Shown: piece by piece, positions 1 to 64,000 of the stretch
How the letters are laid out: the number at the start of each line of letters is the position of its first letter
How positions within the stretch are numbered: position 1 is the stretch's first letter
Notes under the pieces: model-generated
What the model was told of the DNA's origin: nothing
Database searches by the model: none
Seen by the model: only the letters and a program-made list of their open reading frames with translations
Origin: Colletotrichum lupini
Taxonomy: Eukaryota; Ascomycota; Sordariomycetes; Glomerellales; Glomerellaceae
Assembly: GCF_023278565.1 (NCBI RefSeq)
Contig: NC_064682.1
Coordinates: forward strand, 434,001 to 498,000
DNA: 64,000 nt
Reading direction: 5' to 3'
Made by a program: the position numbers and the translations under genes

Positions 1-3000
1 GCTCCTCCCACGCGCTAGAAGCGAGCTAGAAACCTCTGCCTGGGATGTCAAGTTCTTCAGAAGGTCAGGACAAGGGCCTTCCCTCGCCTGACTCGTCCAG
101 CGGTCAATCTCACAACCTGCGTCCCCGACAGGGCCACGCTCGTGACAATCTTTAGCGGGCCACAAACCCCTGGACGTAGCTTCACCGGTGTGGAGTAGGG
201 CCTTCATCGAGTCCTCTTTGCGGTCAAGAGGATTTGCAAGACGCCCGCACCACTGGTCCCCTCGAAAGTTTAAACTGCCCAGGGGCCGGGGATAGGCCCA
301 AGGGCCTGCTATCTTCACTCAGCCGTTGAATGCTTAGTGGTCTTGTACTCTGGAAGGCTTCTTGAATTTCACCGGTTGGCTCGGACATATGGAAAAGAAC
401 GGTTTCCTCGCATATGAGCTTACTGAAGTTATCACACAAGACATCGGGTTCTGGGCGTTTACGGCACACCGGTCATACATATCGGTCGTAGCTTGAAGTC
501 ACTAACATTCGATCTCATCATCGGGCGACGACTAGAAGCTATTCGTCCGACATGCCGAGAGAACAGCTGACTTTTTCCCGCCTCACCTCCTCTGTCGAGA
601 CTGTCGCCTACCGATTACAAGACAAAGAAGCGACGTTGGGGGTACGAATATGTCATAACATCAAAGCGTTGACGTGCAGCAGAGATGAGTTTGCGGGCAT
701 CGTCATGTCAGTGAGGCACAAAGTTCATGCTCAGGTCAAAGCGAAAAACGCACCCGGGCCATACTGAGACCTACGTCTCACGTGAAGCACTGCCCATTGT
801 CGATCCTGATAGAAAACTCTTGGTATGGATTTGGCGCTTAGAGAAACGTCGGATCCGCTCGGAGAAGACACCGTCGGAGAAACGCAGCGCAGCAGGTATG
901 TCGAGCCGCGGCTCTCTGTCATTGATCTTGGAGTACATCTCCAGCCAAGACCAGAACACCAAAGTATCGTCGTTCCCGAGGAAGCAACGCAGGCGGAAAA
1001 CCATGGGCCCCGACCCGGACCGCAGCATTGAGCTCTTGCCGACACTTGGCTAACATGGCTCTTTTGCTCTCGGGGCAGGCAAACTGACGTCGTGCTGTCG
1101 TCTTCTTTGCGGCATCGGCGAGATCGCCGAAAAAGTCAAAAAGCATAATGAGGTTAACTTGCTGCGGGCTCAAGCTTTGCGAGGGGGATGAGTGAGGGTA
1201 AGGGTGAAGGAAGGGGAAGGGGGTGGTGGTTTGGATCGTTGGAGATTTCCATTGCAGCATTTGGCAGGCAGCGCACGGTCGATCCGGTCCAGGGTGGATG
1301 GAACATGGGCAAAATAGTCACCTAATATTGCTTCCCTCCCAAATTGTTATCCCGTACGGATGGATGCCTTCAGCAAGGCCGGCATCAACCGGTGACAGGT
1401 ATGATGAGTCAAGTGCATCACTCTCCCGCAAATCTATCAAGAGTCGAGACTTCTCGAGACGAACTCGAAGGGCCAAGCGATAATTAGGTTGCTGTGGGAT
1501 GTAAAGAGAACGACTGGTCGTTCCCCCCTTTGCCTTCATTCAACTTGTTGACCGGTGGTGGGTCAGACGTCAAACTATCTTCATCGGTCTGGCGAAAGGG
1601 AACACCCATCACGTTCTCAACGGGTTTGAACGGGCGAGCTCCTTGCTAAACACGAGGCGCTACCATCCATCCGCGATACTACCGGTGACGGGGCCGGGCG
1701 GCAAGCGGCCGGGGCTGACGGAAAGGGCTGCGCCGGTTGATGAGTAGTGGAAGGGGAGAAACCGTCGACCAGTGGCTCCCCCGTTGAATCGAATGACATT
1801 TTCCACGTGGTGAAAGGATAGCCCCGTCGGGAAAACGCCAGCTTGCGGAGGCTGCGGAGCGAAGACGAGCACACACACACACACACAAAGACAAGGCGAA
1901 TTTGAAACGTCCCCGAGAATGGGACGATAGTCAACCCGTCTGGGAACGCCTAGCGGGGAGTCCATGTCCGCAGTGGAGAGCCACGTAGAGCCACTTCATC
2001 AACTAGAAGTTCTCTAATATGGGCATGAAGTGGGTGGACGACGCCACGCGAACAGCTGCAAGTTGCGAGTTGTAACTACTGACCGCTGGCTCTCAAAAGA
2101 CCCTGGATGGGGAAAACGGAGACGAAAAGATGGATACGATATTAAACCAAAGAAAACAGCACATATTTGCTAGGAAGATGTCGTCAGTGCAGTCACATAA
2201 AAGAAGCGGTGACCTTATCAATCTCGTCGGAAATGATGGCCTCTGCATCGGAAGATCCAGGTTCTCACTAGCGTCGGCACCTTGAGAGGTAGCTGGAGCT
2301 CGGGAAAAGACAAGGCTCACGCACTTGATGTACAGTCACTGCAGACTGCTTTGAGTGCTGGCTGGTCAGGGCGAGTAATATGGTACGAAATGGCATTGGG
2401 ATGCGCCTCTCCGTCGTTTCGCCTTGACAAACGATTTCTGAATGATCTCCGCAAGACAGGGGCTGGGCCACGTGCAGACCGATGGGCTGTGTCCCAAACT
2501 CTCGCCCATCGATCTGGTTGAAGAAATGAAATAAATGAATACATGAGAAAAAGTGACCTGACATGGCCTGGTAGGCTGGCACGCCGCACGCCCTCGAGCC
2601 TTGGACGTGTGGACTGCCGAGGCATAATGTGGATGGGGATGTACTTATGCCCCCCAGGCCCTGCCAGAACTGCGGACGCACAAAGACATGCATAAGTTTG
2701 AACCCCGGTATATGCCCATTGCATGCGACGGTGCGAGATCCAGAGACTGGGTGGTCTGGGCAGATACTTTCGAGTTCCCGCGCTTCTTGTTACATTTTGC
2801 GGAATATTTCTTGACCTCAGCCAAGCCAAGAACAACGTCTGTTTTGCAACTGAAATCCTTAAATGAACTTCTCTCTCTCTCATCTCATCGTGGTGAAAGT
2901 GAGGCAACTAGCTTGAATGCCTGCCCCAGAGTCACTAAGTCGTTCTCGGAAAGCGTTCAGCTGTCACACTGCAGCCATGATGCCCGTTGCAGAGAGGACT

Positions 3001-5460
3001 GGGCTCTACGGATAGACTCCAGAGTCTCATTAGACGTGGGAAACGCTGCCTTGACTCGAGTAGCGCATTACACCACCTCCGGCACCTATCCGTACGGATT
3101 CCGCCAGGGAATATGTCTGAACTGCCCGTTGCTCGACGTCGACTGTCGAACCGTTCTTGTCAGTACCGTTCGTGCGTGAAGCCAAGCCCTGCGTCGGCAC
3201 CGCGCGGCTGCGCCAGCATTGCGTTCTGCATCTACCCTTGCTGTGCTGCATCGCTTTCTCTTTCTCTGTCAGAACTGCCTCCTTCTTTCACGTCCTCGAC
3301 GCGAGTGCGGGGAGTTGTCTTGTCAAATGTACAATGTACCGGACTCTAGGGCCATGCACAAGAGGACCGTACCCTTAACCTTTGGGTCTCGTCATTGCCC
3401 CTGTCCGGCTCTGTAGCATCGAAGGTCCTAAAGTTCCCAGCCCAGGTGACGAGAATAAGATCAGGGAAGCTGCATTGTTGCCCCCCTCAGTTACATTTCA
3501 ATCTGGCTTTCGTCTCTGAGTGAACGCGTTCTTGCCCTCCTCCGCACCCCTTGATCGTCTCGTTTCTCAGCTCTACCACGTCCAGTGACGACTCACACCC
3601 AGACCCCTTGCACAAGGGGGAGGGTCCCCGGTGGATGTCCCACGGTTTCCGGGCCTTGGTCACTGATGGCACGCAGTGAGAAGCGCACGTTCTCTTGCTT
3701 CCATAATCCCTGCCGGGAGCTCGAAAGTCATGTGTCTGGGGACCTATTTCTGATTCGTAATTGGTGAAGAGAGACCTGGTCAAGGAGACGACAGAGAAAG
3801 AGCGTATCCGCACTCCGTAGAGAGGCAACAGCCAGCCCATCGCCAGGCAAGGCACCTTGTCGAGAGAGAAGAGCTGTGAAGACGCACTAGCGTGCAACAT
3901 CCCGACCAAATCTCCCAAGATGGTTAGTTTACTCACTGTGAGAAAACTCTCTTTCTCTACCCTCCTACTTCTGGTATGGCTTGGTGTTTAGCGTCAGCTA
4001 CTTTGATGGTGGCCAAGGATCACCAACCGTCCAAAGTGCACACTTCAAGCAGCTCAACAGCTGTCTTCTGGCTCGCTGGTCCTCCATCGCCCCCAGTACA
4101 TTCCCCGTTTTGCGTGGCCCTCCTCCTCAAATCTTGCGCCTTCGCCGAATAGAAGCTCGAGGAGGGCAACGTAGTTTTTGGGGACGAGCCGGTGCCTGTT
4201 TCGCTATCTCTGGTCGTGTTGCCGTCCGTGAAGAAGGATCACCCCTGGCGCCAATTAGTCTCGAGAGCCAATTTGGGGCAAAACTGCCCTATGGCAAGCC
4301 ATGTACGTCTGGCGTGGAAAGCCAACTCAAGCGTCGTTATGGTTTGTTTGGCTACCCGTGGTGCCCGGCCAGCCACCAGTAGAATAGCACGGGTCCATCC
4401 AGTGGGTTTTCCGTCCCCTTTTACTTTTCCCACAAACCATGACGCTGAGAGCATCAATGGCTGGCGGCATGAGGGCAAAGATTGCAAAGCAGCACGTACG
4501 CACACTGGCGCGGAGGGAAGACCTTTGGCCACCAAACCAAACGAGACCAGGCCGAGCAACCGATGAGAAAACGGAGCCACAAGAGTCGAGGAACCAGGGA
4601 TCGTTACGTAGGGACTGCGCGGCGCCGGTCTGGTATGCGTACCTGGGATGGTGGGAAGTCGCCCATGTCTCTCGCTGTGTAGGTTCCTTGCTTGGGCTTT
4701 GGGTCAGTTTACCTACCCCATACGTATGACTGACGAACAGATACTGCGTAGACAACATATCCAGTGCTGTGCAGCGGCAGCGTGTGCGACTCGAACTGTG
4801 CGTCCATGTATGTATCCATACAGATGTACTATTCCTACGAGGAGGAGGGGAGACTCAGGCACCACACTCCCCCCAGGACGGCCCAAAAACCTAGGCACAC
4901 CCCCTCGGACCGGGCCTGAGCCTGAGGGATTGTGCTCCAAATGGCGACGAGCAAGAGCCTGAACACTGCGCGCACCCTTCCTGTTCGGCTTGCCGCATCA
5001 ATTGTATCTTTCTGCCCGATCCGTCCGTCCATTCTCTTCTCCCACTCACTCACAAGCCACCTCTATGGCACCAAGTTCCAGTGGCCCACGGTCTGGGTTT
5101 CTAACCTTTCTGGAGCCAAAGAGCAAGGGCCAAGGGGGCAATCATTGTTCTGGGACCATGATGCTTGCTGCCCGTCAGTCTGGTCTGCCCCCCGCCGGCT
5201 CTGGCTGGCTAACTAGGACTCAGGTACATCAGTGGGAGCGTGTTTGTGTCTCTTCCTACGGATACTCTCACTTGCCTTGCCCTCTTCCTTCTCCCTCAGT
5301 CTGTCTGTCTCTTTGGTCTGGCCCTCCCACTCACCCCCCTTCGTCTCGTTTACCTTACATATACCTCCGACGTAGCGGTACTTGTATGGCCCTGACCTTG
5401 CATGACAATCCCAGCTACATTCTTTGCGTGGATTTCCCTGAGCGTCGTCGCCCAGGCCAT
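1..5460. other. gene-poor left region
   Basis: I find no gene here that I can support. Open frames on both strands are short, overlap each other and do not join across plausible splice sites. The composition is balanced and not RIP-like. The only notable items are a (CA)n run at 1870-1887 and pyrimidine-rich DNA toward the right end, which belongs to the promoter of the gene at 5885. A 75-codon minus-strand frame at 1146-919 has fungal-looking codons but matches no family I know and could not be extended. Confidence 0.5.
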
Positions 5461-5884
5461 CTATATACAGAACCTCCAAGCACCTCTCTCACACGCTCTT
5501 CACACTCCTCGCCTTGTTCCCCATCCGAATCCACACTCTTGACAATACTTCGCCCCGACCTTTAAATACAAACGCGCCCACCCTTTTCTCGACTTTGACG
5601 ACGGCTTCACCGTATTTCCAGCTCTGTATCGATCTTTTCCCACCAGAACTTCTCCCTCCTTGTTGTTTTCGTCTACCAACTCTTGAACCTTTCTCGCCAA
5701 AGCCCGTATCTGCTGGCCACCACACACCCCTGACTGTACGACTCGGATCCCCGCCGCCACTGGTTTACACCGTACTCAACCCATTTCGACTAATACCCGC
5801 CGCCTGGGTTTTTTCCTTGTCCCTTCGGATCTACCTCCGGTCACCACGTCCCACGAAAAACACAACACCCAGAAAGCAGCAGCA
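5461..5884 (+). promoter_or_regulatory. probable promoter and pyrimidine-rich 5' leader
   Basis: A TATA-like CTATATAC lies at 5461-5468 and a second AT-rich box, TTTAAATAC, near 5562. From about 5470 to 5700 the strand is dominated by C and T, as is common in leaders of well-expressed fungal genes. The leader ends in GCAGCAGCA directly before the ATG at 5885. The assignment is by position and composition only; no transcription start can be proven. Confidence 0.35.
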
Positions 5885-6750
5885 ATGTGCAACTACACTC
5901 AAGTACGTCTCGACCAACAAACAACGCATCTTCCCGACGATGATGGATATTTGCTATTTACGCCAGGACTTTGGATTAACATTTTGGTGCCTCACAGAGA
6001 GAATTTCACTGCGGCCACGTCCGCTGGATCGTCTCGCGGTGGTGCCCAGTCTACACTCGCACACAACGACGCTGCCCCCCGTGCGTGACACATTTCGAGT
6101 ATAGGTACGTCCGCTGTCGTTTCTTTTTCCCTTCACCATGGCGCCCTCTTGCAGATCTTGACGGATGAAACCGAGTCATTCTTCCTCGCCCTTCCTCTCT
6201 GACTCTTCTCTTGGACAATGTACTGACGTGCATCAAAAATAGGGGCGATGAAGTTTGTGGTATGTCCTCTCTCCACGGCAACGCCGTCCTCTATCCTTCC
6301 TTTGCTCTTGGAGAGTCGATCATCGCCCATTCATCCACGCCGGGCAGGGGTGCGTGCTTCTGCTGTGTCTGTCTGCTGCCACGGAAATGGGATTGTGTCT
6401 CCAACTCCACTCTAACTCCAAGCACCTGGAATTGGGACTGGCATGGGGGTGTATGGCAAGGAAATTTGGCCCGCCCAGTCTCCCTGTTCACCCTCTCCTC
6501 TCAGAGCCAGAGAGCATAGAGCAAGCCAAAGCATCGATCACAGACACAGCAGCAGCAGCAACCCTTCTCCCATGTGGCGGTTGATGCGGTTATTCTCTCA
6601 GCTTTCTTTTCTCTTTTGCCTTTACTACCCTGCACTTCCGTTCTAGACTTTGGAGCTAACATGTGTCTCATCGTAGGCGAATGCAAGCCTTCAGCACCGA
6701 TCGTGTGGGAGAGCATGATCAGACGCAATAACACGCCAGTCGGATTATAA
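5885..6750 (+). CDS. small Cys/His-rich zinc-ribbon-like protein, 71 aa
   Basis: I read four exons: 5885-5902, 5998-6104, 6243-6259 and 6677-6750. All donors are GTACGT or GTATGT. Acceptors are CACAG, ATAG and GTAG, with TACTGAC and GCTAAC branch points before the last two introns. Phases join into one frame. The protein starts MCNYTQ and continues REFHCGHVRWIVSRWCPVY, RRCPPCVTHFEYR and GDEVCGECKPS. The CxxC and C/H pairs suggest metal binding. This MC-YTQ layout recurs in small uncharacterised Pezizomycotina proteins I remember, and their function is unknown to me. Exon 3 is a 17-nt micro-exon and intron 3 is 417 nt, so automatic gene finders may miss the gene. It stands alone in a gene-poor region. 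No signal peptide or membrane segment is visible. Confidence rests on the phase-consistent splicing and the family-like cysteine pattern. Confidence 0.82.
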
Positions 6751-9213
6751 GGTCATCGTCGAACCAAACCGACGAGACCCTTTTTCATCATTCCCTTCAT
6801 CCACCATTTTTTAGACAACATTCCGATCCAGAAAGGCCCACGCCCGGGGTGCAGATCCAGTCTGCAGCACGTCCTCTCTATCACATCTCACATTCTCCCT
6901 CGACCGCTTTGGCTCTGTCCCTCCAGCCTTTTGGGACAAAGTACAACACCAAAGAGATGGGATGAGAGAAGGATTGTGCAAGACAATTTCGTCAAAGCTA
7001 TCGCCTATACCAATTTTTTTTTTTTTTTTTCATCTTCAACGATTGTTTGATACTTGGCAACCTCGAGCAAGCGCCGCGTCACATAGCCACACAAACAATA
7101 CGCCAAGCATGGCCCTAGTCAAAGGGAGCGGTGGCCAGGTTCGAGAGACGACAATTACACGGTACCGGTGTATTTGGCTCCGGGGCCATCACCAACCTTG
7201 GCTTGGGCACATCGACGATGCTGCATCGCGCTAAGGCAGCCTTCCGCGACATTTTGTCCATACGGACGGGCCCTTTTACCAAGAAACCGACGCCGTCTCC
7301 AATTTGAATTCCCGTCTGCATGGCTTCGACGGGACCGATGGAGGGATGATGGCTGCACACACGCAGTAAGAGGGGGACGGATGAGGGGTCTCGACCATGC
7401 TGATCCCACATGATGAGCCAAGCAACACATTTACATGGCTCACGCTGTAAGAGGAGGAATATTTTATCATCATTGAAAGAGGGGAGGGAAGAGGGAGATT
7501 TTTTCGGAAAAAAGAAAACACAGCAAGGTGCAAACCTGCATCTCACTCACGGCGTTTGCGAATTCGAGCATTGCGGACAGGAAGTTACGGCGCTGACACG
7601 GAAACGAGCATTTCAACAATTTCCTTCATTATTCTGAGTAGCAGGAGGAAAGGCACCAACAGGCGGGAAAACAACACAGAGAAACAAACCGCCACACACA
7701 GCCAGCAACAGCAACTTTGTGTGGACACGAGGATCAGCAGCACGCGGAGAAAGTGCGGAATCATGGGTTACTTGGACGGGAGGGTCCGCAAGGGTGGGAA
7801 GCAGAAGAAGAGACGGCGTCGCGGACTATTCAACTTTATTCGGGCGCCTACGCCGACCACGGCACCGGGCTAGCGGCGGCTCTCCCCGGTCAAGCAAGAC
7901 GAGACGAGACCGTCTACCCTCCATCACGGCATCTCTCGCTCAGTCTTTCCTCTGTCTGCTCATGGTCGGTCAGGTCGTGCATTAGCCGACGTGGCCCGCG
8001 TTTGTCTCGGCTCCCGACTTTTATCACCTCCACACACCTACTTCACTCTCACTCTCACTCACACGTGTTGCGATAAAAGCACTCAACGGTTTTCAACCGC
8101 AGACACTTGGCAGCATTTTCATCCGGCGATGATTCATTATGTTCCTGATTTCGGCGTGTTTCTGATTGGAAAGCAAGGGAAAGTGAATTGGAGTTTGGGA
8201 TAAGGCACCAGCATGTTTTTCATCGTTTGTCCTGCTACCACACGGCGGACTGGGTAACGGGAGTTTGCATACACATCTTTTCTAGTTACTTTTGCTTATG
8301 GCCTCTTACAGTTCCCTCCACCCATCACCATTTCGGATGGTGTAGAGGGAAGAGAGCGCAAACAATTTTCCTGTACTTACATACCCACCAATACCTCGTC
8401 ACACATTTTTCACCAAACAGATGGATGCACTTTGGCAGCACAGCACAAACGGCGCAGTAGCGCTGATACCAGAAAAAAAAGAGATTTGAGAAAACTTAGA
8501 TACCTACTTTACACTACTTGCGTGTTCACTCCTCATCAAACCCTTGCCTCTTTTAGCGAAAGCTCACGTCTCTCGTGTTCATGTGCCCCGAATGCTTCCC
8601 AAGGCGCGGCTTCGTACCTCGCAGAATGTGGGTTTCCGTGATACTTTTCGAGGGATTTCACACTACGGAAGAAAGCGCAGGAAAAGGTTCAAAGTGCGTG
8701 CAGTAGCCGACATTCTGCAGCGTTCAACCGCCCTGCACACATACATACCTTCGCAAGTATACACACGTACATCCACCCCCGACGCCATTTCATCTAGCCC
8801 ACCCAGTAACTCTCCATAGCCGTCCCTCTCCGAAATCCATCCTCGAACATGAGATGACACGGCCAAACACGCCCGGGCCAGAGAGGAACTCGAGCAAAAC
8901 AGGGTCTCCATATACCGAGCAACACTGACTGGGCAAATTTTACCGCTTTGGTACACGCAACGAGGGTTACATGGTTCGTGAAATAAAGCGTGCTAATTAG
9001 GAGGGGATGATTCAAGTGGGACTGGACTAATAGGTACCTCCATGGGCCATTTACCATTCATTGCAAGGCGAGACACGACAGGGCTTGACAGGGAAGAGTG
9101 GAGAGGGGCTTTTCTGGTTAGCTCGACCACTACGAAGTACACACACGTCACAGGGTTGGTGCTTGATGTGCTTAGTGCTGTAACGTGTGGGAGGGACCAG
9201 AGAGAGGAGCGAG

Positions 9214-9278
9214 GGTGTGTGTGAGTGAGCGACTGAGAGAGAGAGTGTGTGTGTGTCTGTCCGTCTGCATGTGTGTGC
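9214..9278. repeat. GT/GA microsatellite
   Basis: An imperfect dinucleotide tract mixes GTGTGT, GAGTGAG and GAGAGA blocks. No gene spans it. It is a likely length polymorphism. Confidence 0.85.
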
Positions 9279-11313
9279 AAGGGGAGGGGAGGCATGTACG
9301 CGCGAGGAGGATTGACCGGTGAAGCTGCACTGCAGTGGCCCGCCGTCCTCTCGTTGGTCGTCGTGTTACGAGATGTGCCGAGCAAAGCGTGAGAAAGGCA
9401 GACCGAGCTTATGAACAATGGGACCGGTGGGAAATGAGGCAAGTGATAGGGGAATCAGGATAGCGAGATGGTGATGTCGGGCAATTTTGGGTTCTGTTAC
9501 GCTGTCCGGGCCTTGCGTTTGACCGTGAGCAAACGGGTCGAATTTGGGTTGCTAAGAAACAAGCGGCGGGCAGTTTTCTTTTGAGCGGGTGGTGATGAAA
9601 TCAATGGCACACACACCACGCAAACGATACATGACACTGACGGCCGTCAGCCATCCCTTTGCGGCCCGATGCCGCCCACTCTGGACTGACCGGTATTACA
9701 GACTAGACGTCCTCGGTGAGGGATCAGGTGTAGAACGAGTGGGAGTGCCAGGGTCCCGGACGAAGGAGCGACTCCCACGGCATCAGACGGGGTTGTTGGC
9801 GTGGGGTGAGAGAACGTTTCGTGGGACCCTTCAGATTTGTCCATTCCGTCACAGAAAAGAAGCCCTCCCCTCCCCGTCTATAGATACCGAATCCAGGTTG
9901 GCTCGTGGCACGTATTTGGGCATCTAGGGTCCCGCAAGCCACCACGCCTTTCTCGAGCAGTAGCGTGGTGGCTGTCTTTTGGTGCTTCGGAACTTGGAAC
10001 AGCTCGACCTGCCCGACGTGGGAGAACGTGGGATCAAGAAGGGAGAGGGAGGGGGGTGGGGGCTAGTGGCAGTTAGTATGCACGACGGGGTATACCAGAT
10101 GGTCATCTGAAGGTGTTTCGAAGTGCCTCCCGCGCGCTGGCCCCCGTCAACGACATTGATGGACGGTGTGAGGTGAGGTTTTGCGTCGTGGGGTGTAAGT
10201 GGGCATTGGCGATTTCACGCCAGAGACCAAGTTGGGCACACAGGACCATGGGACAATGGGCTGCCTCTCATTCAAGTAAATGCGGCTGCTGGGAGTTGGG
10301 ATGCCGTGCATCGTATCGCAGCTCAGCTGATGAGAGAAAATGGGTCGGGCACCGTCCAGCGCAATTGTACAGCAGAGCAGAAGCATTACAGATACGATAA
10401 TGATATATCTGGCTACACGTCATGTAAGGATACCTACATTTGATGATGCGCTGCGACGCAAATGCGAGAGCCCATCAGGCACGACGGGCCCCTCATTGGC
10501 GTACCTGTTGGGCTCTGTGCGACACTATATGTTGTCTCTGGCGCTCTCGTTAAGCTGTCTTATGAGCCACGGGGCGTTTGGTGCAGGGCTTTCGAAAATG
10601 TCTTGGGCGTCGGCATGGCACATCAATGATTCGAGGTACATGTGAGGCGCGCGCGTGTGTCTGCGTGGGATATGTGAGAAGAAGTGTTTAGGGGGGTGAG
10701 GGGTGAGAGTCTGTATGTTGTACAGGAAAGTGTGCATGTGAGCTCGCTCACTATGAGTATGAGCATGAGACTGACAGTGAGAGTGAGCCTGAGCATTGAA
10801 ACATTCGGTATGCCCACTCATGACGATGGGGCATCAACACTAACACACGCTTCGTCCCGATTTCCAGTCTAGTCTCTCGGGACTGTACGAAATACTCGGC
10901 CTTTCCAAGATGACCTCTGTCAAGTTGGGTTGTGAACTTCTGGCAGTACACGCCGGTTCGGGCCACTCTAACGGCCTTCAGCCAAGCGACATTGGCAATG
11001 AAAGGCTTCATCGGTTGGCCCAACGGCGCCGTCCGGCGTAGCCCGCAGAGGTGAAGCACATGGCACTCAAAGACATGGCAATCTAGCCTAGCCCACGTTC
11101 TAACTGCCACGCCGGGCGATCAATATCGCAACCTGCTCAACTTGGGTGACCGGTGAAGGTGTGGATCTTGTCTCCTCCCTCCGTACAGAGAAGTCTCTCA
11201 CCCTCTTCATCGTTTGCAGATTGATTCGACGCCAAGCCGGCTACGCTGGATAAATCCGTTGTCAAGCAGCATGCGGGTGTCAAAGAAGCTGCGCGTCGCA
11301 GCAAGCAAACGGC

Positions 11314-11333
11314 TTTTTTTTTTTTTTTTTTTT
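11314..11333. repeat. poly-T tract (20 T)
   Basis: Twenty consecutive T residues in noncoding DNA. No retroelement sequence or target duplication is evident beside it. Confidence 0.85.
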
Positions 11334-14300
11334 GGTGCTGCAACTCGGTCGTCATGAGGCATCATCGGCCCCCCAGAGTGAATGAAAGAAAGGGTGGGCC
11401 GAAAATGGGGTGTTTGCCATTATTGTAAGACTGTGTGAAGTACATTCATGGTTGTTGGCCAGTTCTTGAGGCCGCATTCTGATTGCATTCGCGCCGGATC
11501 AACAGTGCATTGCACATCTGTAGGGCAAAAGCTAGTGGCACCTTCTTCGAAAGCTTAGGTAGAATACACTGATTCGTGTCTTTCCAAGCACACGAGCTCA
11601 CGTAGCAGTCAAGCACTACCGGATATCGTGGGGTTGAGAGGAGGGTAGGGTGCAACTCAAGATACCCAAACCTGCTGTGTTCCCGTACTCGATGCTCGGT
11701 TTCCGCCGGTTGAGCTGAGGAAACTGACTTCCAGACTGCTGAAGCTCTTCACACCCTTCCCGGAGAATGCGCTGCTGCATGGAGCTATGGCCATTGGACG
11801 GACAGGGCCGTTGCATCCCATCCCATCCCACATTCACGTCGCAACGGCAGTTAAAGTAAGATGAGATGCCGGGGTAAGACTGTCATCTTGTCGTCAGAAA
11901 TTGACCGGTACGGATACAGGCGCAACAAATGAAAAGCTTACATGTCGCAACTCGCAAACACGCAAGCAAAGTCAGTGACTCGGGATGATGAGTGGTTTCG
12001 TTCAAAAATTTCAGGGATGTCGTCCTTCATCTGGATGCTTGGGCCGTTGGAAAGAGTTTGTCCCTCAGTCATAGCCTATGGCAACTTAGCCATGTGTGCA
12101 ACCGATGAAGAGCTCGAGGGGTAACCCTCACAGGCCGAGAATGTCGCATCTGCCCCCCTCTCTCTACCTCTTTCCCCGTGGTGGCCTGCTTGCTCTCCGC
12201 GCCTGTCACATATCATATCCCCTAGTAGATCTGAAGGCTGCTTATCTGCCGTCACCAGCCTTCTTGTCACCTTCTCGAAGGGTAAAGCCCCCCCCCAAAG
12301 ATGAACAGAGCGTCTCCGGATGCGCCTAATTGCTGAAGATAATTATGATAAGATTAGCCGGGCAAAGTCGATATCATCAGACTGGTGGTATCTTGAGTGG
12401 CATGTCGTGACAGCATCTTTCCTCTGACCTGGCCGCGATAACAATCTGCCAAGGGAGAGAGAGTGTGAGATGGTCCTTTGCACCTCGACTGGTTTCGGCG
12501 TGTCTCGTCCCGGGCTCTGCATTTGGTGGTTTTGCGCGGAATCCTCCCCATTGAAACGATTCCTGTGGTCGCCCGTCACCTGATTGACTTTGGCTGCGCC
12601 ATCTAGGCCGAAATGCAAACCAGCAAGCCACCCCCGAAAAGGTTGCGACGGGCAAGCTTTCTGGACTGGACACTCGCTCATCGGCATCCCTGGACTTCGT
12701 TCCCCCCTCGCCCTCATCCTCACTCTTGACCCCTCCCCTTCTCAAGTTCTTCCCAGCACTCGTTTGATTGACCGGTGCGGGGCCTTTGAAGCACTTGTGT
12801 CACTGTGTATTTGAAATGTAGTTCGGTTCAAGGTGGCCGCCAACTTGAGACAGGATTTCTATGGTCCATCATTGCAGACCGCTTATTAGATGGCAAGGCT
12901 CTGTCGGTCTGTACAAGCGTCCAAGACCGCAAACCCACAAACCCCCGCAGATATTCTGACTGGAGAAGAACGATCCCGAGCTGGCTGATCGACCCTTCGT
13001 CATATTGTCGTCGTGCCGAGCTTCCTCAACGGTCTGTTGCCTCCGAACCCCAGGTCTCCACTGTTGCCGAAATGTTAGTGGGCAATGCGGTTTTAGTTAT
13101 CCGACCTACGGATATTTCTGCAAATTTCCAAAGTGACGAGCCAGACAAGCCGCATGTCGCCAGCGACATCCACATCCCGAGACGCCCCGTCGCGCGGTGT
13201 TGCAGACAAAACGTTCAGTGGATAGCTATCACTCAAAACGTACCGGGAGCCCCATCTCTATTGGGGGCCACAGTACCCTAGTTGCCGACACATGCGAAAG
13301 GATGGGATACCTAGGTGCTAGTTACGGAATCAAGAATTTGAGCTTCATCTTGTTTCCGGACTCTGGCTTCTTAGGGGTTGACGTAAGGCCATTCCGACCT
13401 TCTTCAGAAGGACTTTACGACCGACCGAGTCTTCGAAGAACCGGGGTCTATATTAGCAGCGCTTCGGTCTAAGATATTTGACTTGTCGAAGCATCGTTGA
13501 TGAGGGGTAGCATGAGAACATGGAGGGTTTCCACTGGCAAAGCTTGCTCACCGAGCCATCCCTCTAATTCCGGGCTGCTCCAAACCATCCAAAAATTGGA
13601 CAAGCCAGGCCAGGTGAGGTGTACTGATCCGGGTGAATGTCAACTAGGGGAATGTCGGCCACGCTCATTCATGCCCGCTGAACCTGTACGACCGTCAACG
13701 AGCTGCACCCATCCCAGGAGTAACGAACCTAGCTCTGCACACCCTCCCAAGATGTCCTTCCTAGGTACTCCGTACAGTTTGACGGCGGCTCTGCGAGTTC
13801 CAAACCCACAGATGGACGACATTCATTTGTCATCTTCCGTCACCTAACTTCGGCGAGCGATACGCCGCATGTACGCAAAGCTCTTCGAAAGGGAATCGTC
13901 TGCTGTAGCCCGGCCATCCCGCGGAAATTTGAGACGGGCAGGCCTTGGTACCGAGCGCGGCGGGCACGGAGCCGTCGCCGCAGATGTTGCCATAGTTCGA
14001 CCACCCTGTTGAGTCTGTTATGCAAACGTGCCCCTACAACATCCATCAACAGACAGAAACACGTGACCGGAGCTCGCCCGAGTGTTATGTATCTGTACTT
14101 TGGTTACTTCAACTCAGTTAGTCCCTTAAGTCCAGGGCAAGTGCCAATCATGGTCCCCTAACATGGATCGGTCTCCGGGAGGATTTAAGATTCTCACAAG
14201 CGCACGGTGGCTCTTCCGGCGACTATGTACTGGCAGCGAAGAAACGGTTCAATTAACAAACGGGGATGCCAGGGGCCATTGCATTGTTGTCTCGTTGCTC

Positions 14301-17300
14301 CACAATGGCAACTGGAGGTTATTAATATTACCCTGTATCCATATATGTGTACGTGCGGATAAAGGTCTCGTTTGTGCATTTATACTTCTGCCACTTCATG
14401 AGTACCCCAATACTGCGTGCGGTTGATGTTCTACCCTTGGACTGGCGCAGCAGCAGCTGAGGCATGGAGATCGGCAATCCGCCAGCAGCAAAGTTGGTGG
14501 TAGTCGGTGAGGGAGATGACGTGTCGAACTTGGAAAATGAGCAATACGACCGCCGCGTGCCTCTCAAGTTGACGCTCAGGCGGCCAGGAGGAGGGTCCGG
14601 CTGGCGGTGAGACCGAACACGCTATTCACGGTGATGAGAAGAGAGTGCCCGTATGACTGAATGCGTGAATAGACCATCCGTATCAGAGCGGTACAATGCC
14701 TGTTGAAATCCCCAACTTGGGGAAGCACTACGGAGTACACAAAATGCATCTCAGCATAATGCACAAATGGCACCTGGCTTCCTTGCACCAACGTTGGGCC
14801 CCAAATGAACCAGCCATCCAGCCAGATATTGAGGGGCGGTCTGCTCTGCCTCAATTCATCACCAAGCATCAAAGGCTTTGACACTGCTACAGGCAAGCCT
14901 TTTCTTATCCCTGCCCAGCGAGCAAATCTCCTCAAACTTTACGGGTCCAATTGAGTATAGCACAGCCGGAACTTTTGCAAGCCTACGCGGTACTCACCCA
15001 AATCTGATCCAGGCACGCCAGGGCAGCCGATACGAGTGGGCTCCAACTGACAGCAATCCACCGGGGCTCGACCGCTCGACAGTCGGAGACTCCCGCTCAA
15101 CCTCATTCACTTTCCATCTCCAACGCCCAAGCGTAACTAATTCTGCTTCATAGAACCCCTCATCCCCGAGGCCTCGCCCACTGCTCTTCGTCGCTGAACC
15201 GCCATGGCCTCCGTTTCCCCCGGTCATCAAAAACCGCTTTAGGGGCCTTGACTGCCCTGAATTGATGTCTTGCAGCTGTCAGGAGGGTCCTGGATATTGC
15301 TGATGTGACTCAAACCCCCCGTTCGACCCGCTCAGAGCACCCTGTCCAATATGCTGATCCTGCCTACTCTGCTAGGGGGGCCGCAACGTCGAGGCCGCAC
15401 CGAATGCAACGGGGACAAACAACGAGTTTCCTCGTTGCATTCGAGAAACGGTCTCCGCAGAGCGACACGCAGGTGTCATTGCTCATGTGACGAGTTCCGG
15501 CCAGGATGCTACATATAGAGTTTGCACGTTTTGGGTGGGTGTTTGGGCGTCAATCCTGCCACTTGTCTATGGATACGGATATGCCCATTGCCCCCGTCCT
15601 CCACTTTCCAGATTGAAGGGAGCTTTTGAAAAGGGCCGTACTGGGTCTCCCAGCCCTGCCAGACTCCTCCTATCTTTGACACGTCCGGAAGGATATGCAA
15701 TAGAGGCGCCCCTGGCTAAGGACGAATGTATTCGTGCATGCAAAGTAACCGTACAGCCCAAATATCGTGACCTTGCACAGTGCTCAAGAACAATGGACAA
15801 GGATCAGGTGTATCAGCTTCCACCTCACTCTCGCTGGCTTTGATATTCAACGTGGCTTACCGTCAATTACTGAAGGTGTTTATTACTGACTGAAGGAAAA
15901 GGGTCGACAGGTGAGGGTTAATTCCTTCAATGCGTGGGCCTGCGGCTGTCATGGACTCCCAATCCCGATTCCCCAGCGTTAAAGGCCCTTGAAACCCAAA
16001 TCATGCAGCCTGCCTCATAGCCGAAGAGTCAATTTTGCCCGGACGGCGAGCCGGACCGACCGGCGCATCCAGCCCTAGAGCACGGGGCCGAAATGGAACA
16101 ACATCCCGCTCCGCCAGCGGCATCGTGAATGGGGAAATAGTGTAAAGGGCACGACTTTGCGCAAGAGCAAGACCGACATCGTGTTGATACTGTTTCACAC
16201 GTACATTGCTTTATGTATCCATAGATTTGGTTAATTGGACATCGTCGAGCTGGGTCCGCTTTCTGACCAAACTTGCTAGGGCATCTGAATTGCAGGTCAT
16301 TCATGAGATACAGCAGTTGGGTTCCTCTCCAGTCTTTTATCTGGGACGACCGCCCATGACTATCTGTGAGGTGCAAACTCATATTGGTTGTTCATTTTCT
16401 ATTCTAACACCCCCACTGGTCCAGGCTATACCCACGTCTTCAGACGAGCGAGGTATACAAATCTAAGAGAACGAAGGTTTATTCGAAGCGAACATGATAC
16501 GAATCGTTCGTTCCCAGCATATGCAGGCTAATTCAGCCCATCCAGCCAGATAACAGCCACACAAAGGCGGAAATGGCATTATGAGATTGGCTGGCTGGGC
16601 GCTTGCTTCTCGGTCACTTGGCGTTGAATACAGCCGTGAAGCTCACTTGCGCTGTCTCCTGTTGGCTGTCTAGACGAGCTGATTGCTAGGAGCCCGGGAG
16701 ATCCATGCAGAATTTGGTCTCCAACATCATTTGATTCGATGCGTTTTGTGATAACTGGCTTGTGTGACGTGATAGAAGGTGCGCTCTGCAGGTGGTTCGC
16801 TGCAAGCCGCTGTCTGTTTTGCTCTAGTATTTATGCAAGCTTGACAAGTCTGCAGTCCAGGTTGCTGCATCTATCGTACGAACACACCGTCATTTTTTGT
16901 TGATGTGGAGTCATACCTGCACACGCCCGCAAGGTAGACTGTTGGTTGATCCGATGCATGTGCTAAATTATGCTCCGATGAGATCACGATGCTGACACGA
17001 CCCAGGGGGTGACGGGAATCGTTGACGATCAAGAGGCACATGAAATTGGGGAATCCAATAAATTCCCATCTGAGTATGGAAAAGGTTCGGACCTTTGACC
17101 GACTCCCCGATGTCACCTCGTTCCGCTGCGGTCATCGTCTTAATACAGACATTATCCCGCTCATCTCATGTAAGTGCCACCAACCAACAACCAACACAGC
17201 AATCATCCAAAGCCCAACGATGAGATGGATTATTTTGCAGCCACCAAAACGCAAAGACCCCTGCTAAAATCACACAGTTTCCGCAATCTATCACAGAGCT

Positions 17301-17702
17301 TCTGTACATTTTCTCCTCACAGCCAAGCCGTCATATCTTGGTTTCCTCCAATGGTGGTTGAGCCAGTTTCCAGGACCCCGGGTCTAGAGTTGCGTGGCAC
17401 ACACCATGTTGTTGGTGCTCATCGCGGTTTACAAGCCGGCCAGTAGATCTGCATCGGTGACAGATAACGGGCGTCTGAAGTCTCGGCGGCCGACGCTACC
17501 TCGATCGGGCTACGAGAGGTCTCGAATATCCCTAAGCCATCTCCAAATTTCTACGGTTCTACCAAATTTCTATCGCCGTCTTGATCAAGGGGTCCTAGTC
17601 TATCGGAGTGGCAGACGTTGAGTAAGTGATGCGGCCTGCCGGAAACCCGGGCCAAGAACTCTTCATCGACGAGGATCGCGATCCTCCCTGTTATTCCCGA
17701 GA

Positions 17703-19006
17703 TCATAACCTTTTCTTTGTTATTGGCGCGGCTGACTTCTTGACCGATATTCCAGAAACGAGCCTGCCGTCCGGGAGGACTTGCTCACTTCTCCGCACTC
17801 CTGCGAGAATGAACGGATACGCGGTGTCGCAAGCCAAACACGTCGTCATGAGAAAGATGCCCATGAGATTGACGAAGAAACCATGGGCCTCTGGCCAGTA
17901 CCACCAGAGCAGACCGGTTGAGCCAATCCAACCGGTGAGGGTGCCAAGTGCCCTACAAAGCCTTTCGAACAAGTGATCAGCATAAGATGTGTGCTCATAT
18001 GACCCGAAACCCCCTCTCACCGAACGCAGCGGGTGCTTATCCTGACTGAGCAAACATGGCCGTCCAAATACGACAGAATGAAAAGAACGATGAAAACGAG
18101 AACCGGGAAAGAGACCCCACACATCGAAGCAACTCCAGCGGCACAGCATTCGAACCCATGACCTGCGGATAGCTCTTTTGGAATGGCATCAACACGCGTC
18201 AAGATGACACGTTTCGAGGATGAGAAAAGGAGCGGGTGTGAGTATATCGCACACCGGTGGCAGGGGAGACGACGCAAACACGGCATACAGTGAGATATTC
18301 TGACCCAACACGTCGGTGACCCTCATCACGTATGGATGTTTTCTCATGAGACGAGAGAAGCCAACCCGCCCACCGATCGGATGAGGCAAAAACAGCGAAG
18401 GAGGCCCAGACAAACGGAAAACACTCACCAGATCGCATAACTCGCGCCCCCAGAGTGACCCCTGACGAGCAACATGGCAAGACATCCCGTCCCAAGGGCG
18501 AACTGCGCCAGACCAGCCGTCCAGAACGCGAGCTCCGTACAATCGAATCCCTCCCGTCCGGCCCACCACTTGCCACTCTTGTCTCCGTACCCGGTACCGG
18601 GCGCCGACAGCCACCATTCCGCGACAGCGTAGTTCGCCGCGCAACCAAGGGCTACCATAATCGCAAGGATAGCGCCGATATTCTTCGCGACAAGCGGCGC
18701 GTGGCTCCACTCGTGTTTCGCGTTCTTGAGGGTCGTGTAGACGAGCGGTACGTCAAGAAGTAGCCAGACAAGGAAGCCGAGACGTTCGAGAGGGTGTTCA
18801 GCGACGCGAGCTGCGTAGATGAGTTCCCAGGAGAGGTTCAGCGCAAGGGCGAAGAGGGGCATGCCGTATGATTTTGTTCTGTGGGAGCGGATTGACATGA
18901 GTACATAGCACATGTCCCAGAAGATGGCGCCTGTGATGAGAAGGGCTCCGGAGGCTGGCACGACCCACGAGGGGACGTGAGGGGGAGGCGTGTCCGTCAG
19001 ACCCAT
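17703..19006 (-). CDS. Pyr4/PaxB-family transmembrane terpene cyclase, 278 aa
   Basis: Two exons, 19006-18429 and 17961-17703, are joined across a 467-nt intron with a GTGAGT donor and an AAAG acceptor. I chose this acceptor over a TAG nine bases further on because it gives WLCRALG after SYAIW, matching the W-x-S/C-R-x-L-G stretch I recall from PaxB. The start is the ATG of MGLTDTPPP; an upstream in-frame ATG would add an unusual leader. About seven hydrophobic segments are visible, with NLSWELIYA (family glutamate), DVPLVYTTLK, GASYAIW and YWPEAHGFF. These integral membrane enzymes cyclise epoxidised prenylated substrates in meroterpenoid and indole-diterpene pathways. The gene is intact, but no prenyltransferase, FAD monooxygenase, P450 or polyketide synthase lies in the window, so substrate and pathway are unknown. 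A family member with another role is possible. Confidence 0.85.
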
Positions 19007-19511
19007 TTTGAAGGTGGTGATCTGCTCAGATGCGCCGATTTGGGTGCCCTCGGACTGATGGTGATCGTTGCAAATTGTGATAGGGTATGGGTTTGGGGGA
19101 GAAATCAGACCATAGTAAGCGATAAAGAAGTATGTCTGCCTAAACGCCAAGGATACTCTGTAAGCAGAATGGACAAGCACCATCACCCACTGTTGGATTA
19201 ACTAACTGAGAAGAACACCTTATGCTTTTATTGGCTTCGTGTTAAGATGGCCTGAAGATAATTCTAGTTCAGTAACCCTTCGTGCAGGCACCTTGTTAAA
19301 GAGCGCACTCAAGAGCCAAAACCGGGCTAACGCGTCCAAAACGCGTCCAAGTTTGACGCGATACGGTGCGAGATTTGAAGGTCTCGTAAACTCCAATGAT
19401 TCAAAATCGCGTCTGTAGCATACAGCCGCTCGTGAGACGCACTTCGGCGGTCATCGGTACCGCTGTCGGTACATGGGTACTAAAAATGGTGAGTGGATCA
19501 TCACCACATCC
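19007..19511. other. spacer between terpene cyclase and tRNA-Gly
   Basis: About 500 bases separate the cyclase start codon from the tRNA. They should hold the cyclase promoter (minus strand) and tRNA upstream sequence. An open frame continues above the cyclase ATG but looks like leader, not protein. No TATA box stands out. Confidence 0.4.
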
Positions 19512-19597
19512 GCATCTGTAGTGTAGTGGTTATCATCCTTGCCTTCCATTCTTGTTCGGAATAGCAAGGGACCCGGTTTCGATTACCGGCGGATGCA
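19512..19597 (+). tRNA. tRNA-Gly (anticodon UCC) with 14-nt intron
   Basis: The cloverleaf can be drawn by hand. Acceptor GCATCTG pairs with CGGATGC (one G-T) and is followed by discriminator A. The D arm contains AGTGGTTA. Anticodon stem CTTGC pairs with GCAAG. T stem CCGGT pairs with ACCGG around TTCGATT. The anticodon loop is C-T-TCC-A, a 14-nt intron at 19549-19562, then A. The intron sits one base 3' of the anticodon, the usual place for eukaryotic tRNA introns. Anticodon TCC at 19545-19547 reads glycine GGA and GGG codons, and discriminator A fits glycine. A T-rich Pol III stop follows within 20 bases. Confidence 0.9.
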
Positions 19598-19615
19598 TCA
19601 CGCGGATGGTTAGAA

Positions 19616-19628
19616 TTTTGTTTTTTTT
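19616..19628 (+). terminator. RNA polymerase III terminator of tRNA-Gly
   Basis: TTTTG followed by eight T residues lies about 20 bases downstream of the tRNA discriminator base, the normal Pol III signal. Confidence 0.8.
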
Positions 19629-20456
19629 CCTCTCAATTCAGGCAAAGAGAGAGAACCTGGCCAACTGGCATTGCTGACACATCTAGTTCAATTGGCTTTG
19701 ATTTGTTGTTGGTATGTTAAAGGCCCAGAATGGCCGTTTCGGGCATGAACCAAAGCCAGAAGCAGGTTGATGTTGCGTTGAGAGGACTGGAAATGCCCAC
19801 CAAGGATGGGTATAAAGCCAAGTTGAAGTATGTAATAAATAGTAGCCTTCTTCGTGACATTCCAGCCAGAAGGAACCGAAAGAGACCGTCCAATAAGGAA
19901 GCCTCATCGATATGCAAGGCTCAAGGCAAATACTCCGCTGATGCTTGATTAACTGTATGCACGCATGCAAGCTCAACATCTACGCCAATGCAACTAACGC
20001 AAATTTAGAACAATCTTTATAGAATCTTTCAATCACTGTTTTTGCATAAAGGACGTATCCTTTGTTACGATGCTGCTTGACAGGTTGGCTAGACTTGAAG
20101 TTACTAATGGTCAAAAAAGAGGAACACGCATGTTTCCCGTGCCATCAAAGATTATTACGTCGGCAAGACTGAATAAACTTTTTGAAAATGGATCGAGAGA
20201 ATGAACTCGGTAACTCTACCCATGTATTCTGTTATTGCCCAATGTCTGCTATCGTGTCAATCGGTGAAGCTGTCACCGAAATCCACTGCCGGGAGGCATG
20301 ATACCTACCCCTCACTCAGATTGTCGGCACTGCTTCCGAGATAACGGCTTTTACCCGAGTGGTAGCCCAATGATCGTCGTCCAAACCACAAAACGGCATG
20401 CTTTGTCTACAGAATTGAACATATGGCAAAGTCGCATATCAAATCATCGCGACAGG
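19629..20456. other. spacer upstream of the M20 hydrolase
   Basis: No supported gene. The right part (20298-20456) is open in frame with the hydrolase and contains earlier ATGs, so it could be an N-terminal extension or 5' leader. The rest shows nothing I can interpret. Confidence 0.4.
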
Positions 20457-22002
20457 ATGTTCCCAAGAAGGCCATCAGCGCCTCAGGCATTCTACTTCGT
20501 GCGCCGGTCGTCGACCTTTTCCCGAGGCTTGTCAGGTCTTAAGATCAACGCCGATCGTCTTCAAGAAACAATTCACCATACTTGCCAATGGGGAGCGGCT
20601 CATCGATATGGCAGGTAAGCCTAGTCATCCTTCTGAGGGAGCCTCCTAAATCGCTGACAACTCACCAGAGGCCCAAATGAAACTGGCATGGCCCGGCTGA
20701 CTCTCTCAGATGAAGATGCCACCGCGAGACGATGGTTCATAGAAGAGACGCAGAGATTGGGTTGCGATGTTAAAGTTGATCAGATGGGCAACATCTTTGC
20801 TAGGCAAAGAGGATCACTGGGCTCAAAACTGCCCATGACTGCGATGGGCAGCCATTTGGATACTCAGCCCCAAGGCGGTAGGTACGATGGCATACTAGGG
20901 GTCGTTGCTGGTATCGAAGCACTTAGAACGATGAAAGAGAATGGCTATCACTCTAAATTCGATATTGGGGTCATCAATTGGACAAAGTACGCAAATCCAG
21001 CTTCCGCCCGTCGAGCCCCTCATGGATTTAGATTCGCTGACTTGGCCCCATAGTGAAGAGGGCGCCAGGTTTCCTGGCACAACAGTCTCCTCCAAAGTCT
21101 GGGCAGGAGAAATACCAATACAAAAGGCTTGGGACCTGAGAGATGTTTCAGATCCCTCCATCACAATGAAGTCAGAACTCGAGAGACACGGATACTTAGG
21201 GAACACTTCGTGTTCGGCAACTCAAGGTTACCCGGTAGGGGCGCACTTTGAACTACATATCGAACAAGGTCCTTTGTTGGAATCCAGAGGGAGAAAGATC
21301 GGAGTTGTTCGAGGCGTACAAGCCTGCAGATGGCTCACTTTTGCCGTAGCCGGCCGGAGTGCTCACTCGGGTACGACGCCTTATTCAGCGAGGAAAGATC
21401 CGCTATTAGCTGCGGCGAAGATGATTGCGGCCTCGAATGAACTGGCCCAGACATCTGGGGCTTTCGTGACCACAGGAATCATCAAAGTTCCTCCGGGATC
21501 GTCGACCAATGCAGTTGCTTCGCAGGCAACGTTCACACTGGATATTCGCCATCCAGATGATAAGACCATCTCTGAGGTCCAGGATCAATGTCTCGCCTCT
21601 TTCCAGGAGATTTGCCGCGAAAACGGCGTGGAGCTGAGCTGGAGCATCGATGTGGACTCCCCCGCCACCACTTTTGATGAGGACTGTGTGTGGGCTGTCG
21701 AAACAGCAGCGAACGGTATCGTGGGATACGATGGCTGGCTTCGTATGACGAGCGGCGCGACACACGATAGTGTGAATACGAGCAAGCATTGTCCAACAAC
21801 GATGATATTTGTACCCTGCAAAGACGGTATCAGTCATCATCCAGAAGAGTATTGCAGTCCGGAGGATTGGTAAGTCATGATCGTATTCGAAAGGCAAGGA
21901 GTTCTGTACTAAAGGTTGGCGTGATTCAGTGCTTTGGGGGCGCAGACACTTCTCGATTCTGTCATCATTTACGACAACAGGAGACAAGCAAAGCTTCAAT
22001 AG
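20457..22002 (+). CDS. M20-family amidohydrolase (N-carbamoyl-L-amino acid hydrolase/hydantoinase type), 454 aa
   Basis: Four exons, 20457-20614, 20669-20986, 21054-21869 and 21930-22002, sum to 1365 nt in one frame. Donors are GTAAGC, GTACGC and GTAAGT; acceptors are CCAG, ATAG and TCAG. The joins rebuild conserved blocks: GPNETGMARLTLSD, NWTNEEGARFPG and SPEDCALGAQTLLDSVIIYD. The metal and active-site landmarks of M20 carbamoylases are present: GSHLDTQPQGGRYDG, NEEG, ELHIEQGPLLE, GRSAHSGTTP and SGATHD followed by KDGISHHPEE. The family hydrolyses N-carbamoyl amino acids, ureidoglycolate-like or allantoate-type substrates; which one is used here cannot be read from sequence. I start at the ATG of MFPRRP because the next ~20 residues are Arg/Ser-rich without acids, like a mitochondrial presequence. 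The upstream ATG at 20298 is an alternative. Confidence 0.9.
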
Positions 22003-22359
22003 TTGCCCATGACGTTAACTTGGAGCCAGACTATTCGGTGCTTTGAGCTTCTGTGGACTAGCAGTGAAAACAATTCAATATCATTTGAAATCGCCATATC
22101 CTTCATCGATTGCTATATGCAATCAAAGGTTGAAAAAAATGACGAACATTGTTGATGAATAAAAAAGATCATGTATGAATCTGACATGCCCCCGTGGGAT
22201 ATAACACTACACTGCCTTCAATCCTTCCACAACGCAAACGAACCATCGCCACCTTAAAGATCATTAATCCACCGGCTATTGTCTATAATAAAGAAGGATG
22301 AAATTTGTACGCAAACCATACTGCCCATCATTAGCCCAACCGTGCTTACCTTACTTCGG
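22003..22359. other. 3' flank of the hydrolase up to the retrotransposon
   Basis: Ordinary noncoding DNA, probably the hydrolase 3' UTR plus a short spacer. It ends at the 5-bp target site GTTAC (22360-22364), repeated on the far side of the element at 29789-29793. Confidence 0.5.
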
Positions 22360-22364
22360 GTTAC

Positions 22365-22569
22365 TATTAGTATCCCTATTACAGGGTAGTTAGTTCGAAC
22401 CGTAGTTAATAAAGAGATTAATTGAATTATATAAATATCTACGTAATAAGTATAAAAAAGAGGTTCTAACTATAAGTTAGGCTAGCTACGATAATTATAA
22501 ATAGGGCCCCTAATTAGCCCCTATATAGTCGGCTATATACTATAATTAAATTAAATTTCTAATTTAATA
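22365..22569 (-). repeat. LTR of copy 1 (3' LTR in element orientation)
   Basis: It begins TATTAGTATCCC and shares the motif GTTCGAACCGTAGTTAA and the GC block AATAGGGCCCCTAATT with the other three LTRs. It is the most heavily RIP-mutated of the four, especially at its inner end. Confidence 0.92.
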
Positions 22570-25500
22570 CTAACTTTCTTTTTTTTTTATTAATTTAACT
22601 ACTATAATTAGAGGTATAATTCGACCTCGGGCCCGTTTACTAAATTATCTCCTTTTCCCCCTTTTCTTTACTTTTTTTATATAACCTATCCCTCTATTTA
22701 TATAATAACTTTTTTATTATTTATAAATTACTCTAATCCCTTATTTAGTACTACTTTTATAAAAGCGTTTATAAAGTTATTTTTATTATTAATTTAATAA
22801 ATTTTAAGTATCTTGCGCCTTTCGTACGATTACCTAAGGGCTATAATATTAATTATAAGCCTCTTTTCTTTCGTCGTTCTTAATGTAATAAAGTATTTAT
22901 ATAGTAAATAAGAATTAGTATAAATAACCGTTAGAATAAATAAAAAGCTAATTCGATCGGTAATCTTTTTTAGCGTTATTAAAATCGTATAAGAGAGGTT
23001 AATATTATTAATTATATTATAAACCTTTAACGTTAGTATACTTTTTATTACTTACTTATTTTTAGTTAATAAGTAGTAAATTATATTACTATATATAGTA
23101 AATTCGCTCTTACTTATACTCTTATTAACTAGGATAATAATATACTTTAATTATAAAATAAGGTCGTTATTATTCGTAAATAACTTATTAATAAAGACGT
23201 AAAGCTTATTAATTATAAGGTTAATTAAGTAATAAACGAGACCTTAATTAAGATTTATTTTTTATTACTTAAGCCGCTTATTAAGTACCTCGACGTCTTA
23301 TTTAGTTAGATTTATAACTTATACTACCCTAATATAATTAAAAGTTACCTCGGGCTAATAAATACTTATAATATATACCCCTTATACGAGCTTAGCCTTA
23401 TACCGCTTCTTAACGTTAGTTATATTCGGATTAATAAGGTTAATCTTCTCGCCCTACTCCTTTTATTAAAAAATAATAGTTTCCCCTTCGATTATAAAAA
23501 TCCTACTATTAAATACTAAGGGTATATTTATTATAAGGACCTCTTTTAGCTTTATTATAAAGCCCGCTTTTTAAAGCTTTTTATCCTTTTTTTTTATAAA
23601 ATTAATATTAAATAAGCTTAATATATTATTAGTTTATATTCTAACGATCCTAAATTAGTCGCCTTTATACTTTATAATTAATAAGCACGGGTCGTACGTA
23701 AAAGTAACTATTAATAATTAATTAATATAAAAATCGTAATAAGTAGCCTATTAATAAGTACCCGATTTTATAAGCTTATATAATAGCTTAAGCACTTTAA
23801 TAATCGTACTTTCTAAGTACTTACTAACTATTTCCTTCAATAAATAGGCTAGGATTTTTTTTATAAGCCCTATAGCTAATTAGGTATAGGCCTAGGTAAT
23901 ATTATAGCTCTAAATCTCGTATCCCTTTTTTTATAGCGATGCTATTAGTACTATTATTAATTATTAGCTATAGCACTATATAATAAGTAATTATATAAGT
24001 AGCGTTGCTTTTTTAATATCGCCGTACCCCTAAATTACGTATCTAAACTTCTTATACGGCTAGGATTTTCTTTTTCCTTTAATCTTACGAACTATTTATA
24101 ATTTAAATATATAGAGGTTTATATATTTTTTTAAGTTATATAAAATAAATCGATAGACCCCTCGATTATAAAGAGTATTTATTTTAATAAGATCTAATCC
24201 CTTATACGGCTTTTTAATAGTTATAATTACGCTTTTTTTACGTAGTTTAATTACTAGCTCGAAATCGGCTTTTTCTTTTATTATATAAAAGGTATTAATT
24301 ACCTCGTCGCTAGTAATAAATTACTATATCAGGGCTTATTATCGTAGTTTTTTACGACGTTTTATTAGTAATATTAGTGCCCTTTTAGTAATTTCCTCTT
24401 CTTTATTATTTATTAATATTATTACGACGATTTTATTAAGGATAATTTCTTATACCTCTTTTACGGGTTATATAGTTTCCCCTAGCTCTTTTTCTTTTTA
24501 TAAGTTAGAAATCACTTCGTTGAGATTTATATAATATAGTCTAACTATTATAATTAATACTTTAAGTAACTAGTTACGATTTCTTATAATTATATAAGAG
24601 CGCTCGTTAATAAAAATTAACTTATATAGCCTAGCTTATTATTAAGTAATTTCGCGCTATACTCGTATATCTAAATTTAGTAATATATTTAAATTACCCC
24701 CTATATTAGGCCTATTGCGTATAGTAATTATTTTATTAACTTATTTTTTTATACTTACTTTGCGTAGTACCCGTATTACTTTTTTAACTACTCGAGCTTA
24801 TTAACTTATACTTAGTAATAATAACGAGGCTAAGGTCGTTCTTAAATATACTCTAAATACTAATAGCATTAGTATAAGTCCGTTAGGCCCTATAATATCG
24901 TTATAGTATTTAAGTACTATTTAGAAGTATTCGTCGTTAGTAAAATCCGGATTTTCTTTTTTAATAATTCTAAACGCCCTTTTTAATTATTAATATACCC
25001 TTTTTACCTTTTTAATACTATAATACGCTTTAACGGGTACGACTTTTAACTATATACCGTAGGCCGTCGTATTATTTTTAAATTCTACTAACTTAAAGCT
25101 AGTACTAGCGTCGGTTCTAATACCGTTTAGCAGTCCTTAATATATATTAATTTAGCTTTTTCGTAAGGCTATTTATATTATCTTTACTTATAAATCCTAG
25201 AGGAATTGCCCTATTTAAAAAGATATAGTTATATTAATTATATATAGTACTAGCCGACTATTTAAATATAAAATATTGATAACGATTTCTTAGTTAAAGT
25301 TAAGCTTATTATATAATTTAAACTTAAATTTATATAGGCTTTATATATTTATTTAGTATTAATAATATACTTTCGTTAACTATTTTAGTACTCCTATTTT
25401 AATATTATTATTACTTAATTACTTTAAGAAGTTATATAGCCTCGTAACTAACGGGTACCCGAATCTTTAGTATAATCTTCTAAGCTTACTTTTTATTAAA

Positions 25501-28500
25501 TAATTAATTAACTTCGTATTATTAATAAACTTTATAAACGTATACCCCTATCGTCGTTCGACTATTTCGAAGTACTTATTACTAAAGATTCTATTCTTCG
25601 TATTATTAAATATAATTCCTAGTCGATTTATATTTTTTAAATATAAGAGAAATAGGGTATTAATAGGTAAAATATAAAAAGTTATCGTTCCGAAGTACGT
25701 CTCTATTTTTATTATACTTAGGGCGATAATTTCCTTACCTAAGCTAAAACTAATCCTTATAATACTCGCTATTAACGTATTAAGTATTACTAGCGCGATT
25801 TTTTATAGTGCCTAGAATTGCCCTTTTCCTCTAGTTAACTATTACAATACCTTAGTATTTAAAATAATTTTATAGAAATTATCTAGGCCGTACCTTTTAC
25901 TTATATAAAATACTTATACGAGCTTAGTATTTAAGGGATCTAAGTAGTATAAAAAGGACCCCTTTAGCTACCCCTAAATTTACTTAGTATTATATTCTTT
26001 CTTTTTAAATATTAAGAGAAATAGCGTCTTCTCTTTAATTATTAAGAAAATAGGCTTCGGCCCTATTAAATTCGCCCTTTTAGCTACCTTTATATTCGTT
26101 ATTTAAAGGACCTTTCCTTACTATTTATAAATAAAAGCTTATTTATTAAGAGCTTTAACTACCCTCTATTTATTTAGCCTCGTATATTTTCTAAAAACTA
26201 ACGGGGTAAAAAAAGAGTAGTTAATATTATTAATTTCGTTATAATTTAATTCGTTAGTATAGGGGGTAAGATCTTCTTTATTTTCTAAATCTCTTATAAG
26301 GGATATATATTTTAAGCTACTACTTTAACTATTATTACTAAGTTTTATACCCCTAGATCTACCCTTATATATAATAAGGAATTAGTTAAATTAATAAGGG
26401 CTAGTTTTACTATTTACTACCCTCGACTTTTTATACTATTTATATAATTTAGTACGCTCTTTTTTAAAGTAGTTACTTAACTAATATCTATTTTTTTTAT
26501 AAATATAATATTATTTCTTTTATTACCTTATTTATAAATTAAATCTCTACTTATTTAACGAATCTAGGCCTCTTTATTAATAATTACTATATCTAGCCTC
26601 TTTTCCTTTCTTATTATACGTTTAATTAACTTAATATTATTAATAAGGGCCGTCGTATATTTAAAAATAGGTTTAGCGTAGTATTCTTATTTTAATATTA
26701 AAACTAGATTTTAGCCTCGAGTAGAGCGTCTCGTAGTTTTTAAGTACTTAGTATAGGGTTATTTTTATTTTTAATATACGCTAAATTATAATATAAAAAT
26801 ATCCGACTTTTTACTCGTTTATCCCCTTATTTAGCTAGGTTTTTACTAGCTTATTAATTTAATTAATAAGCTTTTTAAGGATCTTTACTCGTAATTTACC
26901 TTTTATTATCCTAGCTATAAATATAAAAGAAATCGCTCGTAGCTTAAATAAGAGCTTTAGGTTCTTATTATAGGTCTTAAAGCGGCTTTAGATTACGTTA
27001 ATTATACTAAAAAAGTTGTTTTAATCGAGATTACGTACTACTTTATAATAATAATTAGAGGCTTTACTTACGAGTATAATATTAATTACTAAATAGTACT
27101 AATATTCCCTAATTCCGACTTTTTTATAATAATTATAAAATATCGTTAGGGTTTTTTATAAGACCTTATACTTCCCTTTAGAATATAATTTCTCTTTTAA
27201 AAAGATCTTTTTAAGGTCTATAAATTACTTCGTATTTATTATTAGATTTTTAGTATTTATATATAATCCCTGCGTCGCTACGTATTATTAATAACTTCGG
27301 GTTATTTACCTCCTTCTTTATTAACTAATTAGCGCCGAATTTCGTATTAATAGTAGTAACGAGTTATAAATCGAAATAAGTAAAATTATTAATTATTATA
27401 TTTCTAATATTATATTTTACCCCGGTATATCCTTTTATAACGATAGATTTTTGTTAGTAATTATAGAGAAGAAATTTAAGTTATTTACCCTTTTTTTAAA
27501 TTTATTAAAGTAATTATACGCTTTATTAACCTATATTTAGTTCTATAATACGAATTCCTTTTTTATAATTATTATTATTAGTATTTTATATAGCTTTTAT
27601 AATTATAATTGCGCTAATAATACCCCTCGCTCGTAAAGGAATTTATTAACTACTTTTATAATTCCTAGGCTTGCGCTTACGAACTATTTATCTAGCTAAT
27701 AACTAAGGTTATTTATAATCTCGTAAAATAGGGGTTACCCCTATAGCCCCTTTTTTTTTATAAACCTTAGTTAAATAGATTAATACTACGTTAATTTACT
27801 TACCGTTAAGCTAATTCGTAATTTAGTATATTTACGTCCCCTAATAGTCCGGGTTAATATTTACTTACTTATAAAAGATTAGAATTCTATTTAAGATCGG
27901 GTTTCGTCCTCTTCTTCTTTACCCTAACTCGCTAAGGGTCGTATTCTAGCTTATACTTATATTAATAATTATTAATATATTTAATCTTAATAAAAATATA
28001 TTTAATCCGCGCGCTAGTTATAATAAATCCGTACTTTTATTACTTAATAAATTTATTAAAGTTTAAGAGATTCCCGCTTCCTCTTATTATTTTATTACTA
28101 CTCTCGTTTTTACTATTTTTAGTAATTACTATTACTTTTTTAAATCGCTAACTATCGTACTTACTAAGATCCTCTTTTTTATTTAATATAAAAAGGTAGG
28201 TTTTAGTAGTTCTTTTTTATAATAATAGTAGTAGACGTTTATATTATTATAAAAAGATATAATAATTAGTCTCGGGATCTTTATTAGTTACCGATTTCTG
28301 CTATCTTATATACTTCTAGCTTCTTAAGCCTCGTACTCTTTATAATTTCTAAATAACTTCTTTCCTTAACCTACCTCTTTTAGGGTAGTATTTTATAAAA
28401 ATAATTAAAAATAAACGCTAAGTAGCTCGTAAAAGAGCTATATAAGTTATTAAGAACCGTATAGACCGTTAAGTATAGTTAACGAAGTTAAGCCCTTTTT

Positions 28501-29583
28501 TTTATAAAATTATAGATTTTAAAAACTTATTAAAAAATACTTACTTATTACTTATATATAATAAGGTTAAATACTTAGAGATTTTATTTTTTATAGCCTC
28601 TTAGTACCTTATTTTATATCTTTTAAGTAGTCTTTTTTATAACTTAATTATAATTAAGTAATTATTACTTATTAATAATCCCTTTTATTACTTAATTAAG
28701 TTTTTAAAATTAGTAATCTCGTATTAAGAGCTAATATAAAAAGAAGCCCTTTAATAGCCCTCTAAAAAATTCTTTTTTTTCCCCCTTAGATCCTTATTTT
28801 TTTAGCCTTTTTTTAAGCTAATAATAACTTTAATAAGAGGTCGTAAGACTACTTTAAAATAGCTACTTTTTTTTTAAATTAATTTCCGAAATCCGTAATA
28901 CTCTTAACTTAATATTATTAAGACCTCTAAATCCCCTCCTCTTTTATTAAACCGTCTTTTATATTATATTTTTAAATAATACCTAGGGGGTAGTTAAGGG
29001 AACTACGAAGAGGTTATTTAAGTTATAGGCTTAAAGTCGTATTTATAAAATCCTTATAATAATAAACTTTTCTATATATTATAGATTTTTTAACTTAATA
29101 ACTCTTATAAAATTACTTTTATTATTAAATAAGAATATTTATATTTAAAAATCCCCTTTTTTAATTATATAGTACTCTTTTATATTATATTATTAAGCTC
29201 GTTCGTTATATTAATTAATTAAGTAAGTAGTTATTACGTAAGTATTTTTTTTTACTAATTTAACTAGTTAATTTCTAATTACGGGCCGGCTATAAAAAAG
29301 TTATTTAGTAAAAAAGCTACTCGGGGTAATAATAAAAAGCTAGTTATTTAAGTAGTTTTATTAATTAACGTAATTTAACGTAATAAATATCGACCTTTTA
29401 TAAGTAATAAAGGGCTACGATTACTTAATTCCGTATAGTATTTAAGAATTACCCCTTTTTTTATTTATTTTTATAAAGTTAATTAGTATAAATCTCTTAT
29501 CCTATATAATATTAAGAGGTCGTCTTTTTTACGTAGCGAGATACCTTACTAATCTATAATAATAAAATTTAATTATTAATTAA

Positions 29584-29788
29584 TATTAATATCCCTATTA
29601 TAAAGTAGTTAGTTCGAACCGTAGTTAACGAAAAGATTAATTAAATTATATAAATATTTACGTAGTAGGTATAAAAAGGAGGTTCTAACCGTAGGTTAGG
29701 CTGGCTATGATAATCGTAAATAGGGCCCCTAATTGGCCCCTGCGCAGTCGGCTGTATGCCGCGGTTAAATTGGACTTCCAATCCGATA
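29584..29788 (-). repeat. LTR of copy 1 (5' LTR), partly undamaged
   Basis: Same 205-bp length as its partner. Its right end, abutting the GC-normal island, is nearly free of RIP (CTGCGCAGTCGGCTGTATGC, then ATTGGACTTCCAATCCGATA), while its left end is AT-converted. It is followed by the target copy GTTAC. Confidence 0.92.
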
Positions 29789-29968
29789 GTTACGCTCGCA
29801 TCGGACATTAAATAGCTACTGACACGATGCGAGCTCAAGGCTTCATCTATCAAGACATTAAGAATACATGAAGTACTATCGCGCTCAGTGAGTCGCTGTT
29901 CAATTCATTGTATCTGATGAAAGTTCCATGTCCATCGCGATGCACTGGCTTCACGATACTTTGTCAAC

Positions 29969-31471
29969 TCATCTCTCCTGCCTATTCGGTCTGCCCTCCT
30001 TTGGAGTTTCCATCGCTTTGGCGCTGGCCCTGATTCTGCGTATCTCCCAGAGCCCCCGCAAAATGGAACCAAACAACATGATAACAGCAAAAGCGAAAAT
30101 GGACAATGCCACCCACACACCATAAATCACCAACAGCGCCAAAAAGCCTGCGAGCATCGCCACCGCGCTCCACAGAACCACCCACGCACACCACGGTACC
30201 TTTTCTGCTGTTTTTTCCGCCAGCTGAAGTCTGAGATTTCTCATCTTTAGTGCTGCTTTGAGATCTTCCTCATATTCATCCTGCAAGTCAAAGCTGATGG
30301 ACTACAAGATGGAGCATCGCCAGGTCAACATGGATGTCCTATAGCTCTCACACAGGATTTTCCGAAACAAGAGAAAGTGAAAGATAGGGGAAAGACAGAA
30401 TAGACTCACAGTAGCCCCTGACTCCATCAAGGGGGTCCTTGATCTGTTGGGTGTCGAAAGTCCGGAGTCCTGCCGACCGGTAAGGTTGTATCGCCCTGTC
30501 ATGTTCATCTCTTCCTGATCTACACCGTCTACCTGTCTAATTGCAGTATTCGAACGCCCCGTGATGCGAGTTGGCAATGGTAGCGTGACATGTGTGTGCG
30601 GTTGGCGTTGGAAATCCGCTGAAGTGGTCGTATTTGACGTTTCGCTCATTGGAATGGCCTCTTCTGTTGTCGAAGGGGTAGCGGCGTGAAGTGCTACATC
30701 GCTCTCCATGAAATTCTCAGGGCTCTCGGGTATCTCAATTGTCGATGCTACTCTGCTGTATTCTATTTCTTCTACATATTTGTCAGTCAGCCTATTGTTA
30801 CTAAATTCACTTTTGAGAGAGAGAGAGACAGACGTAACTCACCTTTGGCGTCAAACACGTTGATGATAAAGACGATGAGGAGGAGTAGAGGCAAAATCTG
30901 ACCAAACTTAGGTTCTAACAACGATTCGATTTCTTCCTTCCCCGCCAAAGCAATCATAGAGACTAGGTCGTAAAGTAGATACACCGTAAATGACATGTCT
31001 TGGAAGAGACTCCAAAATATAGAATCTAACATGTCTTCGACTAAGACAGGGGTCGCTAGTCTTATAGTCTGGAAATGGTTGGTGTGCTTGTCAGACAATT
31101 TCCGGAGCATTGCTTTGGTCTTTTGGATTTCTTTTCGTGTCTTTTGCTGATAAAGAATCCTGAAGTATTTTCTAGACTCCTCGGTGAAGCACAGAAGGCG
31201 CAAAATGTTGTCTTGTAGAGGAAGCAATAAGTAAAGCCGGGCAATAGCGTCGTAGTAACTTTTGCCAAATATCCAGATAAGTGCAACTGCAGCGAGAATT
31301 GACGTATCAGTGGTTCCCGAACCTCTTATTGTGCAAGCGGCAACTTGCTTTAAGCTTACGGGGGTGAATAAGTTATCAAGGATGCTGCTGACGAGAAGAC
31401 AGCTGACTAGTAATGTCAGGAAATTTATACGTAACTTTGCCTGCCTCTTATGTAGTCTTAAATATGGTGCC
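29969..31471 (-). pseudogene. 3' part of a membrane-protein gene split by retrotransposon copy 2
   Basis: This is the downstream part of the gene starting at 39009. Exon 2 resumes at 31466 (31467-31471 is the duplicated target GTGCC) and runs to 30843. Exon 3 is 30771-30410 and exon 4 is 30280-29969. Donors are GTGAGT twice; acceptors are GTAG and GCAG. The joined frame has no internal stop. Several hydrophobic segments follow the junction residues APYLRLHKRQAK: INFLTLLVSCLLVSS, TSILAAVALIWIFGKSYYDA, FTVYLLYDLVSMIALAG and QILPLLLLIVFIINVF. A hydrophilic Thr/Ser-rich stretch comes next, then a last pair of membrane segments near WVVLWSAVAMLAGFLALLV. The fragment alone lacks its ATG, so it is not expected to make protein. 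Function is unknown; it belongs to a fungal-specific multi-spanning membrane family. Confidence 0.85.
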
Positions 31472-31676
31472 TGTCGGATTAGAAGTCTAATTCGACCGCG
31501 GCATATAGCCGACTGCGCAGGGGCCAATTAGGGGCCCTATTTACGATTATTATAACTAGCCTAACCTATAGTTAAAACCTCCTTTTTATACTTATTACGT
31601 AAATATTTAGATAGTTTAATTAATCTCTTTATTAACTACGGTTCGAACTAACTACTTTATAATAAGAATACTAATA
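31472..31676 (+). repeat. LTR of copy 2 (5' LTR)
   Basis: It begins TGTCGGATTAGAAGTC and ends ACTAATA. The first ~70 bases beside the island are little mutated; AT conversion increases inward. It matches the other LTRs in reverse complement. Confidence 0.92.
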
Positions 31677-34600
31677 CTAATTAGTAATTAAATTCTATTA
31701 TTATAGATTAGTAAGGTATCTCGCTATATAAAAAAGACGACCTCTTAATACTATACGGAATAAGAGATTTATACTAATTAACCTTATAAAAATAGATAAA
31801 AAAAGAAGCGATTTTTAAATACCGCACGGAATTAAGTAATTATAGCCCTTTATTACTTATAAAAGGTCGACGTTTACTACGTTAAACTATATTAATTAAT
31901 AAAACTACTTAAGTAACTAGCTTTTTATTATCGCCCCGAGTAGCTTTTTTATTAAACGACTTTTCTATAGCTAGCCCGCGATTAGAAATTAACTAGTTAA
32001 ATTAGTAAAAAGAAATACTTACGTAATAACTACCTACTTAATTAATTAGTATAACGAACGAGCTTAATAATATAATATAAAAAAGTACTATGTAATTAAA
32101 AAAAGGGATTTTTAAATATAAATATTCTTATTTAGTAATAAAAATAACCTTATAGGAGTTATTAAACTAAGAGATTTATAATATATAAAAAAGTTTATTA
32201 TTATAAGGATTTTATAAATATAACTTTAAGCCTGCGATTTAAATAACCTCTTCGTAGCTCTTTTAATTACCCCCTAAGTATTATTTAAAAATATAATATA
32301 AAGGACGGTTTAATAAAAGAAGAGGGGATTTAAAGGTTTTAATAATATCGAGCTAAGAGTATTACGGATCTCAGAAATTAACTTAAAAAAAAAGCGGCTA
32401 TTCTAAAGTAGTCCTATAACCTCTTATTAAAGTTATTATTAGCTTAAAAAAGGCTAAAAAGATGAGGATTTAAAAAGAAAAGAAAAGAATTTTCTAAAGG
32501 GCTACTAAAGGGCTTCTTTTTTATACTAGTTCTTAATACAAAATTACTAATTTTAAGAAATTAACTAAAGAAGCTATTTAAAAATTATAAAGAGTATAAG
32601 GCTTAAGAAGCTAAAAGTATATAGGATAATAGAAATTAATAACTAATAAAGATCCTAAGACTAATTACTATATTTTTTTATAATAATATAAACGTTTACC
32701 GCTATTATTATTAAAAAGAACTACTAAAACCTACCCTTTTATATTAAACGAAAAAGAAGATCTTAGTAAGTATAATAGCTAGCGATTTAAAAAGGTAGTA
32801 ATAATAATTAAAAATAATAAAAATAAGAGTAATAATAAAATAGCGAGAAAAAGCGAGAATCTCCTAGACCCTAATAAATTTATTAAGTAATAAAAGCACG
32901 GATTTACTATAACTAATACGTAGATTAAATATATCCTTATTAAAATTAAATACGCTAGCGACTATTAATATAAGTATAAGCTAAAGTACGACCCTTAGTA
33001 AGTTAGGGTAAAGAAAAAGGGGATAAAACCCGATTTTAAATAGAATCCTAATCCCTTATAAATAGGTAAATATTAACCCGGATTATTAAAGAACGTAAAT
33101 ATATAGAATTACAGATTAGCTTAACGGTAAGTAAATTAACGTAGTATTAATCTATTTAACTAAGGTTTATAAAAAAAAGGGGCTATAGGGGTAACCCCTA
33201 TTTTATAAAATCGTAAACGACCTTAACTACTAACTAAATAAATAGTTCGCGAGCGTAAGCTTAAGAATTATAAAAGTAGTTAATAAATTCCTTTATGGGC
33301 GAGGGGTATTACTAGCGTAATTATAATTATAAAAGCTATACGAAATATTAATAGTAATAATTATAGAGGAGGAATTCGTATTATAAAACTAAGTATAAGT
33401 TAATAAAGCGTATAATCGCTTTAACGAATTTAAAAAAAGAGTAAACGACCTAGATTTCCTCTCTATAATTATTAATAAAAATCTATTATTATAAAAGGAT
33501 ATACCGGGGCAAAATATAGCACTAAAAATACGATAATTAATAATTCTACCTATTTCGATCTATAACTCGTTACTATTATTAATACGAAATTTAGTACCGA
33601 TCGGCTAATAAAAAAGGAAGTAGACGACCCGAAGTTATTAATAATATATAGCGACGTAGGGATCGTATATAAATACTAAAAATTTAATAATAAATACGAA
33701 GCAATTTATAAACCTTAAAAAGATCTTTTTAAAAGAGAAATTATATTCTAAAGGGAAGTATAAGGTCTTATAAAAAACCCTAACGATGTTTTATAATTAT
33801 TACGAAAAAGTTAGAATTAGGGAATATTAGTACTATTTAGTAATTAATATCGTACTCGTAAGTAAAGCCTCTAATTATTACTATAAAGCGGTACGTAATT
33901 TCGATTAAAACGACTTTTTTAATATAATTAACGTAATTTAAAGCCGCTTTAAGACTTATAATAAGAACTTAAAGCTCTTATTTAAGCTATAAGCGATTTT
34001 TTTCGTATTTATAACTAAGATAATAAAGGGTACATCGTAAATAGAGATCCTTAAAAAGCTTATTAATCGAATTAATAAGCTAGTAAAAACCTAGCTAAAT
34101 AAAGGGATAAACGAGCGGAAAGTCGGATATTTTTATACCGTAATCTAGCGTATATTAAAAATAAAAATAACCTTATACTAAGTACTTAAAAACTACGAAA
34201 CACTCTACTCGAGGCTAAAATCTAGCTTTAATATTAAAATAAGAATATTATACTAAACTTACTTTTAAATACACGACGGCCCTTATTAATAATATTAAAT
34301 TAATTAAATATATAATAAAAAAGGAAAAGAGGCTAGATATAGTAATTATTAATAAGGAGGCTTAGATTTATTAAATAAGTAGAGATTTAACTTACGAATA
34401 GGGTAATAAAAAAAGTAATATTATATTTATAAAAAAAAAAAATATTAGTTAAGTAACTATTTTAAAGAAGAGCGTACTAAATCGTATAAATAATATAAAA
34501 AGTCGAGGGTAATAGATAGTAAAACTAGCCCTCGTTAGTTTAATTAATTCCTCGTTATATATAAGGGTAGATCTAGGGGTATAGAACTTAGTAACGGTAG

Positions 34601-37600
34601 CTAAAGTAGCGGCTTAAAGTATATACTCCCTATAAGAGATTTAGAAAATAAAAAAGATCTTACCCCCTATATTAACGAATTAAATTACGATAAAATCGAT
34701 AATATTAACTACTCTTTTTTTACCCCGTTAGCCTCTAGAGGATATACGAGGCTAAATAAATAAAAAATAATAAAAGCTCTTAATAAGTAAGCTTTTATTT
34801 ATAAATAGTAAAGGAAGGTCCTTTAAATAATAAATATAGAGGTAGTTAAAAGGGCGAATCTAATAGGGCCAAAGCCTATTTTCTTAATAATTAAGGAGAA
34901 AACGCTATTTTTTTTAATATTTAAAAAAAAAGAACGTAGTACTAAGTAAATCTAGGGGTAGCTAGAGGGGTCCTTTTTATACTACTTAGATTTTTTAAAT
35001 ACTAAACTCGTATAAATATTTTATATAAGTAAAAAGTACGGCCTAGACGATTTTTATAGGATTATCTTAAATACTAGGGTATTATAATAATTAACTAGAA
35101 GAAAAAAGTAATTCTAAGTATTATAAAAAATCGCGCTAGTAATGCTTAATACGTTAATAGCGAGTATTATAAGGATTAGTTTCGGCCTAAGTAAGGAAAT
35201 CGTCGCCCTAAGTATAATAAAAATAGAGATATACTTTAGAACGATAACTTTTTATATTTTACCTATTAATACCCTATTTCTCTTATATCTAAAAGATATA
35301 GATCGACTAAGTATTATATTTAATAATATAAAGAACAAAATCTCTAGTAATAAGTACTTTAAAATAATTAAATAACAATAGGGGCATACGTTTATAAAGC
35401 TTATTAATAATATAAAGTTAATTAATTACTTAACGGAAAGTAAGCTTAAAAAACTATACTAAAGATTTAGGTACCCGTTAGTTACGAGGCTATATAACCT
35501 CTTAAAGTAATTAAATAATAATAATATTAAAATAGGGGCGCTAGAGTAGTTAACGAAAGTATATTACTAATACTAAATAAATACGCAAAGCCTACGTAAA
35601 TTTAAGTTTAAATTGCGTAATAAGCTTAACTTTAACTAAGAAATCGTCGTTAACATTTTCTATTTAAATAGTTAGCTAGTATTATATATAATCGACGTAA
35701 CTATATCTTTTTAAATAAGGCAATTCCTTTAGGATTTATAAGTAAAGATAGTATAAGTAGCCTTATAAAAAAGCTAGATCGATATATACTAAGGACTATT
35801 AAATAGTATTAAAACCGACGCTAGTACTAGCTTTAAGTTAATAAAATTTAGGGATAATATAACGGCTTATAATATATAGCTAAAAGTCGTACTCGTTAAA
35901 GCGTACTATAATATTAAAAAAGTAAAAAGGGTATATTAGTAGTTAAAAAGGGCGTTTAAAATTATTAAAGAGGAAAATCCGGATTTTACTAACGACAAAT
36001 GCCTTTAGTTAGTACTTAAATACTATAACGATATTATAAGGCTTAACGGACTTATATTAACGCTATTAATATTTAGAGTATATTTAAGAATAACCTTAGC
36101 CTCGCTACTATTACTAAGTATAAGCTAATAAGCCTAAGTAGTTAAAAAAATAATATAAGTATTATATAAAGTAAGTATAAAAAAGTAAGTTAACGAGGTA
36201 ATTATTATACGTAATAGGCCCGATATAGGGGATAATCTAAATATACTACTAAATTCGGATATATAAATATAGCACAAAAATACTTAATAATAGGCTAGGC
36301 TATATAAGTTAATTTTTATTAACGAGCGCTCTTATATAGTTATAAGAGATCGTAATTAGCTACTCGAAGTATTAATTATAATAGTTAGACCGTACTATAT
36401 AGATCTTAATAAGGTAATTTTTAACTTATAAAAAGAAGAAGAGCTAGGGGAAACTATATAACTTATAGCAGAGGTATAGGAAATTATCCTTAATAAAATC
36501 GTTATAGTAGTACTAATAAACGACGAAGAAGAGGAAATTATTAAAAGAGCACTAATACTACTAGCGAGACGTTATAAAAGACTATAATAGTAAGCCTTAA
36601 TACGGTAATTTATTACTAATAACGAGGTAATTAATACTTTTTATATAATAAAAAAGAAAGCCGATTTCGAGCTAGTAATTAAACTATATAAAAAAGGCGT
36701 AATTATAACTATTAAAAAGCCGTATAAGGGATTAGATCTTATTAAAATAAACACTTTTCGTAATCGAGGGGTCTATCGATTTATCCTATATAACTTAGAA
36801 AAATATATAAACCTTTATATATTTAAATTATAAATAGTTCATAAGATTAAAAAAAAAGGAACACCCTAGCCGTATAAGAAGTTTAAATACGTAATTTAGG
36901 GGTATAGTAACGTTAAAAAAGCAATACTACTTATATAATTGCTTATTATATAGCGCTATAGCTAACGATTAATAATAGTACTAATAGTATTACTATAGAA
37001 GAAGGGATACGAGATTTAGAGCCGTAATATTACCTAGGCCTATACTCAATTGGCTATAGGGCTTATAAAGAAAATCCTAGCCTATTTACTAAAAGAAATA
37101 GTTAGTAAGTACCTAAAAAGTACGATTATTAAAATACTTAAGCTATTATATAGGCTCGCAAAATTAAGTACTTATTAATAGGCTATTTATTACGATTTTT
37201 ATATTAATTAATTATTAATAGTTACCTCTACGTACAACCCGTACTTATTAGTTACGGAGTACGAAGGTAATTAATTTAAAATCGTTAGAATATAAACTAA
37301 CGATATATTAGGCCTATTCGATATTAACTTTATAAAAAAGGAGGATAAAGAGCTTTAAAAAGCGGGCTTTATAATAAAGCTAAAAGAGGTCCTTATAATA
37401 AATACCCCCTTAGTATTTAATAGCGGGATTTTTATAATTAAAAAGAAAACTATCGTTTTTTAATAAAAGGGGTAGGGCGAGAAGATTAACTTCGTAAATC
37501 TAAATATAACTAATATTAAGAAGTAGTATAAGGCTAAGCTCGTATAAGGGGTATATATTATAAGTATTTATTAACTTAAAATAACTTTTAATTACGCTAG

Positions 37601-38359
37601 AGTAGTATAAGCTATAAATCTAACTAAATAAAACGTTAAGGTACTTAATAAGCGGCTTAAGTAGTAATAAACAAATCTTAATTAAAGTCTTGTTTATTAC
37701 CTAATCGACCTTATAATTAATAAGCTCTATATCTTTATTAATAGGTTATTTATAAATAATAAAGACCTTATTTTATAATTAGAGTATATTATTATCCTAG
37801 CTAACGACAGTATAAATAAGAGCGAATTTACTATATATAGTAATATAATCTACTACTTATTAACTAAAAATAAATAAGTAATAAAAAGTATATTAACGTT
37901 AGAGGTTTATAATATAATTAACGGCGTTAACCTCTCCTATATAATTTTAATAACGCTAAAAAAGATTACTAATCGAATTAGCCTTTTACTTATTTTAATA
38001 GTTATATATACCGATTCTTATTTACTATATAAATACTTTATTAAATTAAGAATAATAAAAGAAAAGAGGCTTATAATTAATATTATAGCCCTTAAGTAAT
38101 CGTATAAAAAGTGCGAAATACTTAAGATTTGTTAAATTAATAATAAAAATAACTTTATAAACGTTTTTATAAAAGTAGTATTAAATAAGGGATTAAAGTA
38201 ATTTATAAGTAATAAAAAAGTTATTATATAAATAAAAGGATAGGTTATATAAAAAAAGTAAAGAAAAGGGGAAAAAGGAGACGATTTAATAAACGGGCCC
38301 GAGGTCGAATTATACCTCTAATTATAATAATTAAATTAATAAAAAAAAGAGAAAGTTAG

Positions 38360-38564
38360 TATCGAATTAGAAGTCTAATTCGATTGCGGTATATAGCCGA
38401 CTATATAGGGGCTAATTAGGGGCCCTATTTATAATTATCATAGCTAGCCTAACTTATAGTTAGAACCTCTTTTTTACACCTATTACGCAGATATTCAGAT
38501 AGTTTAATTAATCTCTTCGTTAACTACGGTTCGAACTAACTACCCTATAATAGGGATACTAACA
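38360..38564 (+). repeat. LTR of copy 2 (3' LTR)
   Basis: It is the same 205 bp as its partner, preceded by a purine tract. Its outer ~75 bases, next to the gene, keep GC-containing words such as ACGCAGATATTCAGATAG and ACTACCCTATAATAGGG, while the inner part is AT-converted. It ends GATACTAACA before target copy GTGCT. Confidence 0.92.
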
Positions 38565-39009
38565 GTGCTAGACCAATTAGGCAATTTGTATGAACACCGA
38601 AAGATATAAAGGCAAGTGATACGCCCACAGAAAACGAAAAGGACGATATCGTGAGTATCTGGGAGTATAACGCGACCAGAAGTGCGAAGCTAGTGACTGA
38701 AAGCTGATCGCTGATGGTCAAGAGAAGATGCTCGTATTTCACGCTACGCAAGCGAGAAATCTTCGATTCGTATGCCCCTAGCCTATTGTGTATCATGGTG
38801 TCCATATGTGTAAAGCCTTCAGGGTTCGCCCTGCGAGTGACGTAGGCCATGGTCATGATGACATGAGATGCTAGGACTGGGAAAACGAAGGATAGCAGGA
38901 CCTTATTCGCGTTAGTACTGAGACAAACCCCTTGAAAGATAAAGGCTTACCCCAAACCCCATGATATCAGGGTCGGTCAGATTCTTGGCATCATCTTCGC
39001 AATTAACCA
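38565..39009 (-). pseudogene. 5' part of the membrane-protein gene split by retrotransposon copy 2
   Basis: Exon 1 (39009-38950) encodes MVNCEDDAKNLTDPDIMGFG. A 48-nt intron follows with GTAAGC donor, ACTAAC branch point and AAG acceptor. Exon 2 starts at 38901 (VLLSFVFPVLASHVIM) and runs to the insertion site after CLIGLA. The DPDI-x-G-x-GV start and the later ISDQLSVTSFALLVALYSQ fit a recurrent fungal membrane family I remember as NPDIxGIGV / SDxQLVTG proteins of unknown role. If translated now, it would enter the LTR and stop after six residues (TAG near 38545), giving about 138 residues instead of 564. Excising the element with one target copy joins CTA GCA C to CA TAT in frame (LAPYLRL), so the gene was intact at insertion. 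I describe the break; no function is assigned. Confidence 0.87.
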
Positions 39010-40510
39010 TGTTGCCGTGCGACTAAGAATGTCCGCCGTAGTGGGAGAATTGTGTTAAGATGCCCTATGACGTGATAATCCATGGGAAGGTAGCGTTTTT
39101 AGGAGAATTTCGAGTGTACATGTATGTATACAATCAGTCTGCACTCGGGCAAACCAGCTGTTCTCTGGGCCCTTTATAGCTAAGCAGCAGGTTCCGGCCA
39201 GCATTCATGCTGCAATTTCATACGCCTCACGACACAAATTCACAAGACAAGATTATTATTCCACTTCGAGAGTATGCCTGGCAATTGTGACGTCACGAGT
39301 GGACGAAGCTCTCAATAGTTATGCAGGCTGTCATTCACAAGCTGTGCCGTGCGGCAGGCTCTGAAGATGGAGGTGGACAAAGCTGGCTGTACACGCAGGT
39401 ATATTCATTAGCCGCCACTTGATTGGCAAATTGCGGTAAAATATCTGCAGAACCTGTCAATACGAACACGAATTCTGCTTAGAAAGTGTTTTTAGCAACA
39501 ATGGAAAGGCGATGTTGCCTTGGCATGATATATCGCATAAGGTGGTTGGGGTATCTGTCAGTCCCAATCCCACTTCCTGCGACGGAATTACGGCCAATGG
39601 CCACATATAGAGAATTCTAGTAATACATAAGTGTGCATTGACGGTACAAGGCGATACATTCATATACGTCAAGGGTCAAGTACCTACGATCTCTCGCGAA
39701 AGTGATAGAGGAACGTGTGAAATGTCTGTTCCCATGTCATACTAAGCGTGATGTCGCGGCATTCTAACCTGTCATTGGTGACAGCTGCCGCGTTGCACAA
39801 GTATGGTCAGCTCCCTGCAGCAAATACCGAATCAGGGAGACCTCATGTGGTTTATTTGAGCCATTACTATTTGTGCTCATGATTAAAGCTTGCGGCCTTG
39901 GCTACTTATAGCCAATGCACTCTTAGGGTGTCATCGGGCTGATTGGCTCAGAAGGAAGCAACGTTTCGACATGTTTTGAGGCTGGCGTTGTTTTGCTAGT
40001 TACTTCTCTACTTCAGCGTCTTGAAGTGCAGACTCCTCTAGATTCTGTTATCATTTTCGAAAACATGAGAGGAAGAAAGCTCTAATGACTGCCAACGTTC
40101 GGATTCCACCCAGAACCTATCGCTCGAATTCCTGCGAATACCCTCACTCGAAATTTTGATACTTCAACGTTTACCAATTGTACTTGATTCCATCTATTGA
40201 GGTGGTTTGGTGAGAGAAGTCATGCTGAGCGGGGATGACTGGGTTGATCTTGGAAGTGTACCGATACCGTAGGAGTTAGAAATGAGTTCGAAGTCTCTGG
40301 CAATAGATATTTTGTTGTTGTCTTCGCTACATACTTGGGTTATTGATTGAGTATCAATGAAGTCAATGTTGCAGCCGAATCCAAGTAAGAACTTAGGAGG
40401 GAATCTTTTCCAAAATATCACCGTAATAATCTAAGACCACATGCAGTATCCAGCAGCACCTCTTGGACCTAAGGTAGTTCCGTATCCAAAAGTGCACACC
40501 CTCTGTTTGT
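39010..40510. other. spacer between the split gene and the secreted-protein gene
   Basis: About 1.5 kb of balanced composition with no frame I can support on either strand. It should contain the promoter of the split gene (minus strand, just above 39009) and the 3' region of the gene ending at 40511. Confidence 0.45.
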
Positions 40511-40863
40511 CTACGAGCAGTTCGCAATTCCCGAACCGATAGGAATACATCCGTTGCCAAGTGTCTTGCACGGGTGGCCCTGTTACACAAACAAATTAGC
40601 AACTTGACCCGTTCAAACCGGACAAAGATGGTGAGAATCATGTCCAAAAGTAGAAGAGAGAGCTTTACCTGGCCACAAGTCAATTCCGTCTTCAGGTCGC
40701 CATCCCACAGGCATGTACCGAGGTCACCTCCCTTAGGAATTCTGCAGTTCTATACCCATCCGTCAGCTACAGTGCGTCATCAGACTCCTTCGAGGTTTCA
40801 ACATACCCACCATCCCAGTACTGAGGGAAGGAAGCTGACGAAGAGAACGGCTTGGAACTTCAT
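40511..40863 (-). CDS. small secreted cysteine-rich protein (68 aa), effector candidate
   Basis: Three exons, 40863-40807, 40749-40669 and 40579-40511, are all joined in phase 0. Donors are GTATGT and GTAAAG; acceptors are ATAG and ACAG. The protein opens with MKFQAVLFVSFLPSVLG, a short basic-hydrophobic signal peptide likely cleaved near residue 17. The mature part carries six cysteines: WWNCR, LGTCLWDG, ELTCGQ, HPCKT, NGCIP and ANCS. Six cysteines in about 50 residues suggest three disulfides. I recognise no specific family. Small secreted Cys-rich proteins of fungi include effectors, antimicrobial peptides and surface proteins; which applies cannot be read here. Its exons are tiny (57, 81 and 69 nt), so gene finders may miss it. 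It lies about 2 kb from retrotransposon copy 2, in gene-sparse DNA. Confidence 0.75.
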
Positions 40864-41891
40864 GTTTGCTTTGCGTAGTTGTGTACCAGAATCAATCGCT
40901 AGAAGGGTATTTGCGACAGGATGTTATATAAGGTAGAGACTGACAGCAGTTGAGGAATACTCCAACAACAAGGCGTGCACAGAAAGATGACGGACCAGCT
41001 ATAAGTATCAAGAATGATTATGGGGTACTCCGTTGTGACGATCTTTGACAACGGACAAGCCGCGTACCCGAAACCAGCTACAACGGGAAACTCTGTACTG
41101 AGTCGCGCGCAACGAGGCTTGGGGGGCACGTTCACGGTTCTACGTGTTATTCAAACTCTAATTGATGAGTTTATCCCAGCAACAATTATCAGACGGGGCG
41201 AGTGCCCAACACACAATGAGCATAGTCAATAATGCCCTGTGCCGTCCGATCCCGCGGGACGCACGGCTTCAGGGCTCGCCCCCGTAGGTTACAACTGCCG
41301 GCGGTTTGCGTTCAACGCCGCCGAGAGTAGTACTCTGCGAGCATTATCCCGGCCTGTGGAGCCTTCCAGAGTACAAATACTCAGATTCATCCCTCAGTGG
41401 ATTTATATTCCCGTCGGGGACTGGTTGCCGATACTCTTTCTCACTTCCTACGCCTCGCGACGCTACTGAGTAAAATACTGCTCTATGGTCCGTGATGCTT
41501 GCGAGACGCGGCAGGGCAGGCCGTCTTGGAGAGCGTGCACCATTCACATCCCAGTCAGGACGGCAACGAAATGAGTGCGCCGGGGCCCAGGACAGACTGA
41601 CTCCGCCGGGTTTGCTTCAATTCTAGAAAAGAGATTGCCAAGCTGTCAGTCGCTCTCTGCTATCTCTTGCTTTCACAATCAGAAGACCGGATGATATCAC
41701 CCGACCAAACCCATTGCCATATAGAGTTTAGCACTGTTCAGGGTCGAGATGTACATGCATAGGGGGATGGAAGAACTTCATCTCATGCCATTTGTCGAAG
41801 CCTAGGATGTAAGATGTATGGTCCGTAGCAAACGCTTCAGGATTGTTCCAGATGGAAGGCAACTCTCAGTCAAGATACATTCTCGGCCAAC
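40864..41891. other. spacer upstream of the secreted-protein gene
   Basis: No supported gene. It should hold the promoter of the secreted protein (minus strand). Open frames of 65-80 codons are scattered, overlapping and unrelated. Confidence 0.45.
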
Positions 41892-42245
41892 CTAATTGTC
41901 ATAATAGTCGTGGCCATACTCATCAACGTAGTCATCGCCATAGTCATCGCCGCCACAGTCATTGCCGCTATGGTCGTCGCCTCCATCATCATACCCGTCA
42001 TCAACATAGCCGTCATCAAAGGTGTTACCAGCATAGTTATCGATGTTGTGAACCTCGTCAGCACCCGGCTCATCATCATGAATAACCTCGCCATATCCGG
42101 TGGTGTGCACCATACTGTCCCCGTAGGCACCCGGCTCATCATCGTAAATGACTTCAGCATGTCCGGTGGTGTGCATGATACCACAGTCGACGTCGATGCC
42201 GGCATCTTCAGCGCCCTGCATATCATCATAAACAACCTCGCCATA

Positions 42246-42323
42246 AGACCCCACCCCACACGACGGATCACCCCCTACGACAGATCACCCAATTCGGTAC
42301 AATTCAGTCAAAAACCACTAATT
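42246..42323 (+). repeat. left terminal inverted repeat of the MITE
   Basis: It contains the words CACACGACGGATCACCCCC, CTACGACAGATCACCCAATT and AAAACCACTA. GATCACCC occurs twice as a short direct repeat. It differs from the right end mainly by C/T and G/A changes. Confidence 0.85.
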
Positions 42324-42961
42324 CTACCTACTTCATTTTATAATATAAAAAATATATAAAAATTACTTTTGGATATAGAATATATAGTTTTCCTACTAAA
42401 ATAATTTTTATAAATTATAATCTATTATAATAATCAAGATATTATCAAATTAAATATAACGTTTTTTACTATATAAAAATACGATTTCTAACTTTATGAA
42501 AAATAAATAAACCTAAATATTTTAAAATACTATAATTTTTCAAATATTTTTCTTAGCTTAAATATACTTTTTTTAGCATTATACTAATTACATAAGCTTA
42601 GGAAATTCAAGTTTTTATAAATACTACTTATTATAATATAACTTAATATTTCTATATAATAATACTTATATTACTAATAAAAGACTATTTATATAAGTTT
42701 AATTTAAATCTTTTAAAAATAATCAACTTTAAAATTTTATTTTTTCTAATAAATAAAAGAGTTATATAACATAGTATAATGTTAGTGTTTATATAAAAAC
42801 TATTAGTAAATACTAACATTTAAAAGCATATTTTAAATCTAATATTGTTATATAATATAATATAAAATAATTTCTTTTAAATATTTTTCTATACTAATTA
42901 TATTTTCTTATAGCTTGTGTATTTTTTAAAATATTTATTTTTTAATTATCCATATATATAT

Positions 42962-43039
42962 GGAATAGCGGTTTTGGCTGAATCTGGCCGAATTGGGTGA
43001 TCTGTCGTAGGGGGTGATCCGTCGTGTGGGGTGGAGTCT
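42962..43039 (-). repeat. right terminal inverted repeat of the MITE
   Basis: Reverse complement of the left terminus. It keeps C or G at several positions where the left end has T or A (for example ATTCAGCC against ATTCAGTC), so it is the less mutated end. Confidence 0.85.
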
Positions 43040-43179
43040 TACCCGGTGGTGTGCACGAGATGATCAACGCCGCCATCGTCCCGATACTCCTCTGGACCCC
43101 TGTAAGTCTGCTCCTGGACCTCTTGCTCATCTCCTTCGTCCAGGAACGGTTGAGCCCCAGACGGCGGTACTTGATCAAC

Positions 43180-44695
43180 CTAATCATCATAGTAGTCGCC
43201 GCCCTCCTCATAATCCCCCCTATCAGACCCCCGATCGCTATCATCACGACCGCGATAATGGTCCGAGGACCCAGACGAAGAACGACGCTCGTAGTGGTGC
43301 TCGTGATGATCAGAGTCTGAATCGGAATCTGCGGAAATTGTCAGTTTTCGCGGTCAATAATCGTCCAGATCGTGGCCCGGGAGAGGTAATTGATCGTTAC
43401 CTAAAACATTGGCGATAAGCGCGCCTCCTAGCGCACCCACCGCGAGGCCACCCGCCACGCCGAGGAACATGTTGCTGTTCCCGCTCTTCTTCTTTTTCTT
43501 CTTCTCTTCGCTGCCGTATCCCTGTTCATACTGCTGTCCATACTGCTGTTGAGGCTGCTGTCCGTAGGGCTGGCCGTACTGCTGTGGTGGCTGTTGGCCG
43601 TACTGTTGAGGCTGCTCGTACCCCCCATGGGGCTGGCTCTGTCCGTATTGCTGTCCTGCATAGTACCCAGCCCCGGCTCCCGCAGCTGCCGCAGCGGCAC
43701 CGCCCGCATAGGCTCCGTATCCGGGCTGTGGAGAATGGCCTCCGTACCCAGGTTGTGGAGAGGGTCCGCCATATCCCGGCTGAGGCGGTGGGCCTCCGTG
43801 TCCGGGCTGTGGTGAATGTCCTCCATAGCCAGGTTGAGGCGAGTATCCCGGCTGTGGCGAGTGTCCGCCATATCGAGATGATTCCCCATACACTCCATGG
43901 CCTGGCGGCGACATTGGCGGGGGAGACATGGCCGACGGTGGCGGAGGAGCCTCCCACTGAGAAGAGCCAGTTGCTTGATTGACGTAGTACCATCTTCTGC
44001 TGTTGTCATCAAACCGCTTGACCCATCCCTCTGGCAGTCGCGGCGAAGGCGGTCTTCCGTAGCCAGGTGAAGGGGGCCTGCCGTAACCAGGAGAAGGGGG
44101 CCTTCCATAGCCCGGTGAAGGAGGTCGTCCAAAGCTTTGCTGTTGTTGCTGCTGCTGAGGATATGGGCTAGATGATGTGGAATCACCATACCTACCGGGA
44201 TGTGGAGTGGGATACTGCGGCGCGGTACCGTAAGCACCCGCGGCGGCGCTGGCAGCTACGCCAGCGGCGACGGACGACATGGCACTTCCCTCGGAGACGG
44301 GGTCGGAGTAGGCGGAGCGCGTGGGGTCACTGGAGCCGAAGGCGGCGGGGTGCTCGCGCTTGTACTCCTCGGCGCCATTCTGCGGACCACCGGCGTATCC
44401 CGCGGGTGGTCTGCTATCGTAGCCTTGGCTGTGGGAACCGTAGTTGCTGTACCCGTAGTCCTGGTGGCCTGTGATGTGTGGTTAGGAATCGTTGTTGTGA
44501 TGCTTTTGGAGATAAGGAAGGTGGGGGTCTTGCGAAATTATGAGGGGCCGAGAGCAGATTGAGGTTGGAGGATTGTCGCAAAGTATCTCATTTCGCTCAC
44601 TCACCTTGGTTGATGATCTCTGGGTCGTCGGGGATCTTGAAGTTGCCCAGCTGTGATGCCAGCTTGGCGACGTCAAAGTTGCCAAAGAGCGACAT
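43180..44695 (-). CDS. WW-domain protein with proline/glutamine-rich repeats, 435 aa
   Basis: Three exons: 44695-44605, 44468-43401 and 43328-43180, 1308 nt in one frame. Donors are GTGAGT and GTAACG; acceptors are ACAG and GCAG. The protein starts MSLFGNFDVAKLASQLGNF. A WW domain lies at about residues 175-207 (LPEGWVKRFDD to SSQWEAPPP, with both tryptophans, the aromatic WYYV strand and the final proline). It is preceded by GYGRPPSP repeats and followed by GGHSPQP-type repeats and a Gln/Tyr-rich stretch. A KKKKKK patch and a glycine-zipper segment (GVAGGLAVGALGGALIANVL) come next, then an Asp/Ser/His-rich end stopping at GGDYYDD. WW domains bind proline-rich ligands; yeast Wwm1 is the nearest analogue I recall, but orthology is untested. 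The TAG may be a recent truncation, because the downstream frame is open and repeat-rich. Confidence 0.88.
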
Positions 44696-45524
44696 TTTTT
44701 TTCACTCCAGGCTGTTGTGTTTCTTCTCTTTCTTTCGGTAGTGACAGTTGGGAGTTGGAGGGATGAGAGAGAATTGCACGTGGTTGGCGGGGGATTTGAC
44801 GTGTCGTCGCGGGGTCAAGTGACCAAGGTCAGGGAGGTGAGGTGAGTTGGGCCGTAGGGGGCAAAAAAAGAAAAAGAAAAAAAGAAAATGGCTGAGGTCA
44901 GAAAATAAGGGGGCCTCCCGACGGGATCGAATTGCGCCTGAGGGAAAGAAGGTGCGCGCCGTGTGACGGGCGATTCGTAATGGGATTCCTTGGGCTGCAG
45001 GTGCGACTGCACGTCAGATTGGCTTTCTGCCCGTTTGTTTCGGCAGATCGGAACGCTGATGGCGGGTATTTTTCTGGGCTTTTTCTGGTCGCTTCCAGGT
45101 TCCATCTTGATGGTTTGACCGTCTCCACGTTTACTCGCTTCCATTGCGTCGTCCGAACTTGGCACTCGGGACCACCCGTTCATCTCATAGGGCTGAAGAC
45201 TGTGCGCTCACTCGCTCATTCATTCACCCAGCCGATGATCACTTGTGAGGAACTCAAATGAGAGGAACCCGAGTGAGAGTCAAATCCTTGAAAGATGAAA
45301 TGAGATGAGCGGGCGAGAGGTCATACTTGGACCAGCTCCAGCATAATCAATACACGCTTGAGCCAGTCAGGTCAAACACAACGTCATCTGCGCAGGATTC
45401 AAGCCTTTACATCAAAATGCCACATCGCTATACTATGAGCCATGAAGAACGGAGTCTACTTTGCAGGCCTAAGTGCCATACATGGAGATGCTACACATCC
45501 CAATGTCAGACGACACTTCCACAC
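44696..45524. other. spacer between the WW gene and the methyltransferase
   Basis: It holds the promoter and leader of the WW gene (minus strand, above 44695) and the 3' region of the methyltransferase. An A-rich stretch at 44865-44890 is the only notable composition feature. No gene is supported. Confidence 0.5.
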
Positions 45525-47224
45525 TTACTCAGTCCCCGCTGTAGCAGCCGGTAGAGCAGGTTTCTGCCCATACACCACATGCCTACGCGCACAAAGCTTG
45601 TTAGCCACAATCAATCTTCGAGCCACCGTCCACAGTGAACAATGAAAGGGGAAACAAGGAAAGGATAACAACTCACAAATCCAACAAAGCATGAAAAACC
45701 CCCGTCTTCAACTCCCTCCTCACCTCCGCAAGCTGCACCAACACCTCCTCCTTACTCCTCCCCAAAACACCGCACAGCAGCTTCAACGAGAACCCTTCCA
45801 ACCCCTCAAGAATCTGCGCCAAGTTCAGCAACCCCTGGTCCTTGAAATGCCGGTGCCGCGCCCACGGCCCGATGGGCGTCTTGAACTTGTGGTGCGCCAC
45901 GTGCTCGAACCCGCCGTGCCCGCGCACCCAGCCCTCGAGCTTCGGTCCGGGCCGGGGATCGCGCCCGATCTTGTCGAGGGTTTCGACAAAGGTCTGATTC
46001 CATTCGTAGGTTGCGTGTTCGGGTTTGTAGCTGCCGTCGTCGGAGTAGTATTCTGTGCTCATATCTTGGAACTCGGCCCAGCCTCCTGGGTTGAGGTTGC
46101 TGTGGAGGGGGTCATGAGAATGAAGATGGGACAAGTTAGAGGGAATGGGGACAGGGTTACGTACTCGTAAATGTTGGCGATCAGCTTCGGCCAGTCCTGG
46201 ATGGAGGCGGCCATGTAGCGGCACATGATGAAGTCGTACTTTTTAACGCCGACCCATTCGCTCTCGACATCGTCAATCTCAAACTTGACGTTCGGGGGTA
46301 CCCTAGAGTCCAGAGAAGAAGAGTGAGCTTTGGAATCATCAGAGAGGGATTCATGCCGAGACTTGACGCACCATTCAGGTTGGATAGCACTCAGATCATT
46401 CCCAATAACCTGCCCATCTCTTAGCAAAGCGAATCATCACCAATCTCACTTATCACGAACTCACCTCGGCGTTCTCAAAAATGTCACCAATCTCAACGGC
46501 CCCTACGGCCCGCAAGCGATTAGCAATGCATGGCTTCGACGATCACTAAGTTGCGCGATGGGACGTACAGATTCCAGTACCCGTACCGATATCCAGGATA
46601 CGATGGACCTTCTCCTTGGCCAGCGGGGCCAGCCAGAGCCTGCTTCCAATCGCCCTCACCATCATGGCATGAGCCATGTCGAGGCGCTCCATTTCGACCT
46701 CGTCGTTCGGGAACGAATACGCTACATTGAAGCGTCAGTGGACTGAACATGGGCTGTCTCCCTCCATTCCCATCATAATGCTGCAGGAAAGGAAGACTCA
46801 CAACCCGGCCTGAATGCATGATAGCGACGGCCATATTCTTCCGGGTAGTCGATGACGCTGGATGATAGGGACGCGGTGTAACTCGAACTATCTCGTTCAT
46901 CTGGGTCAGGAACAAAAAGGCGCAATGAATGAGATGGGGTGGTGGGAATCTCAGAAAGCCATTACATTCTATCATCAATCGAAGAGTCGTTATCGCTCTA
47001 CACCGGAAGTATTACTAAACCACCGATCAATCTACAAGAAGGGAAACTGGGCTGCGACGCACTGCAAATCCCTCATCGGCTTCAACGGGGTCATCCTGCT
47101 GAGCTGGTTCAATAGCCACCGCCGGAACGACTCGCGATGGACTCGTCGTCGGTGCCGGGTCTGCGGATGCGACACCGGCTGCGGGTGCGGTTGTGGGAGG
47201 CGGTGTGCCCGGTGCTTCAGCCAT
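45525..47224 (-). CDS. LaeA-like SAM-dependent methyltransferase, nine exons, 375 aa
   Basis: Exons: 47224-47063, 46997-46966, 46887-46802, 46721-46569, 46502-46465, 46409-46372, 46302-46165, 46099-45677 and 45582-45525, 1128 nt in one frame. A disordered Pro/Ala-rich N-terminus leads to SDNDSSIDDR, SSYTASLSSSVIDYPEEYGR, RYHAFRPG and SYSFPNDEVEMERLD. SAM-binding motif I is ILDIGTGTGIW (about residues 133-145), followed by IGDIFENAEVIGNDLSAIQP and, later, NLNPGGWAEFQD. The end is HALLDLHVVYGQKP. This is the arrangement of the fungal LaeA/TAM-like group (Methyltransf_23 type). LaeA is a velvet-complex regulator of secondary metabolism, but fungi carry dozens of such paralogues with unknown substrates, so only the enzyme class is claimed. 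Exon 2 (32 nt) and its two junctions are the least certain; the rest is firm. No signal peptide or membrane segment is seen. Confidence 0.88.
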
Positions 47225-48287
47225 GATGTGCGCCTTTTTCGTCTCACGGGTATGAAATGAGTGTAGGTATGTGAAAACGTTGAGAATAACACTAGTGAAT
47301 CGCGCCGCTGCTCGCAGTCTCCCGTGTTTCGCGGAATCACTGTTCTAAGCAAGGCAGATAAATCGTGACTACGCGCAAGATCAATCAGACTGGGCTTCCT
47401 CCGTCTGAGAGGTAAGGTAGGGGAGCTCCAGTTTTTGTATCTGCCCGTTTCCAGGTCCCCCTTCCCTTCCATGTCTCTGCCAATGTGTGGCTTGCTGAGG
47501 GGTTCATCTTACAGCAGGGAACCTTATCCGTACTTGGACCAAAGGACAAGCATGGCAGGCCTAAATGGACCGCAGCCAGTCTTACAGACCCGACAAACCG
47601 CCCGGATGCAGAAGAGTCAAACGTCCTCCCGTGGGATTCGCTAGCCCGCATCCCGTTTTCCCACCGCTCACATCGAATTGCAGGGCATCCGCCGAGATAA
47701 CCCAGCGTTTCCAGCAAAATGCGTAGAAAACAGTCCAATGGAACTTGGGACCGGCATTGCCACGCATGTTCGGCGTTGCTACCCCTCTTTTCCCCCTGCA
47801 CAGTGAATAAGGGTCTTGACCCGTTTGGGCCCTGATCCGAGTTCCCGGTCGACGGTATCGCAGAGCAGACACCACATTCGGAGTCAAGGCGACGTTTGCG
47901 ACCACATGCGGTGTGTCAGTAAACACCCCAATGCGCGTCACATAAATACACAACACGAGTGATTCTAGAATTATTTCAAGTTCATCATCATCATTCATAA
48001 TAATAAAAGTCCCATCCGCCTCTGTCCGCAACGAAGCAATAGGGTATAGAACAGGAGTAGAACAAGAATCGAAACACTCGCCTCGCCGGGCGGCCATGAT
48101 GCAAACAAAGGTCAAGAAAAGACCAATAAAAAATATCAAACAGTCCCAAACGCCCATAGCTATGCTTTACTTTTTGAAGTCCCCCATGCGATGCGAATGC
48201 CGTTCGTTCCTCCCCTTCCATGCAATTCCTCCATCCATGATTCTTTCCTTCAAACGGCGAAGCCAATTATGCTCATTCGGCAAGTGC
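47225..48287. other. methyltransferase promoter and 3' region of the large nuclear protein
   Basis: Both flanking genes are on the minus strand, so this is the leader of one and the 3' UTR of the other. A frame at 48157-47582 begins with a hydrophobic stretch but looks like chance in UTR sequence. No separate gene is supported. Confidence 0.45.
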
Positions 48288-51200
48288 TCACTTCTTCGTG
48301 GTACGAGCACTACGCTTGGCAGGAGTACCGTTGGCACTCAGGCCCAGCTCCTTCTTCGCCGCGGCAGTGGGCTTCTTCGCAGTCTTCGACACCTTCGCGC
48401 CCTCCGTCTTGGGGGCAGTAGCCAACTTGGACTGGCTTGCCTTGGTTGCCTTGGCTGCGGTCGCTTTGGCAGGCGCGGTCTTGGTCGTCGCAGTCTTCGT
48501 AGTCGCAGCCTTGGAGGTCGAAGCTTTGGCGGTTGAAGCCTTGGTCGTAGCGATCTTACTTGTAGAAGCCCTGACCTTTCTCGCCTTTCCGACCTGCTTC
48601 TCCTCATCGGGGCTGAGCTCAGCAGAGCTAGAGCTTGCCTCGTCAGAATCAATTGGAGCCGTAGACGGGTCTTCGGACTGGCTTCTAGCCAGCTGAGCTG
48701 CCCACTGAACACTCTTACTGTTCTTCTTAGCAGCAGCAGCGGCCGCCCGAGTCTCTATCTTGGGCGGCGCAGTCTTGATCGCCTCGAGCATCTCCTCAGC
48801 AGAAATCGCATCTCCCTTATTGTTGCGAGTATTCTGGCGAGTCAAAGCCGCAAGGTCCTTCTCCCCAGCTCTAATGTTGCTCATTCCCTTGTTTCTAACC
48901 GGGATCTTGGTAACTGCCGGAGCCTCTCCACGCGCGACGGCGAGCTGACGTCTGGTGCGCACATTCGTGACAGGCGCAACTTCATCCTCATCGGCGGAAT
49001 TGTCGCTGGCCTTGCCTGCGGCCTTCTTCGCGTCTGGAACGTCAGCCTTGGCCCTGCGCTGGCGTTTCGGCGGCTGCGGCTTTTCTGGCGATGCCTCTCG
49101 TTCGTCAACTTCCTCAGCTTTGCGCTTGGCTTTCTTGGGGCTCGGGCTGTTAACGTCGAGCGATCCAAGAGGCTGGCGTCCGGTTGACACAGCTGGAGAA
49201 GCCCTTCTACGAGGACGAGAACGATCTGCCGACGACGTGATCGAGAACGCCGGTGTATCGGCCCAGATGCTTTGGTTGCGCTCTGGAGTGGCCGCCAGAA
49301 GGATTGGAGCGGATACAAGAGGGTCCGGCGAAGAGTGTGCAGCAACTGGTTCAACCGCTGGAGTGGGAGAAAGAACCGCGGGTTCGGCGGGCTCGACGGG
49401 CACGGGGAGAGAAGCCATAGCAGCTTTCCTAGCGTTGTGTCTGGTCAAAAAACCCCTAAGTAAGACCATAGAATCGTCGTCTTCCTCAACCGGGGCGGGC
49501 GCCTGCGAAGGCACATGCGCCACCTCCTCTTCATCCGCTTCGATCTTGGCTTCCTCTGCTGTCTTCTTCTTATCCTCTGCCTCAGTGGTCAGGCGAATAG
49601 GCGATAACGCGGTAGCAGTGGCCGGCTCGGTGGCAGGGTCAACAGCGTCGACAAGCTCTTCGACGGGTTCTTGCTCTTGGGCGAAGAGGGCAGCATGTTC
49701 GTCCGAAACCTTAAATCGGACAATCAGACGGCCTCCCTCTCTGCTGACAACAACCTTTCCATCCATATCCGTCTTCTTGGCCTCCTCAAACACGCGAGCG
49801 AGAGATGCAAGCGCCTGGATCGGGGATCCAGAGTGGTCCTGGAAGGAGCCAAAGATGTCCGGGTTCTCTCTGGCATCGACAACGACTGGCAAAGGAGATG
49901 GTGGCGGGGTTCTCTCTGGAGTAGCTTGGGCAGCTGCCGCAGATGCTGAATCAACCTCGAGGGGATTCTGCACCGCGTGGAGCTCAACCGACGAATCGGG
50001 AGCACCCACCAGCGACCCGGATGCTGGATCTTGAAGATCCTGCACCACAGGAAGCTGGGCGGAGCCGGCAGCAGGAAGAGATGCTCGGCGGAGAGGGGCG
50101 GAAAAGGAAAGACGACGTGCAGCAGGCAATGACTTGCGCTTCTTGAAGGGCGAAGTCTCGTTGCGGTTCTTGAAGAAGACCATTGGACTCGCGACTTCGA
50201 CGGCAGCGGGCTCATCCTCGTGTTCAACCTCAGTTGCCTCGTGGTCCGTCTCGGTGACCTCGAGAGTCGATACAAATGAGGGCATTGCAAAGGTGAAGCC
50301 GGGTCGGACGGGGGATGACAAAGGTGAAGGCGACCTTTCTTCCATAACAGATTGGAGCGTGGCGAGCTTAGCCTCCAGATTGGCAGCGCCTCTAGCGAGC
50401 CTGGTCTTTCGGCTTGAGCTCGAGTGGTGTGTCGCCGTCGACGGGAAGTGAGGGAGCTTAGCGGTCGGGCTTTGAGGCTCCTCCTCTTCTTCAATGACTG
50501 AGAAGTCAGACTCTCCAAAGATGGCAATGGGCTGCCTGACGTTGCGATGCTTGGGCTGCTCGCGACCATGAACCCTATTGGATTCGCGAATGGCAGTCTC
50601 AAGCACCCAGTCGAAGCTCAGCTCTGGCATCGGGAACGCAAGAAGAGGCGCCATGATGGTGTGAGTCAGCAGGCCATTGTTATAGGCTCGCTTCTTCTCA
50701 CCGTCATAGTTCCTCTTCCCACAGGTCGGCACGATGGGTTCGCCGTACTTCTCCACCTCTTCGTGGTATTGACGGCGCTGTTCGTGAACAGAGAGGCCGG
50801 CAGGAAGCGCCTTCAGGTCGTTGCGCAGGACGCGGCGAGCTTCGATCATGTTAATCACGCCGCTTTCGTCCACATCCTCCAGCCAGTACGGCTCCGAGTC
50901 GTCCTCTGCCGTGGGCTCGGCCACCCTCTGCCTCTTTCGAGGACAGAGGGCATACGCCAGACCGCCCTTCATGGCAATGTGCCGGAAGCTGGCGGCGGCC
51001 TCGAGCTCTTCCATGGCGAGGGACTCGGCAACTTGTCTTGCGATGGCCTTCTCGAACACAATGCCCCTGGGCTTCCGGTGCTTTGTGAGGGGAATACGGG
51101 CCCGTTGCCGGGCGAAGCTGGGCACTGGGGTGAGCGCAGACATGATATCGAAATCGGCGTAGCTCTCGGGGTCGAAGGGGGTACTAGAGAGAGCAAGTCA

Positions 51201-52059
51201 GTCAGTGAGGGAGTGTACAAATGGGAAGGCGGTAGGCATACGAGAACTCCTTTGCAGCTTCCGAAAGTTCGATGGTGGCGAACGTGTACGGCTGCTGAGA
51301 CTTCTTGGGCGACGGGGCGAAGTCAGAAACCATGGTGATATCGGCCATGGTGATGTCGAGCTTTGAAGGGGACTCGAACCCGCCAGCCTCCTCTACACCT
51401 CTTGGGGGCGACTGGCCGGGCCTGCTGCTTGTTTGAGACTCCTCCTCATCGTCGTCCTCATGTCCCTCCTCCTCTGCCGCGGACTCGGCCTGCTGTTGAT
51501 TCGAATCGGAATCGCTGCGCGGGGACCGATCGTTGGAGACGAGGGATGCTGTGGGAGAGGTAATTGACATGACTGAGTAGTCGGAGACGGCAGGCTTCGA
51601 AGGACTCGACTTCGGAGAGAGATTGCGAGCGAGCTTGGGAGTCGACGCAGTTAAGGATTGGAAACTGGCGTCGGCAAATGACACCTTCTTCGGGGATGGA
51701 GTCTTGGTCGGGGCATCTAGCGGCATTGTCGATGAAAGTCTTGAAGCGCCGGCCTTCAGTCTCGGGGTCTCAGCTGTGCTGAACTTCTTGACTGGCGAAG
51801 TGAAAGACATCGGAGCGAATCTTGCGGGCTGTGTTGTGGCCGCGGAAATGGGTGCGCCGCCTCCCTTGGTTGGCGTGGTGAAGTCGAAGTTAGAGAAGGC
51901 CATATCGACATTAGCGGTACGGTCCTGAGTGGGCTCAAGATTCGAGAAACCGGCCGGCGCCCTCTTAGGGCTGGCGGTGCGGTCGCGGGAGGAGCGCGCG
52001 GTAGGGGAGGGTGTGAGGTTGCCCGAGGGCGGGTTAAAGGTCAACTTTGGAAAATTCAT
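48288..52059 (-). CDS. large disordered basic protein with linker-histone-like tail, 1237 aa
   Basis: Two exons, 52059-51242 and 51183-48288, joined across a 58-nt intron (GTATGC donor, CTAG acceptor) to give EFSTPFDPESYADFD. The start is MNFPKLTFNPPSGNL. The first third is rich in S/T-P sites, several with a basic residue as in CDK targets (SPKR, SPVKK, SPKK). The middle has the only ordered-looking part, around IVFEKAIARQVAESLAMEEL and YWLEDVDESGVINMIEARRV, just after the splice junction. The C-terminal third alternates acidic and Lys/Arg stretches (KKAKRKAEE, PPKRQRRAK). It ends in about 100 residues of Ala/Lys/Thr repeats (KAST, KTAT, KATAAKATKA) resembling a linker-histone tail. I recognise no named domain. 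Nuclear, chromatin-associated and cell-cycle-phosphorylated are inferences from composition. Confidence 0.85.
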
Positions 52060-53103
52060 CGCGTATCCGTATAGTGGCGGCGACTGCGAGACATTGACCA
52101 GATGACCGGATGACGAGGTTAAAGTGTGTTGGAGGGATCTAGCGCGGGAGCTATGGCTTCAATGCGACGCGGCGCGGAGAAGGCTCTCGGACGTGATCGT
52201 GGGAAAAGTGGCCGCGGAGGCGCGATGCGATTTGGGGGCGGAAAAAAGAAGATAAACAAAGCGCGACTGCGCAGGGGGGGGGGGGGGGGGGGAGAGATGG
52301 GATGCAGAACAACCACCGGATTGAAAAGCCAGGAAACGGCTCAGAAGAATCCGAATGACGATTGTAGTGCAGTGTTGACTGTGTCGTGGGTTTTCAGAGT
52401 ACGATACCCTGAATTGGGTGAGGTATCGGCTTGTGTCGCGATTGGGTTGTGGTTCCTGGGCGCGGAAATTGGAGGATGGATTGGGGAAAGAAGAAAAAAA
52501 GGTTCAAGGTACCTCCAGGTTTCTAAATCGAGAACCGGGAAGGGGGAGTAGGAGGGCAGATATTGCGCAGGAAGGGGACCATTAAGTGAAAATCGGTGTG
52601 GTGGGCTGGCAACGGGCAACGCAGAGAAGGGACGCTTTCGAGGTCGCCCTTTGTTTACATTCGAGGCAAGGCAGCCAATCGGGAGCTCCCGAGGCCCTCA
52701 CACACCCTCACACAATTGAAGTGCCGCTTGCAGTCACAGCTCTGGGGGCATCCCAGGCGCGCTGTGCACGGTGGCACGGCTGTCTGCTACCGTGCCTTGC
52801 CCCACCATACAGACGCCACAGCGCGTTTTTGGCCAATCAGCAACATTACAAGGGATCAACGAGGCTGAAGACACGTGATTGGTGAAAAAAAGTTCCGGGG
52901 GGGCTCGCATCAAAGCTTTCGCGATGGCGTCCATTTGCGAAGCATCGGGGAGCTTTCCTGGTAGAGGTGTATGACGACGGACGCAAAGATCCACCACTCG
53001 ACAACCGAATCCGACGATTCAACGACAGGTGCATAGCTTGCACAGCTTTCAAAACGACCCGACGACATAATTGACCGTTCAAGATACACGCACATTGCCC
53101 ATC
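52060..53103. promoter_or_regulatory. bidirectional promoter region (large basic protein and MRP10)
   Basis: The two genes are divergent with start codons about 1.04 kb apart, so this interval must contain both promoters. It includes a 19-G run at 52274-52292. No TATA box or known factor site can be assigned with confidence. Confidence 0.5.
52274..52292 (+). repeat. poly-G tract (19 G)
   Basis: Nineteen consecutive G residues within the divergent promoter, about 220 bases upstream of the large basic protein's ATG. It could form a G-quadruplex and is prone to length error in sequencing. Confidence 0.85.
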
Positions 53104-53546
53104 ATGCCGCAAAAACCGATGCGCCTGCCACCTGTCAAGGTCCTCCGTGTTCGTAACCCCAACGGCAAGGTAGAGCAGCCTTGCATGCAGGTCATGACCT
53201 CAGTTCTTGGTAATTCTACCTACCCTGTGTTCGCTCGTCAATTTCCTCTCTGGCATATTCTCCTGTCTCGATGGAATTGCCTCATCCCAGCCACCAGATG
53301 AACAACCCCTGGACGGCATCGCAGCGTCTTCATCATCATACCCCTTGCGCTACATGGACTGACACTTCTTCTCCTACAGCATGCTGGGCCTCAGCAGGGT
53401 ACAACACCTCTGGCTGCGCCGCCCTCGAGAACGCCCTGCGCGGCTGCATGGATCAGCCCAAGAAGCCCAAGGAGCCTTCGTCCACCGTCAACTACCACCT
53501 CGGCCGTATGTACGACAAGATGATTCCACACTCCAAGGGCAAATAA
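53104..53546 (+). CDS. MRP10: mitochondrial small-subunit ribosomal protein Mrp10 (mS37), 90 aa
   Basis: Two exons, 53104-53209 and 53380-53546, joined across a 170-nt intron (GTAATT donor, TACAG acceptor) rebuild VLACWASAGYNTSGC. The start ATG gives MPQKPMRLPPVKVLRVRNPN, the basic-proline N-terminus typical of Mrp10. The protein has a twin CX9C fold: C-MQVMTSVLA-C and C-AALENALRG-C. It continues STVNYHLGRMYDKM, which corresponds to the conserved NYH-x-x-R-x-Y motif of yeast Mrp10. Length (90) fits the family. Mrp10/mS37 is imported through the intermembrane-space Mia40 oxidation route and joins the small mitochondrial ribosomal subunit. It is divergent from the large basic protein gene. Confidence 0.93.
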
Positions 53547-54900
53547 AGCAGGTCGCGCGGCGGAGACGGAGCTCATACACCGAACTTATTGCAAATATGG
53601 AGGGGGCGACCAGGGCAACCATATGGAGATGGAGGTCTTCCCCGAATGGCACATTCCGGGAAAGACCGCGAGGGCGATGGCGCTACGTTCACGACAGCTG
53701 AACCGACCATGGCAGCAGCAGAGGCGGATTCGGCCGATGACGGTTATCTGATCCGTCTGGAAGTGGTGAATCGAGCACAGCTTGTGGCATATGAGATGTA
53801 CAACCATACTATTACACACGGAATTTGGCGTTCAAGAGGATCGACGTTGTATACTATGTACCATACAAGGCGGATAAAAAAGAATACTCGCTACCTTCAC
53901 GTTTCAATTCCTGCAGACTCCCTTCATCTGTGACCTGATCTGATGAGTCGACGGTTTTCGGCCACCCTTACTTCCACTCGCCGGGCAGAACTAACTCGAC
54001 GACCAGCCGTGGATCATGACCTAACCTGATGTATAGCCGGAGCAGTTGTACATCGTTTGCATAATCCTCGTGACTGGCATCTCTGAGACGTGGCAATTTT
54101 TGCCAGGGATCTTTGAAGGTACTCAACGTAGTCAATCGGTGTGGAAAGACATTTACGGATATCCGTCAATACCAAGAGCCTGCATTCCCGTCTCTCAACC
54201 TCGAATCTCTCGCAATACATAGGAACGCGTACAACGAGGGCCTTGATACCTCTGTCCAAAGCATGCCCGCATCAGAATCATGAGTTTATCGTCACAGCCT
54301 CGCTTTCGACACCAGTATCCTTCATAACGCAACAAAGAGCGCCATCACTTGCTGTGATTTAATTCATGAAGCACTCAGATACCAAAGGCCTTTGGACACG
54401 CGAAGGTAGTTTGATCAGAACACTCTGTAAGGGAGTCCATTAAGTAGGTACTACCGTCATGAGGCTGATATGCCACTGCTTAACCAAATGGCGAGGGCGA
54501 TTATTCCATTCCATAGACACAAAACCTTGACATTACACGCGTGCTACCATGGGAAGTTCCCAAGTCATGAGGAGAAAACACCCAAACTAGCCAATTAAAG
54601 CACCAACCTTCCATATATTCGATACGCCTGCGGGATTCACTGACTAATCTGTTACATCAACCACTCAACCACCTCGCAAACCGTTTGACCCAACCCCAAC
54701 AGGCGCTGCTGTGGTGGTAGAAGGCACATTATTGGAGGTCCTATATGTAAGCTCTGCTGTCTACGGCAGACAAAGGACAACCAAGTGACCAGAAGTCGTG
54801 GATGGGCGCCTTCTATCGAACGGTTTGGCGAAAGGAGAGATAGAAGAAGAGGAAACGCCACGCCCTTAGGTGATGCCAGGGAGGCCATTAATGAAGCCCA
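53547..54900. other. spacer downstream of MRP10
   Basis: It starts with the MRP10 3' UTR and continues as noncoding DNA of balanced composition. A 114-codon frame at 53589-53933 overlaps the expected UTR and has no recognisable features. No gene is supported. Confidence 0.45.
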
Positions 54901-54920
54901 AAAAATACAAAAGAAAAAGT

Positions 54921-55047
54921 TCTCCACGAGGAATCGAACCAAAAACTTGAGTGTCAGATCAATGGTCGAGGGGACTGAGATCCACACTCGGGTCTTCCCC
55001 CATGAACCCCTCGACCACCTCACCCGAATCACTCAAGTGACAGGATG
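54921..55047 (-). repeat. tRNA-like palindromic repeat, copy A
   Basis: About 127 bp similar to copy B. On the minus strand it has a B-box GGTTCGATTCC (54941-54931) and, upstream, an A-box-like TGGTCGAGGGG (55018-55008), in the order of a Pol III internal promoter. It also contains nested inverted repeats: ACTTGAGTG (54946-54954) with CACTCAAGT (55031-55039), and TGGTCGAGGGG (54964-54974) with CCCCTCGACCA (55008-55018). The T stem and acceptor stem do not pair well, so I do not call a functional tRNA. Confidence 0.55.
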
Positions 55048-55220
55048 ACCATTTAGTAGTAATATATACCTTCTAGGTTGCCCAGCGGGAGGTGAGAAGG
55101 TGAAAGGTCAGGTGACCGCGGACCGCGGGCGGTCAGCGTTCTCCCAAATGAATATGCCAGAAGGAGGGAAGGAGGCAGGTAAGATTAGGAAGCCCGCAAA
55201 TATAAAAGGGGAAAAAAGAA

Positions 55221-55350
55221 GACCTCCTCTATGAAGAATCGAACAAAAAGCTCAAGTGTCGTATCAGTAGCCAAGAGGACTGAGATCCACACTCGGGTCT
55301 TCCCCCAAGAACCCCTCGACCAACTGACCCGAATCACTTGAGTGATAGGA
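55221..55350 (-). repeat. tRNA-like palindromic repeat, copy B
   Basis: Same orientation as copy A, about 300 bp away. The core GACTGAGATCCACACTCGGG is identical, and GAACCCCTCGACCA is nearly so, while the outer parts differ by scattered substitutions. Its B-box is weaker (TGTTCGATTCT) and the A-box partner is altered, so it is the more decayed copy or an older duplicate. Confidence 0.55.
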
Positions 55351-57046
55351 ATGAAGAAGGAGGCACATAAGTACCTACTCTCTCGCCCTCAAAGATGCCC
55401 GGGTTGGCTGAGGGACACGCTGCTCTGGCCCGGGTAGGAGCGTCCAGTGACCCCCCTCTTTCCTATTCTGAGGTATTCTCTAGTAAGGTACTTATTGGAC
55501 TTAGTCGTGAAAGGACCGGCTACTAGGAAGAGTCCTACTTTTCCTCGCGCTGTCGTTAAACTATTGCTAAATTATACTTTTGCTCAACTCCCTACGGAGA
55601 GGCTGTATCTTGTTTCCCCATTCTCCTTGTCCCCTCGCCGTACCCTCAAGAAACCTGAGGTACCTACAGATCAGGATGTCCGGGTCATTGTGGTCTTCGC
55701 CCCCGTCACGAGGCGATATGTAAACAAACACAGATCATATGCAGACTTGATCAGGCCACACCGCGGATGGTAGGAGTGCGATCGCAGAAGACATCTTATT
55801 TTCGTCAACCCAAGAAAATAATGCGAGAGAAAAAGGTTGTTGATAGTGCAACATGGTGCAACTATCCCTTCCAGGGGTCTATTCTATGAACATGTACAGA
55901 AGCACCATGCCACGACCTGGAGAAGACGATCGACCAATCCATCATGAATCACATCAGGGCACTAGAATTTATAGACTCCTCCATCCAAGGAACTAGAGGT
56001 CCACCAAGTTTTCTTGCGTGACAAGGACATGCAGAAAAGATAATGGTTAGCCATGACAACCAGGGGAGGAATTGAAAACAATCGAGCCAAACATCAACAA
56101 TCACTACACAAGCAGGCAGATATCTCTTTCTAAGCGTCGCTAATTTGTGTGGACCACGTAAGCTGGGATCATCATCGTCCATGAAGTATATCAAACCACA
56201 CATCACAAATCACAGATTTCACAGATTTCAACACCTAGTAATGACGATGGAAGACAAGCAAACAAACGTCACCAAGCAAGGGAGGCTCGACATCATCATG
56301 AAGGAACAGTAACGCCTGTTCATTGTTCGAATAACCTTTAGCTAGCGTCAGTCAAGAACCCGATCCCCAAAACTGTAACGAGCGACATGGCAGGCATTCT
56401 CATTCCCTCCTGGCTGATGGCAGCTCAGTTGCCACCCAGCCAAACCGCACCCAACCATTTAGGCAAAAGCCAAATATCGCAATTCGTCCCCCATCATCAA
56501 AGTCGTAACGATTGAAAGTAGGTTAGTCATCCCATAAAGAGTAATCAACCAAGAGAAGAAGTGAAAGTGAAATGATGGGAGCCCTGGATGTATCTGCCCT
56601 GAAGAGTTCGATATCGAAGAACCCCATAGAGACGTATGCAAGCAACATCCAGAGTCGCCCAGGGTAGTTTGATGTCAAGTATTTCCAAAAAGAAGAAAAG
56701 GAGCGATCCGGTGAATGAGTGCCTTTGGATACAACCCCCGCATAGGGGACCGTGTCCTTGAGGGCAAGGAAATATGTGGTCGTGATGGAACCGTCTAAAT
56801 TCTCGTGCGCGAGTCCGAATGCTTCTTAACCGCAAATGGCTGCCGCTACGAACCCCGTGATGTATGGTAGTCTAGCAGCCACGTGCTTGTTGATGCGATG
56901 CTGAGAGATATAAAATGAGGTGAAATAAACTGCTCCGGACGCCATGTATGCAAAGAAATGCCCTCCGGTGGGTATATGGGTATGATGCGCCTGGGAGAGT
57001 CCCAATGTTCTCCCAAAAGACCTACTTCGACATAGAAATGAGGCGC
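55351..57046. other. spacer between the tRNA-like repeats and CDC24
   Basis: No supported gene. A 108-codon plus-strand frame at 55447-55773 has no family features. The right part is the expected 3' UTR of CDC24. Confidence 0.45.
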
Positions 57047-60000
57047 TTAGGCCGTTTCTCCAACGCAGAACAGCTCAATCTCGCCTACCCCTCCCGGCGC
57101 AGTGGCGCGGGCTCCCTCGCGCCATTCGATAAAGGCGATCTGAATGTCATCGTCACTGGCAATAGTGACAAAGTCGCCATCCTCGTCCTGGTATCGGAGC
57201 TTAAGCATGCCCTTGCTGATACTACTGTTGGTGAACCGCGCAAGTTTGGCGTCGATGCGGTCGATTAAAGACTGGTATGTGATGTTGAATGCAACAACCA
57301 GTGTGACGTAGTTGCCGCTGTCGACAAAGTTCACCTTGACCTTCAACTGCGTGGGAATCGGTAGGTCGGGGCTGGCAAGCGGGTTTGACTGAGATCCGCT
57401 GATCCCGCCAGTGCCAAGGGGAGGAGACAACATGGCATTCATAGACGCAGCCGCATCAATGCTGAGCTGCCGGTCATGGACAGAGTTTGGCGTTCCCTGG
57501 CGGGGATAGATTGGCTGAGCGGGGAACTGGGACATGGTGCCACCGTAACTTCCAGATTGCTGGTGGCCGTACTGGCGTTCTCGCTGAGCGCCCGGGCTCT
57601 GCGTGTTTGATCTGATGGGAACGTCATTTACCCTGGGCGAGCCGGTCTGCGACCGCGGGATATTCTGGTCGTGGGCTGGGTGTAGATGCGCCGGGATGCC
57701 AGGCACCGCCGGAACAGGAGTGCCCCCTTGAGTGCGACGAATGTTCCCGGGGGCGTTGATATCAGGAGTGCTGTACGATCTGCTGCGCTGCTGCTGTGCT
57801 GCAGTCTGACTGTTGGAAGCCATTGCCGGCAAAGACGGCCCGCGAGGATTCCTGTGCTGCGAAGAACCATCTCTCGAAGGAGCTCGAGGCATTGCGGGGG
57901 CCGTGTATCTCTGATTGGGATCTTCCCACCCAGGCTGAGGGGTCAGCGACTTGGGGAATTGATATGCTGGATTAGGGAACATATTGCTGGCGGTGCTCGT
58001 GCGCGAGGAAGCAGGCGAATCGGCTACGGGTGAAAAGTAAGAGTCGCCGCCGCGGGCACCAGGTGAAGAGGCACCCGGAGCAGGCACCTGGGTCGAAAGA
58101 CTGAGAGGCGCCGGTGGTTGCGGCAGAGGGAATCTAGGAGGCGGAGCCCTCACCATACCGGCAAGGCTCTCATTAGTTGCGGCGCGTTGCCGCAGGCTTG
58201 TGCTCGATGCGTTGCGAGGCAACATGCTGCCTCCTGTAGACTGAGTCGGCATGGGAAACTGGGCAGGGGCAGAGGCTGGTGGCCACAGTTCCTCGTCATC
58301 GTCATCGTCTTGCTGGTTAAGATACGGGTTCTCGAGCTTGCCAGCGTTTTCTCGTGTCCAGGCAAAGTCGGGTGCCGCCGAGTCGGGACTCGTAGCAGAT
58401 TTGTTGGGCGTGTTCTCCTTACGTTGCGCCTCAAGGGCGACTGCCCATTTCTTCATCTGCTCCTCATTGGTGTACTTGATCATGAAGTTCTCCACGCCAG
58501 GATCGCCTTTCCACCAGATTTGGACAATGTAGGATCCTGTGGATTGGTTAGCAATCGAGGGTTAGGACTAGGGTTACTTCCTTTCCATACCAGGCTTTGC
58601 GAGGGAGACGATGTCAGTAACGTTCGTCATGAAGATCCTGCCCTTCAATTGAAGTCTCGCATTCTTGTTCCTGATCTTGGGCCCTGTAGACCTAGTCTTG
58701 TCCTTCTTGTCCCTGCTCTTGTTCGCCGAAATTTCCTTGCAGCAGAGTAGTATGCATTCGAAGAGATAAATCTCGTACTACGAAAATCAGTGTTTGGTCC
58801 TGGTTGGGGATGGCAAATTTGTAGAGCAAAACTTACGTCCTTTTCTTGCTCGCTCTTCCCTGTGACGACAGTGTAAACACCATGCATCAGCAGCCTGCCG
58901 AACTGCTCCACGCGATGATTCTTCCAGTCGTCGACGCGGTTTCGCAAGTCGTCCAGAGCCTCGTCCAACAGATCTCGGTTGACTTCTTCGTTGGCCTTTG
59001 ACAAAACTCGTTCTGCGGACTCGATACCGCCTGCCAGATCGGCCTTAATATCCTCGTCCTCGCTCTTTTTCATCAAGTCCTTCAACAACAGAGGGTACTT
59101 GACGAGACGCTGCATGGGCTTGAGGAGGAAGCCATCCAAAGTGTTGAAGTCTGCGGCCACGGGATGCCCGCTCGCTTTGATCTGGTCAAAGACTTGATTG
59201 GCGACTTGGGCTGCTTTGCGCTGATTGGCGATGAAGGGACGGTAGATGTCGAATGCATCTTCGTATGTGACAAATGGAGCACCCCAATGCTGTACAGTCT
59301 TGGGCATGGAGTTTGTCGTCTCGACACGGATCAGGAAACGGCGTTGGAAATCCAGGATAGCGTTGATGTTGAGGAAAATCTGATGAATGGTGTCGCCAGT
59401 GATTATTCCCTTAGTCTCCAAGCTACTTTTCAGGTCGTAGAGGTTCTCCAAATCTTGGACGTATTTTCGCTCCGTGTCTACCAGTTCCTTCACGATATGA
59501 TCCCGGTAGCTCAGCTTGGAGCCTGGTTCCATAGGAAGATCATCTTCGGGATAAGGCTGGAGTTGCAACAAGAGACCCCGTTGCTCAGCGATGTCGAGAA
59601 CGTAGTTGACGACTTGAGTTGTCTAGGACGAGGTCAGATTTGGTCATTTTCAATTTACATGATTGATGGTGATCTTGAATCAGAGGTCACCGTGGAGGAG
59701 AGACAGCAGTCGTGTCGCATACCTTGACAAAACCAGTCGTGTCATTTCCTAGTACGTCGCTGATGACGAAGCATTCCGCCGAGGGTATACCCAAATCCTT
59801 TAGACACGCCTGAATGAATTTGAAGAGGGCAATTTTTGCCTTTTTGCTGTCGCTGGCACTGGCGTTTGCGCCTTCGATCTCGAGGGGCTTCTCTGGTTGC
59901 AGGGCGTTGTAAATGTCGAGTAGCGGATAACCGGTGCGGAACAGGGCCCACAGTGATTCGACAGGGTCGTTGGGGTCGAGCTCTTGCAGATAGGGGTCGA

Positions 60001-60301
60001 AGCCAGGTACCTGTGATAATCGCTGCTTCAACGACATGCAAATCTGGTAAAGGGACCGCGAGGCATCGGCCTTTTGGTTGATGATGTTGGCCGTAGCCTG
60101 AACGGGACCTCCATTTTGCGGGGGCGTCACCGTGGATGCGCTGTTGAAGGAGGCGAAAGAGCCAGAGGATGTGTACGCTGTCGAGCCGGAAAGCTGGCTG
60201 GCGCGGGGCGCATTACTCATGGTATTGGGTAGGCCGCCGATTCCGTTGGATTGCTGGAATACAGGAGCCGTGTTTGTTCTTAGGAGAGGAGCATGAGCCA
60301 T
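57047..60301 (-). CDS. cdc24: Cdc24-type Rho/Cdc42 guanine nucleotide exchange factor, 1013 aa
   Basis: Four exons: 60301-59723, 59622-58837, 58777-58591 and 58536-57047, 3042 nt in one frame. Donors are GTATGC, GTAAGT and GTATGG; acceptors end CTAG, GTAG and ACAG. Domains in order: a calponin-homology-like Cdc24 domain (about 85-185, LYQICMSLKQRL to SAECFVISDVLG); a DH domain (about 233-410, RDHIVKELVDTERKYVQDL, then LLKPMQRLVKYPLLLKDLMK); a PH domain (about 420-560, YEIYLFECILLCCKE, KGRIFMTNVTDIV, YIVQIWWKGDPGVENF); a long Pro/Ser-rich linker; and a C-terminal PB1 domain (about 915-1013) with the acidic YQDEDGDFVTIASDDDIQ motif. Cdc24 activates Cdc42 at sites of polarised growth and binds the scaffold Bem1 through PB1. 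The length and full domain set match filamentous fungal Cdc24, so the call is firm. Confidence 0.96.
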
Positions 60302-63300
60302 GACGTCCTAACCCATCCGGTGAATGGAGGGGAGAGGATGGAAGGACACGACGGTCGACTACAACGACGACGGCAACGAAGAGGATCGGGGATCGTGCGA
60401 GGACCGAGGGGCGAGGCGGTGGAGGATCGATGAAGCGGTTCGTGGTCCTATGTCGAAGACAGGGTCACGTCATTCGGCACCGGGGTTCTCGAGAGTCGGT
60501 CTGGTCGAGTGGACTCGGGTTCAGGATATCGGTGCTTGGGCGGAGCAGCGACAATGTAGCGGTGGGCGTCGGGGAAGGTTCTCGTGGGCGATGGGCGTCG
60601 TCGGGAGAAGGGTATGTTTGTTCTTGGAGGGCGAAAATGAGAACAAGGGGTTTGAGCGATGGGCGTTCGGACTCTAGTATTTCCCCCCCTTGTGGTGATC
60701 GAATAGGGCCCCCCTCTATGTGTTTTGCCGGACTTGGAACAGGCGGATAACGAGGAGGAATAGGGACGTCTTCGTGTACGGGGTTTGCGTGTGCGTATGC
60801 GAGAGAGAGAGATAGAAGGCAGTATGTGTGTGTGAGACAGAAGTGCCGGCGCCGAGAGTCGGTGGAGGAGGGAGGTTGGGCTGGTTGGGCGGGTCTGTTT
60901 TTCGAGTCGACGAGTCGAAGTTGCGGAGCGGTGCGGAGCGATGCGGGCTATCGGGGCGAAACAAGTTGCCTTTTTGACCCCTGTCCGGTCCTTGATCCTC
61001 CTATTAGGTGTCACTAGTGGTGGGCGATAGCGTGTATCTCGAACAAGCCTTCGTGGGCCAAGAGGTATTGCGAAATGGATATCGTTTGGGAGTGTCGGTT
61101 GAGGAGTGCTAGGTTGCCGACAGAGAATTGCAAGTCGAGGTTGTTGCTGGATTTGGGGACGCTGTTGCAGGACGCAGGCTGATGCAGTTGGCGTGCATGA
61201 GGGTGTGTCTTGATTCAACCTGGAGGGGGGCTGGGTTAGGTACTAGGTAGTGAACGGCAGCATGGGGGAACGTAAAGCAAAGGTTTAGGGGGTAAGGCGA
61301 GAGGCACAGGCACAGGCAAGCCGCAAAGGCAAAGACAGAAGGGGGGGGGGGGGGGGAGACTATCCGTACCCTTAGGATCTGAGGATACAGAGTGTGGAAG
61401 CGCCTGAGTCTCTGTGGTTGCTTCAACTTGCTTGGGTGCTTGGGAAAGATCCAGGTCAGGCCAGCCAGGTCGGGTTTCCAGTCCCCAGTTCCTAGCTCCA
61501 GTTGCTGTTGCGGTCCAATGTGGTGCAGTGTCTCGTCGCCCGTGCTCTGCTGATTGCCTGGGCCCCTAGAGTAAGGTATTGGCAGCAGGAGCAAGGGGGT
61601 GATGGGTACGAATGGTGGGATAGTGGGATAGTGGTGGTGGGCGGATGTTGTGTGAGTGGGAACGGGTTGGTTGGGCTGAGAGGTCTGAGGATGACAGATT
61701 CGGAACCACGTCCTTTGAGTCTTTGAGCCTACCGCGGTGAAGGAAAGGCAGAGAGACGCCCGGCGAAAAGAGAGAGAGAAAGAGGCACAAGTGGGAGCGG
61801 AGGTACAACTGCGCGGTACTGTGGTGGAGAGGCGGCCTCAGGTTGGCCGCATTGATCTGATGGAGGTTTTGGGCGTTTCAAATTAGCGGGTGATTGCGCT
61901 AGTCCAGATTGGGCTTGGTCTCCCGTCGCAGTGGACAGACTCACGTCTCCCATTGATTGAACCTGCCCTCGTGGTGCGCGCCCGGTACGTATTGCGATCC
62001 CATCAGCCTTCAGCCTTCAGGCGCGAGAGTACGTACATACGTATTGCAGGGCAAGCCTCGATGGGGAAGGAAGGAACAATTGATTAGGATGGGAATGGGG
62101 ACATCTTGAGTGCGTCACTGGCCAGGAAGACCTCTATCAGGAATCAGCATCTGTGCTCTCAACAACTCTGCAGCATCACAGAGGAATATCGAGATCTCTA
62201 TCACGGACAGAGCGACCGTCCACACACGTAGATCCTTGGAGACAAGGAGTGGACAAGTCTTGAGGCATACAAGAAGGAGGGCACTCGGACTGACAAAGAG
62301 GAGGGGGTTTATCGAGCGCGAGGCAGAGGAACACAAGACCTGGACACATCCGTAAATCTACTTGGCCGGCACTGCATTGTTCGAGAAGGTTGATGGAACA
62401 AAGATAGGGGAAACTTGTAATGGAGGGTACGGATAGACCGGGGGCAGACTCTAGCACATGCAGACTCAATGATACACATTTTCCTGAAAACTCACTATCC
62501 AAACTATACGGATTGAGGAGGATTGTTGACTAACTACTGTCTTGAGCAGATCCTCCATTCTGCCCGTCCCGTGTCCCGCATCCTGCGTCTTGTTTTCCGA
62601 CGGCTGTCATTGTTATGCCCTGGATGACGAGCATGGAGGAAACGGGCCTTTCCTGGGGACGGGCAAGTACATCATCCACTAACAAGCATCGTATCAACGA
62701 TATAAGGTACTCCGCAGTCTATACCGTACAGAAGTCGTAATCCAACGCTGTCTTGAGCCGATTACAGACATCTTCAAGCCAACAAATCACAACCATCAAG
62801 CTGTATCTGAAATTACACAGTATTCATATGCTCGAGCGCCTTCAAGCCGGTGTCGGGTTGATTGCCATGCCCCCATTGCGTCTGCAAGGTACTCGTTGCA
62901 CGACATGCCTGCCGGGCCCTTTGTTCCCCCGCTGTAGAAATCGATCATCCATGGTTGCTCTGCACAATGAGCCGACTGCCCACTTGATGGTCCAAACCCC
63001 TCAGGCCACTTGCGCCCAACATGATTCGTATTGCTCAGTCAAGTTCAGCAGGAGACACGGAGATGGCAATATCATACGGTGAGCTGTTCGGCAAGTTAGG
63101 TAATCAGTCAAGATGGACTGCAGAGCACCTTGATATCTTTCAAAAAAGAAAATAAAACAAGCTGGAGAGGTAGGCACCTTACATTAAGGGAATCTGGAAA
63201 CAACTTCAGCGTAAGGTACCTTAGGTAGGTAGGTAAGGTGAGGAAGGTACGGAGCACATTGGGACCTGAGAAGGTACAGATAAGCCATCTCGGCTCAGCT

Positions 63301-63597
63301 AACGCACCGGCCTGTGCTCCGATAAGACACTTGGGGAGTCTCGGGAAGGCACCAAGAAAGAAGGGTTCCTTCCTGCGCTCTCAAAGCCAAAATCTCCATG
63401 ACCCCCTCCTGCCCTCTGAGCAAAGACATCCTGACCAACCCTTTTACATCCTCCGCAGTCCGTACTTGATGCCGCATATTCCCTATCTTGGGGGTTGCAT
63501 TCGACAAACTGACCTCGATGCGCATCGCCATCTCGGCCAAGACCCGAACAAGACCTGACCGGCCTGCATCAATCGACAACTGCCGCTGCAGTCGCAA
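60302..63597. other. CDC24 promoter and leader region, and spacer to the right-edge gene
   Basis: The 1.3 kb above the CDC24 ATG is C/T-rich on the minus strand and contains long non-conserved frames, for example 61218-60448, typical of a long leader. A 16-G run lies at 61341-61356. A minus-strand frame just below 63597 could be 3' UTR of the right-edge gene. I see no further gene. Confidence 0.45.
61341..61356 (+). repeat. poly-G tract (16 G)
   Basis: Sixteen consecutive G residues about 1 kb upstream of CDC24 (poly-C on the coding strand). It is similar in kind to the 19-G run at 52274. Confidence 0.85.
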
Positions 63598-63982
63598 TCA
63601 GTCCATCGCGGTTGGTCTCCTCCCAACATTGAAACTAACGGTGCGCCAGGCGCCTTCAAGCACAGCCATCCGGTCGTGTCTGCACTCTTCGGGCCTTCCC
63701 CCCTTCGCCCGCCGTATATCCTGCTGCACATATCGCAAGGCGTCTTCTCTTAGCAAACTTTGACCACATCTTGCGCTGCCGGCTGCTAGGAGGGATACAA
63801 ACATATGCCCCCCTCGCTCTCCAGACACCACTGTGCTATGCTGCCCGTCAGCAATTCAAGCCGCCCGACCGACAGACTCACTCACCCACATACGCAGACG
63901 AGATCGGTGGATGGGTTCTCAGACAACCGCATGAGCGTCTCCCATCCGTCTGTTGTTTCGATGCTCCAATGCACGGAACTAC
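63598..63982 (-). CDS. C-terminal exons of an unrecognised gene entering from the right edge
   Basis: Two exons read on the minus strand. The first runs from about 63982 (an AGCAG acceptor) to 63886 and includes VHWSIETTDGWETLMRLSEN and STDLVCVCG. It ends at a GTGAGT donor. After a 50-nt intron with a GCTGAC branch point and CATAG acceptor, the last exon (63835-63598) includes ERGGHMFVSLLAAGSARCGQ and LREDALRYVQQDIRRAKGG, ending RRPTAMD. An in-frame TGA lies just above the first exon, so a further exon must lie beyond 64000. An alternative splice would give a shorter, Trp/Cys-containing end. I do not recognise the family. Confidence 0.4.
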
Positions 63983-64000
63983 CCTGCTCTCACGCCGCAG

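Follow-up and report, generated by a model that had tools for sequence, protein, structure and literature searches.

Disruption of host genes by LTR retrotransposons is a general phenomenon in filamentous plant pathogens, and fungi act against repeats by repeat-induced point mutation (RIP). RIP is introduced before meiosis by RID/DIM-2-type methyltransferases, produces mainly C-to-T/G-to-A changes with depleted CpA and raised TpA in repeated DNA, and is known to leak into single-copy genes beside repeats. Within Colletotrichum, the repeats of C. higginsianum (and of C. cereale, as cited there) are described in the relevant parts of PMC5576322 as C-to-T biased in the absence of a known sexual state of the species, and ancestral or cryptic sex has already been proposed there for such species. 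For C. lupini, the lupin anthracnose fungus, no sexual state is recorded in the corresponding part of PMC10189766.

The locus described here lies in C. lupini assembly GCF_023278565.1, on the forward strand of NC_064682.1 (434,001-498,000); this whole stretch of 64,000 nt is referred to as the window, and all positions are given in its coordinates. Very probably, a membrane-protein gene was split at this locus by a retrotransposon, the elements were destroyed by RIP, and the gene was most likely disabled.

Structure of the interrupted gene

As read from the sequence, the host gene occupies positions 39010-29969 of the minus strand and has four exons, of which exon 2 is interrupted by an LTR retroelement (B), with a second copy (A) lying beyond the 3' end. 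The features are as follows.

38951..39010, minus strand: exon 1, with the ATG at 39010; agrees with P0001 and P0002 at their N-termini
38565..38901, minus strand: upstream part of exon 2, its 3' end being the target copy AGCAC
38569-38565 (AGCAC) and 31467..31471 (GGCAC), minus strand: target copies of B, agreeing at 4 of 5 bases
31472..38564, plus strand (inferred coding strand): LTR retroelement B, 7,093 bp, apparently RIP-destroyed; LTRs at 31472-31676 and 38360-38564
31388..38563, minus strand: "intron" of public model CLUP02_16056 (P0001), 7,176 nt
30843..31466, minus strand: downstream part of exon 2
30410..30771, minus strand: exon 3
29969..30280, minus strand: exon 4, its stop codon ending at 29969; public model start 30301, in the same frame
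22360-22364 and 29789-29793: target duplication of A, GTTAC, exact over 5 bp
22365..29788, minus strand (inferred coding strand): LTR retroelement A, 7,424 bp, apparently RIP-destroyed, of the same family as B

The introns of the host gene are of the GT...AG type, with lengths of 49, 71 and 129 nt. When the target copy is counted once, the upstream 397 nt and the downstream 1,298 nt add up to 1,695 nt, that is, 564 codons plus the stop, and both pieces are free of stops and frameshifts. The continuous 564-codon frame proposed in the first-pass annotation is thus recovered, and its piece coordinates (39009-38565 and 31471-29969) are right to within one base, the start codon being at 39010. Since the upstream reading frame meets a stop at 38545, within the LTR, the gene has most likely lost its function in the strain sequenced.

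The gene is single-copy and encodes an uncharacterised, patchily found multi-pass membrane protein. In the genome search, piece A (the upstream part) had one other match, a 31% relative, and piece B (the downstream part) had none except one at E = 0.1. No Pfam family exceeded the cut-off in P0002, and the four members of the homologue group that were scanned gave five families, each in one member and none over the cut-off (E 0.14-0.61); the best match in a PDB sequence search reached only E = 0.55.

Homologues across the junction

Five homologous proteins were found, three of which (P0002, P0004 and P0005) are continuous through the insertion junction. When searched separately, the two pieces retrieve these same three proteins at adjoining residues, as expected of one protein split at that point: residues 1-131 and 133-342 of P0002 from C. 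melonis (BLASTP E-values of 1.4e-77 and 3.2e-120 for pieces A and B, respectively), 1-96 and 93-308 of P0004, and 7-154 and 151-374 of P0005 from C. chrysophilum. The remaining two are P0001, the split gene's own public model of 544 aa, and P0003, a C. cuscutae model without the junction stretch. Both P0002 and P0004 have the hydrophobic stretch seen at residues 12-36 of piece B; in P0005 it occurs in a diverged form.

Piece A is about 90% identical to P0002 (90.8% over 131 aa; 119/132 residues) and piece B 76% (162/212 residues). Because this identity is low for species of the same complex, P0002 could be a paralogue rather than an orthologue. In C. cuscutae and C. melonis the host-gene models look eroded in other ways, and this damage or truncation in the annotations of two relatives suggests that the group may be able to do without the gene.

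The two elements and their family

A and B are LTR retrotransposons, with direct LTRs, TG...CA outer ends (B) and 5-bp target duplications, and the boundaries and the near-perfect duplication bear out the first-pass claim that a retroelement split a single membrane-protein gene. The LTRs of B measure 205 bp; their inner ends read TA, as do the ends of A, which would be what RIP leaves. The difference at one of the five target bases counts as a point against the proposed course of events; as judged by eye, it is of the TpG/TpA, that is, RIP kind and silent in a Leu codon. The inferred coding strand of B appears antisense to the host gene. A lies 180 bp past the host stop codon and is inverted relative to B; the two copies share 88% identity over ~7 kb and lie on either side of the gene's 3' part.

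The family is a large one: one 73-aa piece has 758 candidate places in the genome, and among the 150 scored there is none whose open frame exceeds 142 aa. From 40 LTR matches, 30 loci were obtained, and the alignment comprised 28 of them (L008-L035) plus the window copies A and B, leaving out L007 as well as L006, the window's own, for which copy B was used instead. Across these 30 end pieces (435 pairs) the median divergence per site is 0.0029 for transversions and 0.119 for transitions. At L016, which shares an 8-base flank, blastn found no copy of the gene.

Assignment of the element to Copia, whose integrase precedes RT-RNase H and whose RT is of the RVT_2 type, or to Gypsy failed: RVT_2 had none of its 53 rows at the window's elements, RVT_1 none there among 150 scored of 309 candidates, and Pfam gave nothing over the cut-off on seven stop-free element fragments. 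The missing gag-pol domain matches are equally explained by RIP damage; a fragment near one LTR is presumably RNase-H-like. Elsewhere in the window, ten further ORFs of its left part gave one Pfam match, below the cut-off, and neither Rfam (gathering threshold) nor a tRNA search returned anything for the window.

RIP signature and its edge

The observed/expected ratio of CpA is 0.05 in B and 0.04 in A, versus 0.90 and 1.05 for the two parts of the gene and 1.17 in positions 1-21900 of the window, while TpA in the two elements reaches 1.40-1.42. Copies A and B differ by 831 transitions and 22 transversions over 7,092 sites. In the LTR pairs, each of 205 bp, B shows 29 transitions and A 38, with no transversion in either; local alignment gave 27 and 0 in 201 bp for B and 35 and 0 in 199 bp for A. 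Both elements are near-saturated with RIP-type changes and the gene DNA was largely spared, a pattern that points to RIP as the process and agrees with the earlier view of a RIP-destroyed element within a little-decayed gene.

At the edge, the 280-bp exon 2 bin adjoining the element has a raised TpA/ApT of 1.28 (control mean 0.70, SD 0.68), and slight leakage of RIP into exon 2 may have occurred there. Only 1 of 15 residue differences specific to C. lupini fits a RIP-type change (14 are distinct, a duplicated Ala being counted in both pieces). There is no clear leakage into the gene pieces, and RIP largely stops at the element edge, even though the single-copy stretch between the RIP-mutated A and B is only 1.68 kb. 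The C5 DNA methylase domain (PF00145) has four matches, one each in an open frame of 1351 aa and one of 689 aa and two in a frame of 765 aa, which are candidates for RID/DIM-2-type enzymes.

Course of events and competing explanations

In the proposed course of events, a full-length member of a high-copy LTR retrotransposon family inserted in exon 2 with a 5-bp target duplication, and a second copy inserted, inverted, just past the 3' end of the gene. RIP would have hit both copies, and the single-copy sequence of the gene lying between the copies and next to them was largely spared. The insertion breaks the gene, whose frame has probably stayed readable because the time for ordinary mutation has been short.

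The insertion is taken to be recent because both LTR pairs lack transversions. From the A-B distance, 5-8 substitutions and 0.2-0.3 nonsense changes are expected in the gene pieces, and from the 95% bound of both LTR pairs pooled, 12-19 and 0.4-0.7; under either, the probability of no nonsense change is 0.52-0.83, or 0.08-0.49 with an assumed indel rate. B's LTRs alone set the weakest limit, a 95% bound of 25-37 substitutions and 0.9-1.3 nonsense changes, for which the probability is 0.27-0.42, or 0.01-0.04 when indels are added at an assumed 10% of substitutions. Since the insertion is recent and RIP is largely confined to the element, the unbroken frame is unsurprising at this age, the age limit being weak on B's LTRs alone. 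The first-pass annotation had offered recency and strict confinement of RIP as alternatives: both hold, so that the either/or falls away, and the still-open frame, given the small number of changes expected from the A-B distance, loses the significance it had been granted.

An old insertion whose halves were kept open by selection, for instance as two separate truncated proteins, would account for the lack of stops and frameshifts in both pieces, and the bound from B's LTRs alone leaves room for it; given the transversion-free LTR pairs of both copies and a frame expected to stay open anyway, it is highly improbable, and the absent transversions suggest that the gene is readable through short ordinary mutation time rather than selection. 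The inverted, highly similar copies on either side of the 3' part of the gene could also invite the idea that the segment between them was moved or inverted by recombination instead of being cut off by simple insertion. Each copy, however, keeps its own matching duplication (GTTAC/GTTAC and AGCAC/GGCAC) and the reading direction of the gene does not change across B, which makes this scarcely credible; inversion between the copies is ruled out by the duplications, barring two compensating events.

It is very unlikely that the public model is right and that the RIP-degraded element is spliced out as one 7,176-nt intron, with a 544-aa protein still made. The fused model does reproduce P0001 exactly with the frame staying open, and a branch-like CTGAC motif is seen by eye upstream of the acceptor. 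The donor, GTTAGT, lies inside the LTR and is a family feature: TGTTAGT starts 23 of 32 LTR copies (among them those of the window and two second LTRs), TATTAGT eight and TGTTGGT one, and the idea of a RIP-created donor was dropped. Against such splicing stand the lengths of the gene's other introns (49-129 nt) and the loss of protein sequence: the "intron" covers the target copy, 79 nt of exon 2, where the acceptor TCAG lies, and the whole element except its outermost base; it leaves one residue in place of 27 and removes most of the hydrophobic stretch. The fusion is probably a gene-prediction artefact of bridging a repeat, and repeat masking is our guess as to its origin; related annotations used repeat finding or masked genomes, according to the parts of PMC11212070 and PMC11645255 on this point. 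That the public annotation treats the gene as one unit of 544 aa across the element is nevertheless counted as a point against the retrotransposon split.

RIP and possible sex in the C. lupini line

If P0002 is an orthologue, RIP would have acted in the C. lupini line after the split from C. melonis, since the site is empty in C. melonis and the element is RIP-saturated in C. lupini; as RIP acts before meiosis, so probably did sex. A separate Copia family of the same genome has near-identical open copies and shows no RIP since its spread. That sexual cycles took place in the C. lupini line after its separation from C. melonis and ceased before the open Copia family spread is a tentative reading, somewhat less probable than its opposite; if true, RIP-dead versus RIP-free insertions could be used to time the loss of sex in a pathogen regarded as clonal, of which there are four clonal lineages.

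Comparison with described systems

Taken alone, the locus is one more, ordinary gene loss to a retrotransposon and a somewhat useful marker. It also flags CLUP02_16056, with its 7-kb intron over a dead element, as a probable error of the public annotation, and shows RIP to halt largely at a repeat edge despite the short stretch between inverted copies; together with the empty site in a relative, it offers a marker of whether RIP, and hence sex, took place within C. lupini history. The inverted copy A, the antisense orientation of B, the public fused intron and the eroded models of relatives are new beyond the first-pass annotation.

With retrotransposon gene disruption in other filamentous plant pathogens the locus shares the presence, in a coding exon, of a full-length element bounded by two LTRs and by a 5-bp duplication; it differs in its target, a patchily found membrane-protein gene, in the inverted copy at the 3' end and in an annotation that hides the event. 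The setting of 1.68 kb of single-copy DNA between two RIP-mutated repeats resembles those in which leakage is known, whereas here no leakage is clear and CpA is normal in the gene pieces. Finally, C. lupini shares with C. higginsianum and C. cereale a RIP-type bias in repeats despite an "asexual" status, but differs from them in that a RIP-mutated copy occupies a site that is empty in a related species' protein, and RIP would therefore date from after the split.

Structure of the split gene

The interruption of a minus-strand gene by a retroelement is confirmed at this locus (C9:434001-498000, in a genome of 63.4 Mb on 12 contigs), and it is of an ordinary kind. The inserted LTR element (copy B) lies in exon 2, and a second copy of its family (copy A) lies 180 bp past the stop codon.

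Features of the locus
39010-38951, minus strand, exon 1 of the split gene
38901-38565, minus strand, exon 2, upstream part, up to the element
31466-30843, minus strand, exon 2, downstream part, after the element
30771-30410, minus strand, exon 3
30280-29969, minus strand, exon 4
31472-38564, copy B, 205-bp LTRs, outer ends TG...CA, target copies AGCAC and GGCAC
22365-29788, copy A, same family as copy B, inverted, exact GTTAC target copies

The introns are of the GT...AG type, and the frame is open over the full length of the gene parts upstream (piece A) and downstream (piece B) of the element. With one target copy counted, the lengths, summed by hand, give 1,695 nt of coding sequence, that is, the 564 codons of the first-pass annotation plus a stop. 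That both pieces belong to one protein, as it had proposed, is borne out by separate searches: both match the C. melonis model P0002 at adjoining residues, piece A (132 aa) covers residues 1-131 (91%), and the match to piece B begins at residue 133. In translated searches and an alignment, the pieces are likewise adjacent in a further homologue, P0004, and in the distant P0005 of C. chrysophilum. The best protein match of piece B is the public model CLUP02_16056 (P0001) of Colletotrichum lupini, the strain behind the label CLUP02 being IMI 504893 (PMC11645255).

The protein has several hydrophobic segments, and sequence searches assigned it to no Pfam family and to no relative of solved structure. 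Homologue searches that scored about 8,000 candidates apiece returned five proteins in total, four of them from Colletotrichum, including the locus's own model. In the C. lupini genome just one further family member was seen at E <= 0.001: L038 (C2:2254209-2254577), which is distantly related to piece A (31% identity, E 2.6e-6) and has one internal stop.

The two elements

Each copy retains its own target duplication, which rules out an origin of the pair by inversion of the intervening DNA. The coding strand of copy B is inferred to run opposite to the gene from a 73-aa plus-strand frame (37878-38096), which recurs at at least 75% identity in all 150 places scored out of 758 candidates, none of the 150 lying in an open frame longer than 142 aa. 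Regarding the superfamily, no Pfam match passed the cut-off in seven scanned fragments, none of the 53 RVT_2 profile matches fell at the window's copies, and neither did any of the 150 RVT_1 places scored among 309 candidates.

RIP damage and its edge

Both copies bear the mark of repeat-induced point mutation (RIP). Over 205 bp, the LTR pair of copy B differs by 29 transitions and that of copy A by 38, with no transversion in either (shorter local alignments of both pairs were also made), and a comparison of A with B over 7,092 sites counts 831 transitions against 22 transversions. CpA observed/expected is 0.05 in copy B and 0.04 in copy A; the two gene pieces have ratios of 0.90 and 1.05, and the window's first 21.9 kb has 1.17. 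With CpA nearly exhausted, many remaining differences between the copies lie in other contexts, chiefly CpT/ApG.

Within the gene, the upstream target copy of B has a RIP-type change at one base. At 180 counted positions where two homologues agree, 15 differences are specific to C. lupini (14 distinct, the duplicated Ala being counted in both pieces), and one fits RIP. In the 280-bp exon 2 bin adjoining the element, TpA/ApT is high (1.28; control 0.70, SD 0.68) but substrate content is normal (1.12; control 1.27, SD 0.27, n = 141), so slight leakage of RIP into exon 2 is possible.

Insertion age and the open frame

With no transversion in either LTR pair, the 95% bounds on age, in transversions per site between LTR arms, are 0.0073 (pooled pairs) and 0.0145 (copy B alone).

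Predicted changes in the coding pieces, with the probability (P) of no nonsense change, without and with indels added; indels at 1/10 of substitutions and transversion fractions of 1/3 and 1/2 are assumptions
A-B distance (0.0031): 5-8 substitutions, 0.2-0.3 nonsense changes; P 0.76-0.83, with indels 0.34-0.49
Pooled LTR bound: 12-19 substitutions, 0.4-0.7 nonsense changes; P 0.52-0.65, with indels 0.08-0.19
Copy B's own LTR bound: 25-37 substitutions, 0.9-1.3 nonsense changes; P 0.27-0.42, with indels 0.01-0.04

The continuity of the frame, which the first-pass annotation had singled out, is thus present but not remarkable: it is to be expected of a young insertion, and would be surprising only at the far end of the age bound. 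Across 30 aligned end pieces of the family (435 pairs), a sample biased in that, A and B apart, its members were picked for likeness to the window's LTR, the median distances per site are 0.0029 for transversions and 0.119 for transitions; the copies sampled have the look of a single burst.

The public model and the gene in related species

P0001 (544 aa) is matched letter for letter when 38564 is spliced to 31387. Its "intron" (31388-38563; 7,176 nt) spares just the outermost base of the element, runs on through the downstream target copy and ends 79 nt into exon 2, leaving one residue in place of 27, and its donor is the GTTAGT of the LTR itself; TGTTAGT starts 23 of the 32 LTR copies listed. 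We think that this fused model is a prediction artefact, so that the locus probably holds an annotation error, and other C. lupini models bridging RIP-damaged elements may carry the same one.

In the C. cuscutae model P0003 everything from the equivalent of 38659 to that of 30963 is missing, and the tail reads C. lupini exon 4 in another frame (65 residues at 98.5%), owing to independent decay, model error or assembly error. P0002 continues beyond the exon 3 boundary with no match to exon 4. Taken together, these models, known from annotations rather than DNA and open to model or assembly errors, suggest that the gene is in the process of being lost in this group.

Other features of the window

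An ORF at 18428-19201 (minus strand), beside an AT-rich block, carries a Pyr4-like transmembrane terpene cyclase domain (E 2.9e-38) and possibly belongs to a terpenoid gene cluster. At 57050-59622 (minus strand), PH and PB1 domains share one ORF and a RhoGEF domain lies in the next, presumably a Cdc24-type Rho exchange factor. The AT-rich segment 42244-43041 aligns with its own reverse complement over 856 columns (65% identity), flanked by ORFs whose ends look similar by eye, and 54909-55350 holds a 137-bp direct repeat (82% identity).

RIP, Copia elements and sex in C. lupini

Genome-wide, 29 of the 53 RVT_2 matches are stop-free at 164-166 bits, 20 of them within a 1,438-aa open frame. Five Copia parts compared (L039-L043) share 99.84-100% identity and are AT-rich, with a positive composite RIP index (0.56-0.57); they carry no sign of RIP since their spread, and the family is young. 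A RIP-damaged relative (L045) is 90% identical. Across 16 strains, Copia content follows genome size (PMC11645255).

If P0002 is the orthologue, the insertion of copy B and its RIP are later than the split from C. melonis. For dating RIP the locus offers a marker of modest use. Four C5 DNA methylase domain matches (L051-L054; open frames of 1351, 765 and 689 aa) are candidates for RIP machinery still present. The main text of PMC11645255 does not use the term RIP, and in the library of papers searched, repeat-induced point mutation and C. lupini came up together only in a C. graminicola paper. RIP precedes meiosis (PMC5576322); the sexual state of C. lupini and other clade 1 species is given as unrecorded in PMC10189766, the species of the complex screened outside clade 5 in PMC13373834 are described as being without a complete alpha-pheromone system, and PMC11645255 leaves rare sexual reproduction in C. 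lupini possible. RIP in the asexual C. higginsianum is discussed in PMC5576322, with a citation that explains RIP in C. cereale by ancestral or cryptic sex.
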